Positions 1-64,000 of a DNA stretch of 64,000 bases are shown here, piece after piece. Below the pieces are notes generated by a model. It was not told the origin of the DNA, did no database searches, and worked only from the letters and a program-made list of their open reading frames with translations. Within the stretch, counting starts at the first letter, position 1; every line of letters begins with the position of its first letter. The stretch spans positions 6,014,001 to 6,078,000 of the forward strand of contig OY755178.1 of assembly GCA_963576735.1 (NCBI GenBank). The letters are read 5' to 3'. The translations under genes were made by a program, and so were the position numbers. This DNA is from Bedellia somnulentella. Its lineage: Eukaryota > Arthropoda > Insecta > Lepidoptera > Bedelliidae.

Positions 1-222
1 AAATATAAATTGCTACTTATTATGGAATTATGTATTTTAATCACTTATTAGTGTTATATCAATCTTTTGATTGATTTCTATAACTATTTCATTCATTTTA
101 ATATGAAATAAGTACTTACTTAAGTGGGTATACAAAAAATAAACAACAATAAATAGGAGTGGTTCCGTAAAAGGCGTATATTTTTACAAATTACATTATA
201 AAATAATGAAATCCTAACACGG

Positions 223-1190
223 CTAAAAATCACCGTCAATGTTATCATCATCCTCATCATCACTATCTTCTTCATCATCAGCACCATCTACACGTAAAAA
301 TGAAGGCACAGTCAACATTTTCATTATTTCCTCATTGAGAGGTGTTTTCTTAGACTTTTTAGGCTTTGGTCGCATGGCACTTATCAATGGATCGGAGTTC
401 ACCAACATCCAGTGAATAATGTCTTCATTTGTATTCATTCTAGAAGTTTTTCTAGAGTGGAATCGTCTGATGTTTTTAAAGTCTTTCTGACTGGCTTCAA
501 TGACGTCTTCGGAAAGCTGACCCACTGGCAACGGCAACGAAGCAATTATATCACTGCCATGAATAAGCAGTTTGTGGACTGAGGCACTCATCTTGTACCT
601 TCCGTATAGCTCCACACACTTATTTGCTGTTATTAGGCAGTATTCTTTAAATAACTCCACATTAACATAGTGGCTTCTAGAAATAACTTTTAAAATATTT
701 CCTAATCGTATGATAAAACCTTCATCGATACCAGTCATTTCAGCCACCTTTGTTGTATTATTGAAAAAAATACTACCAGTATTACCGTCATTTGTGTTGC
801 CACCACCCTGTTTAGGTTGGTCAACAACCAAGCCAAGCTCATCGTAAAATTTTTCTGTAAGAGTTTTCTTTCTTTTAGATATCACGTCTTGTGCAGTCTT
901 TCCCCTTGCTTGCCATTGCTTTAACTCTAATGTGTAGCCTTTCATGCATCCGATTGCCCTGACGCCACTTAGAAAACAGTTTGACCAAAAAAAATTTTAG
1001 CACTGTCTCAACACGCTTTTCAGTTTCTGGACCACATGTTTGAACATCCAAAGTATGCAAAATATATCTAAATAATCGTTCATTACACTTTAATGAGGAG
1101 TACTTGAAGTAATTTTCACTTTTTAAGACTAAATAAAGTTCTTTTCTTGTGATACGTTTTGGCGTTTCTGTGGAGTCACTCCGACTACCT
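223..1190 (-). pseudogene. Frameshifted transposon-like gene remnant
   Basis: Two overlapping minus-strand frames (1190-875 and 945-223) read as one protein broken by a single frameshift near 945. The upstream frame starts after a plausible acceptor at 1190/1191 and contains a Lys/Arg-rich segment. The downstream frame carries a motif with KLLIHGSDII followed by an LPVGQLSEDVIEAS block and an RKTSRMNTNEDI block, and ends in an acidic Asp/Glu tail. From memory, similar blocks occur in multicopy uncharacterised arthropod and cnidarian proteins that behave like transposon proteins; I cannot name the superfamily. No TIRs were seen. It could instead be the last exons of an older domesticated gene, but the frameshift argues against function. 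Confidence 0.45.
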
Positions 1191-1198
1191 AAAAACAA

Positions 1199-1690
1199 AT
1201 GAAAAAGTTATGAACACGGGACGACATGGGCCGATAAAACAGGCATGATTCTAATGCTAACGAATAAGACTATCAGATAAACTTTCAATTAACAAGGTAC
1301 CTTGAGGTACTTTTTTTAAAAGCTTAGACAAATTTTTCAATAGCAAAACTTTTGTTTATTTTTTACTTCATATGCAAAATAGGTTTCATTCCCTAGTTAA
1401 TTTAGGTTTCACGACATCAAAAACAATTTTATTTACAGTACTAACCACTAGGAACAGCCTCCATACTAAATAAACAGAAAAACAATTGTTGTAATTGAAT
1501 TATCACACATTCACTTAGCCTCGCGTTTAGATCAAAACTGAGAAGGCTCCTTTTGTTTTGCAGGTAGCGCGCCCTTCTCCATTTTTTTATATATGCTTAT
1601 GTGCCACTGTGACTAAAACTTGTTTTGCTTTCTATGCTATGGACATTAAGGAACGTTTTCCCGTAAAAATATTGAACATTAAGGACTTAA
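1199..1690. other. AT-rich spacer, no gene seen
   Basis: The stretch lies between the transposon-like remnant and the stop of the BEL/Pao frame. The 3' LTR of the BEL element should be here, but I see no sequence that matches the candidate 5' LTR at 8055-8276. Confidence 0.4.
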
Positions 1691-1697
1691 GAATTAT

Positions 1698-4600
1698 TTA
1701 CTTTTGTCGTCGTAATATAACAGTTTCGCCGTACGTGCGACGCTGTCTGGAGTGAAACCCTTCTCTTGTTTCAAATGCCTGATTCAGCAGAAGCTCATTG
1801 TAGTATTGTAATTCCTTTTGATCGTGTTCTAATTGTTTTAATATCATATTGCATCGTGTGTGGTCTTGAATTATCGCACATATCTTTTGTAAATATAGTA
1901 AGTATTTTTCAGTTGCTCGAAATCCTTCCCAATAAGGAGCCATATTAAAGTAACTTATCATAGTCCAGTCATCGCGAATAAGTCTTAAGTTCGCAACAGG
2001 GTCGAAATAAAGGGACTTGTTATTGTGATCAAACTTTGATAACGTGAACATAGCTTCTGAAGGTGATAAAATTGTCATGAATAGTAATAATGATATTGCC
2101 ATAGAAATAAAACTTGTTTTCTGTGTGTTTTGCTTGACCTTGATAGGGGGGCGATTCGTGTCTTCTGATTTTGCTTCTTTATTGATTGCTTTTGTGTTTT
2201 GATTATTTTCGGTCTTAGTTGAAAGCGGTAACAATGATATTTTAGTGATTGGTCTCTTCAGATACCCATTTTTAGTTTTTAAAGTAACTACTCTAACTAA
2301 CCCATCGCTTCCTGGGTGAACTTCAACTACTCTTCCCATTGCCCATTTCCCCGCTGGAAGGTTCTCTTCATGGATGATAACCACGTCTCCTATCTCAATG
2401 TTTTTTCTCTGTTTTAGCCACTTACTTTTAGCCGACAGTTGCACGAGATATTCACTTTTCCAGTGTTTCCAAATATCTTTAAATGATCTTGTTATCAAGT
2501 TCCATCTTGTTCGAGCATCCTCAGCTGTTTCAATGACGTCACCACCTACTCTGCCGTTGAGAAAATGTGCTGGTGTTAGGCACTCCAAATCTTCAATGTT
2601 TTCCGTTAAATTACACAGAGGGCGACTGTTCAGACATGCTTCTAATTGAGACAATAAGGTAGAATATTCCTCAAATGTAAGTTTTTGAGAACCTATCACT
2701 CTCTTCAGGTGATACTTTAAACTACCCACGGCTTTCTCCCATAATCCCCCGGCAGAAGCCCATGTTTGTGCATTAAATCGAAATTCTATCTTCATTTCTG
2801 TGATTTCTTTAAGAAAAGTGTCATTAAATATATGTTTCAATTGATCGTATCCTTCTTGTAATACCCGATTAGCTTTAATAAAATTGGTTCCGTTGTCGCT
2901 GTAAATATATCTTGGCGTACCCCTTCTTGCCGCCATCCGACGTAAGGCAGCCAGAAAGGCTTCGCTGGTTAATTCAGAAACTAATTCTAAATGCACGGCT
3001 TTAGTGACCATGCAGATGAACACTGCAATATATCCCTTTGTTGTCTTCGCTCCTCTCCCTTTATTTAATTTAATGTCTACAAATCCAGTGTAATCTACGC
3101 CCGTGTGATAGAACGGAGGAGCTGGGTTGCAACGTGCTTCTGGCAGGTCGCCCATCCTTTGAGCATTTAATTCAGGTTTATTCTTTCGGCAAATAACACA
3201 GTTTCGTAGTTGTTTTTTAGTAACGTTGACGCCTCCTACGATCCAAAATTTCCTCCGTATTGTAGATAATGTTAATTTTACTGAACCGTGATATGTTAGT
3301 TCGTGAGCTTGGTCAATAATTAATTGTGTTAATCTGTGATTATGCGGAATTATCATAGGATGCTTTGTTTCAAATGGCAAATCAGCATTTCTCAATCTTC
3401 CTCCGACACGTAAAATTCCAGTTGAATCGAGATATGGCTGTAAATTTAATAGTTTGCTGTTCGTGTTCACAGTTTGCTTTTTCTTTAAATTATTTATGTC
3501 ATCACTAAACTCGCAGTATTGTATATGTTTCACAATACGTAATTTTGCAGCGTTGAGTTCCGGTAAGGTAACATATGTAGGTCGCTGCACTCGACACGGT
3601 GTCAATGCTCTAATGACCCATGCTAAAATTAAAATGACTTTTGTAAATGAATTATATTTTTCTAACAATTGATTAATTATGCTTATATTATCTTGTTTTA
3701 TTACAACATTACATGATCTTTTTATTTCGTGATTTGTAGAGTAATTAATGCGTTGATAATTAATTTCTGAGAGCTCTGATAAATACGTGGGCCCTTTCCA
3801 CCACAATGATTGATTTTTAAGCTGGGAAAACGTTAAACCACGACTTGCTGCGTCGGCAGGGTTATCGTTGGTTTTTATATAATTCCAATAGTCGGCTGGT
3901 ATAACTTCCTTAATCTTTTTTACTCTGTTTGTGACAAATGGTTTCCACCGGTTCTGATCTCCATGTAGCCATCCTAAAACAACCATTGAATCACACCATC
4001 CGTACAATTTAATTTCGTAGTTGCTAAAACATTCCATAACCTTTTTTGTTAGTTTTGCAAGTAGTTCAGCTCCGCATAGCTCTAATCTTGGTAATGATAC
4101 TGATTTGTTGTATGGTACTAATTTAGTTTTCGCCGCTATCAATACAACTGAACACTGAAATTCCTTAATAACCCTTGCGTATAAAACTGCAGCGTAAGCT
4201 TTTGTCGACGCGTCGCAGTAGCCATGAATTTCGAATTTGACTCCCTGTGACGTTCCGATCCAGCGTGGGATTTTAATATCATTAATGTTGTTGATGTCTT
4301 CTTTCATTTTAAGCCACTCCATTTTAAGTTTGCTAGGTAACTCGTCATCCCATTTTAAATTTTCGCGCCACACAGCTTGGAATAATAATTTTAACTTAGT
4401 AACTACCGGGGCTATCCAACCCAAAGGGTCAAATATTTTGGAAATCTCGGCTAATAATTTCCGCTTAGTGATTTTAGTGACTGGTTGTACGTTAATATTA
4501 TGTTGAAAAGAAAATTGATCTTCGTTTGTGTTCCATTGAACTCCCAATGTTTTTGATGACGAATCGAATTTAAAGTAATACAAGTCGTTTGAATGATTAA

Positions 4601-7600
4601 TATCTTCTCTGAGGTTTTTTAATAGTTGGGGTTCATTTGACGACCACTTCCTTAAAGTAAATCCTCCTGCTTTTAATAACTGATTCAACTGATAAATGTG
4701 CTTCTGACCTTGAAATATATCGTCACACCCATGGACAAGGTCATCCATGTACATCGATTTTTCGACTATTTTTGCGGCCTCGGGATAATTTTGTTTCTCA
4801 TCAGTGGCCAAACGTTTTAAAGTCATCATAGCGAGAAACGGTGCAGCTTTAGTGCCGTATGTTACAGTCATTAGTTGATAATCGGTTAATTTGTGATTAA
4901 ACGAGTCTCTCCATACTATTTTCTGCAGACTTTGATCATTTTCGTTAATCATTATTTGTCTATACATTTTTTCAATATCGGCAGTATAGGCATATCGATA
5001 TTGACGGAATTTCAAAATTAATGATTGTAAATCTAATTGAAGGTTTGGCCCTTTATGCATTAAGTCATTGAGACTATTTCCGGAAGTTGTTTTTGCTGAT
5101 GCGTTGAATACCACCCGAACCTTTGTAGTGCTAGATTCTGCACGGAGCACTGCGTGATGGGGTAGGTAGCACTGTGTATTTGATGGGTCGTTATATGATA
5201 TCTTCATATGATTTAAATCAATGTATTCCTTCATAAAATCTTCATACTGTTTAGTTAATTCGAGCCGTTTGATAAGTGATTTTTCCAAATTATTAAATTG
5301 TGCAACTGCTAACGCTTTCGATGATCCTAATTCCTTCTCATATCCCTCTCTCATAGGTATTCTTACTTCATATCTTCCGTCTGGCCTACGTTGTGTGGTT
5401 TCTTGATAATATTCAATGCATTTCTGATCTTCTGAAGATAATTCGGGCTTATCGCTGATATCTTCTATCTCCCAAAAGTTTTTTATATCTTGTATCTGTG
5501 TTAAGATGACGTTACAGTGGAATGATTGTATTTTTCCGCAAAGTAACCACCCTAACTGTGTTCTTTGTGCGAGTGGTTCATACTGACTTCTTCCCCTTAT
5601 TAAACCCTCTTGCATGATACTGGAATAGATATCTGCCCCTAAGAGTAAATCGACTGGGCGACTTATATAGAACTCCTTGTCTGCTAAATCGATGTTGTAA
5701 ATATGAGACCAATTTTGTTTAGGTAATGATGAATTTGGAAGATTTTTTATTAATTGATTCATTATAAGCACTTCGATGTTTAATGAGAAATTGTTATATA
5801 TCGATTCGATAGTTATATTAAGTTTTCCTTTGCAGTTACTTTCGTTTTCTCCGACTCCAAAGATAACACCCTTACAATGCTGACGTTTTAAACCAAGTTG
5901 TTGAGCCGCGTGTTCTGTTATAAGTGATATTTGCGACCCTTGATCGATAAGGGCACGCATGATTTTGTATGATCCGTCGTTTGCTCTTACTTTAATCATT
6001 GCTGTGGATAACAAGATCTCTGAGGCATTTTCTTGCGTAACATGCGATGTTCTTACTTGACTATCATTTTGCTGATTCCGGTAAATCGGTCGTATGTTCG
6101 AACTAGCTGGATTTGAGGTCGTCGGCCTCCGAACTGTAGCGTCATGTATTAATGTATTATGGCAATCTCCACAAATGCGACAACGGCGTACTGAAAAACA
6201 TGGTTTACCGTAATGTGAATACAGACAATTTTTGCATATATCTAATCTTGTAAGCGTTCTTAGTTTCATTTCATTTGATTGTTCTATAAATTTTTGGCAA
6301 CTGAATAAACCATGATCTAATTTACACAATGGGCACTTGATAATTGGAGCTGTGACATGATAGGATTTATTAAACTGTTTTGGCGATTGGCTGTTGCGGT
6401 GATAAGTCGGATACTTGTTATAAGCGTTAGCGTTCATAGCGTGAGGCTTTTTAGGGTAGCCAGAGTAGTTGTTTGAGTTTAAATAGGTTTCTTTCTGTGG
6501 TATATCCTGCTTTCTTCTGGATTGCTCAAGCATCGTGAATTTGTTCTCCAAGAATTCTAACAGTTCTTGTAAATTAGGTAGTTCTCTCGGCTGTTTTAAT
6601 GACTCGACATAATCTGCATGGGTTTCATTATCTAATTTTTGTGCAAGGATATGGACTATTATTGGGTCCCAAGTGCTTATATCCACACCTAAGTTCTTAA
6701 TAGCATTAAGGCTCTCCTTTGTGGTGTCATGAAGTTTCTTAATCTGAATTAAAGATTGATGTTGCAAATTAGGCAGATTAAGTATGATATTAAGATGAGA
6801 GGAAAAAATTAATTTCTTGTTTTCATATCTATGGTTTAAAATGTCCCAACACGTTGTATAATTTTCAGAGCTTATTTGTAAGTGCTGAATTAACCGTTCT
6901 GCATCGCCTCTTATTTTACCTTTTAAATATTGCATCTTTTGCGACTTAGACAATGATGGATTGAGATGCACAGCTTCCATGAAAAGGTTTTTAAATGACA
7001 CCCATTGATGGTAATTGCCTGTAAAGACTGGAATATCTATCTGTGGCGTTATATATTCCCTGTGCGAAACTGACCACAACTTTATATTAATTTCTTCTTT
7101 CAGTTTATTATATATATTTTCATGATACGTAAACGACTCTTCGTAGGATTCATCTTCACTATCTACAATAGCCTCTATCTCCCAGTGAAGTGAGTCGATA
7201 ACCGACCAGCGTGATTGCAATTGTTTTAGCGTGTCCTCAAATTTCCATTTTTCAGCAATAGTATCTATATTAATGCCCTTTACGGTTCTCATGAGTGCTT
7301 TAAAATTAATTGATTGTTTATTTAGCATTTCATCCAACCTGCTGAACGCTCCTGTTGATCGTTTATTAATGGTATTTGAATAAGTAGCCTCTCTGTACTT
7401 TTCTTCCATAAAATCGTCCTGTTGCTGTAACCCACCTGATCTGGTATTTCCCGCTCTTTCGCTCTGGTTGCATGGATTCGGAGTCTCTGCTCTAGCCTGC
7501 GACGTACTTGGTTTATCATTGCTAGCGACACTCAACTGATCATACACACTCCTTTCCGTTGTTTCCCCTGCTTGCTCTGATGCTAAACGATTTAAATAGT

Positions 7601-7853
7601 TTTTGATTCCCGAATATAGCTGTTCTGCCTTGTCAAATTCCCGACGAGCGAAATAAGGACGCTCTTTATCCTCATACGGAATTAAGGATTTATGATTGGC
7701 AAGATACTCTATCCAATACGCTTCTAATGTTTCTAACTTCCGCTTGATATAGGTAGGGGCAGATTTTCGATCTGCTCCATCCTTTTTAATATTGTTAAAT
7801 AGTTTTTCCATGATAGACAAAAGTTCAGATTGTGCATTGTAGATATCCTCCAT
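1698..7853 (-). CDS. BEL/Pao retrotransposon gag-pol polyprotein with truncated env-like tail
   Basis: A single open frame of 2051 codons. In order: gag (DUF1759-like, around residues 275-360); a Cys/His-rich segment (about 507-574); an aspartic protease with DQGS (about 632); reverse transcriptase with YMDD (about 1035); RNase H; integrase with an HHCC zinc finger, SDNGTNF (about 1650) and WEKAVGSLK supplying the last acidic residue; then a DUF5641-like C-terminal domain. Beyond that comes a hydrophobic segment (about 1909-1930) resembling a signal or membrane segment, and an ectodomain-like stretch that ends soon after a furin-type RQRR (about 2034). The frame stops 12 residues later, so the fusion subunit is absent. 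The pol part is uninterrupted, which implies a fairly young copy. It is an endogenous element and lies in antisense to MARF1 but in the same orientation as the PEP-synthase-like gene that it probably interrupts. Confidence 0.93.
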   Translation of the reverse strand: MEDIYNAQSELLSIMEKLFNNIKKDGADRKSAPTYIKRKLETLEAYWIEYLANHKSLIPYEDKERPYFARREFDKAEQLYSGIKNYLNRLASEQAGETTERSVYDQLSVASNDKPSTSQARAETPNPCNQSERAGNTRSGGLQQQDDFMEEKYREATYSNTINKRSTGAFSRLDEMLNKQSINFKALMRTVKGINIDTIAEKWKFEDTLKQLQSRWSVIDSLHWEIEAIVDSEDESYEESFTYHENIYNKLKEEINIKLWSVSHREYITPQIDIPVFTGNYHQWVSFKNLFMEAVHLNPSLSKSQKMQYLKGKIRGDAERLIQHLQISSENYTTCWDILNHRYENKKLIFSSHLNIILNLPNLQHQSLIQIKKLHDTTKESLNAIKNLGVDISTWDPIIVHILAQKLDNETHADYVESLKQPRELPNLQELLEFLENKFTMLEQSRRKQDIPQKETYLNSNNYSGYPKKPHAMNANAYNKYPTYHRNSQSPKQFNKSYHVTAPIIKCPLCKLDHGLFSCQKFIEQSNEMKLRTLTRLDICKNCLYSHYGKPCFSVRRCRICGDCHNTLIHDATVRRPTTSNPASSNIRPIYRNQQNDSQVRTSHVTQENASEILLSTAMIKVRANDGSYKIMRALIDQGSQISLITEHAAQQLGLKRQHCKGVIFGVGENESNCKGKLNITIESIYNNFSLNIEVLIMNQLIKNLPNSSLPKQNWSHIYNIDLADKEFYISRPVDLLLGADIYSSIMQEGLIRGRSQYEPLAQRTQLGWLLCGKIQSFHCNVILTQIQDIKNFWEIEDISDKPELSSEDQKCIEYYQETTQRRPDGRYEVRIPMREGYEKELGSSKALAVAQFNNLEKSLIKRLELTKQYEDFMKEYIDLNHMKISYNDPSNTQCYLPHHAVLRAESSTTKVRVVFNASAKTTSGNSLNDLMHKGPNLQLDLQSLILKFRQYRYAYTADIEKMYRQIMINENDQSLQKIVWRDSFNHKLTDYQLMTVTYGTKAAPFLAMMTLKRLATDEKQNYPEAAKIVEKSMYMDDLVHGCDDIFQGQKHIYQLNQLLKAGGFTLRKWSSNEPQLLKNLREDINHSNDLYYFKFDSSSKTLGVQWNTNEDQFSFQHNINVQPVTKITKRKLLAEISKIFDPLGWIAPVVTKLKLLFQAVWRENLKWDDELPSKLKMEWLKMKEDINNINDIKIPRWIGTSQGVKFEIHGYCDASTKAYAAVLYARVIKEFQCSVVLIAAKTKLVPYNKSVSLPRLELCGAELLAKLTKKVMECFSNYEIKLYGWCDSMVVLGWLHGDQNRWKPFVTNRVKKIKEVIPADYWNYIKTNDNPADAASRGLTFSQLKNQSLWWKGPTYLSELSEINYQRINYSTNHEIKRSCNVVIKQDNISIINQLLEKYNSFTKVILILAWVIRALTPCRVQRPTYVTLPELNAAKLRIVKHIQYCEFSDDINNLKKKQTVNTNSKLLNLQPYLDSTGILRVGGRLRNADLPFETKHPMIIPHNHRLTQLIIDQAHELTYHGSVKLTLSTIRRKFWIVGGVNVTKKQLRNCVICRKNKPELNAQRMGDLPEARCNPAPPFYHTGVDYTGFVDIKLNKGRGAKTTKGYIAVFICMVTKAVHLELVSELTSEAFLAALRRMAARRGTPRYIYSDNGTNFIKANRVLQEGYDQLKHIFNDTFLKEITEMKIEFRFNAQTWASAGGLWEKAVGSLKYHLKRVIGSQKLTFEEYSTLLSQLEACLNSRPLCNLTENIEDLECLTPAHFLNGRVGGDVIETAEDARTRWNLITRSFKDIWKHWKSEYLVQLSAKSKWLKQRKNIEIGDVVIIHEENLPAGKWAMGRVVEVHPGSDGLVRVVTLKTKNGYLKRPITKISLLPLSTKTENNQNTKAINKEAKSEDTNRPPIKVKQNTQKTSFISMAISLLLFMTILSPSEAMFTLSKFDHNNKSLYFDPVANLRLIRDDWTMISYFNMAPYWEGFRATEKYLLYLQKICAIIQDHTRCNMILKQLEHDQKELQYYNELLLNQAFETREGFHSRQRRTYGETVILRRQK

Positions 7854-8054
7854 TGTTAAAAAATACTGATATTGATATTAATAGAAATAATTGGAAAGAT
7901 CTTACTTCGTATCCGCCTTCAGTTACTCCAAACCTGATATTGATATTTCACTTTAGTCCAACACTACCCAATTCCGTCACTGGTTCACCACGAGTTTTTT
8001 GAGTTTAATTTCCAAAACGCGAGGTCCCGCTACGGAGCTCGATGGACCAAAAAA

Positions 8055-8276
8055 TGTGCGGGTAAGTGTTGGTGATAGTTGATAATGATAATAATAAAAC
8101 ACGAGTCCACAGATGATAATAAATATACTGATAAAATTAACAAATTATGATACAAATGATATTGATATGCGCGTCGCGATTGATAGATGATTTTGGACTG
8201 ACTCATACGCGTTAACGCGGTTCGACCTAAAACTAACTATTGCTGACAAAGGTGTTCGAGTGCATTGCACCGAACA
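8055..8276 (-). repeat. Candidate 5' LTR of the BEL/Pao element
   Basis: Read on the minus strand, this 222-bp block starts TGTTCGG and ends CGCACA (the TG...CA LTR rule). It is followed at once by a TTTTTTGGTCC leader of the type seen downstream of BEL LTRs, about 200 bp before the gag start. No second copy was found on the other side, so the boundaries rest on the terminal dinucleotides and the leader only. Confidence 0.45.
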
Positions 8277-8389
8277 GATAGTGTTTTGAGATTAATTTAG
8301 CCCCAGGGAGTCATTTTTTTCACCTGCTGTTCAGAGTAACAATTTTTTGGACAGTGCCTAAGCGTCATAGGGAGTAGGTCTTAGAAATA

Positions 8390-8466
8390 CACATCAACAT
8401 TTATTTTATAAATGTTGCCCTCAGTTGAGATCGAACCCGTGACCTCCGGACCCAGCGACTCATTAG
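8390..8466 (-). repeat. Family D tRNA-like SINE fragment
   Basis: On the minus strand it carries the B-box half of the tRNA-like head seen at 62143 (GGTCCGGAGGTCACGGGTTC, with divergence) followed by the AATGTTG body. It is truncated at the 5' end. Confidence 0.5.
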
Positions 8467-8496
8467 CATTTTATTCGTAGTAAAAGAATGACTTAC

Positions 8497-11400
8497 TTCC
8501 CAAGTCGTTGAAATAGCTTCTTGGACCATGGCTCTCTTGCTAAATCTTGAGCTACACCTTTCGCAGACAAATCTTTAAGATTGAACTGTGGATAAGGTGT
8601 GCTCCATGTCAGTTTAAATGCCACCTTTGACATTTGATTTGATTTATTTCTGAAACATCGCATTAATTCACTGTTAGTTTTCTTCTACGTATACAAATTA
8701 TCTTTTATTTGGAGTTCTAGTTCGAAGATTAAGTAAGACAATAAAGAGTAGGGACGTATTTATCCTAGGATAGTTGGCTAGAAATATCTTTACCCCAATA
8801 CAACCTACAAGTATAGTACATAAAAAATTAAGGGGTTCTCAAGGTAAATTAGTACGATATCATTGATCTTTGATTTTACCAACTCGTATTTTTGCTTTTC
8901 TATCCAGGTGGATAAGATGCTAAAGAGCTTATTCCATTACACTTTGTCGTTTCTGAATTAAAGGCGATAGGCCTGCCCCCTATCACGTGAGTACACTGTC
9001 CATGCAAAACGTGTGTACTCTGAACACCAGGTGACAAAGTCACGTGATGTTAGGAAGTATTAGTACCTCTGCCGACCCCTTCGGGGATATTCGGCGTAAA
9101 CGTTTATGTTATGTTATGTTATGTTTCTGAATTCAGACGTCCTTCGAAGTTACTGCCGCAGACGCTTGTTATTCCACTACACAAATATGTCTACTTTTCA
9201 GAAGCCTAGCGTTCTGAACGTTATTCCACTAGTCTGAATTCAGATTCTGTGGCTTTCAGACGTCTTCATTCAGACAAATGGAATAAGCTCTTAAGGTAAG
9301 CATGGCATAGAAGACTCATAAAGAAAGGTGTATAGTGTAGATTCAGTCGCAATGGAGAAGGCATATGCCCAACAGAGTGGACGAATATTGGCTGATAATG
9401 AATCCAACATAATGACTGTCTACTGAAATAAATAAAGGGATAATAATTGCCTTACACCATATCTCCATTAAATTTGATTTCCCATGCTCTCATCGGTATT
9501 AGGTTTTTGAATTCCAATCCACCCACATTGTACCCTTCTTCGTTTTCATTTTGCATAATATTACAATCAGGCATCGTGGGCAATGATAGGATGTCACCAT
9601 CTTTCAACTGAAAATATAAAGACAATTTCAAGATTTTAGCGCTTCCGGGGACAATCTGTATCGCTAGTTAATACAGGTTCCCTGACGTAACGTAAATGAT
9701 ATTACAGACATACTTTCGTGCAGTGTTAGTCTAAAATAGCACTAACACTATGTCATCTCTTTCCACAATGTTACAAAACAGGGCTTTTTGTTCATGAAAA
9801 CCTCATGTGGGGTTTATTACTAATAAATAAAGAATAAATAAAAGAAAGAATAAATCGAACCCGATTCCCGCCTGTGTCGAAATTTTTCTTTCCTTTATTT
9901 ATTCTTTATTTATTAGTAATAATCCCCACATGAGGTTTTCATGAACAAAAAGATTTAAATTATGTGATAGTTAGGCGTTTTCAACATTTGCATTCTATCT
10001 GAAAAGGTAGACAAGTGGCATTCCGAATTAGTTAAAATTCGGAGGTAGGAAACGCAAACACTACTTAAACGTGTAAAAGAAATAAAGGATAGAGGAATTT
10101 CGCACTGGCAGCCAATTGAAACGGTGGCTCAGTTGGCAGAGCGTCGGGGCGTATACCCGAGGTCGCGGGTTCGATTCCCGCCTGTGTCGAAATTTTTATT
10201 TCCTTTATTTATTCTTTATTTATTATCATTAAGATACTTTAATGGGGCTGTTTTGTCAAAAATGTTTTTTTGATTGAACGGCTGATTAAACTACTAGCCT
10301 TCCACATTAATTAAAAAAATGTTTTCTAGCTTATTGACAAAGCCGACGACGCAAACAGGGCGAAAACTTGTGTAACGCTTAAAGTGCTAACAGACGATCG
10401 AACATGTACGGCGCGCACCATAACACCGTGCACCGCAAGCGCTTCGAACCAGCCCGCACCAATATTAATAATAATTATGTGCGGCGAACCACGCTACACA
10501 CGTTCGTTTTTGGTACGGCCCGTACCACGAACACTGGTGCGCGCCGTACATGTTCGATCGTCTGTTAGCACTTTTATATTTCACGGTAGAAAAACATAAA
10601 CAAAACAGTAGGCGTTTATATATTCGATGCGAATCTGAATAGGGTAGCGTGGTGTACTACGCCCTATTCAGTTTATTATGGGTAAAAAATATGTATATTT
10701 GAGACATACGAGAATATACATATTTATTCGATCATATGCTAGAATCGGTATTTTACTCCAACTGCACATAATTATTCGTTTACTGCTTTCCCCCTATATG
10801 ATTCAGCGTAGTTATGTTGTTTCTGAAAGTTTACAGCTTTCCATGGTTAAAATAGGTTCTGAAACGGTTGAACCGTTTCGGAGCTTATTCAATACAAACA
10901 AAACTTTCACCGTTAATATAATAATTTGTAGATATGTGCTCAATTACGATGAACATTATCGATAGATTGCATTCCATTATCATCCGTAGCAACGCTCATG
11001 TTTTATTAATAATATGATAAATAATTGTATATCATTAAACGTGGGAAATGTAAACTCAACAAGCTGAAATCATATAATAATTGCTATTAGATAGAGACTT
11101 ATTATTAATTGCTGTGTAGTGTCGGCTTAGAATAGCACTACCCCATTTCTTCCGGTGGGTGTACGTAAGAGGCGACTAACGGTATTTGGGGCTTTTAAGG
11201 GATTTTTGGGCGATGCAGTTGGAGACCAATCACCAACAACCTTTATTTTACCATCTTTTCCCCACTTAACTTTCCAAAAGTGGCTGAGGAATTTCTAATT
11301 CCTTAGCTCTGGCTACCCCATCTAGGGATTTATAGCCGTGAGTATATGTATGTATGTAGATAGAGAGGGAGTGAAAAAATATCATTTTGATGAACTGAAC

Positions 11401-14400
11401 ACCCACATGTTCCAATGGCTAGAAAACTAGCTAGCAGGTTTTGGTTGTTGATGGTTCAAACACCGTGAAAGTGATATAACTTTAGTCGCCCTCGACACGT
11501 ACAACACCGACTGCAAGAGTTGACGGGCTATTATAAGCCAACCCTATGCTGTATGATAAAAACATATGACTGACTATACCTTCGAATAAGAAACATATTT
11601 TTATTATATTGTACACCAACACTACTATTTATTTATTTAGTGGTATGATAAGAAATTAGCACTGAAAATATATTCTTAAGACAGGATAACATCCAACCTA
11701 CCTTTAAATACATATAAACTTCGCACAGCCCGTTCTGTCTTCTTGCAACGTGACACACAAACACTTCTCCGGAGCGAGAAGTACCATTATAATAAATACT
11801 ATCGACCGCCTGAAAGTTGAAAACAGAGTTAGTAGGTAGATCATAATGTAAGACCCACTAGTAGGGTTTGGCAGCCGAACGGCAATCTGAAAAAAAAAGG
11901 TATCTATGTGAAAATATGTCTAATTAAATGATGATAAATCTTTTTTTGCTAATAAATATAAAAACAAAGAAAAGAAAAGATATCATTTATTCATTGCCTC
12001 AGGGAACTATAAGACATTACAATTTTTACAAAAACACACACAATTTTAACAAAGAACAAAACAAAAACAAAAAAAAAATATAATGCCGAGTACGGCACGG
12101 CTTAGAATGTCACTACCCCTTTCTACCCACGGGTGTCGTAAGAGGCAACTAAGGGTACGGGACTTTTTAAGTGGTTTTTGGCGACCCGAAGACTTCATTT
12201 CTGCCATCTTGTCCCCTATCAACTTCCATATGTGGCTGAGGAGTTTCTAGCATCTCTTTGGGATTTTTGGCCGTATGTATGTGTGTGTTACACTGCTTAT
12301 ACCTAAATGTTTCAATAATACTGTGTTCATTCCAACATGTGATATTTACCAAAGGGAAGTCCCCAAGTTCCTGCACCTTTTCCAATGTGGCGAAATCCTT
12401 GGGCATGGTTTTGCTGTCCTCGCCAGAGGAACGCATTTCTGTCACGAACTCCGTTTTGATCCATTTGGAATACTGAAATAGCAAAACATTTATCACTACA
12501 GAGGGTATTTCCACAGGCAATATAAGTATTACACGCCATGGTACAAAGCGAACGGTAGCATGTAAAAGTATGGTGTTTGAGCTGAGAAAGTATATATTAG
12601 TGTTTCACATTACACTACGCGTTTTCTTGTTACGTACTCTTTACAGCATGTGGTGTAATACCTACTTAACATACATACATACATATAATCACGGCTATAA
12701 ATCCCTTAACGGGGTAGCCAGAGCTTTGGAATTAGATATTCCTCAGCCACTTTTGGAAGTTGATTGGGGAAAAGATGGTAATAACAAATGTTTTTGGTGA
12801 CGGGTCTCCAACCACATCGCCCAATAATCACTTAAAAAGCCCCTATACCCTAAGTCGCCTCTTAAGATCACCCACAGGAAGAAATGGTGTAGTGTTATTC
12901 TAAGCCGACACTGCACGGCAAAAAACATAACTACTTAACATAACGTATATAATTCAGAAATGGTTAGAAAATAACGTAACAATGTTTAGTGTTTTATAAA
13001 ATACAGGAACATAAAAGTGGTATAAATAAGAGATTGAGGAATGCTACTGCGGTTTTTTTGTAGCTTTTTGATATTTTTTTAATTCGTTAGTACTAATTTT
13101 TAGGCGATCTCTTTAACATTTATCTCCGCAGTTTCATAAATTTTCATTAAAAAATATAAATTATGTAGGTACCTTAACTACGTAGCTGTGTAGTATCGGC
13201 TTAGAATAGCACTACCGCATTTCTTACCATGAGAGATCGTAAGAGGTGACTAAGGGGCTTCTTAAGCGATTTTTGGGCGATGCGGTGGGAGACCCATCAC
13301 CAAGAACCTTTATTTTTCCTTCTTTTCCCCCCCTCAAGTTCCAAAAGTGGCTGAGTTATTTCTTATTCTGAAGCTCTGGCTACCCCTCCTAGGGATTTAT
13401 AGCCGTGAGTGTTTGTATGTGTGTGTATCAAACTATCAACCTCAACACCCTATGTCGCCTCTTATGCCACACATGAAATGGGATAGTGCTTTTCTTACAA
13501 TGATTTTTAATAAATTTAACTTGACATTTTAATTCAGAGTCTTATATAAAAAAACACAATATGTAATTATGTTCAAATGGAGTTTGTACGAAATTTTCCA
13601 AGGCAAAGTTCGTTTTGAGAAATAATCAACTGATTACAGATAACTTGAATAGTAACCAGTTAGGCTGGTTATTATTGTCTCCTTTTGTTTATACGTCAAC
13701 AGTAAACTTTGATATTTTTTTTATTTTAGATAATTTAAGCACATGGAGGAGATGGAATTGTCTATGTTTCCATGTTACTCACATCTATGTTTTACTTAGA
13801 GGAGCAAAAAGGTTTTTTTAAATTTATTAATTAGCATTTAATATGCAAAGTAAAATGCTTTATACTCCATGTATTTGACTTGACACTGCATATATAAACT
13901 TCTACTTATTGTGGCCAACTCAGATTGAAATCAGATTAAATATTTGATAATATTTATATATTTGTCGTGTAGTGCCGTCACACCCCTTTTTACCCACGGG
14001 TGTCGTAAGAGGCGACTAAGGTAATGGGGCTTTTTGGGCGATGCGGTTTGAGACCCATTTCTAACGATAGTTTAATTCATCCATCTTGTCCCCTATGAGC
14101 TTCCAAATGTGGCTGCGGTGTTTCTAGCTCTAAAGCTCTGGCTACCCCTTTTTGAGATTTATGGCCGTGAGTATACGTATGTATGTATTTATAACTGTAT
14201 AGTGGCGGCTTAGAATAGCACTGACCCCTTTTATTCCCATGGGAGATCGCAAGAGGTGACTAAGGGGCTTCTTAAGCGATTTTTGGGCGATGTGGTAGGA
14301 GACCCGTCACCAAAAACCTTTGTTTTACAATCTTTTCACCACTGAACCCGAACACTGAAGCCTGAAGAATTTCTTATTCTTAAGCTCTGGCTACCCATTT

Positions 14401-16522
14401 TAGGGATTTATAGCCGTAAATATATGTATGTGCATCTATGTATCAAATTATTGTTGAATTTCGATTACTAGACGACCACTATTGTTTGTTCTAATCCTTA
14501 ATTGGCTGGCCTACATCAATATGTATTTTCTAGTGTGATTTATTTACCAAGATATAACATACACGGAGGCTATGAGGCTGATTCACTGAGAGATAATGAC
14601 TACCTACCCAACCTAGACAAGAGTGAGGATAAAGATAAATATCGAGCGCCTAATATTTGCTGTGTAGTGTCGGCTTAGAATAGCACTACCCCATTTCTTC
14701 CGGTGGGTGTACGTAAGAGGCGACTAACGGTATTGGGGGCTTTTAAGGGATTTTTGGGCGATGCGGTTGGAGACCCAGCACCAACAACCTCTATTTTACC
14801 ATCTTTTCCGCACACAACTTTCCAAGTGGCTGAGGAATTTCTAATTCCTTAGCTCTGGCTACCCCTTCTAGGGATTTCTAGCCGTGAGTATATGTATGTA
14901 TGTATGTATCGAGCGCCTTGTCCAATGAATGAGCGAATCAATGTTTTGATAAAAGTGACATCTTATATATTGTCATAGTACAAAGATCAAGTTAGCCTCA
15001 AAATAAGTACAATAATGACTTGTGATATGGCGTATGTACTCGAAGATAAGTTAAACAATGTATAATTAACACATAAATAACATGTGAGACTAAGAAACAA
15101 ATTTTTATTATTATCCTCTTAATGTTGCCGTTTTAGGTGACTAGCTTCTCGGTCCGGAGATTGGGGGTTAGATCCCCGCTTCGAGCAAAATTTAAATGTT
15201 CGTTTCTTGGTCTTGGATGTTATTTATATGTGTATTATATTATATAAAATCATACATATACTCATGGCTATAAATCCCTTAACGGGGCAGCCAGAGCTTT
15301 GGAATGAGAAATTTCTCAGCCACTTTTGGAAGTTGATTGGGGACAAGATAGTAATAATAAATGTTTTTGGTGACGGGTCTCCAACCACATTCCCCAAAAA
15401 TCACTTTAAAAGCCCCTATACCCTTAGTCGCCTCTTACGATCACCCACGGGTAGAACTGGGGTAGTGTTATTCTAAGCCGGCACTACACAGCAAAGCCGA
15501 CACTACGCAGCAATTCATATAAAATCGTCGAGTAAATATCCCATAATATAAGTCTTACGTAGTTTTGGGCTAACTTGATCTGTGTATAATACCCACGTAC
15601 GTACCAGTACACAAATCAAGTAAACCCTAAAAGTGCTATATAACTTGTTGTAAAGATACCAACTTAATGAACAACCATACGAAAAGACGGAGTTGTGCTA
15701 CACTAAGTTGATACGACACGGCTCAATTAGCCTTAGAAAGTAATGGGCAATGTTTATCCTAACCCAAGCTTACATACTCGGCAAAGGGCATTGAACTTAC
15801 AAATAAAGAAAATAGCCACAGAATGGACATTACTTTGCAATGCGGAAAGTGCAACAACAAGCTGTGCCAATTCGGCTATTTATAATGAAATGACGCCCGC
15901 CGGGCCCTATGCAAATCTAAAACATTTAATTGGAGCACCAATGGTAATAAGCATAAATATAAGACGATTAATAGTATGAAATTAAATTAAATTTCTTTAA
16001 TTGACGTTGAGTAAACAACATTTTTGTTTTAAAACTCAATGAAATTATAAGTTTTTTTTTATAATTTATTTTAAATGACCTTTCTAACGTTTAAATTTTT
16101 TGTCGTTTTATTATTATTATTTTTTGTGTATGATGCGTCTTACATTTTGCCATAACACAAATAAAGCATCATCTATCATAAACGTACGAACACATTTTTT
16201 TATAGAGTTTGTCATAATATAACACATGAATACAACTACAAGTCTAAGTATTGAACCAATTTAATTAGAGTAAGATAGAAAATAAACCGGTAAGAAAGTG
16301 AGCACAATCACCTCACACATGAAAGAATCCCGTATTAATGCATTAATAATATAAACATACCTGTTGCAATTTCAAAAGAACATAAGCAAACGCAAACTTG
16401 ATAAAATAAAAGGCGTTCTTCTGCTGATAAACCCCCAAGACGGGAGACTTAGGGCCGACATTCAAAATCCGAAACATCACTATTAAAAAAGATGCGAAAA
16501 ATATTGAAATAAATTCAAACAT
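8497..16522 (-). CDS. Insect phosphoenolpyruvate-synthase-like protein, N-terminal exons (partial)
   Basis: Five minus-strand exons join in frame: 16522-16361 (54 codons, phase 0), 12472-12350 (41, phase 0), 11809-11702 (36, phase 0), 9607-9456 (50 codons plus 2 nt) and 8649-8497 (1 nt, 50 codons, 2 nt). Every junction has AG/GT and matching phase. The protein begins MFEFISIFFASFLIVMFRIL, a membrane anchor or signal segment. It continues with a region carrying VDSIYYNGTSRSGE, a VARRQNG motif, and PMRAWEIKFNGDMV, and ends in LAREPWSKKLFQRL. These motifs, in this order, match my memory of the N-terminal region of insect proteins annotated as phosphoenolpyruvate synthase or rifampicin-phosphotransferase-like. 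The catalytic PEP-utiliser domains would be further left, outside the window. The exon chain is well supported; the family name is moderately sure. Confidence 0.65.
8923..9292. mobile_element. MITE split by a SINE fragment
   Basis: The terminal inverted repeats AAGAGCTTATTCCATT (8923) and AATGGAATAAGCTCTT (ends 9292) define the element. Its interior is full of inverted CAGACGTC/TCTGAATTC motifs. A family B SINE 3' part (8960-9123) sits inside it. Confidence 0.65.
8960..9123 (+). mobile_element. Family B SINE, 5'-truncated
   Basis: The 3' half of the tRNA-derived SINE ends in (TTATG)n and is flanked by the 10-bp direct repeat TTTCTGAATT (8950-8959 and 9124-9133), a target-site duplication. 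5' truncation plus TSD indicates LINE-type retroposition. Confidence 0.8.
9784..10226 (+). mobile_element. Family C dimeric tRNA-like foldback element, older copy
   Basis: The order is left arm (from 9784), remnant of a first tRNA-like unit (only its T-arm half, near 9858-9885), inverted right arm (to about 9952), a spacer of about 150 bp, a second tRNA-like unit at 10118-10188, then a second right arm. This is the same order as in the dimer at 46286-46815. The A-box GGCTCAGTTGG and B-box GGTTCGATTCC are visible in the second unit. Confidence 0.75.
10381..10574. mobile_element. Short MITE with long perfect TIRs
   Basis: About 40 bp at each end are exact inverted complements, starting AAAGTGCTAACAGACGATCG. 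The centre is a short AT-rich stretch. The element is GC-rich against an AT-rich background. No coding capacity. Confidence 0.8.
11111..11358 (+). repeat. Family A repeat (reference copy)
   Basis: An interspersed repeat of about 245 bp starts GCTGTGTAGTGTCGGCTTAG and ends GCCGTGAGTATATGTATG with an ATGT microsatellite tail. An internal GGTTGGAGACC resembles a degenerate pol III B box, so it may be a SINE; I cannot assign the head. About 30 copies occur in both orientations. One copy inserted with a TSD (see 59314). Confidence 0.85.
12081..12292 (+). repeat. Family A, variant subfamily
   Basis: This is the subfamily with a CTACCCACGGGTGTCGTAAG head; it lies 58 bp from an exon of the PEP-synthase-like gene. 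Confidence 0.75.
12670..12919 (-). repeat. Family A copy
   Basis: A full-length inverted copy, with its ACATACAT tail at the left end. It faces the copy at 12081 across an exon. Confidence 0.8.
13194..13428 (+). repeat. Family A copy
   Basis: Near full length, moderately diverged, with a GTATGTGTGTG tail. Confidence 0.78.
13964..14188 (+). repeat. Family A, variant subfamily
   Basis: It has the CCCACGGGTGTCGTAAG head variant and internal deletions; the ATGT tail is at 14175-14188. Confidence 0.7.
14194..14433 (+). repeat. Family A copy
   Basis: It starts within 10 bp of the preceding copy's tail, so two family A copies stand head to tail here. Confidence 0.75.
14659..14909 (+). repeat. Family A copy
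   Basis: Full length and close to the reference copy, with a tail of four ATGT units. Confidence 0.82.
15122..15250 (+). mobile_element. Family D tRNA-like SINE
   Basis: A degenerate tRNA-like head (CTTCTCGGTCCGGAG, then GGGGGTTAGATCCCCGC) is followed by a TCTTGGATGTTATTTAT tail. A family A copy in inverse orientation follows directly. Confidence 0.65.
15251..15513 (-). repeat. Family A copy with duplicated end
   Basis: Full length; the terminal GCCGACACTACACAGCA unit is present twice in tandem at the right end. Confidence 0.78.
15514..16360. other. Intron sequence without recognised gene
   Basis: This is first-intron sequence of the PEP-synthase-like gene. A GC-richer segment at 15740-15980 contains an open frame that I cannot relate to any family. 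Confidence 0.4.
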
Positions 16523-16909
16523 TGCTGCCCATTACCTAATTCACTTTATTTTAACATAGAAATACTGAATCTTATCTTATAACTGTCCAAATATCGTCTG
16601 TAAATACGGATTTAATAAAACTGTTCAATGATAACGTATCTGAGTCCGCGTAATCAATGCGCTCACGAATGATTATTCGTAGAAGTTTCAATGTACAAAC
16701 TATAAAGATGAATAAAAAGAACAGGTTTATAAATAAACAATATATTTCTTTAAGCTCTGGGAGGCCAATAAATTATTTACGTCCGAATTGTGATAATATG
16801 ATGCAATGTAATTTATTTAAAATATAGTGGGGTCAAAAGTCTTTCAGATGTACCTACGATTTTATTTATCAGCGGTTATTAAAAAAGCATCATTAGAATT
16901 AGAATTATT

Positions 16910-17132
16910 GCTATGTAATATTGGCTTAGAATAGCACTAACAGATTCTTCCCGTAGGCATTGTACAAGGCGACTTAAGGTATTTAGTCTTTATATGTGAC
17001 TATTGGGAAATGGAACTGGATATCCAGTACCAACCATCCTTTAATTTACAATACTTTCCTCACCAAACGTCCAAAAGTGGCTGAGGAATATGGTTACCAC
17101 ATGTTGAGATTTATGGCGGTGAGTATAGGTAG
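16910..17132 (+). repeat. Family A copy, diverged
   Basis: It is recognisable by GGCTTAGAATAGCACTA and AAAGTGGCTGAGGAAT, with many substitutions. It lies upstream of the start codon at 16522. Confidence 0.6.
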
Positions 17133-18997
17133 AATTAGAAGAAGTATTTTATCGAGCGTAACTTCTACCCTACCTCAGACAATATACTACTATGATAGTA
17201 CTTACAGTCAGAAGGGCTAATATCAAACAGTGGATAGACAATTTTTGGCTAATAATTGATGATAAGATAAAATAGGATCACTTCTGCTAACACAGCTTCA
17301 CACTTCATAAATGACATCTATTAAGTAAATATTGCCGCGATGAATATGGTACTCGCATTACATACCCAACAAACATTTTGGTAATAAGAATTAGCCATAA
17401 AAGAGTTGTTCATGAGTGATTTTGGCAAGCCAGAGTTCTATAAAAGTTTTAGAATTAGGAGGTAGAGCACGCTCTAAACCCTTACAAACCCTCAATCAGG
17501 CCCACGTCTTATAGCGCTATAAGTAATATTATGGTTACAATGCTCACTATTTTGTAACTGAGAGTAACACAACAGTAATAGAGTGGTGTTAGTGGCAAAC
17601 ATTTTCTTGTATCTATAATGGTGATATAATAAAAATCTTCCTACCTAAATCAGCTTAAAGTCGGTACTATAGTTATAATAAAAACTATAGGTAGTACAAA
17701 GTCTGCACTATGGTAATGATAAAAACTATTGGTGGTATTTAAGTTGCAAAGTCTGCTGGTGTATTTGCTATAGTAATATATTAGTTCTTTTTTAAACTCC
17801 AATGTTTCTTGTATTTGCTTTTTGTATCTTAATTAGTATTGATGAGCAACTCAGGGTTATATCGTGTTTTCTTTTTCAAAAGATTGGCATGCACAAGCAC
17901 ATTTTTTACTTCCACAAGTATTGTTTGTTATGTGATGGCGCTTAAGGAATAATAAGTGAATAATTTTACGGATTACCAATATTTCGGTAAGTTGGATTTC
18001 TTCGATATACGGCTTATATTTATTGCGACGATAACTTTATTGAGAATAATATATATGTTTTTCATCTCAATTTTGCTGGGCATTGAAAATAAGTGATATT
18101 TGAAGTTAAAATAATTTGCATTTTATTACACGGAGCATACATTTAATTTACATTCAAGTGAAAACAAGGTACTGGCCCTGTCTTTAACATTCATTGTGTA
18201 ATGTGGCAAATATATTGCGTTTTAAAATATGAAAATGATACAAAAACTGGGTCTAAAACTAGTTATTTACAAGATTATTTTTAGGTTATGTTTGATTTAA
18301 CATGGCGTCTTTTCCATATTACTTCAGGTTCATATTATTACTATTAATTAACACCAAGTGATGCATGGTCTGTAGTTAGAACTATTGTAACACTCGTTAT
18401 ACCAGAATATAGTTTTAGCGGTAATAAGAGTACAAGTTGCGGGGTTTGGGGTTACAACGGTTAAATTTTGGATGTAAAAGTAGCGGTGTTTTAGGGTTAC
18501 GCTTTTCAAACGAAAAATCCCTTTCATCGAGAAGGGGAATGTAGTAAGAGTAAAATTGTGAGTGTACCATAGTAAATCCGATCTCCTTTTATACGAAACA
18601 AAAGTACATAAATTGTACAATTCAGTACCTTTGCTCGAATAATTGTACCTCCAGATGAACGCTTTCTATATATAATCATGAGGTCTGAAAATTAAGACTA
18701 TATTAAAACTTACATTAAAATTTACTTTTTGCGATCATAATAAGTTCATTATTTTCTTATGTTTAGGTATTTCAGCATTCTCTCTACTCAACTCACGCAC
18801 AGCACCCGCGCGCCTCACGCGTTGTTGAGGCTGACCTGACATTTTGGTTTAGTTGGGTTCGAACCGTCTTGACGTGTGGTTGTGTTCGCGTTCTTAATAA
18901 AGCAGCGGAAAAAAAAAATGAAAACACAGACGAAAGAAAAGATACAGCGGAAAACACACCAAATGTACGAAATACATGGAAAATAAAAAGAAGGGGA
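17133..18997. other. Intergenic, no gene seen
   Basis: AT-rich. A GC-richer block at about 18790-18900 (CACCCGCGCGCCTCACGCG) ends in AATAAAGCAGCGG and an A-run. It could be the end of an old transcript or LTR, but nothing identifies it. Confidence 0.35.
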
Positions 18998-19395
18998 TAA
19001 TCATGCCGAAAAAAGAAAATTAGGCTACCTACCTGTTTTTAATGATTTATAAATTTTTCTTTTCATTTTTGAGAAAGTACTTTTGTCCTCCTAGGATTGA
19101 TATTTTGGGAATTCTTACGATTTGTTTTTTTTTTTTTTTCTATTACTTTTGAGAATGTTTTTTTGTAAAACTTTTTCCATAATGATTAATTTAAGTACTT
19201 TTGTCTAAAGAGGATCAAAGAAATACACATTCCTTTCATTGTGAATTGTTAATGAAAATCTGCGCAGTGTTTTTTTTTAAAGAAATGGGTAATCGTGCCA
19301 AAAAAAGAAAATTAGTCTACGTGTTTTTAATGATTTATTAGTTTTGCTTTAAATTTTTGAGAAAGTATTTTTGTCCTCCTAGGATTATACTCCTC
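18998..19395. repeat. Imperfect direct duplication
   Basis: A block of about 110 bp beginning GGGGATAATCATGCCGAAAA at 18996 recurs from about 19285 (GGGTAATCGTGCC), and both end at TTTGTCCTCCTAGGATT. Confidence 0.65.
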
Positions 19396-19690
19396 AAAAC
19401 AAAATAAGGACCACTTCCTCAGCTTGCCTTTCCATGCGATTAAGTTAACTTTTATTAATTTATCAAAGGAAATTATAATAATGACTATATCGTACTCTTT
19501 GGTTTCTAATCTTGTTAGTTTTATGTCAAAATTTAAGTTTCTGGCCGTAATTTTCAGAAAAAAAAAGAATGTGAATACTCGGTTTTTTCTAAGCCCTTAT
19601 TTTGTTTTCAAGAGTATATTGTGGAAATTCTTAAGTTTTGTTTTTTTTTTGTTTTTCTACAGAGTTTAACAGAAAGGTGTTGTTATATTT

Positions 19691-19888
19691 CAGGATGGTG
19701 ACCAGCCAATAAAACTGAAAAACTTTCCCCAAGGAACCCATATTGAAATCTCAAAATAAAGTTTCGCCTCTTCATACAAATTGTGCGATCAGCTGAAAGG
19801 TTCAGTATGAAAGGCCGATTTTTTTTTGAGATTTCGATATGAGTTCCGTGGGGAGAGTTGTTAAGTTTACTGGCTGGTCACCACCCTG
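19691..19888. mobile_element. hAT-like MITE
   Basis: The ends CAGGATGGTGACCAGCCA and TGGCTGGTCACCACCCTG are inverted repeats, and the similarity continues for about 65 bp inward with mismatches. The CAGG start is hAT-like. No target-site duplication is obvious. Confidence 0.65.
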
Positions 19889-21072
19889 AATTATAACTAC
19901 ACTTTTATGTTACACCGTGTATAACTTTTAAGAAGATTTTTTTAAAGTTGAGAATGTTTTAAGAAAGTTGCTCGTTTCATAAAGGGTTATTGTGGTAGAT
20001 AATTTTTTTATTAGTTATTTTTACTGTAGCTTTAGCACTTAATGTGAGATGTGAGGTTAAGTAAGTACAAAAATTGTTTCGAGTTTTTGTTTGATTTTGA
20101 GCTTTTGGAATTATGTTATGCATATTTAATAAAACTACAATTGATTGTAAAAGCTTGTTTTAATTTGAACTATAATTAGCTATTTACAAACACCTGGTAT
20201 TTTTAATCATAAAGTATGTAAAAGCTTTATAAAATAAAAAAAACCCTCCGTGGGTAATACATACTAGCTTACAGATTACATCACCAGGGCTCATAACGAC
20301 ATCAGTTCTCACTAAACTTCTTTCACAGATTTTGTAGATATTTAGGAAAGAAGACCGAAGAGGTTTTTCAAAAACTTACTTACTTACTAACAAAAAAAAA
20401 TGTACGGAACCTTGTTGAATTTCCTGCATTTGACCGTCATTTCCGATGGAATCGCTGCAACACCTCGAAAATTTTTCTCTTCCTGGCTGTACTGAATGAA
20501 TACGTTTGTTGTAGATCAGACTGCTACAGCTCACACTGGCATCTTCAATATTTCCAATACAGGAAAAATATGATGCTTAGTTTCTACAATGGTAACTGTT
20601 TGCAATGTGGTGATTTCAGCGCAAGATGACACTTGTTGAGACAATCTAATTATTTTGTTGTATTCGTCTGATATATTTTTTTTTAACACCTACACATCTT
20701 TTTCTTTTTCTCCACGAACTCATGACGAAAAAGGGCGAAGAGCACAAAATTCTGACTATTGTTTCACTGTATTTTGCACGGCATCAGATCAGAAATCATA
20801 CATTTAGAGGTTAGAGATATTAAACATCTATTTAAGTAATATTTTATTTTATATGTTTTATGATTTCAGATAAAAAAAGAGTTACAATGTTTTTATTACA
20901 TGTTAATATTGCTTGGAATAACACAAAAGTAATTTTGAACCCCGTTGTAACGATTAGAGCTCTCAAAATTACGCCATAATAACAATAAAGAGTTCTTATC
21001 TATAGAAAGAGTTATAAGAAACTTATACTGTTGTGTTACTTAAAGTGTTTTTTGTTACTTGAATATTTAAGA
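19889..21072. other. Intergenic, no gene seen
   Basis: AT-rich DNA without a convincing reading frame or repeat. Confidence 0.4.
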
Positions 21073-22010
21073 CCAGGTGCTATGATGGTTGCAACTATAC
21101 ACTGCATACTTTCTTAACTAATACTAGGTTTCCTTGCCAAGTTAGGTGGTATGAAACATGTACTTAGCACTCTTTAGGAACACTCCAAAATAGTGACTTA
21201 CTAGAAATCTTCTAGAAACCATACTTTTACTTAAAGTAGTTTCTGTTACTTCAAGTAATTATTACAGCAGGAGATATGATGGTTGCGACTAAATCTTTCA
21301 TACCATCCTTAGTAATATTACGTTTCCTAGCCAAATTAGGTAGTCTAATTTACATAGCACTCTTCGAGATCACTTGGAAGTAATGAATTATAATATTACT
21401 TCAAGTATTATCCGTCACTTAATTCAAGTGTTATCAGTCACTTGAATAAATAAAAACAGGTGCTATGATGGCTGCGACTACACCGTTTATACATCTATTA
21501 GTAAAGGTAGGTTTCCTAGTCAAGTTAGGTCGTAGAAACATTTACTTAGCTTATTCTTGAACACTCCAAAATAGTGACTTACTAGAAACTGTACTATTAC
21601 ATTAAGTATTTTCGGTTACTTCAAGTAATTATAAAAACCAGGAGCTATGATGGTTGCAACTAAGTCGTTCATACCACCTTAAGTAATATTACGTTTCCTA
21701 GCCAAATTTGGTAGTTTAAAACATTTACATAGCACTCTTCTAGAACAATTGGAAATAGTGAGACGTAATAGAAACCGTAATATTACTTCAAGTATTATCT
21801 GTCACTTGAATATATAAAAGCAGGTGCTATAATGGTTGCGACTACACCGCTTATACCTCCATAAGTAAAATTATGTTTCATAGCCACGTTAGGTGGTATA
21901 AAAGATTTAAAAAGCACTGTTTTAGAACACTTGGAAATTGTGAGAAAAACCAGAAACCTTAATACTACCCTAAGTAATTATTGACACTTGAAGTTAGAGT
22001 ACCTAGTGTT
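21073..22010. repeat. Satellite-like tandem array, about 185-bp monomer
   Basis: Five units start at 21074, 21268, 21457, 21639 and 21821 with CAGG(T/A)GCTATGATGG (some diverged), followed by TTTCCTAGCCAAGTTAGGT and a CACTTGAA/TTACTTCAAGTA block. Units alternate between a CAGGTGCTATG type (1, 3, 5) and a CAGGAGCTATG type (2, 4), suggesting a two-monomer higher-order unit. Confidence 0.8.
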
Positions 22011-23112
22011 ACTGTGGTTCAGCTCTCCGCTTTTATGCCTACTTAAGTCATATAACGTCTTCTTGTAACTGTTACTCATCTCGATGAGTTATTTAGTTAT
22101 AGTCATGACCACTGAACAAATAAAAGTTTTTCTAGATGCTTTTATAGACCTGTTATACCAATACGAACGATAAGAGAGGTAGAAATTAGCGTCAAAATGT
22201 TTGTTGGGTAGTTTTAATATTTAAAAAAATAAAAATCTACGTTATGTATGACTTTATGTGTGCCCAACTTAATCTACATACTTATTCATCTACTCGGGAC
22301 AATATCTGAAAAGTTTTCTATTATCAATCCTTGGTTGCCATTTTGGATTGAAATTTTCGTCAACACAAATCATAGAATAAAGAGGATACTAAGTTTGTGA
22401 CACAAATCTTGCCCTTGTCACATGTATAATTCACTGATAGTTGCTGCTAACCCTGAGGCCGATGCGGCTTCGCCTTTTATTTGGCCTCCATTTGATTGAG
22501 CATGTCTTTATGCCGCCTAACGGGGCAAGGGTGTGTAAACCTATGCTAAATTGGAAAGAGGGAAAAGGAGACCTAACAAGAGGCTTAATATCATACAGTT
22601 TGGTGCACGCGGCACCACCGGCCTATATTTCAATGGGACGACTAATTATGTAACTCTTTTACGGACGGACGGACTCTCCCGCCTCCCTTCATATGCTCAA
22701 TAAAATACCTGCTGCCATTTTGGAAAGCCAGTGGGATTCATTTAAAAATTCGATTAAAGTGATGCTTGTTAAAAAGTCTGATTAGTGATGAAGAATTTCT
22801 AAATAATGAAAACCCAATGCATACATGAAATAGTCATTTAAGAGACTTCGACAAGAGGCTTCCCTCGTTGTTCCCTGGAATAATTGTCAGGTGATGATTT
22901 TTACACCTACGCAGTGTTTGTTTCTTTGTTCTGGACAATTTTCTTCTTCTTTCGTTACTTTAAATTAGCGTTGATTCTTTCGTATAGAACATTTTTAATT
23001 ATTATTGAATGAATTTACTTCGATAAAATATGAGAAAATGGGGTATAGAGTTTCTTGTCGGGTTCCCTTTAGAAAACATCTAGTGAAGTGATGATAAATT
23101 AATTTTGTTTAA
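22011..23112. other. Intergenic, no gene seen
   Basis: There is a short open frame around 22441-22653, but it has no family resemblance, no splice context and no conservation clue. Confidence 0.4.
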
Positions 23113-24127
23113 TTGGCCTAGACCTCGCTTTTATAACATACCCTTTTTATATTATAAATCGATAAAGGACATCAAACTAAACAACTTTGCCCATGGAATG
23201 CCTATCTAAACTATTGTAATTTTCAAAAAAATATAATAATGAGAGGTTTTCTTTTTGAGAAATAAAAAAACAACATAGTTTCCTAGAGCTCTGTAGATGG
23301 CGTTGATGTAACTACGTTACTTACCACACAATTTCGCCACACAATAATTTCGCCAATGTCAGCGTTATGAACATGTGTCATAGCACCATAGAGTAACTTT
23401 TTGGCGAGTAAAAACAACAAAAAGAATGTTAAATATAAGTACCGTCTTTGTTTATTTACTTTTGAGCTATCTTGGCTTAAACTGATGTTAATTTAGACTT
23501 TCAAATCAGAACGTTTTTATGTACGTTCCGTTTTACGATATCATTACATCCAAGTGTGAAAAACGGTGTTACGTTCCGTTCCTACCAGTAACATAGCTAG
23601 TCTGGCGCCATCTATCCTGAGAACATTGAAGAAGAAAAAAAGAAAAAAAGGAAAACCTCCCATTAAAAATTGTCGTACCTAGTTCAAACTGAGAATGTAT
23701 AGAATGAGAATCTTTGCTTCAGTGAAAATAAGAAATAAAAAAAACATTTGATCTATGCTTTTCGCTCTGTAAACAAAAATATAACTTCTTTCGGTATTTT
23801 CTGGTTGTATTGATCGTCGTTGAAAAATAATATCATGAAAATAAACCGGTAAGCGAGCGATTGAACTGGAAAATACCGAAAGAGGTTATGTTTTTGTTTA
23901 CACCATAGATCAAATGTTTTTTTTTATTTCTTATTTTCACTGAAGCAAAGAATCTAGTTCTATACATTCTCAGTTTGAACTAGGTACGACAATTTTTAAT
24001 TATCATTTTTTTTTGAAAATTACAATAGTTTAGATAGGCATTCCATGGGCAAAGTTGTTTAGTTTGATGTCCTTTATCGATTTATAATATAAAAAGGGTA
24101 TGTTATAAAAGCGAGGTCTAGGCCAAT
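23113..24127. mobile_element. Foldback element with long inverted arms, internally interrupted
   Basis: The arms read AATTGGCCTAGACCTCGC at the left end, with the complement ending at 24127. Each arm is about 340 bp. The left arm is interrupted at about 23242-23658. A diverged end of the same family is visible at 36836-36940. Confidence 0.75.
23242..23658. mobile_element. Insertion inside the foldback left arm
   Basis: About 415 bp is absent from the right arm. It starts AGGTTTTCTTTTT and ends AAAAAAAGGAAAACCT, so it has its own short inverted ends, and it contains an inner pair around GTAGATGGCG and CGCCATCTA. Confidence 0.6.
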
Positions 24128-24177
24128 TGACGTTGAGTAAATAACATTCTTGTTACTACACTATTTACACTAAAAAA

Positions 24178-24475
24178 ACCGTGATAGCTCAATGGGTAGA
24201 ACACCGCCCTTCATGCAGACAGGTGTGGGTTCAAAGCCCGGGTCGAGCCTACACTATGTGTCTGTTCTAGAGTCGCATATGTAGTTAATTTATCATGGTT
24301 GTTAACGGTGAGGGAAAAGATAGGGAGAAAACCCACATGGCTGACTTGTACTTCGTCATATGACAGTGCATTCGTACAAAATGGCAGTAGACCTGCCCCC
24401 TATCACGTGAGTACACTGTCCAAGCAAAACGTGGTTACTTGACACCCGATGACAATGAGACGTGTGATGAGGTTT
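24178..24475 (+). mobile_element. Family B SINE (tRNA-derived)
   Basis: The head has an A box (TAGCTCAATGGG) and a B box (GGGTTCAAAGCCC). The body carries the conserved CCTGCCCCCTATCACGTGAG. The 3' end is truncated before the TTATG tail. Confidence 0.8.
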
Positions 24476-24589
24476 TTTTTTTAATATCTATGATTATTAA
24501 AAAAATGAACTGTCCAAAACCAAGCTACACATAGTTGGTATCATAGTGGAAAACTTGATTGAGATCGTTCAAGATATTCCGGAGGAGTA

Positions 24590-24935
24590 GCGCTTCCAAG
24601 AAATGGCTAACCCAGTTAAATGTAGCGTACAATAAATATTACTTAATAAGAATGATGGTATTAAGACGGAAGTCCATAAGCACCAAGCATAGTATTTCTT
24701 TTAACATGCACCATAGAATTGTTAAATGTATGTATATGTTACCGGAAATGTATGAAATCAAGGAATTGTATACAAATCCTAGGAAATGTGTACAATTCCG
24801 ATACTACTTAGGAAATGTATAAAATATTGTTTGAAAACCTATTTAATGCATAGATATCCTAGGATATGTATAAATTTCCTGGGAATTGTATATAATTCCA
24901 ATATCGTATTAGGAAATGTATGAAGTAAATGCTTT
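24590..24935. repeat. Degenerate AT-rich short repeat
   Basis: The motif CCTAGGAAATGTATA with inverted variants (GGAATTGTATACAA) recurs at least six times without constant spacing. Confidence 0.45.
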
Positions 24936-25150
24936 CTGTAATTAAACACGTTTTAGAAATATTTTTTAATTGTAGCACTTATTGAGAGGGTAATAGTCAT
25001 ACCGTAAAATATGTTCATATTATCTTACTAATTCAAACTTCTAAAATCAACTATCTGTTAACTTTTAACGTATCACAAAATCAACTTATATTTAATCTTA
25101 TAAAATCATTTTGGCAACTAGTCAGTTCGATAATTAAGTAATTATAATTT

Positions 25151-25372
25151 GCTGTGTAGTGTCGGCTTAGAATAGCACTACCCCGTTTCTTCCAGTGGGT
25201 GTACGTAAGAGGCGACTAACGGTATTGGGGCTATTAAGGGATTTTTGGGCGATGCGGTTGGAGACCCATCACCAACAACCTTTATTTTTACCATCCTTTC
25301 CCCACTCTACTTTCCAAAAGTGGCCGAGGAACTTCTAATTCTTCAGCTTTGGCTACCCTTTGTAGGGATTTA
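25151..25372 (+). repeat. Family A copy, tail-less
   Basis: It lacks the terminal GCCGTGAG...ATGT part and is joined directly to a family B SINE. Confidence 0.78.
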
Positions 25373-25379
25373 AAAATGA

Positions 25380-25728
25380 CGACGTGATAGCTCAATGGGT
25401 AGAACACCGATTAACGTGCAAGCGACTAGTGTTCAAATCCCGGGTCTGGCCTACACCAATTTATCTTTTCTAAAGACATATGTGTGGTTAATTTACCATC
25501 ATGAGGAAACCCACATGACTGAGTTGTACTTAGTCATGTGACAGTGTATTCGTACAAAACGGCGATAGGCCTGCCCCTATCACGTGAGTACACTGTCTAT
25601 GCAAAACGTGGGTACACTGAACACCAGGTGACAAAGTCACGTGATGTTCAGAACTATTAGTACCTCTACCAACCCCTTCAGGGATATTCAGCGTGCACGT
25701 TTATGTTGTGTTTATGTTATATATCATA
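25380..25728 (+). mobile_element. Family B SINE, near full length
   Basis: The A box TAGCTCAATGGG and B-box-like GTTCAAATCCC are present, followed by the full body and a short TTATG tail near 25705-25720. Confidence 0.82.
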
Positions 25729-25775
25729 AAAGTAAATCTTTATATTATAATATACTTTGCCATTCCATAGAGCTA

Positions 25776-25970
25776 TTTATTTTTGCAGGGTAAGCTCGAA
25801 TGGCATTTTGAAGTACATAATACTTTATTTTTAAAACACAGACATCTTGCTGTAGAACAGTTTTTCTTGCAAAGGCACTTCTTAAACCCCTGGCCAGTTC
25901 CAGTGGATTGCATGGTGGCAACTGACTGTAGTGCAATCTCGGTACTCGGTAAGAACTCTTGGACACACAT
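25776..25970 (-). pseudogene. Fragment of a KRBA2-like integrase protein, C-terminal Cys-rich end
   Basis: On the minus strand the frame contains a Gly-Gln-Gly-Phe lead-in followed by a CLCKKNCSTARCLC pattern, then CTSKCHSSLPCKNK and a natural stop. Clustered CxC...C..C spacing of this kind is what I recall at the C-terminus of KRAB-A domain-containing protein 2-like proteins of insects, which are derived from retroelement integrases. Nothing upstream of it continues the protein, so it is a relic. Confidence 0.5.
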
Positions 25971-26373
25971 TAATCTGAGATCGAGCATATAATTGTTTTA
26001 ATATACCAATCAGAAAGAGTTCATCATCGGTTTTAGTCAAAATTACACCAATGTTTCTTGTAAATAAATGGATTTTTTTTTTTATTTTTTTTTTAATAAT
26101 GTTACTTGCATCACCTCGGAACTGCAATTCGTACTGAAGCGCCAATAGGTACAGGAGCCAACTTCTTTTCACTTAATTTCAGCATTTTTTCGGCTTGTTT
26201 GTTGTAGGTTTTTCTTAGCATTTTGACGATTATCTATTACTTTATCTTTTTTGAACATATGTGACACATAACTTTAGATCCAAATCCTTTATCGGTTTAT
26301 TAAGCCCGTTTATTAAGGTAAGCTACCATGTTCAATATAGATGCACATAGCTGGGGCAGATCGTAATAAGAAC

Positions 26374-26540
26374 TCCAGATGACTATTCTAAATCATTTAT
26401 TCAACTCATTCAGGATATATAAAGTATATTAAGCGTCGCCGGTAGCCAAGAGATGTTTGTGCACGCACTCCTCCTTGTTGATGAGATGCGTGGTCTTGTT
26501 GACTAGCTGCATCAGCGTGTTGAGGTTGTTGGACCACTCT
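26374..26540 (-). pseudogene. Duplicate of the PSMD12 last exon
   Basis: This 167-bp block matches 26637-26803, including 3' UTR sequence, the stop codon and the coding part for [18 protein letters not shown]. It lacks the 5' part of the exon. A possible acceptor just upstream would put the frame out of register, so it is unlikely to be used. Confidence 0.8.
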
Positions 26541-26694
26541 TTTAATATTTGTAGACAAATATCTATCCTTACTAGTATTGACCTTGCCTTATACCGAATA
26601 AGTTCCATTTTGAAGAATTTATTAAGTAATAAAAGTGCCAGACGACTATTCCAAATCATATATTCAAAAACTCATTCACAATATATAAAGTATA

Positions 26695-29600
26695 TTAAGC
26701 GTCGCCGGTAGCCAAGAGATGTTTGTGCACGCACTCCTCCTTGTTGATGAGATGCGTGGTCTTGTTCACCAGCTGCATCAGCGTGTTGAGGTTGTTGGAC
26801 CACTCGTTCAGGCGATCTGATACGTCCACGTTTAGTCTGTGGAATGCAATATGTATTTAGGATTATGTAATCGCAAAATTATTATATGATTTTGCTTGCA
26901 AATTGTAAAAAACTTCTTATTACGCACTATCATCCAGTCACCCGTGAGCGGCAGACGCTTGTGCGTCACCTTGGCGTTCGACAACCAAGTAGGGGAACAC
27001 CTATTTAAACTACAATAAGTCACAGTCAACCTCAACCGAGTCGCCAGCGACTAGTCGACAGTGCGAAACGACGGTTAGGCAATCGTCAACCTTATATGAT
27101 TGCTGCGCATTTTAGTTTACACAAGGATACAATAGCTAGGTAACCATTATGTTCCCGAAATGTAAAGTTCGACAGATAATCGATTATAATGCACAGATCC
27201 ACCCCTGACTACGTATATTTAGCGGCCTTCGATTTTGTAGCAAATTGCAATCATCCATGTCAATGTCAAATTTGTATGCGTTGCGACAATCTTGCAACTT
27301 TCAACATTATAACCGTGAATTGTTTTCAAAGTTGCAGTTTATGACTTTCGAAGTCATAAATATGTGCACGTTTTCGACAGCGACAATCTTGCAACTTGTG
27401 ACACAATTGACGATTACAAAAGTCCGTAATCAGAGGTGAAAAGAGTGGAGCACCGTTGCTCACTTCAGGAGCTCAAATATTTTTACAATGAGGAGCAGTT
27501 GCAGAAGGGCAAGCACGTGCGCTATTTTATCGACACGATAACGGTTAGAATGAGATGGCAGTATACGATATTGAGTAAGTGCGTAAGAGATGGCTGCTTT
27601 ATCTCACCCGATAACTAGTTTAAACAACGCTCGTACTAGCCGGGCAGAAAGGCATACCACAGAGATATAACACCCACAGACACATGTTATATTTAATTTC
27701 GCGAAGTTTAACTAACTATAATTTGGATGACAACAAGTTTTTGGCATTTTAACCGTGAGCGTTTTCTTGCTTCTGTTACTCAGCGAATTTGACGTAAGAG
27801 TGAGCGCAATACCTGTTAAGTAAGGAAATACTCTTAAGGGATTCTTTTGTGGATGAAAAACTATTACCAACCATCCTATATTTTGCAATCTTGTCCACAG
27901 TAATATTCAAAAAGTGACAGTGGAGTTTCTGGTTTTCTTTCCTTTATTTATCCTTTATTAATTAGTAATAATCCCCACATGAGGTTTTCATGAACAAAAA
28001 CAACCAAAATATAAAATTGATATAACCATACCTGAAATGTACAAGCGAGGCAGGCCGGTCAATCTTCGCTTTCACAGACCCGCTGACAACCAATTGACTG
28101 AGCGCTGTTTCTGTCTCGCTCTCAGACAGACCGAGCAATGCGCTCATACGACTCAGTGTGATGCGCGTGTAGTACATTGACATTATGCGGATGTTCTGAG
28201 GGGAAAAGGCATATTTTAGGTATTATCATATTTTGTAGGCATGGGTTCAAATCATGTATCCGACCTAGATAATAATGTTAATGGTGAGGTTAGATTAGGT
28301 AAGCCCTGTTGCTGTCTCTCTCTCAGGCAGACCGAGCAAGGTTAGATCAGTAAAAAGGGCACTGCTTTTGATGTAGAGAGGCTACACCAATGTGTTAACG
28401 ATGCGGTGGGAGAAAACATCACTATTAAACCCACATAGCTATAGTTCCTAAAGGGCTAACAAGTGACAGTATAATCTTACAGACTATAGAGCTATCAAAC
28501 GTTGTAGTCAAAACAAATTCTCTAAAATATACTTACATGTTCAACAACTCTATTTTTAAGATCATTCCACCGCTCCTGGCCCTTCTCATCGGAAGAATCG
28601 AAATAAGGTGTTAGACGGAGTGTCTTCTCGTAAGTGCTGCATAGAAGATTCCATCTAATGATTTCGGGATTCATGAACAGGCCCAAAAGTTGTCTGAAAT
28701 GTTAAAGACTCCATCAGTATTGATTTTCATCTATATTCTAATGGTTTTAGTAAAATATAGATTCCTGAACCATTTTTTTTTTGGTTTTACAAATTGAATA
28801 CTGCATTTTATGATTAACCTTGATCATTATGGAATGTTAACAATTGAATAGTATTAGAAGAATTACTATTATTAATCATAGACGTCATAGCATTCAGAAA
28901 TAACGAATTATGATATTTAATATAATTCAAAAATAACGTGACTACTCACGACCATAAATCCCAAAAAGAGGTAGCCAGAGCTTTAGAGCTAGAAACTCCT
29001 CAGCTACATTTGGAATTTGATAGGGCAGAAGTTGTTAGAAATAAAGTATCGTTGGTGATGGATGAGTCTTCAACCAAAAACCGCTTAAAAAACCCCATTC
29101 GCTTAGGCACCTTTTACGACACCCGTGGGTAGAAAAGGGGTAGTGACGTAGCAAATTCAACAATTAAAATTGGAATAAAATCACAATTTCAAATACTCAC
29201 TTATATTCAGGCAATTTATCAAGTTCTTTATCCTCATTCAGTCTATGTGTTAAGTCAGCCTGTTCATTGTCGTAAGGGGCCAGCACCAGAAAGACGACAC
29301 TGCCAATAAGGGCATCCGAGCCCCCAGTAGTGCCCAGGGCCCGGAAATGTCTGCACACCGATAAATACTGCCCATTTTGCTGATCCACTGCAATCATTAT
29401 GCGGTAGAACTTCTCTTTTAACTCCTGCAATGTTTTCACTTCATTAAAAACAATGTCGCTAGTTTTAAACTTATAAGGGTGTTATCGTAGCAGCATGACT
29501 TTTACAAAATTTTATATACAGAGCATTTTACGGCTATGCATAGCTGAGAAATTTCTTATGTTTGCAGGTGAAAAAACCAAAAGAAGAGTTCATTTTGATC

Positions 29601-32600
29601 TTAAAGCCATTTGATTTGTATTTAAACATTTTTATATCAGGCAGATCTCCAAGATAGCCCTCAAAAATATACAAGCTTTAAGAATCACAACACTTTATTT
29701 TTTTATTTTATTTTTCTAGTAGAGTCGCAAGTAATTTGGGAGCTATGTTATTGGAAACCCATCATCATTTTTATTTATGTTGACACCCTTTATCCTTTAA
29801 GAGTATTTAAGGATTTTCATATTCTGAAGAACTGATATAAGCTGAGAACTGATATAGATATGGTATGGGAGATTACCACATGATATATGTATAAATTTAA
29901 TTAAAAAAATATAAGCAGTGTAGGAAATTAATATATATCTAATCTATATACAGTAAAAATTATTGGCGCACAGCAGTACTATACTTGACACAGGGACAAA
30001 ATCACAATCCTTTTAAGCAGCAAAATCTAATAAATCATGACAATAAATGCCAGCGGTTTTTTCCCCTCATTCTCAAAATTTGCTACTACTAATACATTTT
30101 AGGACCGCATCTATAACAACAGTTAAAAGAAAACTTACCAGTGTATTTTCTTCTTCAAAGAATTTAGTATTAATCTTTTTGGAGATAATTTGCGTACGGA
30201 TGTAATCCTTGATAGCCAGGCACAGCCTCATTTGCTCAAGGATCAACTCAACTTTCTCCCGTTTATCCATGGACCCATATGTCTCTACTTGCAACTCTTG
30301 AATGATTTTAGCAGCTTCGGCCACATTATCTTCTTCTTCACGCAATTTAGCCAATATATGCGTCAAGCGAGCTCTCTCAACTTCAACGTAAATTTTACCT
30401 TCTGTGATTGTACGTAAGGTCTCTATTAGCTTGATTTTGGTCTCTTTGTCAGGTGTCTTGTCCACATAGGTGCAACATTCTTGGACCATTTTTACAACTG
30501 CTTGTTTTAGTTGAGCTCTGAAATTTAAAGAGGTAAATCATGATATGAATTAATTTTAAGATCTTAAACGACATATTGTATTAACTAAGGAAGGAGTATT
30601 AATACCAAAACTCACTGTAAATACCTGGGTTAGAAAAATTCATGGCATTGTAGTTTTTAATTACATCAGGTGACTTCTTAAAGTTAATTAAAAAGTACTC
30701 CAGCTTCATAAGATCAGTATTTATTACCAGAATTATTTGAAGAGCACTGTTATAGAAAATTGATTCATGTAAAATATCTTACCGCCTTTTAGACAGCAAC
30801 ACTATATGATCATTCAAGCCATTCCAGTTCTTAGCCTCAAAGAATATCTGCACTATTGCCACTAAGATTCGGGCTGTTGACGCCATATCAGCACCCTGAA
30901 ATCAAACATGAGACACATTCACTAATTTCAATCATTGTCAGTCGTTCCGAAATAACGAAGTTTTGATACGCGTAGTTACAATTTATTAGCTTTTGTTTGA
31001 ATACGACTTTTCTTTATTTTGGACTTCGTATTCAACAGGCACATAGAGAGGATGGATGATAGAAAATTGGTAAAAGGGATCTATAGAGCTAGTGTGGATG
31101 GTAATGTTAGTAGAGGACGACCACGGAGAACACACTTGGACCAAATAGAGAGTGTGCTCAAAAAGGCTGGCGTCCGAAGTATGAAGAATAAAAGAGCATG
31201 TATGAAAAGATTGATGGATGTAAACGAAGCTAGAGAGGTTTGTCAGGATCGTACGAAGTGGCGATCGATAGTCTCTGCCTACCCCAATGGGAATTAATGG
31301 CGTGAGTATATGTATGTATGTATCTATGTATTCAACAGGTTTTGCTTTCTCTTTTATTAATATGTACTTATTAAAAACCGTAGATAAGTTATGCGCGCTC
31401 ATGAGTGGTACTTAACAAACAGGCTAAATGGCTTATCTGGCTTTAGTCGCACACTAGCTTTTTTAAGGAGGTTTTTTTTTTAATTTTAAAAGTAATATTT
31501 ATTTTTTGGTTTTTAGTGTGGTTACTCTAAAATAAGTACGTAGAGTCGTGGTGCATGATGGGGCGGCCTTCCTTACATACATCTCGTATTAGTAAGCATA
31601 GAGTATGAGTGTCTGAATATGACAAATATGACCGCCTAAAGCACAATAGAGAAAAGAATTGAGCGCCTCTATTCCCTTTTAAAAAAATACATGGCCAATG
31701 CAAGATAAACAGTAAAATGTATTCTTTCATTCATTCCTTTCTTTCAAATGTGGCTGAGAATTTCTTATTTTAAAGATCTGACTACCCATTCTAGGAATAT
31801 ATAGATGTGAGTACCAGCTTGTCTTCTTTTTCAGATTCAATCAAACACCAGACTTATTAATCATTATCAAATGTTTGTTTAAAAAAGTAAGCATGACTTG
31901 TCACTTCTTTATTTAAACACTATGAATTATGTATGTAATACATTGAAAACACAAAACCTAAAAATGTATATGAATCAACATTAATAAATCTTCTATTTAT
32001 AAATGCAATTTGCAACTTTGTTGATAAATATTTCTACAAAAAACTATATTCTCATGGTAAAAGCACAAATTTAACTAATATTTTTTGTATATGTACATTT
32101 ATAGTATAAGATTGACCAGCAAAGGGGCTTTAATAGAAACATATATGCTCTTTTATGTGCATTGGCTATTGTCTACCGACTACTGATAACACTGGTTGTA
32201 TGGATTCCCAAAACTACTGACTAACTACCTAACCTAAACCTAACTTCCTGATGACATTCGGAATCTAACAGCAAAGAAATTCAAAGTATAGTAATAAATT
32301 ATTATATAATAGATTAAACTGGAATTCAGGATATTTTTAAGACATACACCAACATTGTTATATGACGGATAAAAGATGTATGTTGCTGAGTTTCTTACAG
32401 GTTTTTCTCGCAACAATACACCTTCCGAATCCAAAAGTAGATTTAGATTAAACTTACACATAAGTAAGTTGTGATGTTCAAAAAACAGAGAACTATTCAT
32501 TTTATTTTGAAATAAATGTTTACTTAAATCTGTTACTAGCATATATTAAAAACAAAAAATTTAAGACCTTGTTCAATAAAATTAAAATGTTTTATAATAA

Positions 32601-33262
32601 AAAATGCAAACCGTTCTTGTTTGCTTCTCCAAAGCCAAGAGCTGATCAACTGCTTCTTGTATTCTTCCTTTTGCAGCCCATGATTGCCAAAGTGGTATTT
32701 TTTCATCACATGTAGTGCTGTAGTCCACCTTAAAAGTTATTATTTGGATTTAAATGAAAAGCAGAGCTATGAGATTAGAAAAAATACTAAAAGTGGTAAC
32801 ATCTATTTTAATATTTTAGGTTTTCTTTTGCCTTAATTTCATTAAAAAAATCATAAATCTTAGAATAACACTAACACATTTTTTCTTGAGATAAGGGCAT
32901 TGGGTCTAGTCACCAACCATCTTTTATTTTTACAATCTTACACAACTCCATATACAAAAGTAGCCGAGGATGTTTATTTGTAGTTGTATTTAAGGGAAAG
33001 TGAAAAGATCAATAAATGTTGTGACTTCGTATGAAAATGAATGAAGAACTGGGGATTTGTATCTTCACAAGCTACTATTTACTTATATATCTCAAATCCA
33101 TTGAATTACTTCATACAAAACGGTCAATGTTATTTTCTTCACCAATATGTTCTATCTTTTTCTGGTTTACAACTATCACAATCAAACATAAATTATCAAG
33201 ATTACCTCCATTTTCACGATCTTGCCAGAGGCATTAATGCTATCTAAATCATTGTTAGACAT
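26695..33262 (-). CDS. PSMD12: 26S proteasome non-ATPase regulatory subunit 12 (Rpn5)
   Basis: Eight exons give 450 residues: 33262-33206, 32728-32612, 30895-30783, 30517-30139, 29424-29201, 28693-28537, 28195-28032 and 26836-26695 (stop at 26695). All junctions are AG/GT with compatible phases. Rpn5 is a lid subunit of the 19S regulatory particle; its helical repeats and C-terminal PCI domain hold the lid together beside the Rpn11 deubiquitinase. Recognisable stretches are [11 protein letters not shown] near the start, [62 protein letters not shown] in the PCI part, and LVNKTTHLI near the end. The length is close to the usual 456. In exon 5 I chose the acceptor at 29424/29425 because it keeps frame and spacing with the family. 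Introns carry family A, C and LINE fragments. The gene looks intact. Confidence 0.96.
27932..28001 (+). repeat. Family C arm fragment
   Basis: Only the right arm (TTTCTTTCCTTTATTTA to CATGAACAAAAA) is present; it ends 31 bp from PSMD12 exon 7. Confidence 0.65.
28940..29148 (-). repeat. Family A, variant subfamily
   Basis: An inverted copy with the CCCGTGGGTAG end; it lies 52 bp from PSMD12 exon 5. Confidence 0.72.
31019..31323 (+). mobile_element. LINE 3' end: C-terminal reverse-transcriptase tail plus 3' UTR
   Basis: The open frame reads [18 protein letters not shown], then [29 protein letters not shown] and ends SAYPNGN-stop. It is followed by GGCGTGAGTATATGTATG. A basic GRPRRT linker and a terminal DRxKWRS motif are typical of the C-terminal tail of LINE ORF2 proteins. 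The clade was not determined. It is 5'-truncated and lies in antisense in PSMD12 intron 2. Confidence 0.7.
31738..31820 (+). repeat. Family A 3' fragment
   Basis: Only the AAATGTGGCTGAGAATTTC to TAGATGTGAGTA end is recognisable. Confidence 0.5.
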
Positions 33263-33585
33263 CTTGAAGACAAAATAACTGCAAAAGACAAAATTGTTTT
33301 ACAAAAAAATACTTTTCGAATAAGTTCTCCACATTATTAGTTATAACTTAGATAACTTACACTTGGTAGGGGTATGAACAAAATTAAAGATTCAGACAAT
33401 GAATTGTCTTTCTATAAGTAATTAAAATGACAAAGGTAACTGTATTTTAGTTATTTTAATTCAAGAACAAACAATTTCTTGCGGTATTGTAAATGCAATC
33501 TCACTTCGTTTGACGTTTCCGTCCGACATTTCGTTTTTTGACAGTGACAGTTTATCGTTTTACGTCCCTGGTTTCTAGACCTTTT
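33263..33585. promoter_or_regulatory. Presumed PSMD12 promoter and 5' UTR region
   Basis: It lies immediately upstream of the PSMD12 start codon and holds no TATA box at a convincing distance. It becomes GC-richer around 33505-33570 (GACGTTTCCGTCCGAC). The call is positional. Confidence 0.35.
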
Positions 33586-34263
33586 GAGAAGCCTTAAAAA
33601 AGATACACGATCGGTTTCCGACACTGACCTCCATTATACTATATAAGTACGCTGGACTAACGATACGTATCAAAATGACAGCTATTTACTGTGCCAATTT
33701 GAAGCGCCCCCAATGAAGGAACGAGGAACTAAATACGACGTAAACTGCAAAATGGCCAGTGTTTTTTTACCATAAAGCATAATATATCTATGGTTTTTAG
33801 AAACAATTATAAATCAATAGTGCTGTAAAGTTTTGTTTCGATAAAACTTAGCCTTTCCTTTAAGCAGAAACATTTTATCGATATATTTTATTTTACTGTC
33901 CCATCTCTTTTATTAGTTCCTTGTTCCTTCACTGCTGCCGTAAGCGCCAAAATGGCGAAAATAAAATCGCCTCACTGTCACCCGGCCTATAATTAGTCCA
34001 GCGTACTTATATAGTATAATGGAGGTCAGTGGTTTCCGACCATCGACCATGTGTCCTTGGTCGGAACAACCGATTTTTGTATTCGTTCTACACGGTCGGT
34101 GGTTGGAATCAACTAGTCAGTTTAATCGGAAGAGATGCGATTCCGATCAAGGACGCTGATATCCACCAAATATAGCTTGGAACAACAGACTTATACACTG
34201 TCCATTTTTATATCAATTCAACCAAGGACGCGATGGTCGATTTTACGTTCGGACAAGGCTTCT
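33586..34263. mobile_element. Possible outer MITE hosting the 410-bp MITE
   Basis: AGAAGCCTT at 33587 and AAGGCTTCT ending at 34263 are inverted, and the sequence next to them (CGATCGGTTTCCGACCATCG region, and CGATGGTCGATT) is partly complementary once the inner element is removed. Confidence 0.35.
33622..34031. mobile_element. MITE with 39-bp perfect TIRs and 8-bp TSD
   Basis: The ends begin CACTGACCTCCATTATACTA and are exact inverted complements over 39 bp. The flanking direct repeat GTTTCCGA occurs at 33614-33621 and 34032-34039. The 410-bp interior has no coding frame. The 8-bp TSD fits hAT, P or Merlin-type superfamilies; I cannot decide between them. Confidence 0.88.
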
Positions 34264-34951
34264 AAGATAATGACATACTCATAGTTGTTTCACAGATTTC
34301 ATTTCATTTCACAGACGTTATCAAGCAATACCTAGTGTAAAATGAAATGAGACGGGCTTGTTGTCGCCTCATGCCTGTAATGCGCGTGGAAATGGTACAT
34401 CGCAGTTGGATGGTTTTTTTTTCCATAGACGCAGTCGCCAGCAGTGAAAGGAAAGGAGAGTCGGGCTATGGCGATCTGCTACAGCGAGCGCGATCATGCT
34501 TTTCGCAGAAACTTGTAGCCTGTGGTCTTGTGGTGAAAAAGGACAGAATAGATGCTTTTATAAGGCTCGGCACGGGAATACGTGTTTAATTCCGTAACTA
34601 AATATTAGACAATATTTTTTCAGATTTTACTGAAAAATCTGCATGATCTAGATTTATTAATTTATTTAAAGATTTTTAAAGGCATTCAAGTGTACTGTAT
34701 CGTTTTAAATTCGTCTTTGAGCATTACATAATTATTTATTAATTTTAAATTTTTGGCTCGAGGCGGACGCCTCGGGCAGATTGTTGATTGAAGGCCCTGC
34801 CCCGTAATAACTATTTACTCTAGATACCTCCAGTATGCCCACTGACACCACTCTCGTGCCATAGCTATGTCAGCTTCTTGACAGTCGTGATTGTTAATTA
34901 ATAAGAGATATTTATGTTTCAGACTGACAGGCAGAATTTTACATATGATCA

Positions 34952-35401
34952 AATAGGCTATTTGACTAAGTTTTGAAAACTATCTTACGGTGTTAATTTG
35001 TTTATAAGAAGCCCTAAAAAAATATTTTTCCGTCTTCATTTAAGCAATTTTATTGAAAAATCGAAAAAGAAAATGCAATATTCAAATGTGCCGCGAAAAC
35101 GCGACTTTAAGTAATATGGCGGCTGTAGCACAAATGACGTCAATTCCGCATTAACCACCAATGAGCGAAGCGATACACAGTCTGTTTATGCGCGATCTAC
35201 GTCATCATTATATAAATAGCCAATCACGGTCGTTTTTAGTCACGTGACAGTTGCATCGAAAATACTTATTTTAGAAGACGGATTTTAGTGAAATAATGCA
35301 ATATTTTTATCTCGCATTGTCACATTTTGCTCCAAAAAAGAAATATTAAGACTAGTGAAATAAAAGAATTGTATATTTTTATTACAGCAAATAGCCTATT
35401 G
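34952..35401. mobile_element. Candidate MITE
   Basis: AATAGGCTATTTG at 34952 pairs with CAAATAGCCTATT ending at 35401. Inside, a second inverted pair carries CCGTCTTC and GAAGACGG. The centre includes CCAAT, TATATAAAT and CACGTGAC, which also resemble promoter elements. The short termini make the call tentative. Confidence 0.4.
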
Positions 35402-36261
35402 CTTTGTACACAACTAGAGAGATAAAGAATACGTCACGACGAGCAAGAAAAGGAAAGCTAATTATAAAACTCTTAAAGATAGAAAAGGCTAGTACTGTGA
35501 TTTTTTGGTCCCTTACGGTGTAACCTGTTTTTCGATTGTAGCAAACTGTCACTTTCGACAGTTTGCCACAATCTTGTTAGAGAAATAATAAACGCTTTGT
35601 TTACTGCAGCGATTTTGGATAATAGTGTGCAAATACGTGAAACAAATCATATTTTTGACTCGAAGGAAGTAAGCTTGTTTAGGGCAGAGACCTTGTTTAT
35701 GTGATCGTGCTTTAAAAATTGGTAAATAAAAAGTTTTGGGCTGCAGTTATCGAAGCGAGTAAAAAGCCCCAGATGAATCACTTCACAGTAACGTATCAAA
35801 GAATACTCGGAATATATTTACAGTTTATAAACCTTATTAAATTTACAATAGAAGATATGCTATTATTTATACGTTTTACCTGTGTTTTTGATTTAATTCT
35901 AAACATAACCTCCAACAACAAAAAACAACGGTGATGCCCACTTCAAAATATCAATAATCCTATAGAAGTAAGAATTAATTTCAACTATGTTGAATTTGAC
36001 CAAGGTAACGTGTATTAGATTATAATGAATATTTGATTTAAAGAGTTGTTTTATTTTAATAAAAATATTATTGATCTATTACCCTATTATAATGATTTTT
36101 AAACTTATTATTCCCACCGAGTAGCCATGGTACAGATTTTGGTGGTACTCATTGGGAAGAAAATACAAAAATCTGGTGATTGTTGTCTATGTATTGATAA
36201 GTCATTGTTAGTAGGTATGTGTTGTATTTTAGTTTATTGTTTGCTCATAATTTATCAATTT

Positions 36262-36510
36262 ATACATACATACATATACTCACGGCTTTAAATCCCTAGA
36301 AGGGGTAGCCAGAGCTAAGGAATTCGAAATTCCTCAGCCACGTTTGGAAAGTTGAGTGGGGAAAAGATGGTAAAATAAAGGTTGTTGGTGATGGGTCTCC
36401 AACCGCATCGCCCAAAAATCCCTTAAAAGCCCCAATACCATTAGTCGCCTCTTACGTACACCCACCGGATGAAATGGGGTAGTGCTATTCTAAGCCGACA
36501 CTACACAGCA
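36262..36510 (-). repeat. Family A copy
   Basis: Full length with little divergence; it lies between PSMD12 and MARF1. Confidence 0.82.
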
Positions 36511-37175
36511 TCTATTTATAAACTTATTATTTGAGGATATTTGCCATATATGTTCGGTAACATTATATGTTTGTCGTTATTGAAAGCATGAGAAAAGCCT
36601 TACCAAATTACCACAAGGGAGGCAAAATTGTTTTTGTGTCAACACCGATTGTGCGAAGCAGAGACATATAGGGTGCCACGCGCGTTATCAGTCTATAGGT
36701 AGCTGGTCTGAGGGTCAAATGGTCAAATCACATGAAGATATATTGTTTATTTCAGCAGAGGCTAAGAACCTCACTATCCTATCTTAGTTTGATGTAAGCA
36801 GCTTCACTTTTTATGTATTAATTATATAAAAAAATACAATATTTTAGATAAGCATTCCATAAAAAAAGTTGTTTATTTTGATGTCTTTAATCTATTTAAA
36901 ATATAAAAAAGGTATGTTTTAAAAACGAGGTCTAAAGGTCTAAGAGAATAATCACCCAGTTTCCCATGTTAGTCTATAGGAAAAGAGTGTAAACACAAAT
37001 CGCACGCGCTTTAAGAATTTTTCATTGTTCCAATGCAGCGAAGCTACGCTATTTTTTTTTCTCACTCCTTAATTTTTTATCCCTATTCCTCCGAGTTCCC
37101 GAGTCTCCGAGGGCTCTGTTTTATTTTTATATTGATAAATATACACAAATTTCTAAGCTTCAATTCGTCGTGTCA
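36511..37175. other. Intergenic, one diverged foldback end
   Basis: 36836-36940 matches the terminal part of the foldback family at 23113 with many changes. No gene is seen. Confidence 0.4.
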
Positions 37176-37527
37176 TTATTCCTCTTTATCCCCGGAGGGG
37201 TTGGCAGAGGTACTAATACTTCTGATCATCACGTGACATCGTCACTTGGTGTTCAGAGTACCCACGTTTTGCTTAGACAGCGTACTTACGTAATAGGGGG
37301 CAGGCCTATCGCTGTTTTGTAGAAAATACACTGTCACATGACTAAGTACAACTCAGCTATGTGGGTTTGCTCACGATGTTTTTCCTCGCTAAAAACCATG
37401 ATAAATTAACCACACATTATGTCTTTAGAAAAGACAAATTGGTGTAGGCCTGACTCGGGATTTGAACTCACGCCTGTCCGTATTGACGGGTGGTCGTTCT
37501 ATGTACCCATTGGATCACGGCTTATTT
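37176..37527 (-). mobile_element. Family B SINE, near full length
   Basis: An inverted copy. The tRNA-like head lies at 37450-37527 (box sequences complementary to CCCATTGGATCACGGCT). It ends 440 bp before the MARF1 start codon. Confidence 0.78.
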
Positions 37528-37966
37528 TACTTGGATAATATAAACTCAGCGTAAGTAACGTAGGTTGTCTATGTTTATAATCAGTGGTGGTGGTGGTTGT
37601 TCTTTCTGTGTGAACGATTGAGTGAAGGGAATTAAGAAGGAATGAACTTAAAATAAAATCATTACTTTTTGTAAATCAATCATTCATTACATTATTGAAC
37701 GAATCTTTGTTTGTGGATATGGCGTAAAAGTGTGTGACTGCGTAATTTTAAATATAATTTGTACAAATGTATACCCGTTAGACGCAAATCTTTAGCAGAT
37801 TTAAGCATTTAGTTCATATTTGTGTTGAGAGTCTAATTTAGAGTATCTGTTTCACTTTAAGTAGTGTTGCGATCTTTCACAGTTCGCTCAGTTTCCCTTT
37901 GTTATTTATAAGCATATGTTTGAAGATTACTTTCTATTTGACAAGTTCTGATCAGTCTGTAATAAA
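37528..37966 (+). promoter_or_regulatory. Presumed MARF1 promoter and 5' UTR
   Basis: A repeat-free stretch before the ATG. AATAAAATGAGT gives the start an A at position -3. No promoter motif stands out, so the call is positional. Confidence 0.35.
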
Positions 37967-40900
37967 ATGAGTTTGTCGAGGAGTAGTCGCGAACACGAGC
38001 ATGGAAGCAAAAGTGGACGTAGTCAATCTGCTCATGGTTTGGCTCCTACGAATTCCATTATGAAAATACCTCTGCCACCTCGCCTTTGGTTAACAGGTAA
38101 CAACCTTCAAGATTTGTTTTATCTCACATATTTCAAATATCTTAAATAAGATCTCTTATTATGTGTACGGTTCATTAAGCATATCTGTGACCCATGGAAT
38201 TGGAATTGAAGTATGATGAAAAAGCACTTTTCAGCTGACCATTACATTATGTAATTTAATTTATAATTCTGTTGATTCCAACTGGTCTAGTGATGAAATC
38301 GTAATGCCATCATCTTTTAAAATCATATTACCTAATTATGTACTATCAGAATTTTTAAGATAATGTTTATTTTGTATTGACAAATAACCTACTCTATTGC
38401 TTTAAAGTAAAAGGGAGTAATCCAAATAATATTATAAACATGAAAGTTTAGATGTTCGGATGTTTGTGTGTTTGAGATAAAAAGGCTTCTCAATTACAGA
38501 ATGTATATGGATGTACACATACATACATATACTCACGCCATTTGTTCCCATTGGGGTAGGCAGAGACTATTGATCGCCACTATGCACGATCCTGACAAAC
38601 CTCTCTAGCTTCGTTTACATCCATCAATCTTTTCATACATGCTCTTTTATTCTTCATACTTTGGATGCCAGCCTCAAAAAGGCTGGCGTCCGTATATGGA
38701 TGTATGCATGAAATTTAGCAGAATGCTAGAAAATGACCTAAATTATAACATAGGATACCTTTTATCCCGGAAAAAATTGTCCATTAAAATATTCACGCCT
38801 GATTGAACTCCGAGTACGGGAAAAAACACCTTAAGTTTGGCATAAGCAAATTTACAGTACATAGTCTGTTGGGTCAGCTAGTATTAAGATAATCCAACTA
38901 TTAAATATTAAAAGACTTGTTTAATATATATGCATATACTTCAAATGTTGTGTATAAATCTTAACATACACTATGAAATCAACGGAAAGATAGTTTTCAA
39001 TCGGTGAACAGTGTTAAAGAATCAGGGATCCATCTCAAATACAAAATATAAGGAATAAATTTCATGCACATTCTTTTAATTACTTAGAAAGATATTTATA
39101 TTTGATAATTTAAATCTTTTTGTTCATGAAAACCTCATGTGGGGATTATTACTAATAGCCCAGCCCACTGGGCGTATACCCGAGGTTGCGGGTTCGATTC
39201 CCGCCTGTGTCGAAATTTTTCTTTCCTTTATTTATTCTTTATTTATTAGTAATTATATTTCAACCAAAATTTTAGTAAAATTATGTATACTATAAATTTG
39301 TCACTGTTTCACTTTATGTGGAAAAGTTCCCTACCCAGAGTATACAAGAACTTTTTTTGCATAAATTTGGACATTATCTTTTGCTTTATCTTTTTATTAT
39401 TCCAAGGTGGATTGTCAATCTGCCAGAAATTACCATACTTAGCTATGTCCGAAATTGAATGGAGACCATTTGGCTGTTTATGCATCCCAAAAGAGTTAGG
39501 ATTATCTATGCCAGTTATTGCCTTTGGTAGCCATTTCAAAGATCTAATGTTGTTATTTTTAGTTTGGAGCATGAATGCTACTGTTCTGTCTGTCTGCATT
39601 CACTATAGATTAGACCACATGGTGAGGAAATATATAATCTGACTAAGTATATATTTATAACTTTTTGAGCTTATTGACTTATTTTTTTATCAAATAAAGC
39701 AACTAACTAAAGGGTGATAAGTTAGAGAAAGATCTATCTTTTGATGGGGTATCTTAGCTGAATAGAAATAAAACTAAATCAATTATAGATTTGTCGGATC
39801 TGTAAAACTCATTACATATGAAAACTATTCTGACAATGCTATTGACTTAGTTGCACAGTCTTATGCACATTGAAACCAGGCTTTTCTCCATTATAGTCTT
39901 TATATGGTGTTGGTATGTCATGGAAAATATTTATTCAAAATTATAAGGAAAGCTTGATCACTTTGATTCATTTTTTTTATCATGATGTGATGTGAACTTC
40001 TGTGTTGGTACATATTTTTGTTTTAATAAACACATTTACTTTGCTGTGTAGGAAAATTTATAGGAGTAGAAAATAGGAATTAGCAATGCCTTAGTTGCTT
40101 AATAAAGTATCTTTAGAGATGGGTAGGCAATCAACCACAAATCTGTAAAAAATCCCTGGGTGGTATAATTAGTTGCCTTATAAATCATTGAGATTATTAC
40201 ATGCAAACACTGCATGGTAATTTAGATGATGATATAATTACTGCCATTTAATCCATCAATAAAATCTTCCTCAACATACTATCAGTCACATCAAATAATA
40301 TCCGACTCATTCAAATAACTTTATCCTAACTGCATTCAATATTACATATATAGTTATGATTATTAAATAAAAGCTTCGTTAACATTATTTTCAATAGATA
40401 CAATATATCTCAATTAATTTTAATTATCTAATGATTATCACATCAACAAATTAGTAGTCAATTAGTATTAGGAATCCTGCTAATATTTAACTAACTTGTG
40501 CTCATTCCATTAATTTGGATTGGAGTAATTAAAGTGCTTTAATCACTACTCTTTATCATTTTGGCAAATCACTCTTGCTTCCTTCCACATTAATTAATCT
40601 TCTTGTAAATGCTCTCTTAATTAATTCCCCAGTTTGTAAAAAAGAACAATCCACAAGACCATTTCTTACTAATATGAACATCTAAGTTCATATCTATCTA
40701 GTAACAATAGTGTTGTATGAGGGGATTTAGGGTATTGAAGATTTTCGCAATGCAATTCTTGGGCCACCGACAACCTTAAAACTACAATCTTTTCCATAAA
40801 TAACTTTCAAAATTAGCTGAGGAATTAATAATTCTGAAACTCTAGGTATCCTTTTTTGGGATTTATAGCCATGAGTTCACAATTGAATTGAACAGTATAT

Positions 40901-43900
40901 GCATCAATTGATGCCATAAATCTGTTGCGTTCTTTTCAACCATTTGCTCCATGTTCCGAAACACTTAAACAGTCCTTTTTATATCTTACCATATTATCTT
41001 TCACATTTCAATGAATATCACAACTATATAACATAATACTTATTACATCTCTTAAATTAATAAAATCTATGCTTCACTTCTATTAAAATGATCAAAATCT
41101 CTTTCAGATGTATCAGAGGACTCCTCAGACGAGATGCGGGAAGAGTATGTGCTAAGTTCTGATAGGACAAGACTTCGTTCCCGCTACCGACATAAGACAG
41201 GGAAAATGCCTGTTAATATGCCCATTGGGATATTTTGGGATATAGAAAACTGTCAGGTAGAATATATATTTTTTGTATTAACACTGTTTCTAGTATGAAT
41301 CATATAATCACCATGTATAAGTAAGAGGATTCAGTTTTCTCTTAACTACATAGCTTGTTTTAGGCCTATGTTGATCGATTTATATTTGTTGTATTAGGAT
41401 AATAAAAAAAATATATACGGTCGAATTGAGAACACTCCTTTTTTTGAAGTCGGTTAAGAAGGAGAGGAAAAAGCATGGTTACGACCAGGACTTGTCAGTT
41501 ACTTTATTATGTTACCACACTTTTTCAAATCTAACAAAAGAAGAATTTAGAATAGGCATTTTTTTGGCTGTTTAGTTTTGTTTTAGAATAGTGACTTTGG
41601 ATTTTGAGGCTTTTTAAGCGACTGTTGGGTGATATCGCCGAAGACACATCAGAACCACCCTTTACAACATTTTCCCCACTCAACTTCCAAAACTTACTAT
41701 TACCACAGATAATATAATACTATACTAGTACAGATACCCAATCCCATACAACGAAATGTGATGTGCTTAAAAACCCTTATTCGGCGGGCTATTTTCTAGT
41801 TCTTTATTGTTCGCTAGATGGCGCTAAATTCGCAAGCATCGCACCAAATGAAAAAAGCACATAGTAGTTCAACTTAAGGTCACAGATGTCACTAAAAAAT
41901 GATTAAAACAAAATGCATAACAAAGCCCGATATCATAACTCGGCTAATACTAGGAAATGGCGGCTGCGGGGCGCGCGGGGCGGGGGTGCCTCGGTAACAC
42001 GAGCGAGACAGATTTTATTACTTTATGACTTTCTTTCACTAAGTGTTTATTTGCAAATATGGTCAAGGACAAAATCGTCGACAAGGCCAATTGCGTACGA
42101 GTATTACATCCTGATCTGTTTGTAGATTTTTGTTGTCGATATTCTTCTCTGCTATGTGTCGGCTTAGAATAGCACTACCCCATTTCTTATCGTGATTGTT
42201 CGTAAGAGACGGCTAAAGGTATTGGGGCTTTTTGAGTGATTTTAAAGCGATTCTGTTGGAGACCCACCATCAAAAATCTTTGTTTTATAATCTTATCCCA
42301 ACACAAGTTCCAAAAGTGGCGAACGAATTTCTTATTCCGAAGCTCTGGCTACCCCTTCTAGGGATTTATAGTCGAAAATATATGTGTGTATTCTATTTAT
42401 TAATATTTAATAAACAGAATACACACATTTATTTATTTAATAACATTGTGCAAGACGTATTCGTGCTGTAGTGACGACGTATAATAGCACTACTCCGCAT
42501 CATTCCGTCAGTGAGGTATTGAGCGACTGATTTGAGTTGTATAGTTTGAGGGTTTAATTTCATTGATTGGTTGGCGATGTGGTGATAGACCACGAATATT
42601 TAATAAAAAATTGTATCTTCCAAGCTGACATTCCACAAGCATCTGTGGGTTTGTCGCATTCAAACTTCTGGTTATTACTTTAGAATAACTATAATGTCAG
42701 CTCAAAATAGTATCATTTAATATTATAATACATTATAATTAATTTTATTGGGTTATGTGGCTCGAATGTTAACCCATTTCCAAAAACAATGATTCTTTTA
42801 TAATCTATTGTCCACATAAAGCGGCTAGTAATTTGAAAATGTTGAAAGTAGTATGATATGTAATTTAATGTTTTTTGACATGAATTCCTCATGTGGGGAT
42901 TATTACTCATAAATAAAAGATGTTATTAAAGGAAAGAAAAATTTCGCGCTGGACGCCAACTGACATTGTAGCTCAGTTGGCAGAGCGACGGGGGCGTATA
43001 CCCGAAGGTTCGAACCCCGCCAGTGTCGAAATTTTTCTTTCCTTTAATAACATCTTTTAGTATGATATGTATTGAAAAAATCTATAGCTGGTTTCAACTG
43101 CAATCATGCGGACATTTAACTCAAATTCAAACGTTAACGCCGAATATCCCCGAACGGGGTTGGCAGAGGTACCAATACTTCTGATAATCACGTGACATTG
43201 TCACCGGGTGTTTAGAGTACCCACATTTTGCTCGGAAAGTGTACTCACGTGATAGGAGGGGGCAGGCCCATCGCCGTTTTGTACAAATATAGTACAATGT
43301 CCCAGGGTTAGAAAACTAGTCGTCTGCAAGATAAGCGGTGTTCTACCCACTGAGCTACTAAGTCGTCATTAAACTACTTATTTTATTTTATCTAGGTACC
43401 TACGCGCTACACCTACTACCAGTACAGAATACTTATCCTATTTGTAAAAAGTATTTATCAATCTTGCCACATCACATACTGACATACATACGAGGGCTGC
43501 TATTTATGTATCCGGAATAAAAAAAAGAAACAAACAAATATCAATTAATATGGTTTTATTGCTTCTCAAAATATTCGCCGCTCAGATCTATACACTTTTG
43601 CATGCGTTGAAACCAATTTTCATAGCACTTTTTCCACTCAGACTGAGGTATCTCCAAAACGTGCATTTTGAACGCATCGACTGCCTCTTCGCGGCTCGAA
43701 AAACGTTGACCACGTAATTTTTTCTTCACATTTGGAAATAAATAAAAATCATTGGGTGCCAAATCAGGGCTGTACGGCGGATGACCTGTCAATTCGATCT
43801 TTTGAGCTTCTAAAAACTGAGTTGTGACGGCCGACCTGTGACAGCTAGCATTGTCGTGATGCAGAATGATTCTACGTTGTCGGTTAGTCTTTCTTATTTG

Positions 43901-46900
43901 TTCAAAGACTTCCGGCAAACAAATGGTCGTATACCACTCCGAATTAACAGTTTTACGATTCTCTAAAGGCACTGTAGCTACATGGCCATTTATACCAAAA
44001 AAACAAGCGACCATTTGCTTCAATGTGCTTTTTGCACGAATAACTTTTGTTGGGTTCGGCTCATCTTGGAACACCCACACCGTGGACTGCTGCTTAGTTT
44101 CGGGGTCGTAAGCGTAGATCCAAGATTCGTCACCTGTGTAGATATTATAAACAGCTTTTGACGCACCACGGTTGTATTTTTTTAACATTTCTTTGCACCA
44201 ATCGACACGAGCCTGTTTTTGATCAATACTCAAGTTGTGCGGAATCCAACGGGAGCAAATTTTTTTTACAGCTAAATGTTCATGAAGTATCTTATGTATG
44301 CTCGTCATACTAATGCCCAGAGATGCCTCTATCTCACGATATGTAACATGACGATCTTGAGTTATTAGTTCCCGGACAGCATCGATGTTTTGAGGTACAA
44401 CGACCGTTTTAGGGCGACCTTCTTTAATTTCATCAGTAAGCTTAGATCGTCCACGATTAAACTCGCTAAACCAGTGATACACAGTGGTCTTTGAGGGTGC
44501 TTCATCCCCAAAAGTCGAAGTAAGCTGATCGATGCACTGTTTTTGAGTTAGACCACGCCGAAAATCGTAAAAAATCATGGCACGAAAATGTTCACGAGTT
44601 AAATCCATGGTGGTGAAGACACGCAATTTTCAAAATGACGCTACGATGTGAAAACAATTGACAGTCACATAAAAATAAATGTATTCTAAAGCTAAAGAGT
44701 TCTATTTTTAAATGATGTAATTACTTTTTAAATTATTGTTCTGTAAGTGGCCAGTTCCGGATACATAAATAGCAGCCCTCGTATTATTATTTCTCATACC
44801 GTTGGAGTAACAGAAAATATAAATCTCATTGTTTAATCATTATGCAAAATGCTGTATACCTGGCTGTTTTAAAAAAAAACATTATTACATACATAAATAT
44901 ACTTACGACTATGAATCCCTAGAAGGGGTAGCCAAAGCTTCGAAAAAGTCAATCACTGAGTTATTAATATTAATTCAAACGTTCACACCGCAAATCCCCG
45001 ACGGTAGTGCAGGCAGAGGTACTAATACTAAAAATCAACTTTCTACAACAAAGTACTAACAGATATAAAAATAACATACATACTCACGGCTATAAATCCC
45101 AAGAAGGGGTAGCCAGAGCTTCAGAGCTAGAAACTCCTCAGTCACATTTAAAAGTTGATGGTATAAATATATTACTTGGGACACTTGTCTTTTTAAGCAC
45201 AGTCTCTTTTTGGTCCAAACGTGTACGCCGAGGTCGTTAAAAAATTAAAATCACCTAAAAAGCCCCTATACCCGTGAGTCGCCTCTTGCAATCACCCACG
45301 AGTAGTAATAGGGTAGTGTTATTTTAAGTCGACAATTATCACCAATTCGATTACTTGGATTGACGCAAATCAAAACAAGTAAGTTACGTCAATAAACACC
45401 ATCTCATTTTGGCGTCATCTATTGTCAGAAGTTGAAATCACTAAACATTTTAGTTAAATAGATGTAGTTCTACAATAATCATTTGGGAATACAATTTCAT
45501 ATAAACAAAAATACAGTTTTTTTATATTTTGTTTATATTTGTAATAATTTATGTTTTATGGTATTAAGTGACAAAATAAATTACCATGTTATATTTATCT
45601 AACTGTCTTTTGGCTTTTTAAACGATAATTAGCCACTTTAAGTTTTTATTTTAGAAGTCGACTATATCTTAACTCCATCTTTTGAGCGTAGAGGTAACTA
45701 AAAACATTTTGTATGAGATGGTATACCATGCTATTACATTTCTAATTATAAAAATATGGCTACCCCTTATTAGTAGCTGTGAGTATATGTATTGTATTTA
45801 TTTATGTACCATCGTATTGAGTAATCTCCTTTTTGGCCCCGGCTACCTCTCTTCCCCTTCACAGTTTTCTAATCCTAAAACGTCTCCAAACTCCAGGTGC
45901 CGCGTGGATGTTCAGCGTCAGATGTGGTCGCGGCCATCAGAGCCAAGTTCGTGACGGGACGACGCGAGGCGGACTTCGTAGTCGTGTGCGATGTCAGGAA
46001 GGAGTCCGCTTATAGGTTACAGGAATTGAATGACGCACAAGTATGTATTTATTATATTTACTTTTCTATGCTAAATATCTTTGCTAGGTTTCAAGGGATT
46101 TAGCATCTAGCGATGTAAATGTTGTAGTCTATCATTTATCAAACATACATATGCCAAGTACGTGACGGGACGACGCGAGACGCACAAGTAGGATTTTATT
46201 ACATACATACGTATACTCAGTTTTTAGGATCAAATACTAAGATTTTATTACTTTTCTGTTTGTCCTTACAATATATCTAAGCCTGATAATTTAATGTTTT
46301 TTGACATGAATTCCTCATGTGGGGATTATTACTCATAAATAAAAGATGTTATTAAAGGAAAGAAAAATTTCGCGCTGGATGCCAACTGACACTGTAGCTC
46401 AGTTGGCAGAGCGACGGGGGCGTATACCCGAAGGTCGCGGGTTCGAACCCCGCCAGTGTCGAAATTTTTCTTTCCTTTAATAACATCTTTTATTTATGAG
46501 TAATAATCCCCACATGAGGAATTCATGTCAAAAAACATTCAATTATGTGATAGTTAGGCGTTTCCAACATTTGCATTCTATCTGAAAAGGTAGACAAGTG
46601 GCCGTCCGAATTAGTTAAAATTCGGAGGTAGGAAACGCAAAACACTACTTGAACGTGTAAAAAAGAAACAAAGGATAGAGAAATTTCGCGCTGGATGCCA
46701 ACTGACACTGTAGCTCAGTTGGCAGAGCGACGGGGGCGTATACCCGAAGGTCGCGGGTTCGAACCCCGCCAGTGTCGAAATTTTTCTTTCCTTTAATAAC
46801 ATCTTTTATTTATGAATATCTAAGCCTGTATTGTAAAAACACGACTACAGTGTCGAAAGGAGTCCGTTTTGAGGTTACAGAAATTAAATGACGCACAAGT

Positions 46901-49900
46901 TTTCCTTCACTTGAGTTTGTTTCTTTCCTCATTTTCCTTGAACAGTACGATGACGGCTACAGAATGCATAAAAAATGACAAAATGTTAGTTATTTTATTT
47001 ACTTTAAAACTTAAAAAAAAACAAGGCGTATCAGAACGTTATTATTTTGTTCTTTAGTAAAGCGCGAGCCAACTCGCACTTTGCTGGTTTAGTTTTCAAA
47101 ATACTAGGTATATCCTATTATAAACATAACATAATAAACATAAACGTTCACGCCGTTTATCCCCGAAGGGGTTGGCAGAGGTACCAATACTCCTGAACTC
47201 ACATGGCAAGCGCCATCTAGTTTCCAGAGAAGGTACCCACGTTTTGCTTAGACAGTGTACTCACGTGATAGGGGGCAGGCCTATATTATTCGTTCGCGCA
47301 TATTTTACTTAAGGAACATCTGTGACCTAGTTATGTATCTGTATTATCCCTACCTACTCAATCCCAAATATGAATTTATATTTTATGGAACCACTCTCTA
47401 TAAAATGCGGGTTTTTCCATTCAGAATAAAAATCTTGTAAAATGTGTGCATGAATAATATAATTTTACATACATAATTCTGAGAGTTGTATAAGTAGCCA
47501 GAAAATCAGATTCATGAAGATTTATCATGATCTTTCAAGGTGGACATTCTATGAATGTTGCTATCGTAAATTATTTGGAATCTTAAACATGTTTGAAAAT
47601 AATATATTGCTCTTTGTTTGTCTGTAAATATTTTAAAAATAAATACATACGCATAGTCACGGCTATAAATTCCAAAAAATGGTAGTCAGAGCTTGAATTT
47701 GAAATTTCATAGTCACTATTGGAAATTAAGTGCGGAACGAATGACTATATTGGAATGAAAGGATGGTTGGTGATGGGTTTCCAAACGCCTAAAAAAGCCC
47801 AACCACACGGGAAAATATGAAACAGTGCTGTGCTAGGTTAATACTTCAAAGTTACAATACAACCAGGCATAATGAATAAAATTCTGTTTTCTTTAAAATG
47901 TGAATAAATAAGATTTGTTACGCGTTATTTATATGTTAACCCATTTTTATAAAACCATTGAATAGTAGACATTAATATTTAACGTTAATTTCTTTTCGCC
48001 GATTTCTAAAGCAAATTTTCTTACATGTAACATATTCTTTAATCTCTAAATAAAAAAGAGTAGAATAATCTTTATTGCACAACCCAATTCTAACATATTA
48101 CAGTAATAAAATTATTGAATGGAAATATATTTAGATGGTTGGGTCAGTAAATAAATAGTAACGATGGAAATATGTACAGGGTATAAAGAAATTAATATAT
48201 TGTGGCATTCTTTAGTAAATGTTTGTTTCTCACAGAAAACTTTTCTTGCTGAATAATAAAAAGTACTAGTAACTAGAGTTGGATCTGTCTTCTAAATCCA
48301 ACTATTGAAAATTAACAAGTCCATAAGACTTCAGTAAATCCATATTAAAATATTCTACAATATTGCATAAGTAAATCAAATACAAAAGACAACTTGTTAC
48401 ATTGCAAGCGAAATAAAAATATAGCTTCGATTTATAGAAGCTTGTGGAAGAAAACGAGACGCGTATATGACGTATTGTCTCCTAATGGAATATTTTCAGT
48501 AAACAGATAAAAGATAAAATTTCATAGTGTCATACAACAATGGTACAGAAATAATACCTTTGTTCGTGTACATATTGTATCTTAACGCACAGTGATGAAA
48601 CCATGTCGCGACTCCTCGACCTCAGGTCACATAAGGCTACGTTTTTAGTGACAGGCGGCTTGTCAGTGTTTAGTGGGTAAGTTGAGCGGTTTAGCAGAAA
48701 AGCTTTTGTTAGATGTTATTTTGATTATAACATAACAAGCCAGTATATGATTGCTCTAAAATTTTACATAATGGTTGATCACATGTTTTAGTCGGTAGTT
48801 AATACATGAGTATTAACTCCTAACAATTCATCGATTTAATACAGTGTTATTATCGTTTACTTGCATCAACCTCATTTATGTTATATTCTTTACTTTGTTC
48901 AATAATGGTTTTATTGATTAGTTAAATTTTAAACTTTAGTTGCAGTAAATTGAAGCCTACTTCTAGGTACCTTCTTCTGGTACCAGTACATTTTCCGATA
49001 AGTAAGTGTAATTGTAAAGAATCGAGTTGCATCAAACCGACGAATGTTTGCTATTAAGAAATAAAGTTATGATTATGATTATGTAACTACTACAAAAACA
49101 GCTAACTTTCAACTAGACCGCTGATAAATCGCTCCGCTCACTGCTATCACTGAATATCAATGAAACCTTACCCTAATGCTTCTAGAAAACACGGATTGTT
49201 CCCGTCCTCAGTAAACGATTGAATTTCAAATCTGTCTCGATCTTGTCATGAATAATTTTACATATATTTAGTGTCAGACGGGATGTCGTTTTCATAGTCT
49301 GTTGGTTATTGGTTAAACGATTTCACATCCTTATTATCTCGAGAGAATAAATTAGACTTAAAGAAAATGTATGTGGTTCTAACGTTTACGCCGTATATCT
49401 CCTAGGGGTGGCAGAGATTCTAATATACCAATGTTTCTGTTCTTGTTCTATATAAGTACCTCTGCCTCTACTTGGGATTAATACGGTATGAACGTCTGTG
49501 TTTTATTTGAGTTAAATAAAGAATCGTTGCCGTGGATTTTAAACTCATCGGCCAACAATCTTAAAAAGCCCTTGTACTCTGAGTCGTGTCTTAACGACCG
49601 ATTTCCGAATTGAGTATTCAAGCTGAGAACGACTTAAGTATCATTTTGTCTCATTCAGTTGTTAAGATTTCAACGCGACAGAACGATACTTAAGTTGTTC
49701 TCAGCTGGAATACTCAATTCAGAAATCGGTCGTAAGACTCTCACATAAAAAGATAGGTTAACTCTATTCTAAGCTGATTCAACACGGCTGTAATGTCATT
49801 TTTAATAGATGATGTTGGCAGGAAATTCCTATAAACTGAATCTGTTTCAAGCAACACGAATTCAAAACAGAGCTCGATTATATCTGAGCGGCAGACGAAA

Positions 49901-52900
49901 TAATCCTTTTTAATTTAACGCGTCCTCTGTGGTTGTCTTAACTTGACATGGAGATCTACTATACAAAAAAGTAATATGTATAGGCCAAGATGTAGTTATA
50001 AAGAGCTTTAAATTTCTTTATTTTAGATTAATTAATTATTCAGAGATACTAAAGTATGTATAGCTATATAGTTTTGGCTCAAAAGTGTATACACCCGTTT
50101 CTTCTCGCTGATGTTGAATGACTTTGGGAATTGTTGCTTTTTAAGTGATTGAAGGGGGATGTAGCTTGACCATCATCATCAATTCGGTATGCAAAGTTTT
50201 TTTTTGGTATTTATTAAATATTTTTAATCAGTAGCAAACACGCAAATAAAAAACTGATTTGAATATTTTTCATTTAAAATGAGTAATTGCAAAGTTATGA
50301 TTTTTTAAAGATTGTTCAACTTTTGTACTTAATGACGTCATCGATTGAAAATATCACGTAGCGACATGCAAATAAAGCGAAATGTTTAGTAAAAATGTTG
50401 CTAATTGCAAAATATTTCACGAATTTGTGATCCCAAATGAAATAATTACGATATTATACTAAACAAACCTATGATCTTCGATGTTTTATTAATAAACTGC
50501 AAGAACGAATGTCTTTGACATAACGCTGAAGGTCAAATATTGTTACAGTTTTTTGCTAAAATAACGGTCATCTTAGCTCTGTTTGATTTAATTTCAAGAA
50601 AATATGTTTTAAAAACATAATATCTCGAAATGGTTTCGTAATCAGCACCACTTTTGTAAAACTTTGCATACCGAATTATTTATTACCCCATCTTCTCACG
50701 TAATTTTGAAAAGTGGGTGTCAATTTTTTATTTCAAGTCCCCTCAACTGCCCCTGTTTAGGATATATGGCTGTGAATATGGGGCTTAATTAAACTTTCTT
50801 TTTTTGTCCACCAGGTAAATTTAATCCACGTGTGTGGTACCCAGAAGAACGCGGCGGATGAAAAGCTAAGAAGATGCATGCGGCGATTTGGAGAGCTGCA
50901 TTCGGCGCCAGCGGCGTTGCTGCTTATATCTGGCGATATCAACTTCGCTGGCGATTTGAGTGATTTTAGATATAGGTGAGGATTTTATTTGGTTTGTGGT
51001 TTGGATGCATGTCTTCATGTCTTTTTTAGCTATTTAATAAATATATTTGTTGCAATGATCATACCTCTCTGTTTACCCAAATGGGAACTAATGGCGTGAG
51101 CATATGTGTGTATATTCACAATAGATAAAGCAACAGCCAAACAACCAATGAAAACACAATTATTACAAGCCCAATATGTTGGCTCATTTAGGTTCATTTG
51201 AAATAAATAAGTAATTGATGTTAATGGACAACCTTGTGAGTTTCAATCCTATTTACTAAATATATGCAGTGTAGTGCCGGCTTAGAATGTCGCTACCCCT
51301 TTCTACCCACGGGTATCGTAAGAGGAGACTAAGGGTATTGGGGCTTTTTATTGGATTTTTGGGCGATGCGGTTGGAGACCCATCACCAAAAACCTTTATT
51401 TTTACCATCTTTCCCCCACTCAACTTCCAAAAGTGGTTGAGGAATTTATAATTTCTTAGCTCTGGCTACCTTTTCTAGGGAAATGTAGCCGTGAGTATAT
51501 GTATGTATGTATATTTACGTGTTTATGAACATTATCATTATTATACTTTTCTAAATATATTATTCTTGCTTGCATTATAACATAAAATCAAATCATTAAA
51601 TCAGCATTTTTTTTTAATAGGGAATATTCATGTTTTTCTTTTTTGTCTTAAATTAATAGTTTACTATTTTATAACTTAGAAAAAAATATTACTGGGCTTC
51701 AAAATCCTCTAGATATTTTTAAAATTGAAATTTAAAACTTTTAAAAAATTTAAGCAGTTCACACGCCGCCATTTTGCGCGCGCTATACGTGACGTCACAT
51801 GACACGTCCAGTGGGTGTTTACCTTAGTGTTTTCGACGCTTTTGAATACAATTTCGTGTCAGATGACGTCACATTTCGTTCAACCGATGGTGGCGCGTTT
51901 TGGATGTTTGAATTTCGCTCCCTTATTTGCACTTTTTGAATATTATTTTAGGGGTTTAAATAATAAGTAAATTAAAAAAAAACCTTTTCATTACAATATT
52001 GCGATAATAAATATTCGTGAAAAAAAGTTTTAGGGCATTTAAAATTTTATGCATATTCCCTATTTCCAGGAAAAACATGGATGTGATATTGGTACATAAG
52101 CAGAACACGTCGTCAGCGTTGATCGCGTGCGCTACGACGCATTATTGTTATAATGAGCTTACCGCCAACTTGCCTAGGAAATGTAAGGTAAGGCATTGTT
52201 TCTTATATAGTTTGTATCATTGTAATATTGGTAGTAAGTATTAAAATTTTGAAACGTAAGCTGAGTAATTGATTTTTAAGTTTTCATCATTATAAAACTG
52301 GAAGTAAGTTTCAAGTAGGAAAGCTGTTTTTCTTCTAATATAATATGAGAGAAAGAGAGAGACATTTTTCAGGCTTTTCAGAAAAAGTTGTCTTAGTTGT
52401 GATGGATATTATTTGTATTTTTATTTATAATACCTTCACACATACACACTTAATACATGGATTCACTGAATGTTATATTAATATCATAGTAAAGCAAATC
52501 GAAGTGCTTTGAAGCATTTTAGGTGTTACAATCATTTTAGTCTACTAATCTTCATAACTTAAGCTATATTATTTAAGAGACTCTTAATTTTAAAAGAAAA
52601 TTGTGTAAAAGGGGGGTTGTCTTATTTCGAACGACTTAGAAGTCTGAGTCTTTTATAACGCAAAAAAAATAAATATTTTGTTATCATTAGTGTGAAATTA
52701 CAAAACCAATGCTCATCATATTACTTAAACAAAGTTCACCCACCGTCTAATAAATATAAACACCTCATTCTAAAGGTAAGCCAAACCGAAGAAGACGAGC
52801 CACAGCCATCATGTGAGTTGGAAGTGCTAAACCTACCTTCCGACCAAGCCCCGGAAAGGGTGTCAAGAAGACTAAGGCGCTTGGCCGATAATTGTGGAGG

Positions 52901-55900
52901 AAAGGTGCTAAGAGTGCATCTCACTAATGCCTTTCTTAAGTTTCCTACGCCTGATCATGCTGCAAGGTAAGCTATTTTATTTTTGTAATAGTAATTATAT
53001 TTTTTTTGTTTTGAATTAATAGAAAATATGCTCTAAGGAGGGGGGCGGTAGTCTGAAGAATACAATAGAATGTATGAGAAGGTTGATAAATATAGATGAT
53101 GCTAGAGGATTGTACAAAGTGGCGATTGGGCGATTGATAATTGCTGCCTGCCCCATAAGGAATTAATGGCGTGTATGTGTAGGTGTTTTGCTGCTTGGTA
53201 CTACAATATGAAGAGAAAACCCACATGGATGATTTATACTTAGCCATGTCATAGCATTCCCCATGCAAAAGTGGGTTCTCTGTACGCCTGGTGAATATTA
53301 TTTTTATATTGGTGAAGATTTATCATTGGTACACGAAAAATTATATAGTAGTTTATTAGTTATGTTTTGCTGTTAATATTCCGAACAAAATAAAATAAAT
53401 AAATAATATGTCATGTTATATTCAGATATATAAGTGCATCTGCTATCCCATTTGGGGATGTATGGCGTGAACGTTGAGTTTAAGTGTTTTACCACATATT
53501 TAGGATTTGTATTAAGCGACAGCGATACTTCTGTTCTCTGTAACCTGAGCACGGACATAGCCCGCATGCACTAAGTAAAACGTAGGTGGGACTAGGTGAA
53601 AAAATGTCAAGTGATATGTAGAATTTGCTGTGTAGTGTCGGCTTAGAATAGCACTACCCCTTTTCTTCCGGTGGGTGTACGTAAGAGGCGACTAACGGTT
53701 TTGGGGCTTTTTAAGGGATTTTTGGGCGATGCGGTTGGAGACCCATCACCAAAAACCTTTATTTTACCATCTTTTCCCCACGCAACTTCCAAAAGTGGCT
53801 AAAGAATTTCTAATTCGTTAGCTCTGGCTACCCCTTCTAGGGATTTATAGCCGTGAGTATATGTATGTATGATATGTAGAAAAATGTATACCTCTACGTA
53901 TCGGATAGACATTGTAAGCTCTGAGTAAGACAAGATTATAACAATGCAAATCCTCCGAAGATTTTCGAGGTAAATGTGTTTTTAAAGAATCAATTGATTA
54001 GACTCATTTACCTCACCGCCCTTAGCATCTTGTTGACGCAGGTTAATAAAACGATTCTATTTGTTCTTTAGAAACTTCATTTATCTCCAGTGGATTCCTC
54101 AGCCTAGCCAAGGTTCAAACATTGGTTACAAATGAAAAAAAACCTCAACGTAGTGTAAATGTTCAATTTTATATGATCTACATACATACATGCATATACT
54201 CACGGCCATAAATCCCAAAAAGGGGTAGCCAGAGCTTCAGAGCTATGATAAATACAAATACTGACGGTCATAAATCAGCCAGAGCTGGAAACTCCTCAAA
54301 TACACTTGGAAGTTGATAAGGGACAAGATGTTAGAAATAAAGTATTTTTGGTGATGGATCTCCAACCGCATCGCCGAAAAACCACTTAAAAAATCCCATA
54401 CCCTTATTCGCCTCTTTACGACACCCGTGGGTAGAAAGGGGTAGTGACATTCTAAGCCAGCAATATACGGCAATATAATTATAATGGGTAGATAGTCAGC
54501 TGGCTTACACCATTGAACTTGTCTCAATACATACATACATATACTCACGGCTGTAAATCCCTAGAAGGGGTAGCCAGAGCTAAGGAATTAGAAATTCCTC
54601 AGCCACTTTTGGATGTTTCGTGGGGAAAAGATGGTAAAATAAAGGTTGTTGGTGATGGGTCTCCAGCCGCATCGCCCAAAAATCCTTTAAAAGCCCCAAT
54701 ACCGTTAGTCGCATCTTACGTACTCCCATCGGTAGAAACGGGGTAGTGCTATTCTAAGCCGACACTACACGGCAATTAAATAAATAGCTTATTTGACCCA
54801 TAGACGTTGCATTTAGAAGTGAAGCACACTGTATTTGCATTGTGTAACGTAACTTGGTACGATTATACAAAACCGACTTCATTAATATAATTGGAATACA
54901 AAATATTATTATTATTTGTAGTGAAACGAATTAGGTAAGAGATATAAAAAAGGGCCATATTTTTTTTATTTGGTAAGTATAATCTATACTCGTGTTAAAG
55001 AGGCTGTCTCTGAAGTGAAACTATAGCTAGCGTAGTTGATTAGTTTATGTGTATTGCTCACTGTGCAAAATCCTAAATAACATTCGAGACTTATTCATCA
55101 AACACACGCTCGATGTAACATGAGTATGTATGTATGTCATACTTGATCAATTTGATTCTACAATTTACCACTCGATCTACATCACTCCTTTTTCTTAAAA
55201 ATAAAGAAAATCATTTAAACATCGATGTGTGCATTCGACAATTTAAAAAAAGATAATTGCATTCTTGTTTTATTTAAAAGACAAACTTTGATTTAGAACT
55301 TCAAAATCTTACCTCCGATTGTTTGATTATATTACGGTCTTCCCTAAAACCATGGAAGTTTTAAACAAAATGCTTAATGATCTCAATGGAGTTTCTGAGA
55401 GAGTATGTCTTAAAATTAATATGGACAAGACAAAAATTATGTCAAGCAACCATGTCGTACCCACTTCTATTGGACTTGGAAACCGAGGGTCTACTTTTAC
55501 ATAGAGAACGATAACAGGCATACTTATCTCTTTTAATTTATATTAAAATTTATTTCTATCTCGTTCGCACATAGCGAATATTCGGATTTTCATATTTCTG
55601 ATAAGTGAGTATACATAGAGATATTCGACGAATCCAATGCTACCTTCGTAGTTATCTTTGGTTTCATCGATTAGAAAGCGCCTATATTAATTTTGTTCTA
55701 CATAGAAAATTGGTGGTTTGTCCTTTAGGTGGCTTTTTAAAACCATAATGTACCACCATGTACCTAAGGAGTTATAGGCATATAGCTTTTTTAAGTTCGG
55801 CACAAATTAAAATGCTTGAAGGATGAAGGATAATAAGAGTAAACGGTTTTCTCTTTTCTGTTAGGGTCTATTATTTATGGTTAAAGCAACTATTAACTTT

Positions 55901-58900
55901 ATTTTAAAGTCAGTTTCAGCCTTAATCAAATCTTAAAATCTATAAGAGGCCACTATCATTTTTCTTTATCACCGTAGTTCTAAAAGGAACCAATAGGCTT
56001 CGGTTAGGGCTTATAGTCCTCGGGAATACTAGTAAGAGATGATTTTACTGGAAATCCAGCATAAAGTTTCAGCTAATTTATCTTTCTTTCCACACTCAGC
56101 TTCGAAAAAAATTAAAAGAAATCAAAAATATTTCAGGAAAATTGGGCCAAAGAAAAGAAAGATGATATTTTGTTAGATATACCTATATACGCCTTGAATG
56201 TAACTAAATATCCTGTATTACAAGGATCTAGCTTTCTTAACTGTCACCACTCGTTGTGATAACAGTAATTCTTTAAAATATTTATCACTGGAATTGGACC
56301 AACCAATGTAATTCAGTTTATAGCATTATAGAGCATTCACTTGTAAAAAAGATTTATTTGCCTTTTTATTTACAAAAGTTTATAACTAGGCAGATATAAG
56401 TTTATAACTAGATAGATATAAGATAGTGTGCATACATATATACATACATATATACTCACGGCTATGAATCCCTTGAAGGGGTAGCGAAAGCTAGGGAATC
56501 AGAAATTCCTCAGCCACTTTTGGAAGTTGCGTGGGGAAAAAATGGTGGAATAAAGGTTGGTGATGGGTCTCCAACCGCATCGCCCAAAAATCCCTTAAAA
56601 GCCCCAATACAGTTAGTCGCCTCTTACGTACACCCACCGGAAGAAAAGTGTTATTCTAAGCCGACACTACACAGATAGTGCTATCTAACCTATCTTGAAA
56701 ACTAAAGAGGGATACTTACAAATCATTAAAGCAAATCGTCGTGACTTTACTTAAGTTTTTATTTCTATGGATCTAAAATGTACATTAATAAAAGCTACAA
56801 ATGTGGTTGCATTTAAATAAGCAAACTGCAGCCTACATTAAAATTTTGAGGCTGTATGATTCAAACAAAAATCATCAGTCAAATACTCAATAAATATCAA
56901 ATTATGTATTAATTATACATTAATATCATAAGAAAGTATCGAACACCATTATATCCTGGTTAATATATTGCAGATCAAATTTGTGTATGATTGATAATAA
57001 GAAGCACCAAATGCCACGTAAGTGAAACAATAGACGTTGAAAACGGTTTTTTGATGCATTATATTTTATCAACGGGTAGCATAAAAGATGGAGTAGATAA
57101 CAAAAGTATCTGCTTAACCGTATTCTAGTTTTGCAAACACTTCATTAATTTTGGTCGTTATCATTGTTAAGTACTTTCAATAATTATTTAACTGGCCTTC
57201 TTCGTGACTAAGCTCCGATAAAATTTTGTACAAGCTGTCCGACACTGTTCGCACGAGAACAGTAGTGTTATTTTCAAACATTTAAGGTTTTTTTCAATCA
57301 CTGCTCATCCTTTATGAAATTTAGCGTGATGATGTGTTTTTCTATGACTATGACTTGACTATGGTTTTCCAAAAGGTTGTAGGTGTCTTACACAAAAGAA
57401 TTTAAAAAATAGTTGAGTAGTTTCCGAGCCCATTCATTACAGACAAACAAATATTTTCTCTTTTTAATAAGTATATGGATTAACTTTAATTTGCATAAAA
57501 CATTTCGTTCTGTGTTTGGTCAGTTTAGAATTACACTAATCCATTTCTCCCCGCGGGTGTCGTTTAAGGTGACTCAGGGTTTTGGGGCTTTTGAAGTGAT
57601 GGTTTGCGTGATGTGGATAGATACTCTAATCAAATTCCAAAAGTGGCTGAAGACTTTCTAATTTTGCAGCTCTAGCTACCCCTTTCTGGGATAGCTGTAA
57701 GTATATACAAAAGAGTAAAATGCTTATTAATGTTATCTCGAGAACAATTCGAAGTTTAAATCAAATATTCAACTACCAGAAAACCGTTATTATCTTTAAA
57801 GTTAAAGTGGTGAAACGTGCTCAACGTTTATTTTATTAATCGTAGGTAAATAACTAAAAACTCTCGACCGGAAATTTGAATAAACTACGAACGTTAATTT
57901 GAATTTTAAAATTTCGAATCGGTTTCATTAATTTACTTGCCAACTCACAGCTGATTTGTACAGCACAGAGTAGAAGATCATTTTTTTACACGTAAATTTT
58001 TGACCTACCGTCCATTTGAATTAATAGTACTTATATGACCAGTCGCTGACGTATTCTAGTTCATTGCAACTTCAGACACAGGCGGGGCAACTGTGATACA
58101 TTTTGTAGTTAACAAAATTTAATTTATTTAATATCTTAGTACACATGCTTGTAGTTGATATTTTACTGTGAATTTAATGATGGTGTTCCAAGGGTAAGTT
58201 TTTCACGTTTTTAAAATTTTCTTCATAGATTTTTGTTTAAATGTATAATTTCTGCCTATCCCTCTTTAAAATGTAAAAGGTATTCATTTTGCAGCTATTT
58301 TCAATGTAAATTTTCAATTTTCTAACCATATTCTTGACAACGTGGCGGTGACGTAAAATTTTGTGACCAAAATTTTCTACTTACTTACCAAGTTACTAAG
58401 TTATTTAGCTTGTGAAAATGTAAAAAGGGATAACATTAATCGTATTAAAAAGCGAAGTCCCGAAAATCCACGTCATATGGCCGTTGAAAACCGTTACGTC
58501 ATATTTTTACCACGAGTTGGATAACCTATCTTTTTCAATCAGCTGTTCTTTTACTAATCAAATACATAATAAACATTGAAATACGTCTGTAAATCAATTG
58601 AATACGGTTTATTTTGTTTAATATCTACTTCGGTTGATGAAAATGATAGTTGGAAAATAGACCATGTGCTTCGAAATTTAACCTCTTCAGTACTAAAATT
58701 TAAAAGTTAACTAATAGAAAATCATATTTTACTACGGGTTATTTTACGTTGTTGGAATTTACGTTACGTTAGTGACCGTTATAAAAAAAACGTGACTGGT
58801 GGATGACGAAATGATTTGGTGGATTCATACTTATGTGTTTTTAGCAGAACAGCGTAAACGAGAATATTAACATCTATAAATCCTTTTAATCCTACACATG

Positions 58901-61900
58901 TTTAACCCCAAAGGGGTAGCAGATGTACTAATACTTATGAACAGCACGTGGCTCATAAAAGTTATAACCTAGTGTTCTGACTACTAACTTTATGTCTTCA
59001 CAAGGCTTTCTCATGATAGGGGCAGAACCATCGCCACTTGATACGAATTTACTGCCACATTACTATGTATTACCATGTGGGGTTTCTCAAGATAATTTCC
59101 CTCACCACTTATAACATACACTTATGACTTTAGAAGACACATTTATGTAGAGGACGACCTCGGTGGACTCATTTGGAGGAGGAGGTGTCCAAAGTATGAA
59201 GGATAAAAGAGCATGTACGAAAAGATTGATGGACGTGTACGAAGCTAGAGAGGTTTGCCAGGATCGCACAAAAGGGCGATCGATAGTATCTGCCTACCCC
59301 AATGGGAACTAACATACATACATACATATACTCACGGCTATAAATCCCTAGAAGGGGTAGCCAGAGCTAAGGAATCAGAAATTCCTCAGTCACTTTTGGA
59401 AGTTGTGTGGGGAAAAGATGGTGAAATAAAGGTTGTTGGTGATGGGTCTCCAACCGCATCGCCCTTAAATACCTCAAAAGCCCCAAAACCGTTAGTCGCC
59501 TCTTACGTACACCCACCGGAAGAAATGGGGTAGTGCTATTCTAAGCCGACACTACACAGCAACTAACGGTGTGAGTATATGTATGTATATATGCTCATTT
59601 ATGCAGACTCTCAGTTTAGAAGGAGTTGCTCTTACTACTGTTCTCGCAAATGTTGTGTTTTTATTAGTGTTAATAATTTAGGCTATAAATCCCTGGAAGG
59701 GATAGCCAGAGCTAAGAAATTGGAAATTCCTCAACCACTTTTGAAAATTTGATTAGGGAGAAGATGTTAAAATGAAGGTTGTTCGTGATAGGTTTCCAAC
59801 CGCACCGCCCAAAAATCCCTTAAAAGCCCCTATACCGTTAGTCGCCTCTTACGTACACCCACCGGAAGAAATGGGGTAGCGCTATTCTAAGCCGGCACTA
59901 CACAGCAAATAATAGTGTTAATAATAGTGAGAGGCTTATAAGTCAGTATATATTTAGTTCACTATACTGTTAAAATAGAAGCCTTAGGTAAAAAATGCTT
60001 TTTAAAATTTACCTAACGGTTAAATGAGGATATCTAACTCATCTAAAAAAAACTTACAACCATTATAAATTAACCACACATGGCTTAAGAAAAGAAAAAT
60101 TGGAGTAGGCCCGATGCGGGACTTGAAACCTTATCGTCTGCACGATAAGCGGTGTTCTACCCACTGAGCCATCACTTTGGTATTCTTTAACTGTTAAAGC
60201 TGTGAGTAAGTTCATAATAAACTTGAAAATCTATGAATGAGTTCCATTCATGAATGAATTGTTACAGTTGGCGAGAAGTTATCGCTACCCACTTTTAGTG
60301 ATAGATTGAAAAAAATATGTTAAGAATCGAATATGAAAAAATAATGTGGATATTACTTATGGAGCTAGCTAATAAGGCGCATTTAAATGAATTATCTTGA
60401 AAAATTGGAATGTATATTTGCCTATCTATACTTTACTCCCTACTGTTAATAGTTTTATTTTCCATACTAGTAATGTTATTGATAGCCCAGTGGGTAGAAC
60501 ACTCGGTTGTCTTGCAAACGACTAGTGTTCAAATCCTGGGTCGGGCCTACACCAATTTGTCTTTTCTAAAGACATATGTGTGGTTAATTTATCATGGTTG
60601 TTAACGGTGAGGGAAAACATGCATCGTGAGGAAACCCACATGACTGAGTTGTACTTAGTCATGTGACAGTGTATTCGTACAAAACGGCGATAGGCCTGCC
60701 CCCTATCACGTGAGTACACTGTCCATGCAAAACGTGGGTACTCTGGACATCAGGTGACAAAGTCACGTGATGTTCAGAAGTATTAGTACCTCTGCCAACC
60801 CCTTCGGGGATATTCGGCGTGAACGTTTATGTTTATGTTATATGTTTATGTAATGTTATTAAAAAGAAATCTGCATATTTTGTAATGAATAGACACCGAA
60901 ACTTACCAACTGTTTTTTTTTTTCAATAAAATTTTAATTATTTTACAACCACATATTTCATAAGTAACTTAAGCTAGATATCATCAAGCAAATTTTATAA
61001 GGGGTGGGCAGTGACTGATCAACCCTAGATATTTGAAAAAAATACGCTACCCCTGCGAAGGTGAAGCGGTCATATATACTTACGGCCATAAATCCCAAAA
61101 AGGGGTAGCCAGAGCTGTAGAGCTAGAAACTCCTCATCCACATTTGGAAGTTGGTAGAGGACAAGATGGTAGAATTAAAGTATCAAAATAACGATAAAAT
61201 AAGCGGTATAGTAATGTAAGTTCCGAATGGAGTATATATGAATTTCTCACCCACTTTGGCAGTTACTTGGGGATGATAGGTTTATGAGAGGTTTGCCAGG
61301 ATCGTACAAGGTGGCGATCGATAGTCTCTGCCTACCCCAATGGGAACTAACGGCGTGAGAATATGTATGTATGTATGTATGATAGCTGGTAGTAGTAAAG
61401 TATCGTTGGTGACATTGCTCAACAGCCATTTAAAAAGCCCAAAACCCTTACTCGCCTCGTACTTCACCCGCGCGAAGAAATTGTGTAGTGCTATTCTAAG
61501 CCGACACTACGCTGCTCACTACTATAATTACTTCTTAAAAACATACATACATATACTCACGGCTATAAATCCCTAAAAGAGGTAGTAGGGTAGTAGGAGT
61601 GGGGAAACGATGGCAGAATAAAGGTTGTTGGTGATGGGTCTCCAACCGCATCGCCCAAAAATCCCTTAAAAAGCCCCAAGTCCGTTAGTCGCCTCTTACG
61701 TACACCCACCGGAAGAAATGGGGTAGTGCTATTCTAAGCCGACACTACACAGCGATAAACATAAACAATATAAGCAGTTACGCAAATTTTCTTTGAAAGT
61801 TGTTGGCTGTCTTTTATGAGAATTTTATTAAGATCCGTATTATTTTACTAACAAGACTTATAAAGAGTTACCACAAGATTGTTATTTGTATTATATTTAA

Positions 61901-63649
61901 ACATTATTGTAATGGAGTTGTTCCGCAAACGGATTTAAAGTTTTTTTACTGGTTTTTTTTCTTTACTTTATACGAAATACTCATTATATTTCGTATTATT
62001 ATTTACGCTATTTATTCCCGATACAGTAACAGAGGTACTAATAATTCTGAACATCACCTGACGTTTGCTCTTCTGGTCTTTAGTAGCTACTATTCAACAA
62101 AAACCTCATCAAAATTCTACCATCATCTATATGATACACTGCACGACAGCCGTAGCCGAGTGGATAGATGACTCGCTTCTCGGTCCGGAGGTCGCGGGTT
62201 CCATCCCCGCTGAGAGCAACATTGATGTGATGAGCATAAATGATTGTTTCTTAGTCTTGGATGTTATTTATACACATACATACATATACTCACGGCTATA
62301 ATTCCCTAGAAGGGGTAGCCAGAGCCAAGGAATTATAAATTCCTCAGCCACTTTTGGAAGTTGAGTGGGGAAAAGGCGGTAAAATAAAGGTTTTTGGTGA
62401 TGGGTCTCCAACAGCATCGCCCAAAAATCCAATAAAAAGCCCCGATACCCTTAGTTGCCTCTTACGACATCCGTGGGTAGAAAGGGGTAGCGACATTCTA
62501 AGCCGGCACTACACGGTATATGTGTATTATATAATATTAAATGTATCGTTGAGTTAGTATCCTAATCAATTGTTCATACAACACATCAACTAAATGGTAC
62601 CCCATCTCAACGGAGCATCAAAGTGTATTAAAAGCGAAGATGTGTTCAGCTGCAAGATCGGCACGCGAATGGTGCATATTTAGCCGCAGCCTACCTATTC
62701 TAGCAATGAGGGATATGGCACTGTCACTGCTGGCGCTCAGCGGGTTGTTTAGACTAGCTTTTCGTGAACGAGTTTTCAACCGCAGGTCCCAACCATTTCT
62801 AATGCTCCATCGCCTTATATGTAACCTAAAAGCTACCTTCATCTACCATGCTGTATTCTACCACTTTTTAACACACATTCATATACTCGCGGCTTTATAC
62901 AAAAGAAGGGGGGGTAAACCAGAGCATCAGTATCATAAATTCTTTAGCCACTTTTGGAACTTGAGTTGGTACAGCATTTTAAAATTAAAAAAAATCACTA
63001 TCTTCAACTTCCCAACTTTTCTTTTAACAGAGCTCTTAAGCGTATGGAAGGCGAAGACGTGTTCGGAAACAAGATCGGCACGCGGATGGTACAAACTCAG
63101 CCGCAGCCTTCACAGGCGACCTATTCTAGCGATGAGGGGTATGGCACTGCCACCGCTGGCGCTCAGCCGGCTGTGAAAACTACCCCGGTTGCGCAGGTAT
63201 GTGTTTTATTATGTTTTTATAGATGGTTGATTTGGTAAGGCTTTTAAATTTTAAGTTGCAATACTTATATGAAATTAAAACTTTCCCTTTGCAAGATGTA
63301 GATATAAGTTTAATTATTTTGATAAAGTCTTCAATCTTCATTACAAGTATTAAATTCACCAAAGTTGAAAATTTCATTATTTTTTCCTATTTAATAACTT
63401 CAACTACTTGTTTTAAGTACCTATACTGAATGTTACCAAACAACATAAAATTTCAACCCAACTTACACTACTGTAACATAAAAAGCCCACAATCTTCATA
63501 TCGTATTTTTCCATAGAACGTGGAATCTCCTCGCGAGCCTCCTCAACCGAGCAGCGACTGGGCCATGGCTTTGCAACAACTGCCTCCTGCGCCGAGATTC
63601 TGTCCTCCACCGACTGCGCCCGTGCCTAGGAAGATCAGGGGGACGCATG
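37967..63649 (+). CDS. MARF1: Meiosis regulator and mRNA stability factor 1, 5' exons (partial)
   Basis: Eight in-phase exons: 37967-38096, 41108-41256, 45897-46040, 50815-50975, 52070-52187, 52776-52966, 63031-63196 and 63517-63649, giving about 397 residues; the gene continues to the right. MARF1 is an RNA-binding endoribonuclease that destabilises mRNAs and, in mouse oocytes, silences retrotransposon transcripts. The NYN nuclease domain runs from about residue 80 to 234, with acidic motifs FWDIEN (86-91), NAADEKL (D156) and SGDINF (D182) all present. An RRM follows at about 248-315 (LEVLNLP, LRVHLTNAFLKF, RMEGEDVFGNK). Later RRM and LOTUS repeats expected for the family should lie beyond 64000. 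The N-terminus before the NYN domain is short (about 80 residues). Introns are long and packed with mobile elements, and partial copies of exons 3, 7 and 8 lie beside the true exons. Confidence 0.93.
38515..38692 (-). mobile_element. LINE 3' end fragment
   Basis: The minus strand encodes the same C-terminal tail as at 31019 ([16 protein letters not shown]) and ends in the GTGAGTATATGTATG terminus. Confidence 0.7.
39106..39258 (+). mobile_element. Family C monomer, internally deleted
   Basis: The left arm is joined directly to the anticodon and T-arm half of the tRNA-like part (GGGCGTATACCCGAGG, GGGTTCGATTCCCGCC), then the right arm. Confidence 0.72.
39407..39621 (+). other. Possible exon of unknown gene in MARF1 intron 1
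   Basis: A 215-nt block starts after ATTATTCCAAG and ends before GTGAGG, and is open on the plus strand (119-codon frame around it) and also on the minus strand. Its phase does not fit between MARF1 exons 1 and 2, which join perfectly without it. I recognise no family. Confidence 0.2.
40735..40880 (+). repeat. Family A remnant
   Basis: A heavily diverged 3' half (AATTAGCTGAGGAATTAATA to TTTATAGCCATGAGT). Confidence 0.45.
41570..41705 (+). repeat. Family A remnant
   Basis: Pieces of the middle of the repeat (TTTTTAAGCGACTGTTGGGTGAT, CCCCACTCAACTTCCAAAA) without ends. Confidence 0.4.
42151..42390 (+). repeat. Family A copy
   Basis: Near full length and diverged at the tail. Confidence 0.72.
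42863..43058 (+). mobile_element. Family C monomer with 13-bp TSD
   Basis: The left arm (80 bp), a tRNA-like unit (42962-43027, missing 6-7 nt before the T loop) and a shortened right arm ending at a TTTT run. It is flanked by AGTATGATATGTA at 42850-42862 and 43059-43071. A variable-length TSD of this size is the mark of LINE-type retroposition. Confidence 0.85.
43134..43370 (-). mobile_element. Family B SINE, internally deleted
   Basis: Body and head are present, but about 110 bp between CCCAGGG and the B-box half are missing. It is read right to left. Confidence 0.72.
43491..44781 (-). mobile_element. Complete mariner element
   Basis: 1291 bp bounded by 27-bp identical terminal inverted repeats (starting CGAGGGCTGCTATTTATG), with TA on both sides (43489-43490, 44782-44783). 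It contains one uninterrupted transposase frame on the minus strand. The identical TIRs and intact frame point to recent insertion into MARF1 intron 2. Confidence 0.95.
43556..44626 (-). CDS. Mariner transposase (DD34D)
   Basis: 356 codons, or 350 if translation starts at the second Met (MDLTREHFRAM), which fits the usual mariner length better. The N-terminal half has paired helix-turn-helix DNA-binding regions (GLTQKQC...TVYHWFSEF; a KEGRPKT hook-like linker; then ASLGISMTSIHKIL). The catalytic domain shows RWIPHNL, the first Asp in TGDESWIYAYD, the second in HHDNASCH, and the third in YSPDLAPNDFYLFP with 34 residues between the second and third, the mariner DD34D signature. All motifs are intact, so the enzyme may be functional; the subfamily was not determined. 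Confidence 0.95.
   Translation of the reverse strand: MRVFTTMDLTREHFRAMIFYDFRRGLTQKQCIDQLTSTFGDEAPSKTTVYHWFSEFNRGRSKLTDEIKEGRPKTVVVPQNIDAVRELITQDRHVTYREIEASLGISMTSIHKILHEHLAVKKICSRWIPHNLSIDQKQARVDWCKEMLKKYNRGASKAVYNIYTGDESWIYAYDPETKQQSTVWVFQDEPNPTKVIRAKSTLKQMVACFFGINGHVATVPLENRKTVNSEWYTTICLPEVFEQIRKTNRQRRIILHHDNASCHRSAVTTQFLEAQKIELTGHPPYSPDLAPNDFYLFPNVKKKLRGQRFSSREEAVDAFKMHVLEIPQSEWKKCYENWFQRMQKCIDLSGEYFEKQ
44886..44952 (-). repeat. Family A tail fragment
   Basis: Only the ACATACATAAATATACTTACG to GTAGCCAAAGCTT end is present. Confidence 0.55.
44962..45035 (-). repeat. Family B SINE 3' fragment
   Basis: Short match to the AACGTTCACGCCG...GGCAGAGGTACTAATAC end. Confidence 0.5.
45073..45335 (-). 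repeat. Family A copy with internal foreign segment
   Basis: Both ends are present, but about 80 bp around 45160-45245 does not belong to the family. Confidence 0.65.
46154..46193 (+). pseudogene. Partial echo of MARF1 exon 3 (first)
   Basis: GCCAAGTACGTGACGGGACG and the bases after it match the middle of exon 3 with one change, then jump to the exon's terminal GACGCACAAGTA. An internal deletion removes the sequence between. Confidence 0.7.
46286..46815 (+). mobile_element. Family C dimeric tRNA-like foldback element with 13-bp TSD
   Basis: The order is left arm 46293-46372, tRNA-like unit 46388-46460, right arm 46460-46539 (an exact 80-bp inverse of the left arm), a spacer of about 150 bp, a second tRNA-like unit 46704-46776, and a shortened right arm. 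The whole is flanked by ATATCTAAGCCTG at 46273-46285 and 46816-46828, so it inserted as one piece. Both tRNA-like units appear identical. Confidence 0.88.
46388..46460 (+). other. tRNA-like unit 1 of family C
   Basis: 73 nt. The acceptor stem GACACTG/CAGTGTC pairs over 7 bp, the D stem is GCTC/GAGC, and the T stem GCGGG/CCCGC has a 7-nt TTCGAAC loop. A box TAGCTCAGTTGG and B box GGTTCGAACCC match pol III consensus. The anticodon arm has a weak stem (CGGG/CCCG) and an 8-nt GGCGTATA loop without the usual U33, so decoding is doubtful. A second copy lies at 46704-46776. Confidence 0.75.
46843..46902 (+). pseudogene. Partial echo of MARF1 exon 3 (second)
   Basis: AAAGGAGTCCGTTTTGAGGT and the bases after it follow the last 45 nt of exon 3, with about seven changes, into GACGCACAAGT. 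The donor GT is followed by TTTCC, not the TATGT of the true exon. Confidence 0.7.
47138..47285 (-). mobile_element. Family B SINE 3' part
   Basis: It extends from the AACGTTCACGCCG end to AGGGGGCAGGCCTAT; the tRNA-like head is missing. Confidence 0.72.
47640..47850 (-). repeat. Family A copy, diverged
   Basis: Tail and middle are recognisable (GGTTGGTGATGGGTTTCCAA); the head is nearly lost. Confidence 0.55.
48603..48676 (+). other. Possible first coding exon of an unidentified nested gene
   Basis: An ATG opens 24 codons plus 2 nt (MSRLLDLRSHKATFLVTGGL and four more) before a strong GGGTAAGT donor. It is GC-richer than its surroundings. No continuation exon was found and its phase does not fit MARF1 exon 4. 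Confidence 0.2.
49588..49738. mobile_element. Palindromic MITE of about 150 bp
   Basis: GTCTTAACGACCGATTTC at the left and GAAATCGGTCGTAAGAC at the right, with about 55-bp arms that pair with a few mismatches. Confidence 0.75.
50085..50780 (+). repeat. Degenerate family A copy split by a MITE
   Basis: The two halves (50085-50180 and 50678-50780) carry the start and end of an old family A copy, the latter with CCCCATCTTCTCACG, AAAGTGGGTGTC and ATATGGCTGTGAATATG. Confidence 0.5.
50181..50677. mobile_element. MITE with AATTCGGTATGCAAAGTTTT termini
   Basis: 497 bp with inverted ends of about 20 bp. No coding capacity. It ends 138 bp before MARF1 exon 4. Confidence 0.75.
51064..51110 (+). mobile_element. 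LINE 3' terminus fragment
   Basis: CTCTGTTTACCCAAATGGGAACTAATGGCG followed by TGAGCATATGTGTG. Confidence 0.5.
51266..51512 (+). repeat. Family A, variant head
   Basis: Full length. The head has the CTACCCACGGGTATCG variant and the rest follows the reference copy. Confidence 0.8.
51618..52062. mobile_element. Candidate MITE abutting the MARF1 exon 5 splice acceptor
   Basis: GGGAATATTCAT after TA at 51618-51619 pairs with ATGCATATTCCC before TA at 52061-52062 (one mismatch). The interior is 441 bp with GC-rich CRE-like TGACGTCA blocks. Exon 5 begins at 52070, so only TATTTCCAG separates it from the element end. Confidence 0.5.
53045..53175 (+). mobile_element. LINE 3' end fragment, diverged
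   Basis: The tail (ATGAGAAGGTTGATAAATAT to GGAATTAATGGCGTG) is recognisable, with deletions. Confidence 0.55.
53627..53871 (+). repeat. Family A copy
   Basis: Full length and close to the reference copy. Confidence 0.82.
54180..54473 (-). repeat. Family A, variant, with internal duplication of the tail end
   Basis: The tail segment (ACTCACGGCCATAAATC...GCCAGAGCT) is present twice in tandem at 54196 and 54261 before the rest of the repeat. Confidence 0.7.
54529..54774 (-). repeat. Family A copy
   Basis: Full length; it starts 55 bp after the preceding copy. Confidence 0.82.
55319..55505 (+). pseudogene. LINE reverse-transcriptase fragment
   Basis: The frame holds MEVLNKMLNDLNGVSERV followed by LKINMDKTKIMSSN, the segment just after the catalytic motif in RTE-like or Jockey-like LINE reverse transcriptases (known from the family). 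It is short and broken on both sides. Confidence 0.65.
56431..56674 (-). repeat. Family A copy
   Basis: Near full length; the GGGGTAGTG part close to the head is deleted. Confidence 0.78.
57514..57712 (+). repeat. Family A remnant
   Basis: An old copy with a CCGCGGGTGTCG head variant and several deletions. Confidence 0.55.
57713..58897. other. MARF1 intron 6, no gene seen
   Basis: AT-rich unique-looking sequence without coding signals. Confidence 0.4.
58898..59145 (-). mobile_element. Family B SINE, diverged
   Basis: The body is recognisable (CCCCAAAGGGGTAGCAGATG, CTCATGATAGGGGCAGAACC); the tRNA-like head is absent. Confidence 0.6.
59146..59595 (+). mobile_element. LINE 3' end interrupted by family A
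   Basis: 59146-59313 and 59561-59595 are one LINE tail fragment. The sequence AACTAACGG...GTGAGTATATGTATG resumes after the inserted repeat. Confidence 0.72.
59314..59560 (-). mobile_element. Family A copy with 7-bp TSD
   Basis: 247 bp inserted in the LINE tail, flanked by AACTAAC at 59307-59313 and 59561-59567. This fixes the family A ends: CTGTGTAGTG side at the head, ATGTATGT at the tail. Confidence 0.85.
59678..59912 (-). mobile_element. Family A copy with 13-bp TSD
   Basis: Flanked by TAGTGTTAATAAT at 59665-59677 and 59913-59925. The ATGT tail is missing from this copy. Confidence 0.8.
60070..60172 (-). mobile_element. Family B SINE head
   Basis: Only the 5' tRNA-like part is present (complement of GTGATGGCTCAGTGGGTAGA). 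Confidence 0.7.
60479..60858 (+). mobile_element. Family B SINE, full length (reference copy)
   Basis: The A box TAGCCCAGTGGG and B-box-like TGTTCAAATCC lie in a tRNA-like head. About 280 bp of body follows, ending GGGGATATTCGGCGTGAACG and a TTATG-rich tail. Confidence 0.85.
61075..61178 (-). repeat. Family A tail-side fragment
   Basis: It covers TATACTTACGGCCATAAATC to GACAAGATGG. Confidence 0.6.
61285..61381 (+). mobile_element. LINE 3' end fragment
   Basis: GAGAGGTTTGCCAGGATCGT to AACGGCGTGAGAATATGTATG. Confidence 0.65.
61395..61514 (-). repeat. Family A head-side fragment
   Basis: It ends GCTATTCTAAGCCGACACTA, and its left side abuts the LINE tail. Confidence 0.6.
61541..61754 (-). repeat. 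Family A copy
   Basis: Both ends are present; about 45 bp of the CCAGAGC...CAGCC part is deleted. Confidence 0.78.
62143..62273 (+). mobile_element. Family D tRNA-like SINE (best copy)
   Basis: The head has GCCGTAGCCGAGTGGATAGA (A-box region), CTTCTCGGTCCGGAG as an anticodon-arm-like part, and GCGGGTTCCATCCCCGC as the T arm. The tail is TCTTGGATGTTATTTAT. An inverse family A copy follows, as at 15251. Confidence 0.72.
62274..62517 (-). repeat. Family A, variant head
   Basis: Full length with the CCGTGGGTAGAAAGG head variant. Confidence 0.8.
62620..62747 (+). pseudogene. Degenerate copy of MARF1 exon 7
   Basis: It follows exon 7 from GTATTAAAAGCGAAGATGTG through GCAAGATCGGCACGCGAATG to GGCGCTCAGC. 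It has substitutions, a 9-12 nt deletion and an in-frame TAG after GTGCATATT. It lies about 410 bp before the true exon. Confidence 0.82.
62872..62970 (-). repeat. Family A fragment
   Basis: Tail-side part (CATATACTCGCGGCTTTATA to CTTTTGGAACTTGAGT), between the exon 7 copy and the true exon 7. Confidence 0.55.
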
Positions 63650-63716
63650 GTATGTAGTGATATCTCGCTCTGGCGCATATGTTATCTCGCTCTAATTACG
63701 GCCCAATGTTTTGGCA

Positions 63717-63805
63717 ACCGATGCCTCCTGCGCCGAGGCCGACGGCGCCCGTGCCCAGGAAGATCAGGGGGACTCATGGTATGTAGTGATATCTCTCTCG
63801 CACAC
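63717..63805 (+). pseudogene. Tandem copy of the 3' half of MARF1 exon 8 plus donor
   Basis: ATGCCTCCTGCGCCGAG, then 12 nt missing, then CGCCCGTGCCCAGGAAGATC and the donor GGTATGTAGTGATATCTC repeat the sequence at 63579-63670. There is no acceptor immediately before it. Confidence 0.8.
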
Positions 63806-63854
63806 TAAAATACGTAATAAAATGTCCTTGATAGGTATTCCTAGTTTTCCTTGT

Positions 63855-64000
63855 TACATACATACATATACTGACCGTTATAATTCCTTAAAAGCCAGAG
63901 CTTCAGATTTACAATTTTCTCAGCCACTTTTGAAAGTTTAGTAGGGAAAACTATTTAAAATAAATGGTGTTGTTGATGGGTATGATGGGATGGTGGTGCT
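63855..64000 (-). repeat. Family A fragment at window edge
   Basis: It begins with TACATACATACATATACTGA and runs out of the window. Confidence 0.6.

Follow-up and report, generated by a model that had tools for sequence, protein, structure and literature searches.

Penelope-like elements (PLEs) and retrozymes usually carry a hammerhead, and the mechanism by which PLEs insert is still an open question. For the Penelope elements of Adineta vaga, the available part of PMC3846280 describes inverted plus direct pLTRs, a tail and a target-site duplication. In the Anolis PLE named PAc, both strands of the target are cut and extended and two internal start sites account for the tail; the active PLE protein starts in vitro inside the RNA at two adjacent sites, the later steps being yet to be validated according to the available part of that study (PMC11167929). 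PLEs have also been proposed, on shared features, as the movers of retrozymes (PMC7229834, available part).

The family described here, from the genome of the moth Bedellia somnulentella, is probably a non-autonomous, tRNA-bearing retroelement of the Penelope type, retrozyme-like and without a hammerhead core; we put the probability of this reading at about 0.7. It is filed as a variant, set apart by a tRNA-like domain, by copy number, by the shortness of the unit and by having no hammerhead core, and a search of the open-access literature returned no tRNA-bearing non-autonomous PLE. An earlier note on this DNA had pointed to a conflict between foldback arms and retroposon features, which is real, and had known of no family that combines the two; PLEs already do.

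The window, a stretch of 64,000 nucleotides (G000:C9:6014001-6078000 of a 549-Mb assembly), contains at 46286-46815 a 530-bp insert bounded by a perfect 13-bp target-site duplication, ATATCTAAGCCTG (46273-46285 and 46816-46828), as had been noted before. Its arms (46286-46372 and 46460-46546) are complementary at 86/87 positions, and because the lone mismatch is the seventh base counted from the outer end, the inner 80 bp are perfect, in agreement with the exact 80-bp arms reported earlier. The hairpin 46286-46546 has a folding energy of -169.8 kcal/mol (z -24.8 against 200 shuffles). The two tRNA-like units of the earlier note were recovered by both methods used: 46388-46461 and 46704-46777 each score 55.1 bits with Rfam RF00005 (gathering score 29) and both are called by ARAGORN, with unclear isotype and a four-base anticodon call that fits the 8-nt anticodon loop. 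At the second copy there is an additional, shorter and imperfect inverted repeat between P and the beginning of R. The list of open reading frames for the insert holds none of at least 120 aa. Matches in the genome define a repeating unit of about 316 bp, arranged head to tail, which we divided into four segments in the order T-R-M-P, with lengths of 74 (T, tRNA-like), 85 (R), 123 (M) and 33-34 (P). The insert is laid out as follows.

46273..46285, plus strand: target-site duplication, left copy, 13 bp
46286..46372, minus strand: inverted arm, an antisense copy of R85 back to R1 plus two bases, with the fixed end F as its outer edge
46370..46387, plus strand: inner junction and leader (part of P), with bases able to pair with the D arm
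46388..46461, plus strand: T, tRNA-like domain, copy 1
46462..46546, plus strand: R, 85-nt segment with both copy-start zones (V at R31-46, F at R78-85) and a five-T run near its start
46547..46669, plus strand: M, best conserved segment, with a stable three-way fold; putative protein-binding part
46670..46703, plus strand: P, leader; its predicted pairing partners are the start of R and the D arm
46704..46777, plus strand: T, tRNA-like domain, copy 2
46778..46815, plus strand: R ending at about R38, the variable end V
46816..46828, plus strand: target-site duplication, right copy, 13 bp

The number of units per insertion ranges from less than one (window 42863-43058) to more than ten (locus L078, where the array runs off its stretch). 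The element had been called dimeric; this is correct for the two tRNA-like copies of the given insert, but the dimer is only one state of an array of 316-bp units, from under one to many. A unit of 316 bp is too short for the RT plus GIY-YIG reading frame of an autonomous PLE. Four further copies lie in the window.

42863..43058, plus strand: second insertion of the family, with F arm, T and R ending at R31; duplication AGTATGATATGTA at 42850-42862 and 43059-43071
39103..39256, plus strand: third insertion, subfamily B, inverted, with outer ends F and V and a weak duplication
9784..10225, plus strand: fourth insertion, subfamily B, inverted, about one unit, without clear duplication
27933..28002, plus strand: fragment of subfamily B, R only

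Subfamily B, to which the window copies 9784-10225 and 39103-39256 and the loci L070-L072 belong, has periods of 312-314 bp. When one window copy of each subfamily is compared, gaps excluded, A and B are 96.6% identical in M, 90.3% in T, 87.5% in P and 86.7% in R. Other long inverted repeats, with 78-93% complementarity, cluster at 12666-15495 and 53625-56653 of the window, which also holds two open frames on the minus strand that, by eye, we take to resemble a BEL/Pao retrotransposon polyprotein (2,051 aa, 1698-7853) and a mariner transposase (356 aa, 43556-44626).

Exact matches to a 15-mer of the anticodon arm of the tRNA core number 7,940 + 7,684 = 15,624 in the 549-Mb genome, and none was found with the reversed pattern as control; the family is multicopy, as the earlier note had supposed. 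Among the first 100 matches listed, neighbours within 400 bp are minus-plus in 14 cases, plus-minus in one, plus-plus in seven and minus-minus in seven: same-strand neighbours lie about one unit apart and opposite-strand neighbours almost always adopt one mirror order. In viral contigs, the tRNA-core pattern and a 21-base M pattern each gave 0 matches; a 17-base M pattern hit 5 viral and 20 bacterial stretches, which we regard as chance for a 17-mer.

The whole unit is predicted to fold into two domains (circular fold z -8.3 with 100 shuffles, on a sequence one base short), with P paired to the start of R and the D arm; the M segment has a fold z of -5.3. The folding energy from leader to R is -50.0 kcal/mol, against -31.5 for the cloverleaf alone in that stretch, and the cloverleaf is therefore predicted to be hidden in a long RNA. 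The tRNA-like tip on an 80-bp stem, imagined earlier for the transcript, is restricted to copies whose inner junction lies beside the tRNA-like domain. By eye against the consensus, the pol III boxes proposed earlier are present, box A as TAGCTCAGTTGG and box B as GGTTCGAACCC in subfamily A (one base off) and GGTTCGATTCC in B. The five-T run directly after T should terminate pol III. Since the insertions extend over many units, their template was something other than a short pol III transcript. An Rfam search of the unit gave no ribozyme family even at E<=10, and the hammerhead core CTGANGA..GAAA is absent from both strands of the window's unit. The M segment contains CTGAAAAG and GAAACG.

Insertion ends and duplications were surveyed in 46 genome loci, which are best matches and thus a non-random sample (one is the given copy), and in the four more window copies. 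After filtering for flanks, Ns and at least two segments, 49 clusters were kept; the R fragment of the window and the loci L007, L072 and L078 are among those excluded. Ends were placed by BLAST and take in bases common to element and target. A duplication score of at least 10 was obtained for 32/49 insertions, compared with 0.55% in a control in which flanks of different loci were paired. Target duplications, whose presence across copies the earlier note had left to be checked, occur in many of them: the 31 accepted ones measure 10-19 bp (mean 13.3). A mirror-image structure, whose outer ends lie at R78-85 (F) on one side and at R31-46 (V) on the other, was found in 30/32 duplication-bearing insertions, or at 29 of 31 distinct sites, since L017 and L058 share one target site; the remaining two (L028, L050) are not inverted, and two F ends or two V ends occurred in 0/32. 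All 30 inverted, duplication-bearing insertions are extended (tailed) on one end only. Apart from the non-inverted L079, which has an A run beside it, the ends inspected show no recurring poly(A) or simple-repeat tail. In the complete set, by our reading of the table, 37/49 insertions are inverted with an F end (R75-86) and a V end (R28-46), including complex ends in L064 and L075, three are inverted with other ends (L049, L065, L069), and nine are not inverted or unclear (L028, L042, L044, L050, L062, the second cluster of L073, L076 twice, and L079).

Against the selection of best matches, the first six clusters along contig C1 were taken in map order. All six are inverted family members; L108-L111, four of them, combine F and V ends with duplications of 12-13 bp, and L106 and L107 are without clear duplication. 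L017 and L058 (C16:12.954-12.958 Mb) have identical flanks and duplication, lie about 3 kb apart and differ in inner structure, the outcome of either a haplotype duplication in the assembly or a rearrangement of the palindrome after insertion. Near the family array of L078, the frames on both strands contain a long G or C homopolymer.

Both cut sites were read on the priming strand in 28 insertions that are inverted and have an exact duplication (without L004 and L058). GTT follows the cut in 8/28 on the F-priming strand and in 8/28 on the V-priming strand, where composition predicts 1.9% (P about 4e-8 each), and at the other offsets from -8 to +9 it occurs in at most 2/28; the assigned boundary may move by a few bases where element and target letters coincide. 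A T precedes the cut in 20/28 on the V-priming strand and, not significantly, in 12/28 on the F-priming strand. One GTT motif on both strands, about 13 bp apart, suggests that one enzyme makes a symmetric cut of both strands.

The inner junctions differ among insertions and fall within T, P, M or R. At several of them a palindromic or shared stretch is found: GGGTTCGAACCC, a palindrome in the tRNA-like T arm, in L010, L058 and L068, and, in the given copy, AAATTTCG, which P has in common with the complement of the start of R. Pairing between two antisense copies is presumably possible only through such palindromic or shared sequence. The R85|M1 boundary is crossed in the given copy, in other multi-unit copies and in L073, so the templates of those copies were tandem or circular and R85 is not the sole RNA end. 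L073 had given a first hint of an RNA monomer ending exactly at M1; this was ruled out, as its copy runs past M1 into R85-72, 14 more bases, before the junction.

Taking these observations together, we propose the following sequence of events. The RNA would be a tandem or circular string of the 316-nt T-R-M-P unit, and a borrowed protein would make one cut in each strand of the DNA, at AT|GTT-like sites some 13 bp apart, so that both 3' ends of the cut target could serve as primers. Copying would begin at F (R78-85) from one DNA end and at V (R31-46) from the other, each zone being used once per insertion, and may start within the RNA rather than at a processed 3' end. The two antisense copies would converge after running along the repeated RNA for variable distances, and would be joined at common bases, for example GGGTTCGAACCC (T arm) or AAATTTCG (P and the complement of the start of R), leaving a mirror-image insertion flanked by target duplications. 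The acting enzyme would be a PLE protein, with M as its putative binding site. The arms, which had been taken as belonging to the tRNA-like unit, are not part of it but form anew at every insertion, and are best explained by two antisense copies primed at the target ends and joined inside.

The genome that houses this family also houses a PLE. In L074, about 1.2 kb from a family insertion, there is an endonuclease-like piece of 172 aa, in which we take a GVY..YIG stretch to be the motif of such enzymes. Pfam and NCBIfam searches assigned no family to this piece, and a PDB search gave weak, unrelated matches only. It was assigned as PLE because of its 24 homologues (E<=0.01): PF26215 is present in 12 of them, and the names of some refer to a GIY-YIG or reverse transcriptase domain. 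Eighteen of the 24 are named, 17 being from butterflies or moths and one from Escherichia coli; the latter, P0016, lies on a contig of 2.6 kb, bears the name "GIY-YIG nuclease family protein, partial [Escherichia coli]", shares 46% identity with the insect piece and is perhaps insect DNA within a bacterial record. With another homologue (P0001), a search of the genome gave 137 scored PLE matches among 1,537 candidates, many with identical score and ten in 810-aa frames; strong matches in the genome number at least 137. Head-to-tail arrays with 2,600-bp spacing and 810-aa frames were found at G000:C16:17335235-17343868, C483:646-6679 and C23:9695137-9698570, and the genome holds a very abundant, tandem and apparently recent autonomous PLE.

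At the tandem joint of this PLE in L112, the end of the ORF is followed by about 200 nt and then by the next start codon. The spacer (reverse complement, about 140-160) contains CTGAAAAG..CGAAACGTC, which we take to be near a minimal hammerhead but with A at the expected G8. BLAST of the 316-bp unit against the joint gave no significant similarity (best E 1.1). The one inverted PLE pair examined (C12:4.06 Mb) is without a duplication or clean paired ends. Over 31 columns, the F site aligns with PLE ORF +108 (shuffle P about 0.01); this alignment, spotted post hoc, is of interest because copying by PAc begins 111-118 nt inside the ORF (PMC11167929, available part).

The insertions bear the signature of the PLE class, with inverted plus direct ends, a one-end tail, tandem units and both strands cut and primed, and the same GTT motif at both cuts (8/28 each) corresponds to AT-rich cutting by the same enzyme, itself putative. 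Against the Penelope reading we count that the mean duplication of 13.3 exceeds the 8-10 bp given for PLEs in the available sources, that sequence similarity between unit and PLE is marginal, with no significant match by BLAST, that the inverted PLE pair at C12:4.06 Mb gave no clean ends, that 9/49 insertions are not inverted or unclear and three more have other ends, that T before the cut is clear on the V-priming strand only, and that the unit has no hammerhead core. The resident PLE is rather likely to be the mover of the tRNA-bearing element. We also lean slightly towards seeing here SINE-like parasites of PLEs: a tRNA-bearing family of more than 15,000 core copies living off a highly active PLE; the recent insertions of the family would record a symmetric, dimer-like AT|GTT cut about 13 bp apart, one end always F and the other V, with copies welded at shared or palindromic bases including the T arm.

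Twin priming is established for L1. If the family were an ordinary tRNA-type SINE that depends on a LINE, and twin priming were unusually frequent, this would account for inverted insertions with variable duplications and microhomology, for a tRNA-like domain with pol III boxes and for the A run adjoining the non-inverted L079; this explanation is unlikely, since the same two start zones, once each, are found in the 30/32 duplication-bearing insertions that are inverted, the same GTT motif lies at both cuts, units continue beyond the start site and, L079 apart, the ends inspected lack a recurring poly(A) or simple-repeat tail. A retrozyme-like self-cleaving RNA circle, with R85 as the linear 3' end and copied later by PLE or LINE enzymes, is somewhat less probable still, and differs from the Penelope reading solely in the origin of the F end. 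Tandem units of about 300 bp, strongly self-paired in the circular fold (z -8.3), and the start of M at the F site speak for such a circle, and PLEs are named a strong candidate to move such elements (PMC7229834, available part); the missing hammerhead core, the lack of an Rfam ribozyme at E<=10 and the read-through across R85|M1 speak against it.

Long inverted arms and target duplications are also what a foldback or MITE-type DNA transposon with a captured tRNA-like sequence would present, and the earlier note had taken the foldback arms as suggesting a DNA transposon. The outer ends, however, are unlike (F and V) in 30/30 inverted, duplication-bearing insertions, and duplication length (10-19) and inner junctions both vary, so that this origin is very improbable; a DNA transposon with terminal inverted repeats is excluded by the unlike ends and the variable duplication length. 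Retroposition, the other side of the earlier note, fits the variable target duplications and the RNA-level units. Direct repeats containing a tRNA-like sequence would also suit a TRIM of the Helenus type, an LTR retrotransposon with a tRNA-like LTR, but the available part of PMC10886601 gives 4-bp duplications in animals, against 10-19 bp and inversion here; the chance of such an origin is negligible, and a Helenus-type LTR element was excluded by duplication length.

Under the Penelope reading, insertion-level evidence from the family would test the proposal that PLEs move retrozymes (PMC7229834, available part). A small, young and very numerous family with the PLE end signature would offer thousands of natural insertions from which rules can be read, namely the cut motif, its spacing, one start zone per DNA end and the junction chemistry. 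It is also an example of how a genome can acquire, in bulk, long perfect hairpins and tRNA-like annotation calls.

Among known non-coding repeats, the SMalpha retroposons of Schistosoma have a pol III promoter. According to the available parts of the respective sources, SMalpha resembles our element as a SINE-like non-coding repeat, and differs from it in holding a hammerhead (PMC8490949). The lepidopteran tRNA-SINEs PxSE1-3 (PMC8010984), Metulj and ZenoSINE (PMC6685494) share with it a tRNA-like or likely tRNA-derived part and high copy number; compared by description only, they differ in their 5' heads and A-rich, simple-repeat or LINE-related tails, and inverted insertions are not described in the parts available. 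Helenus likewise has a tRNA-like sequence in repeated units, but is an LTR element with 4-5 bp duplications (PMC10886601, available part). Metazoan non-LTR retrozymes, in the available part of PMC7229834, match in their non-coding tandem units of about 300 bp, from dimers to multimers, their self-paired RNA and a suspected PLE partner; our element departs from them by lacking a type I hammerhead and by having a tRNA-like domain and a two-ended insertion signature read at base level. From PLEs, as far as the available parts of PMC3846280 and PMC11167929 describe them, it differs by the lack of a protein and of a hammerhead core, by its tRNA-like domain, by a unit that measures 316 bp where theirs takes kilobases, and by duplications of about 13 bp, and it is like them in its inverted plus direct terminal copies, one-end tail, tandem units, target duplications, cutting and priming of both strands, and AT-rich targets.
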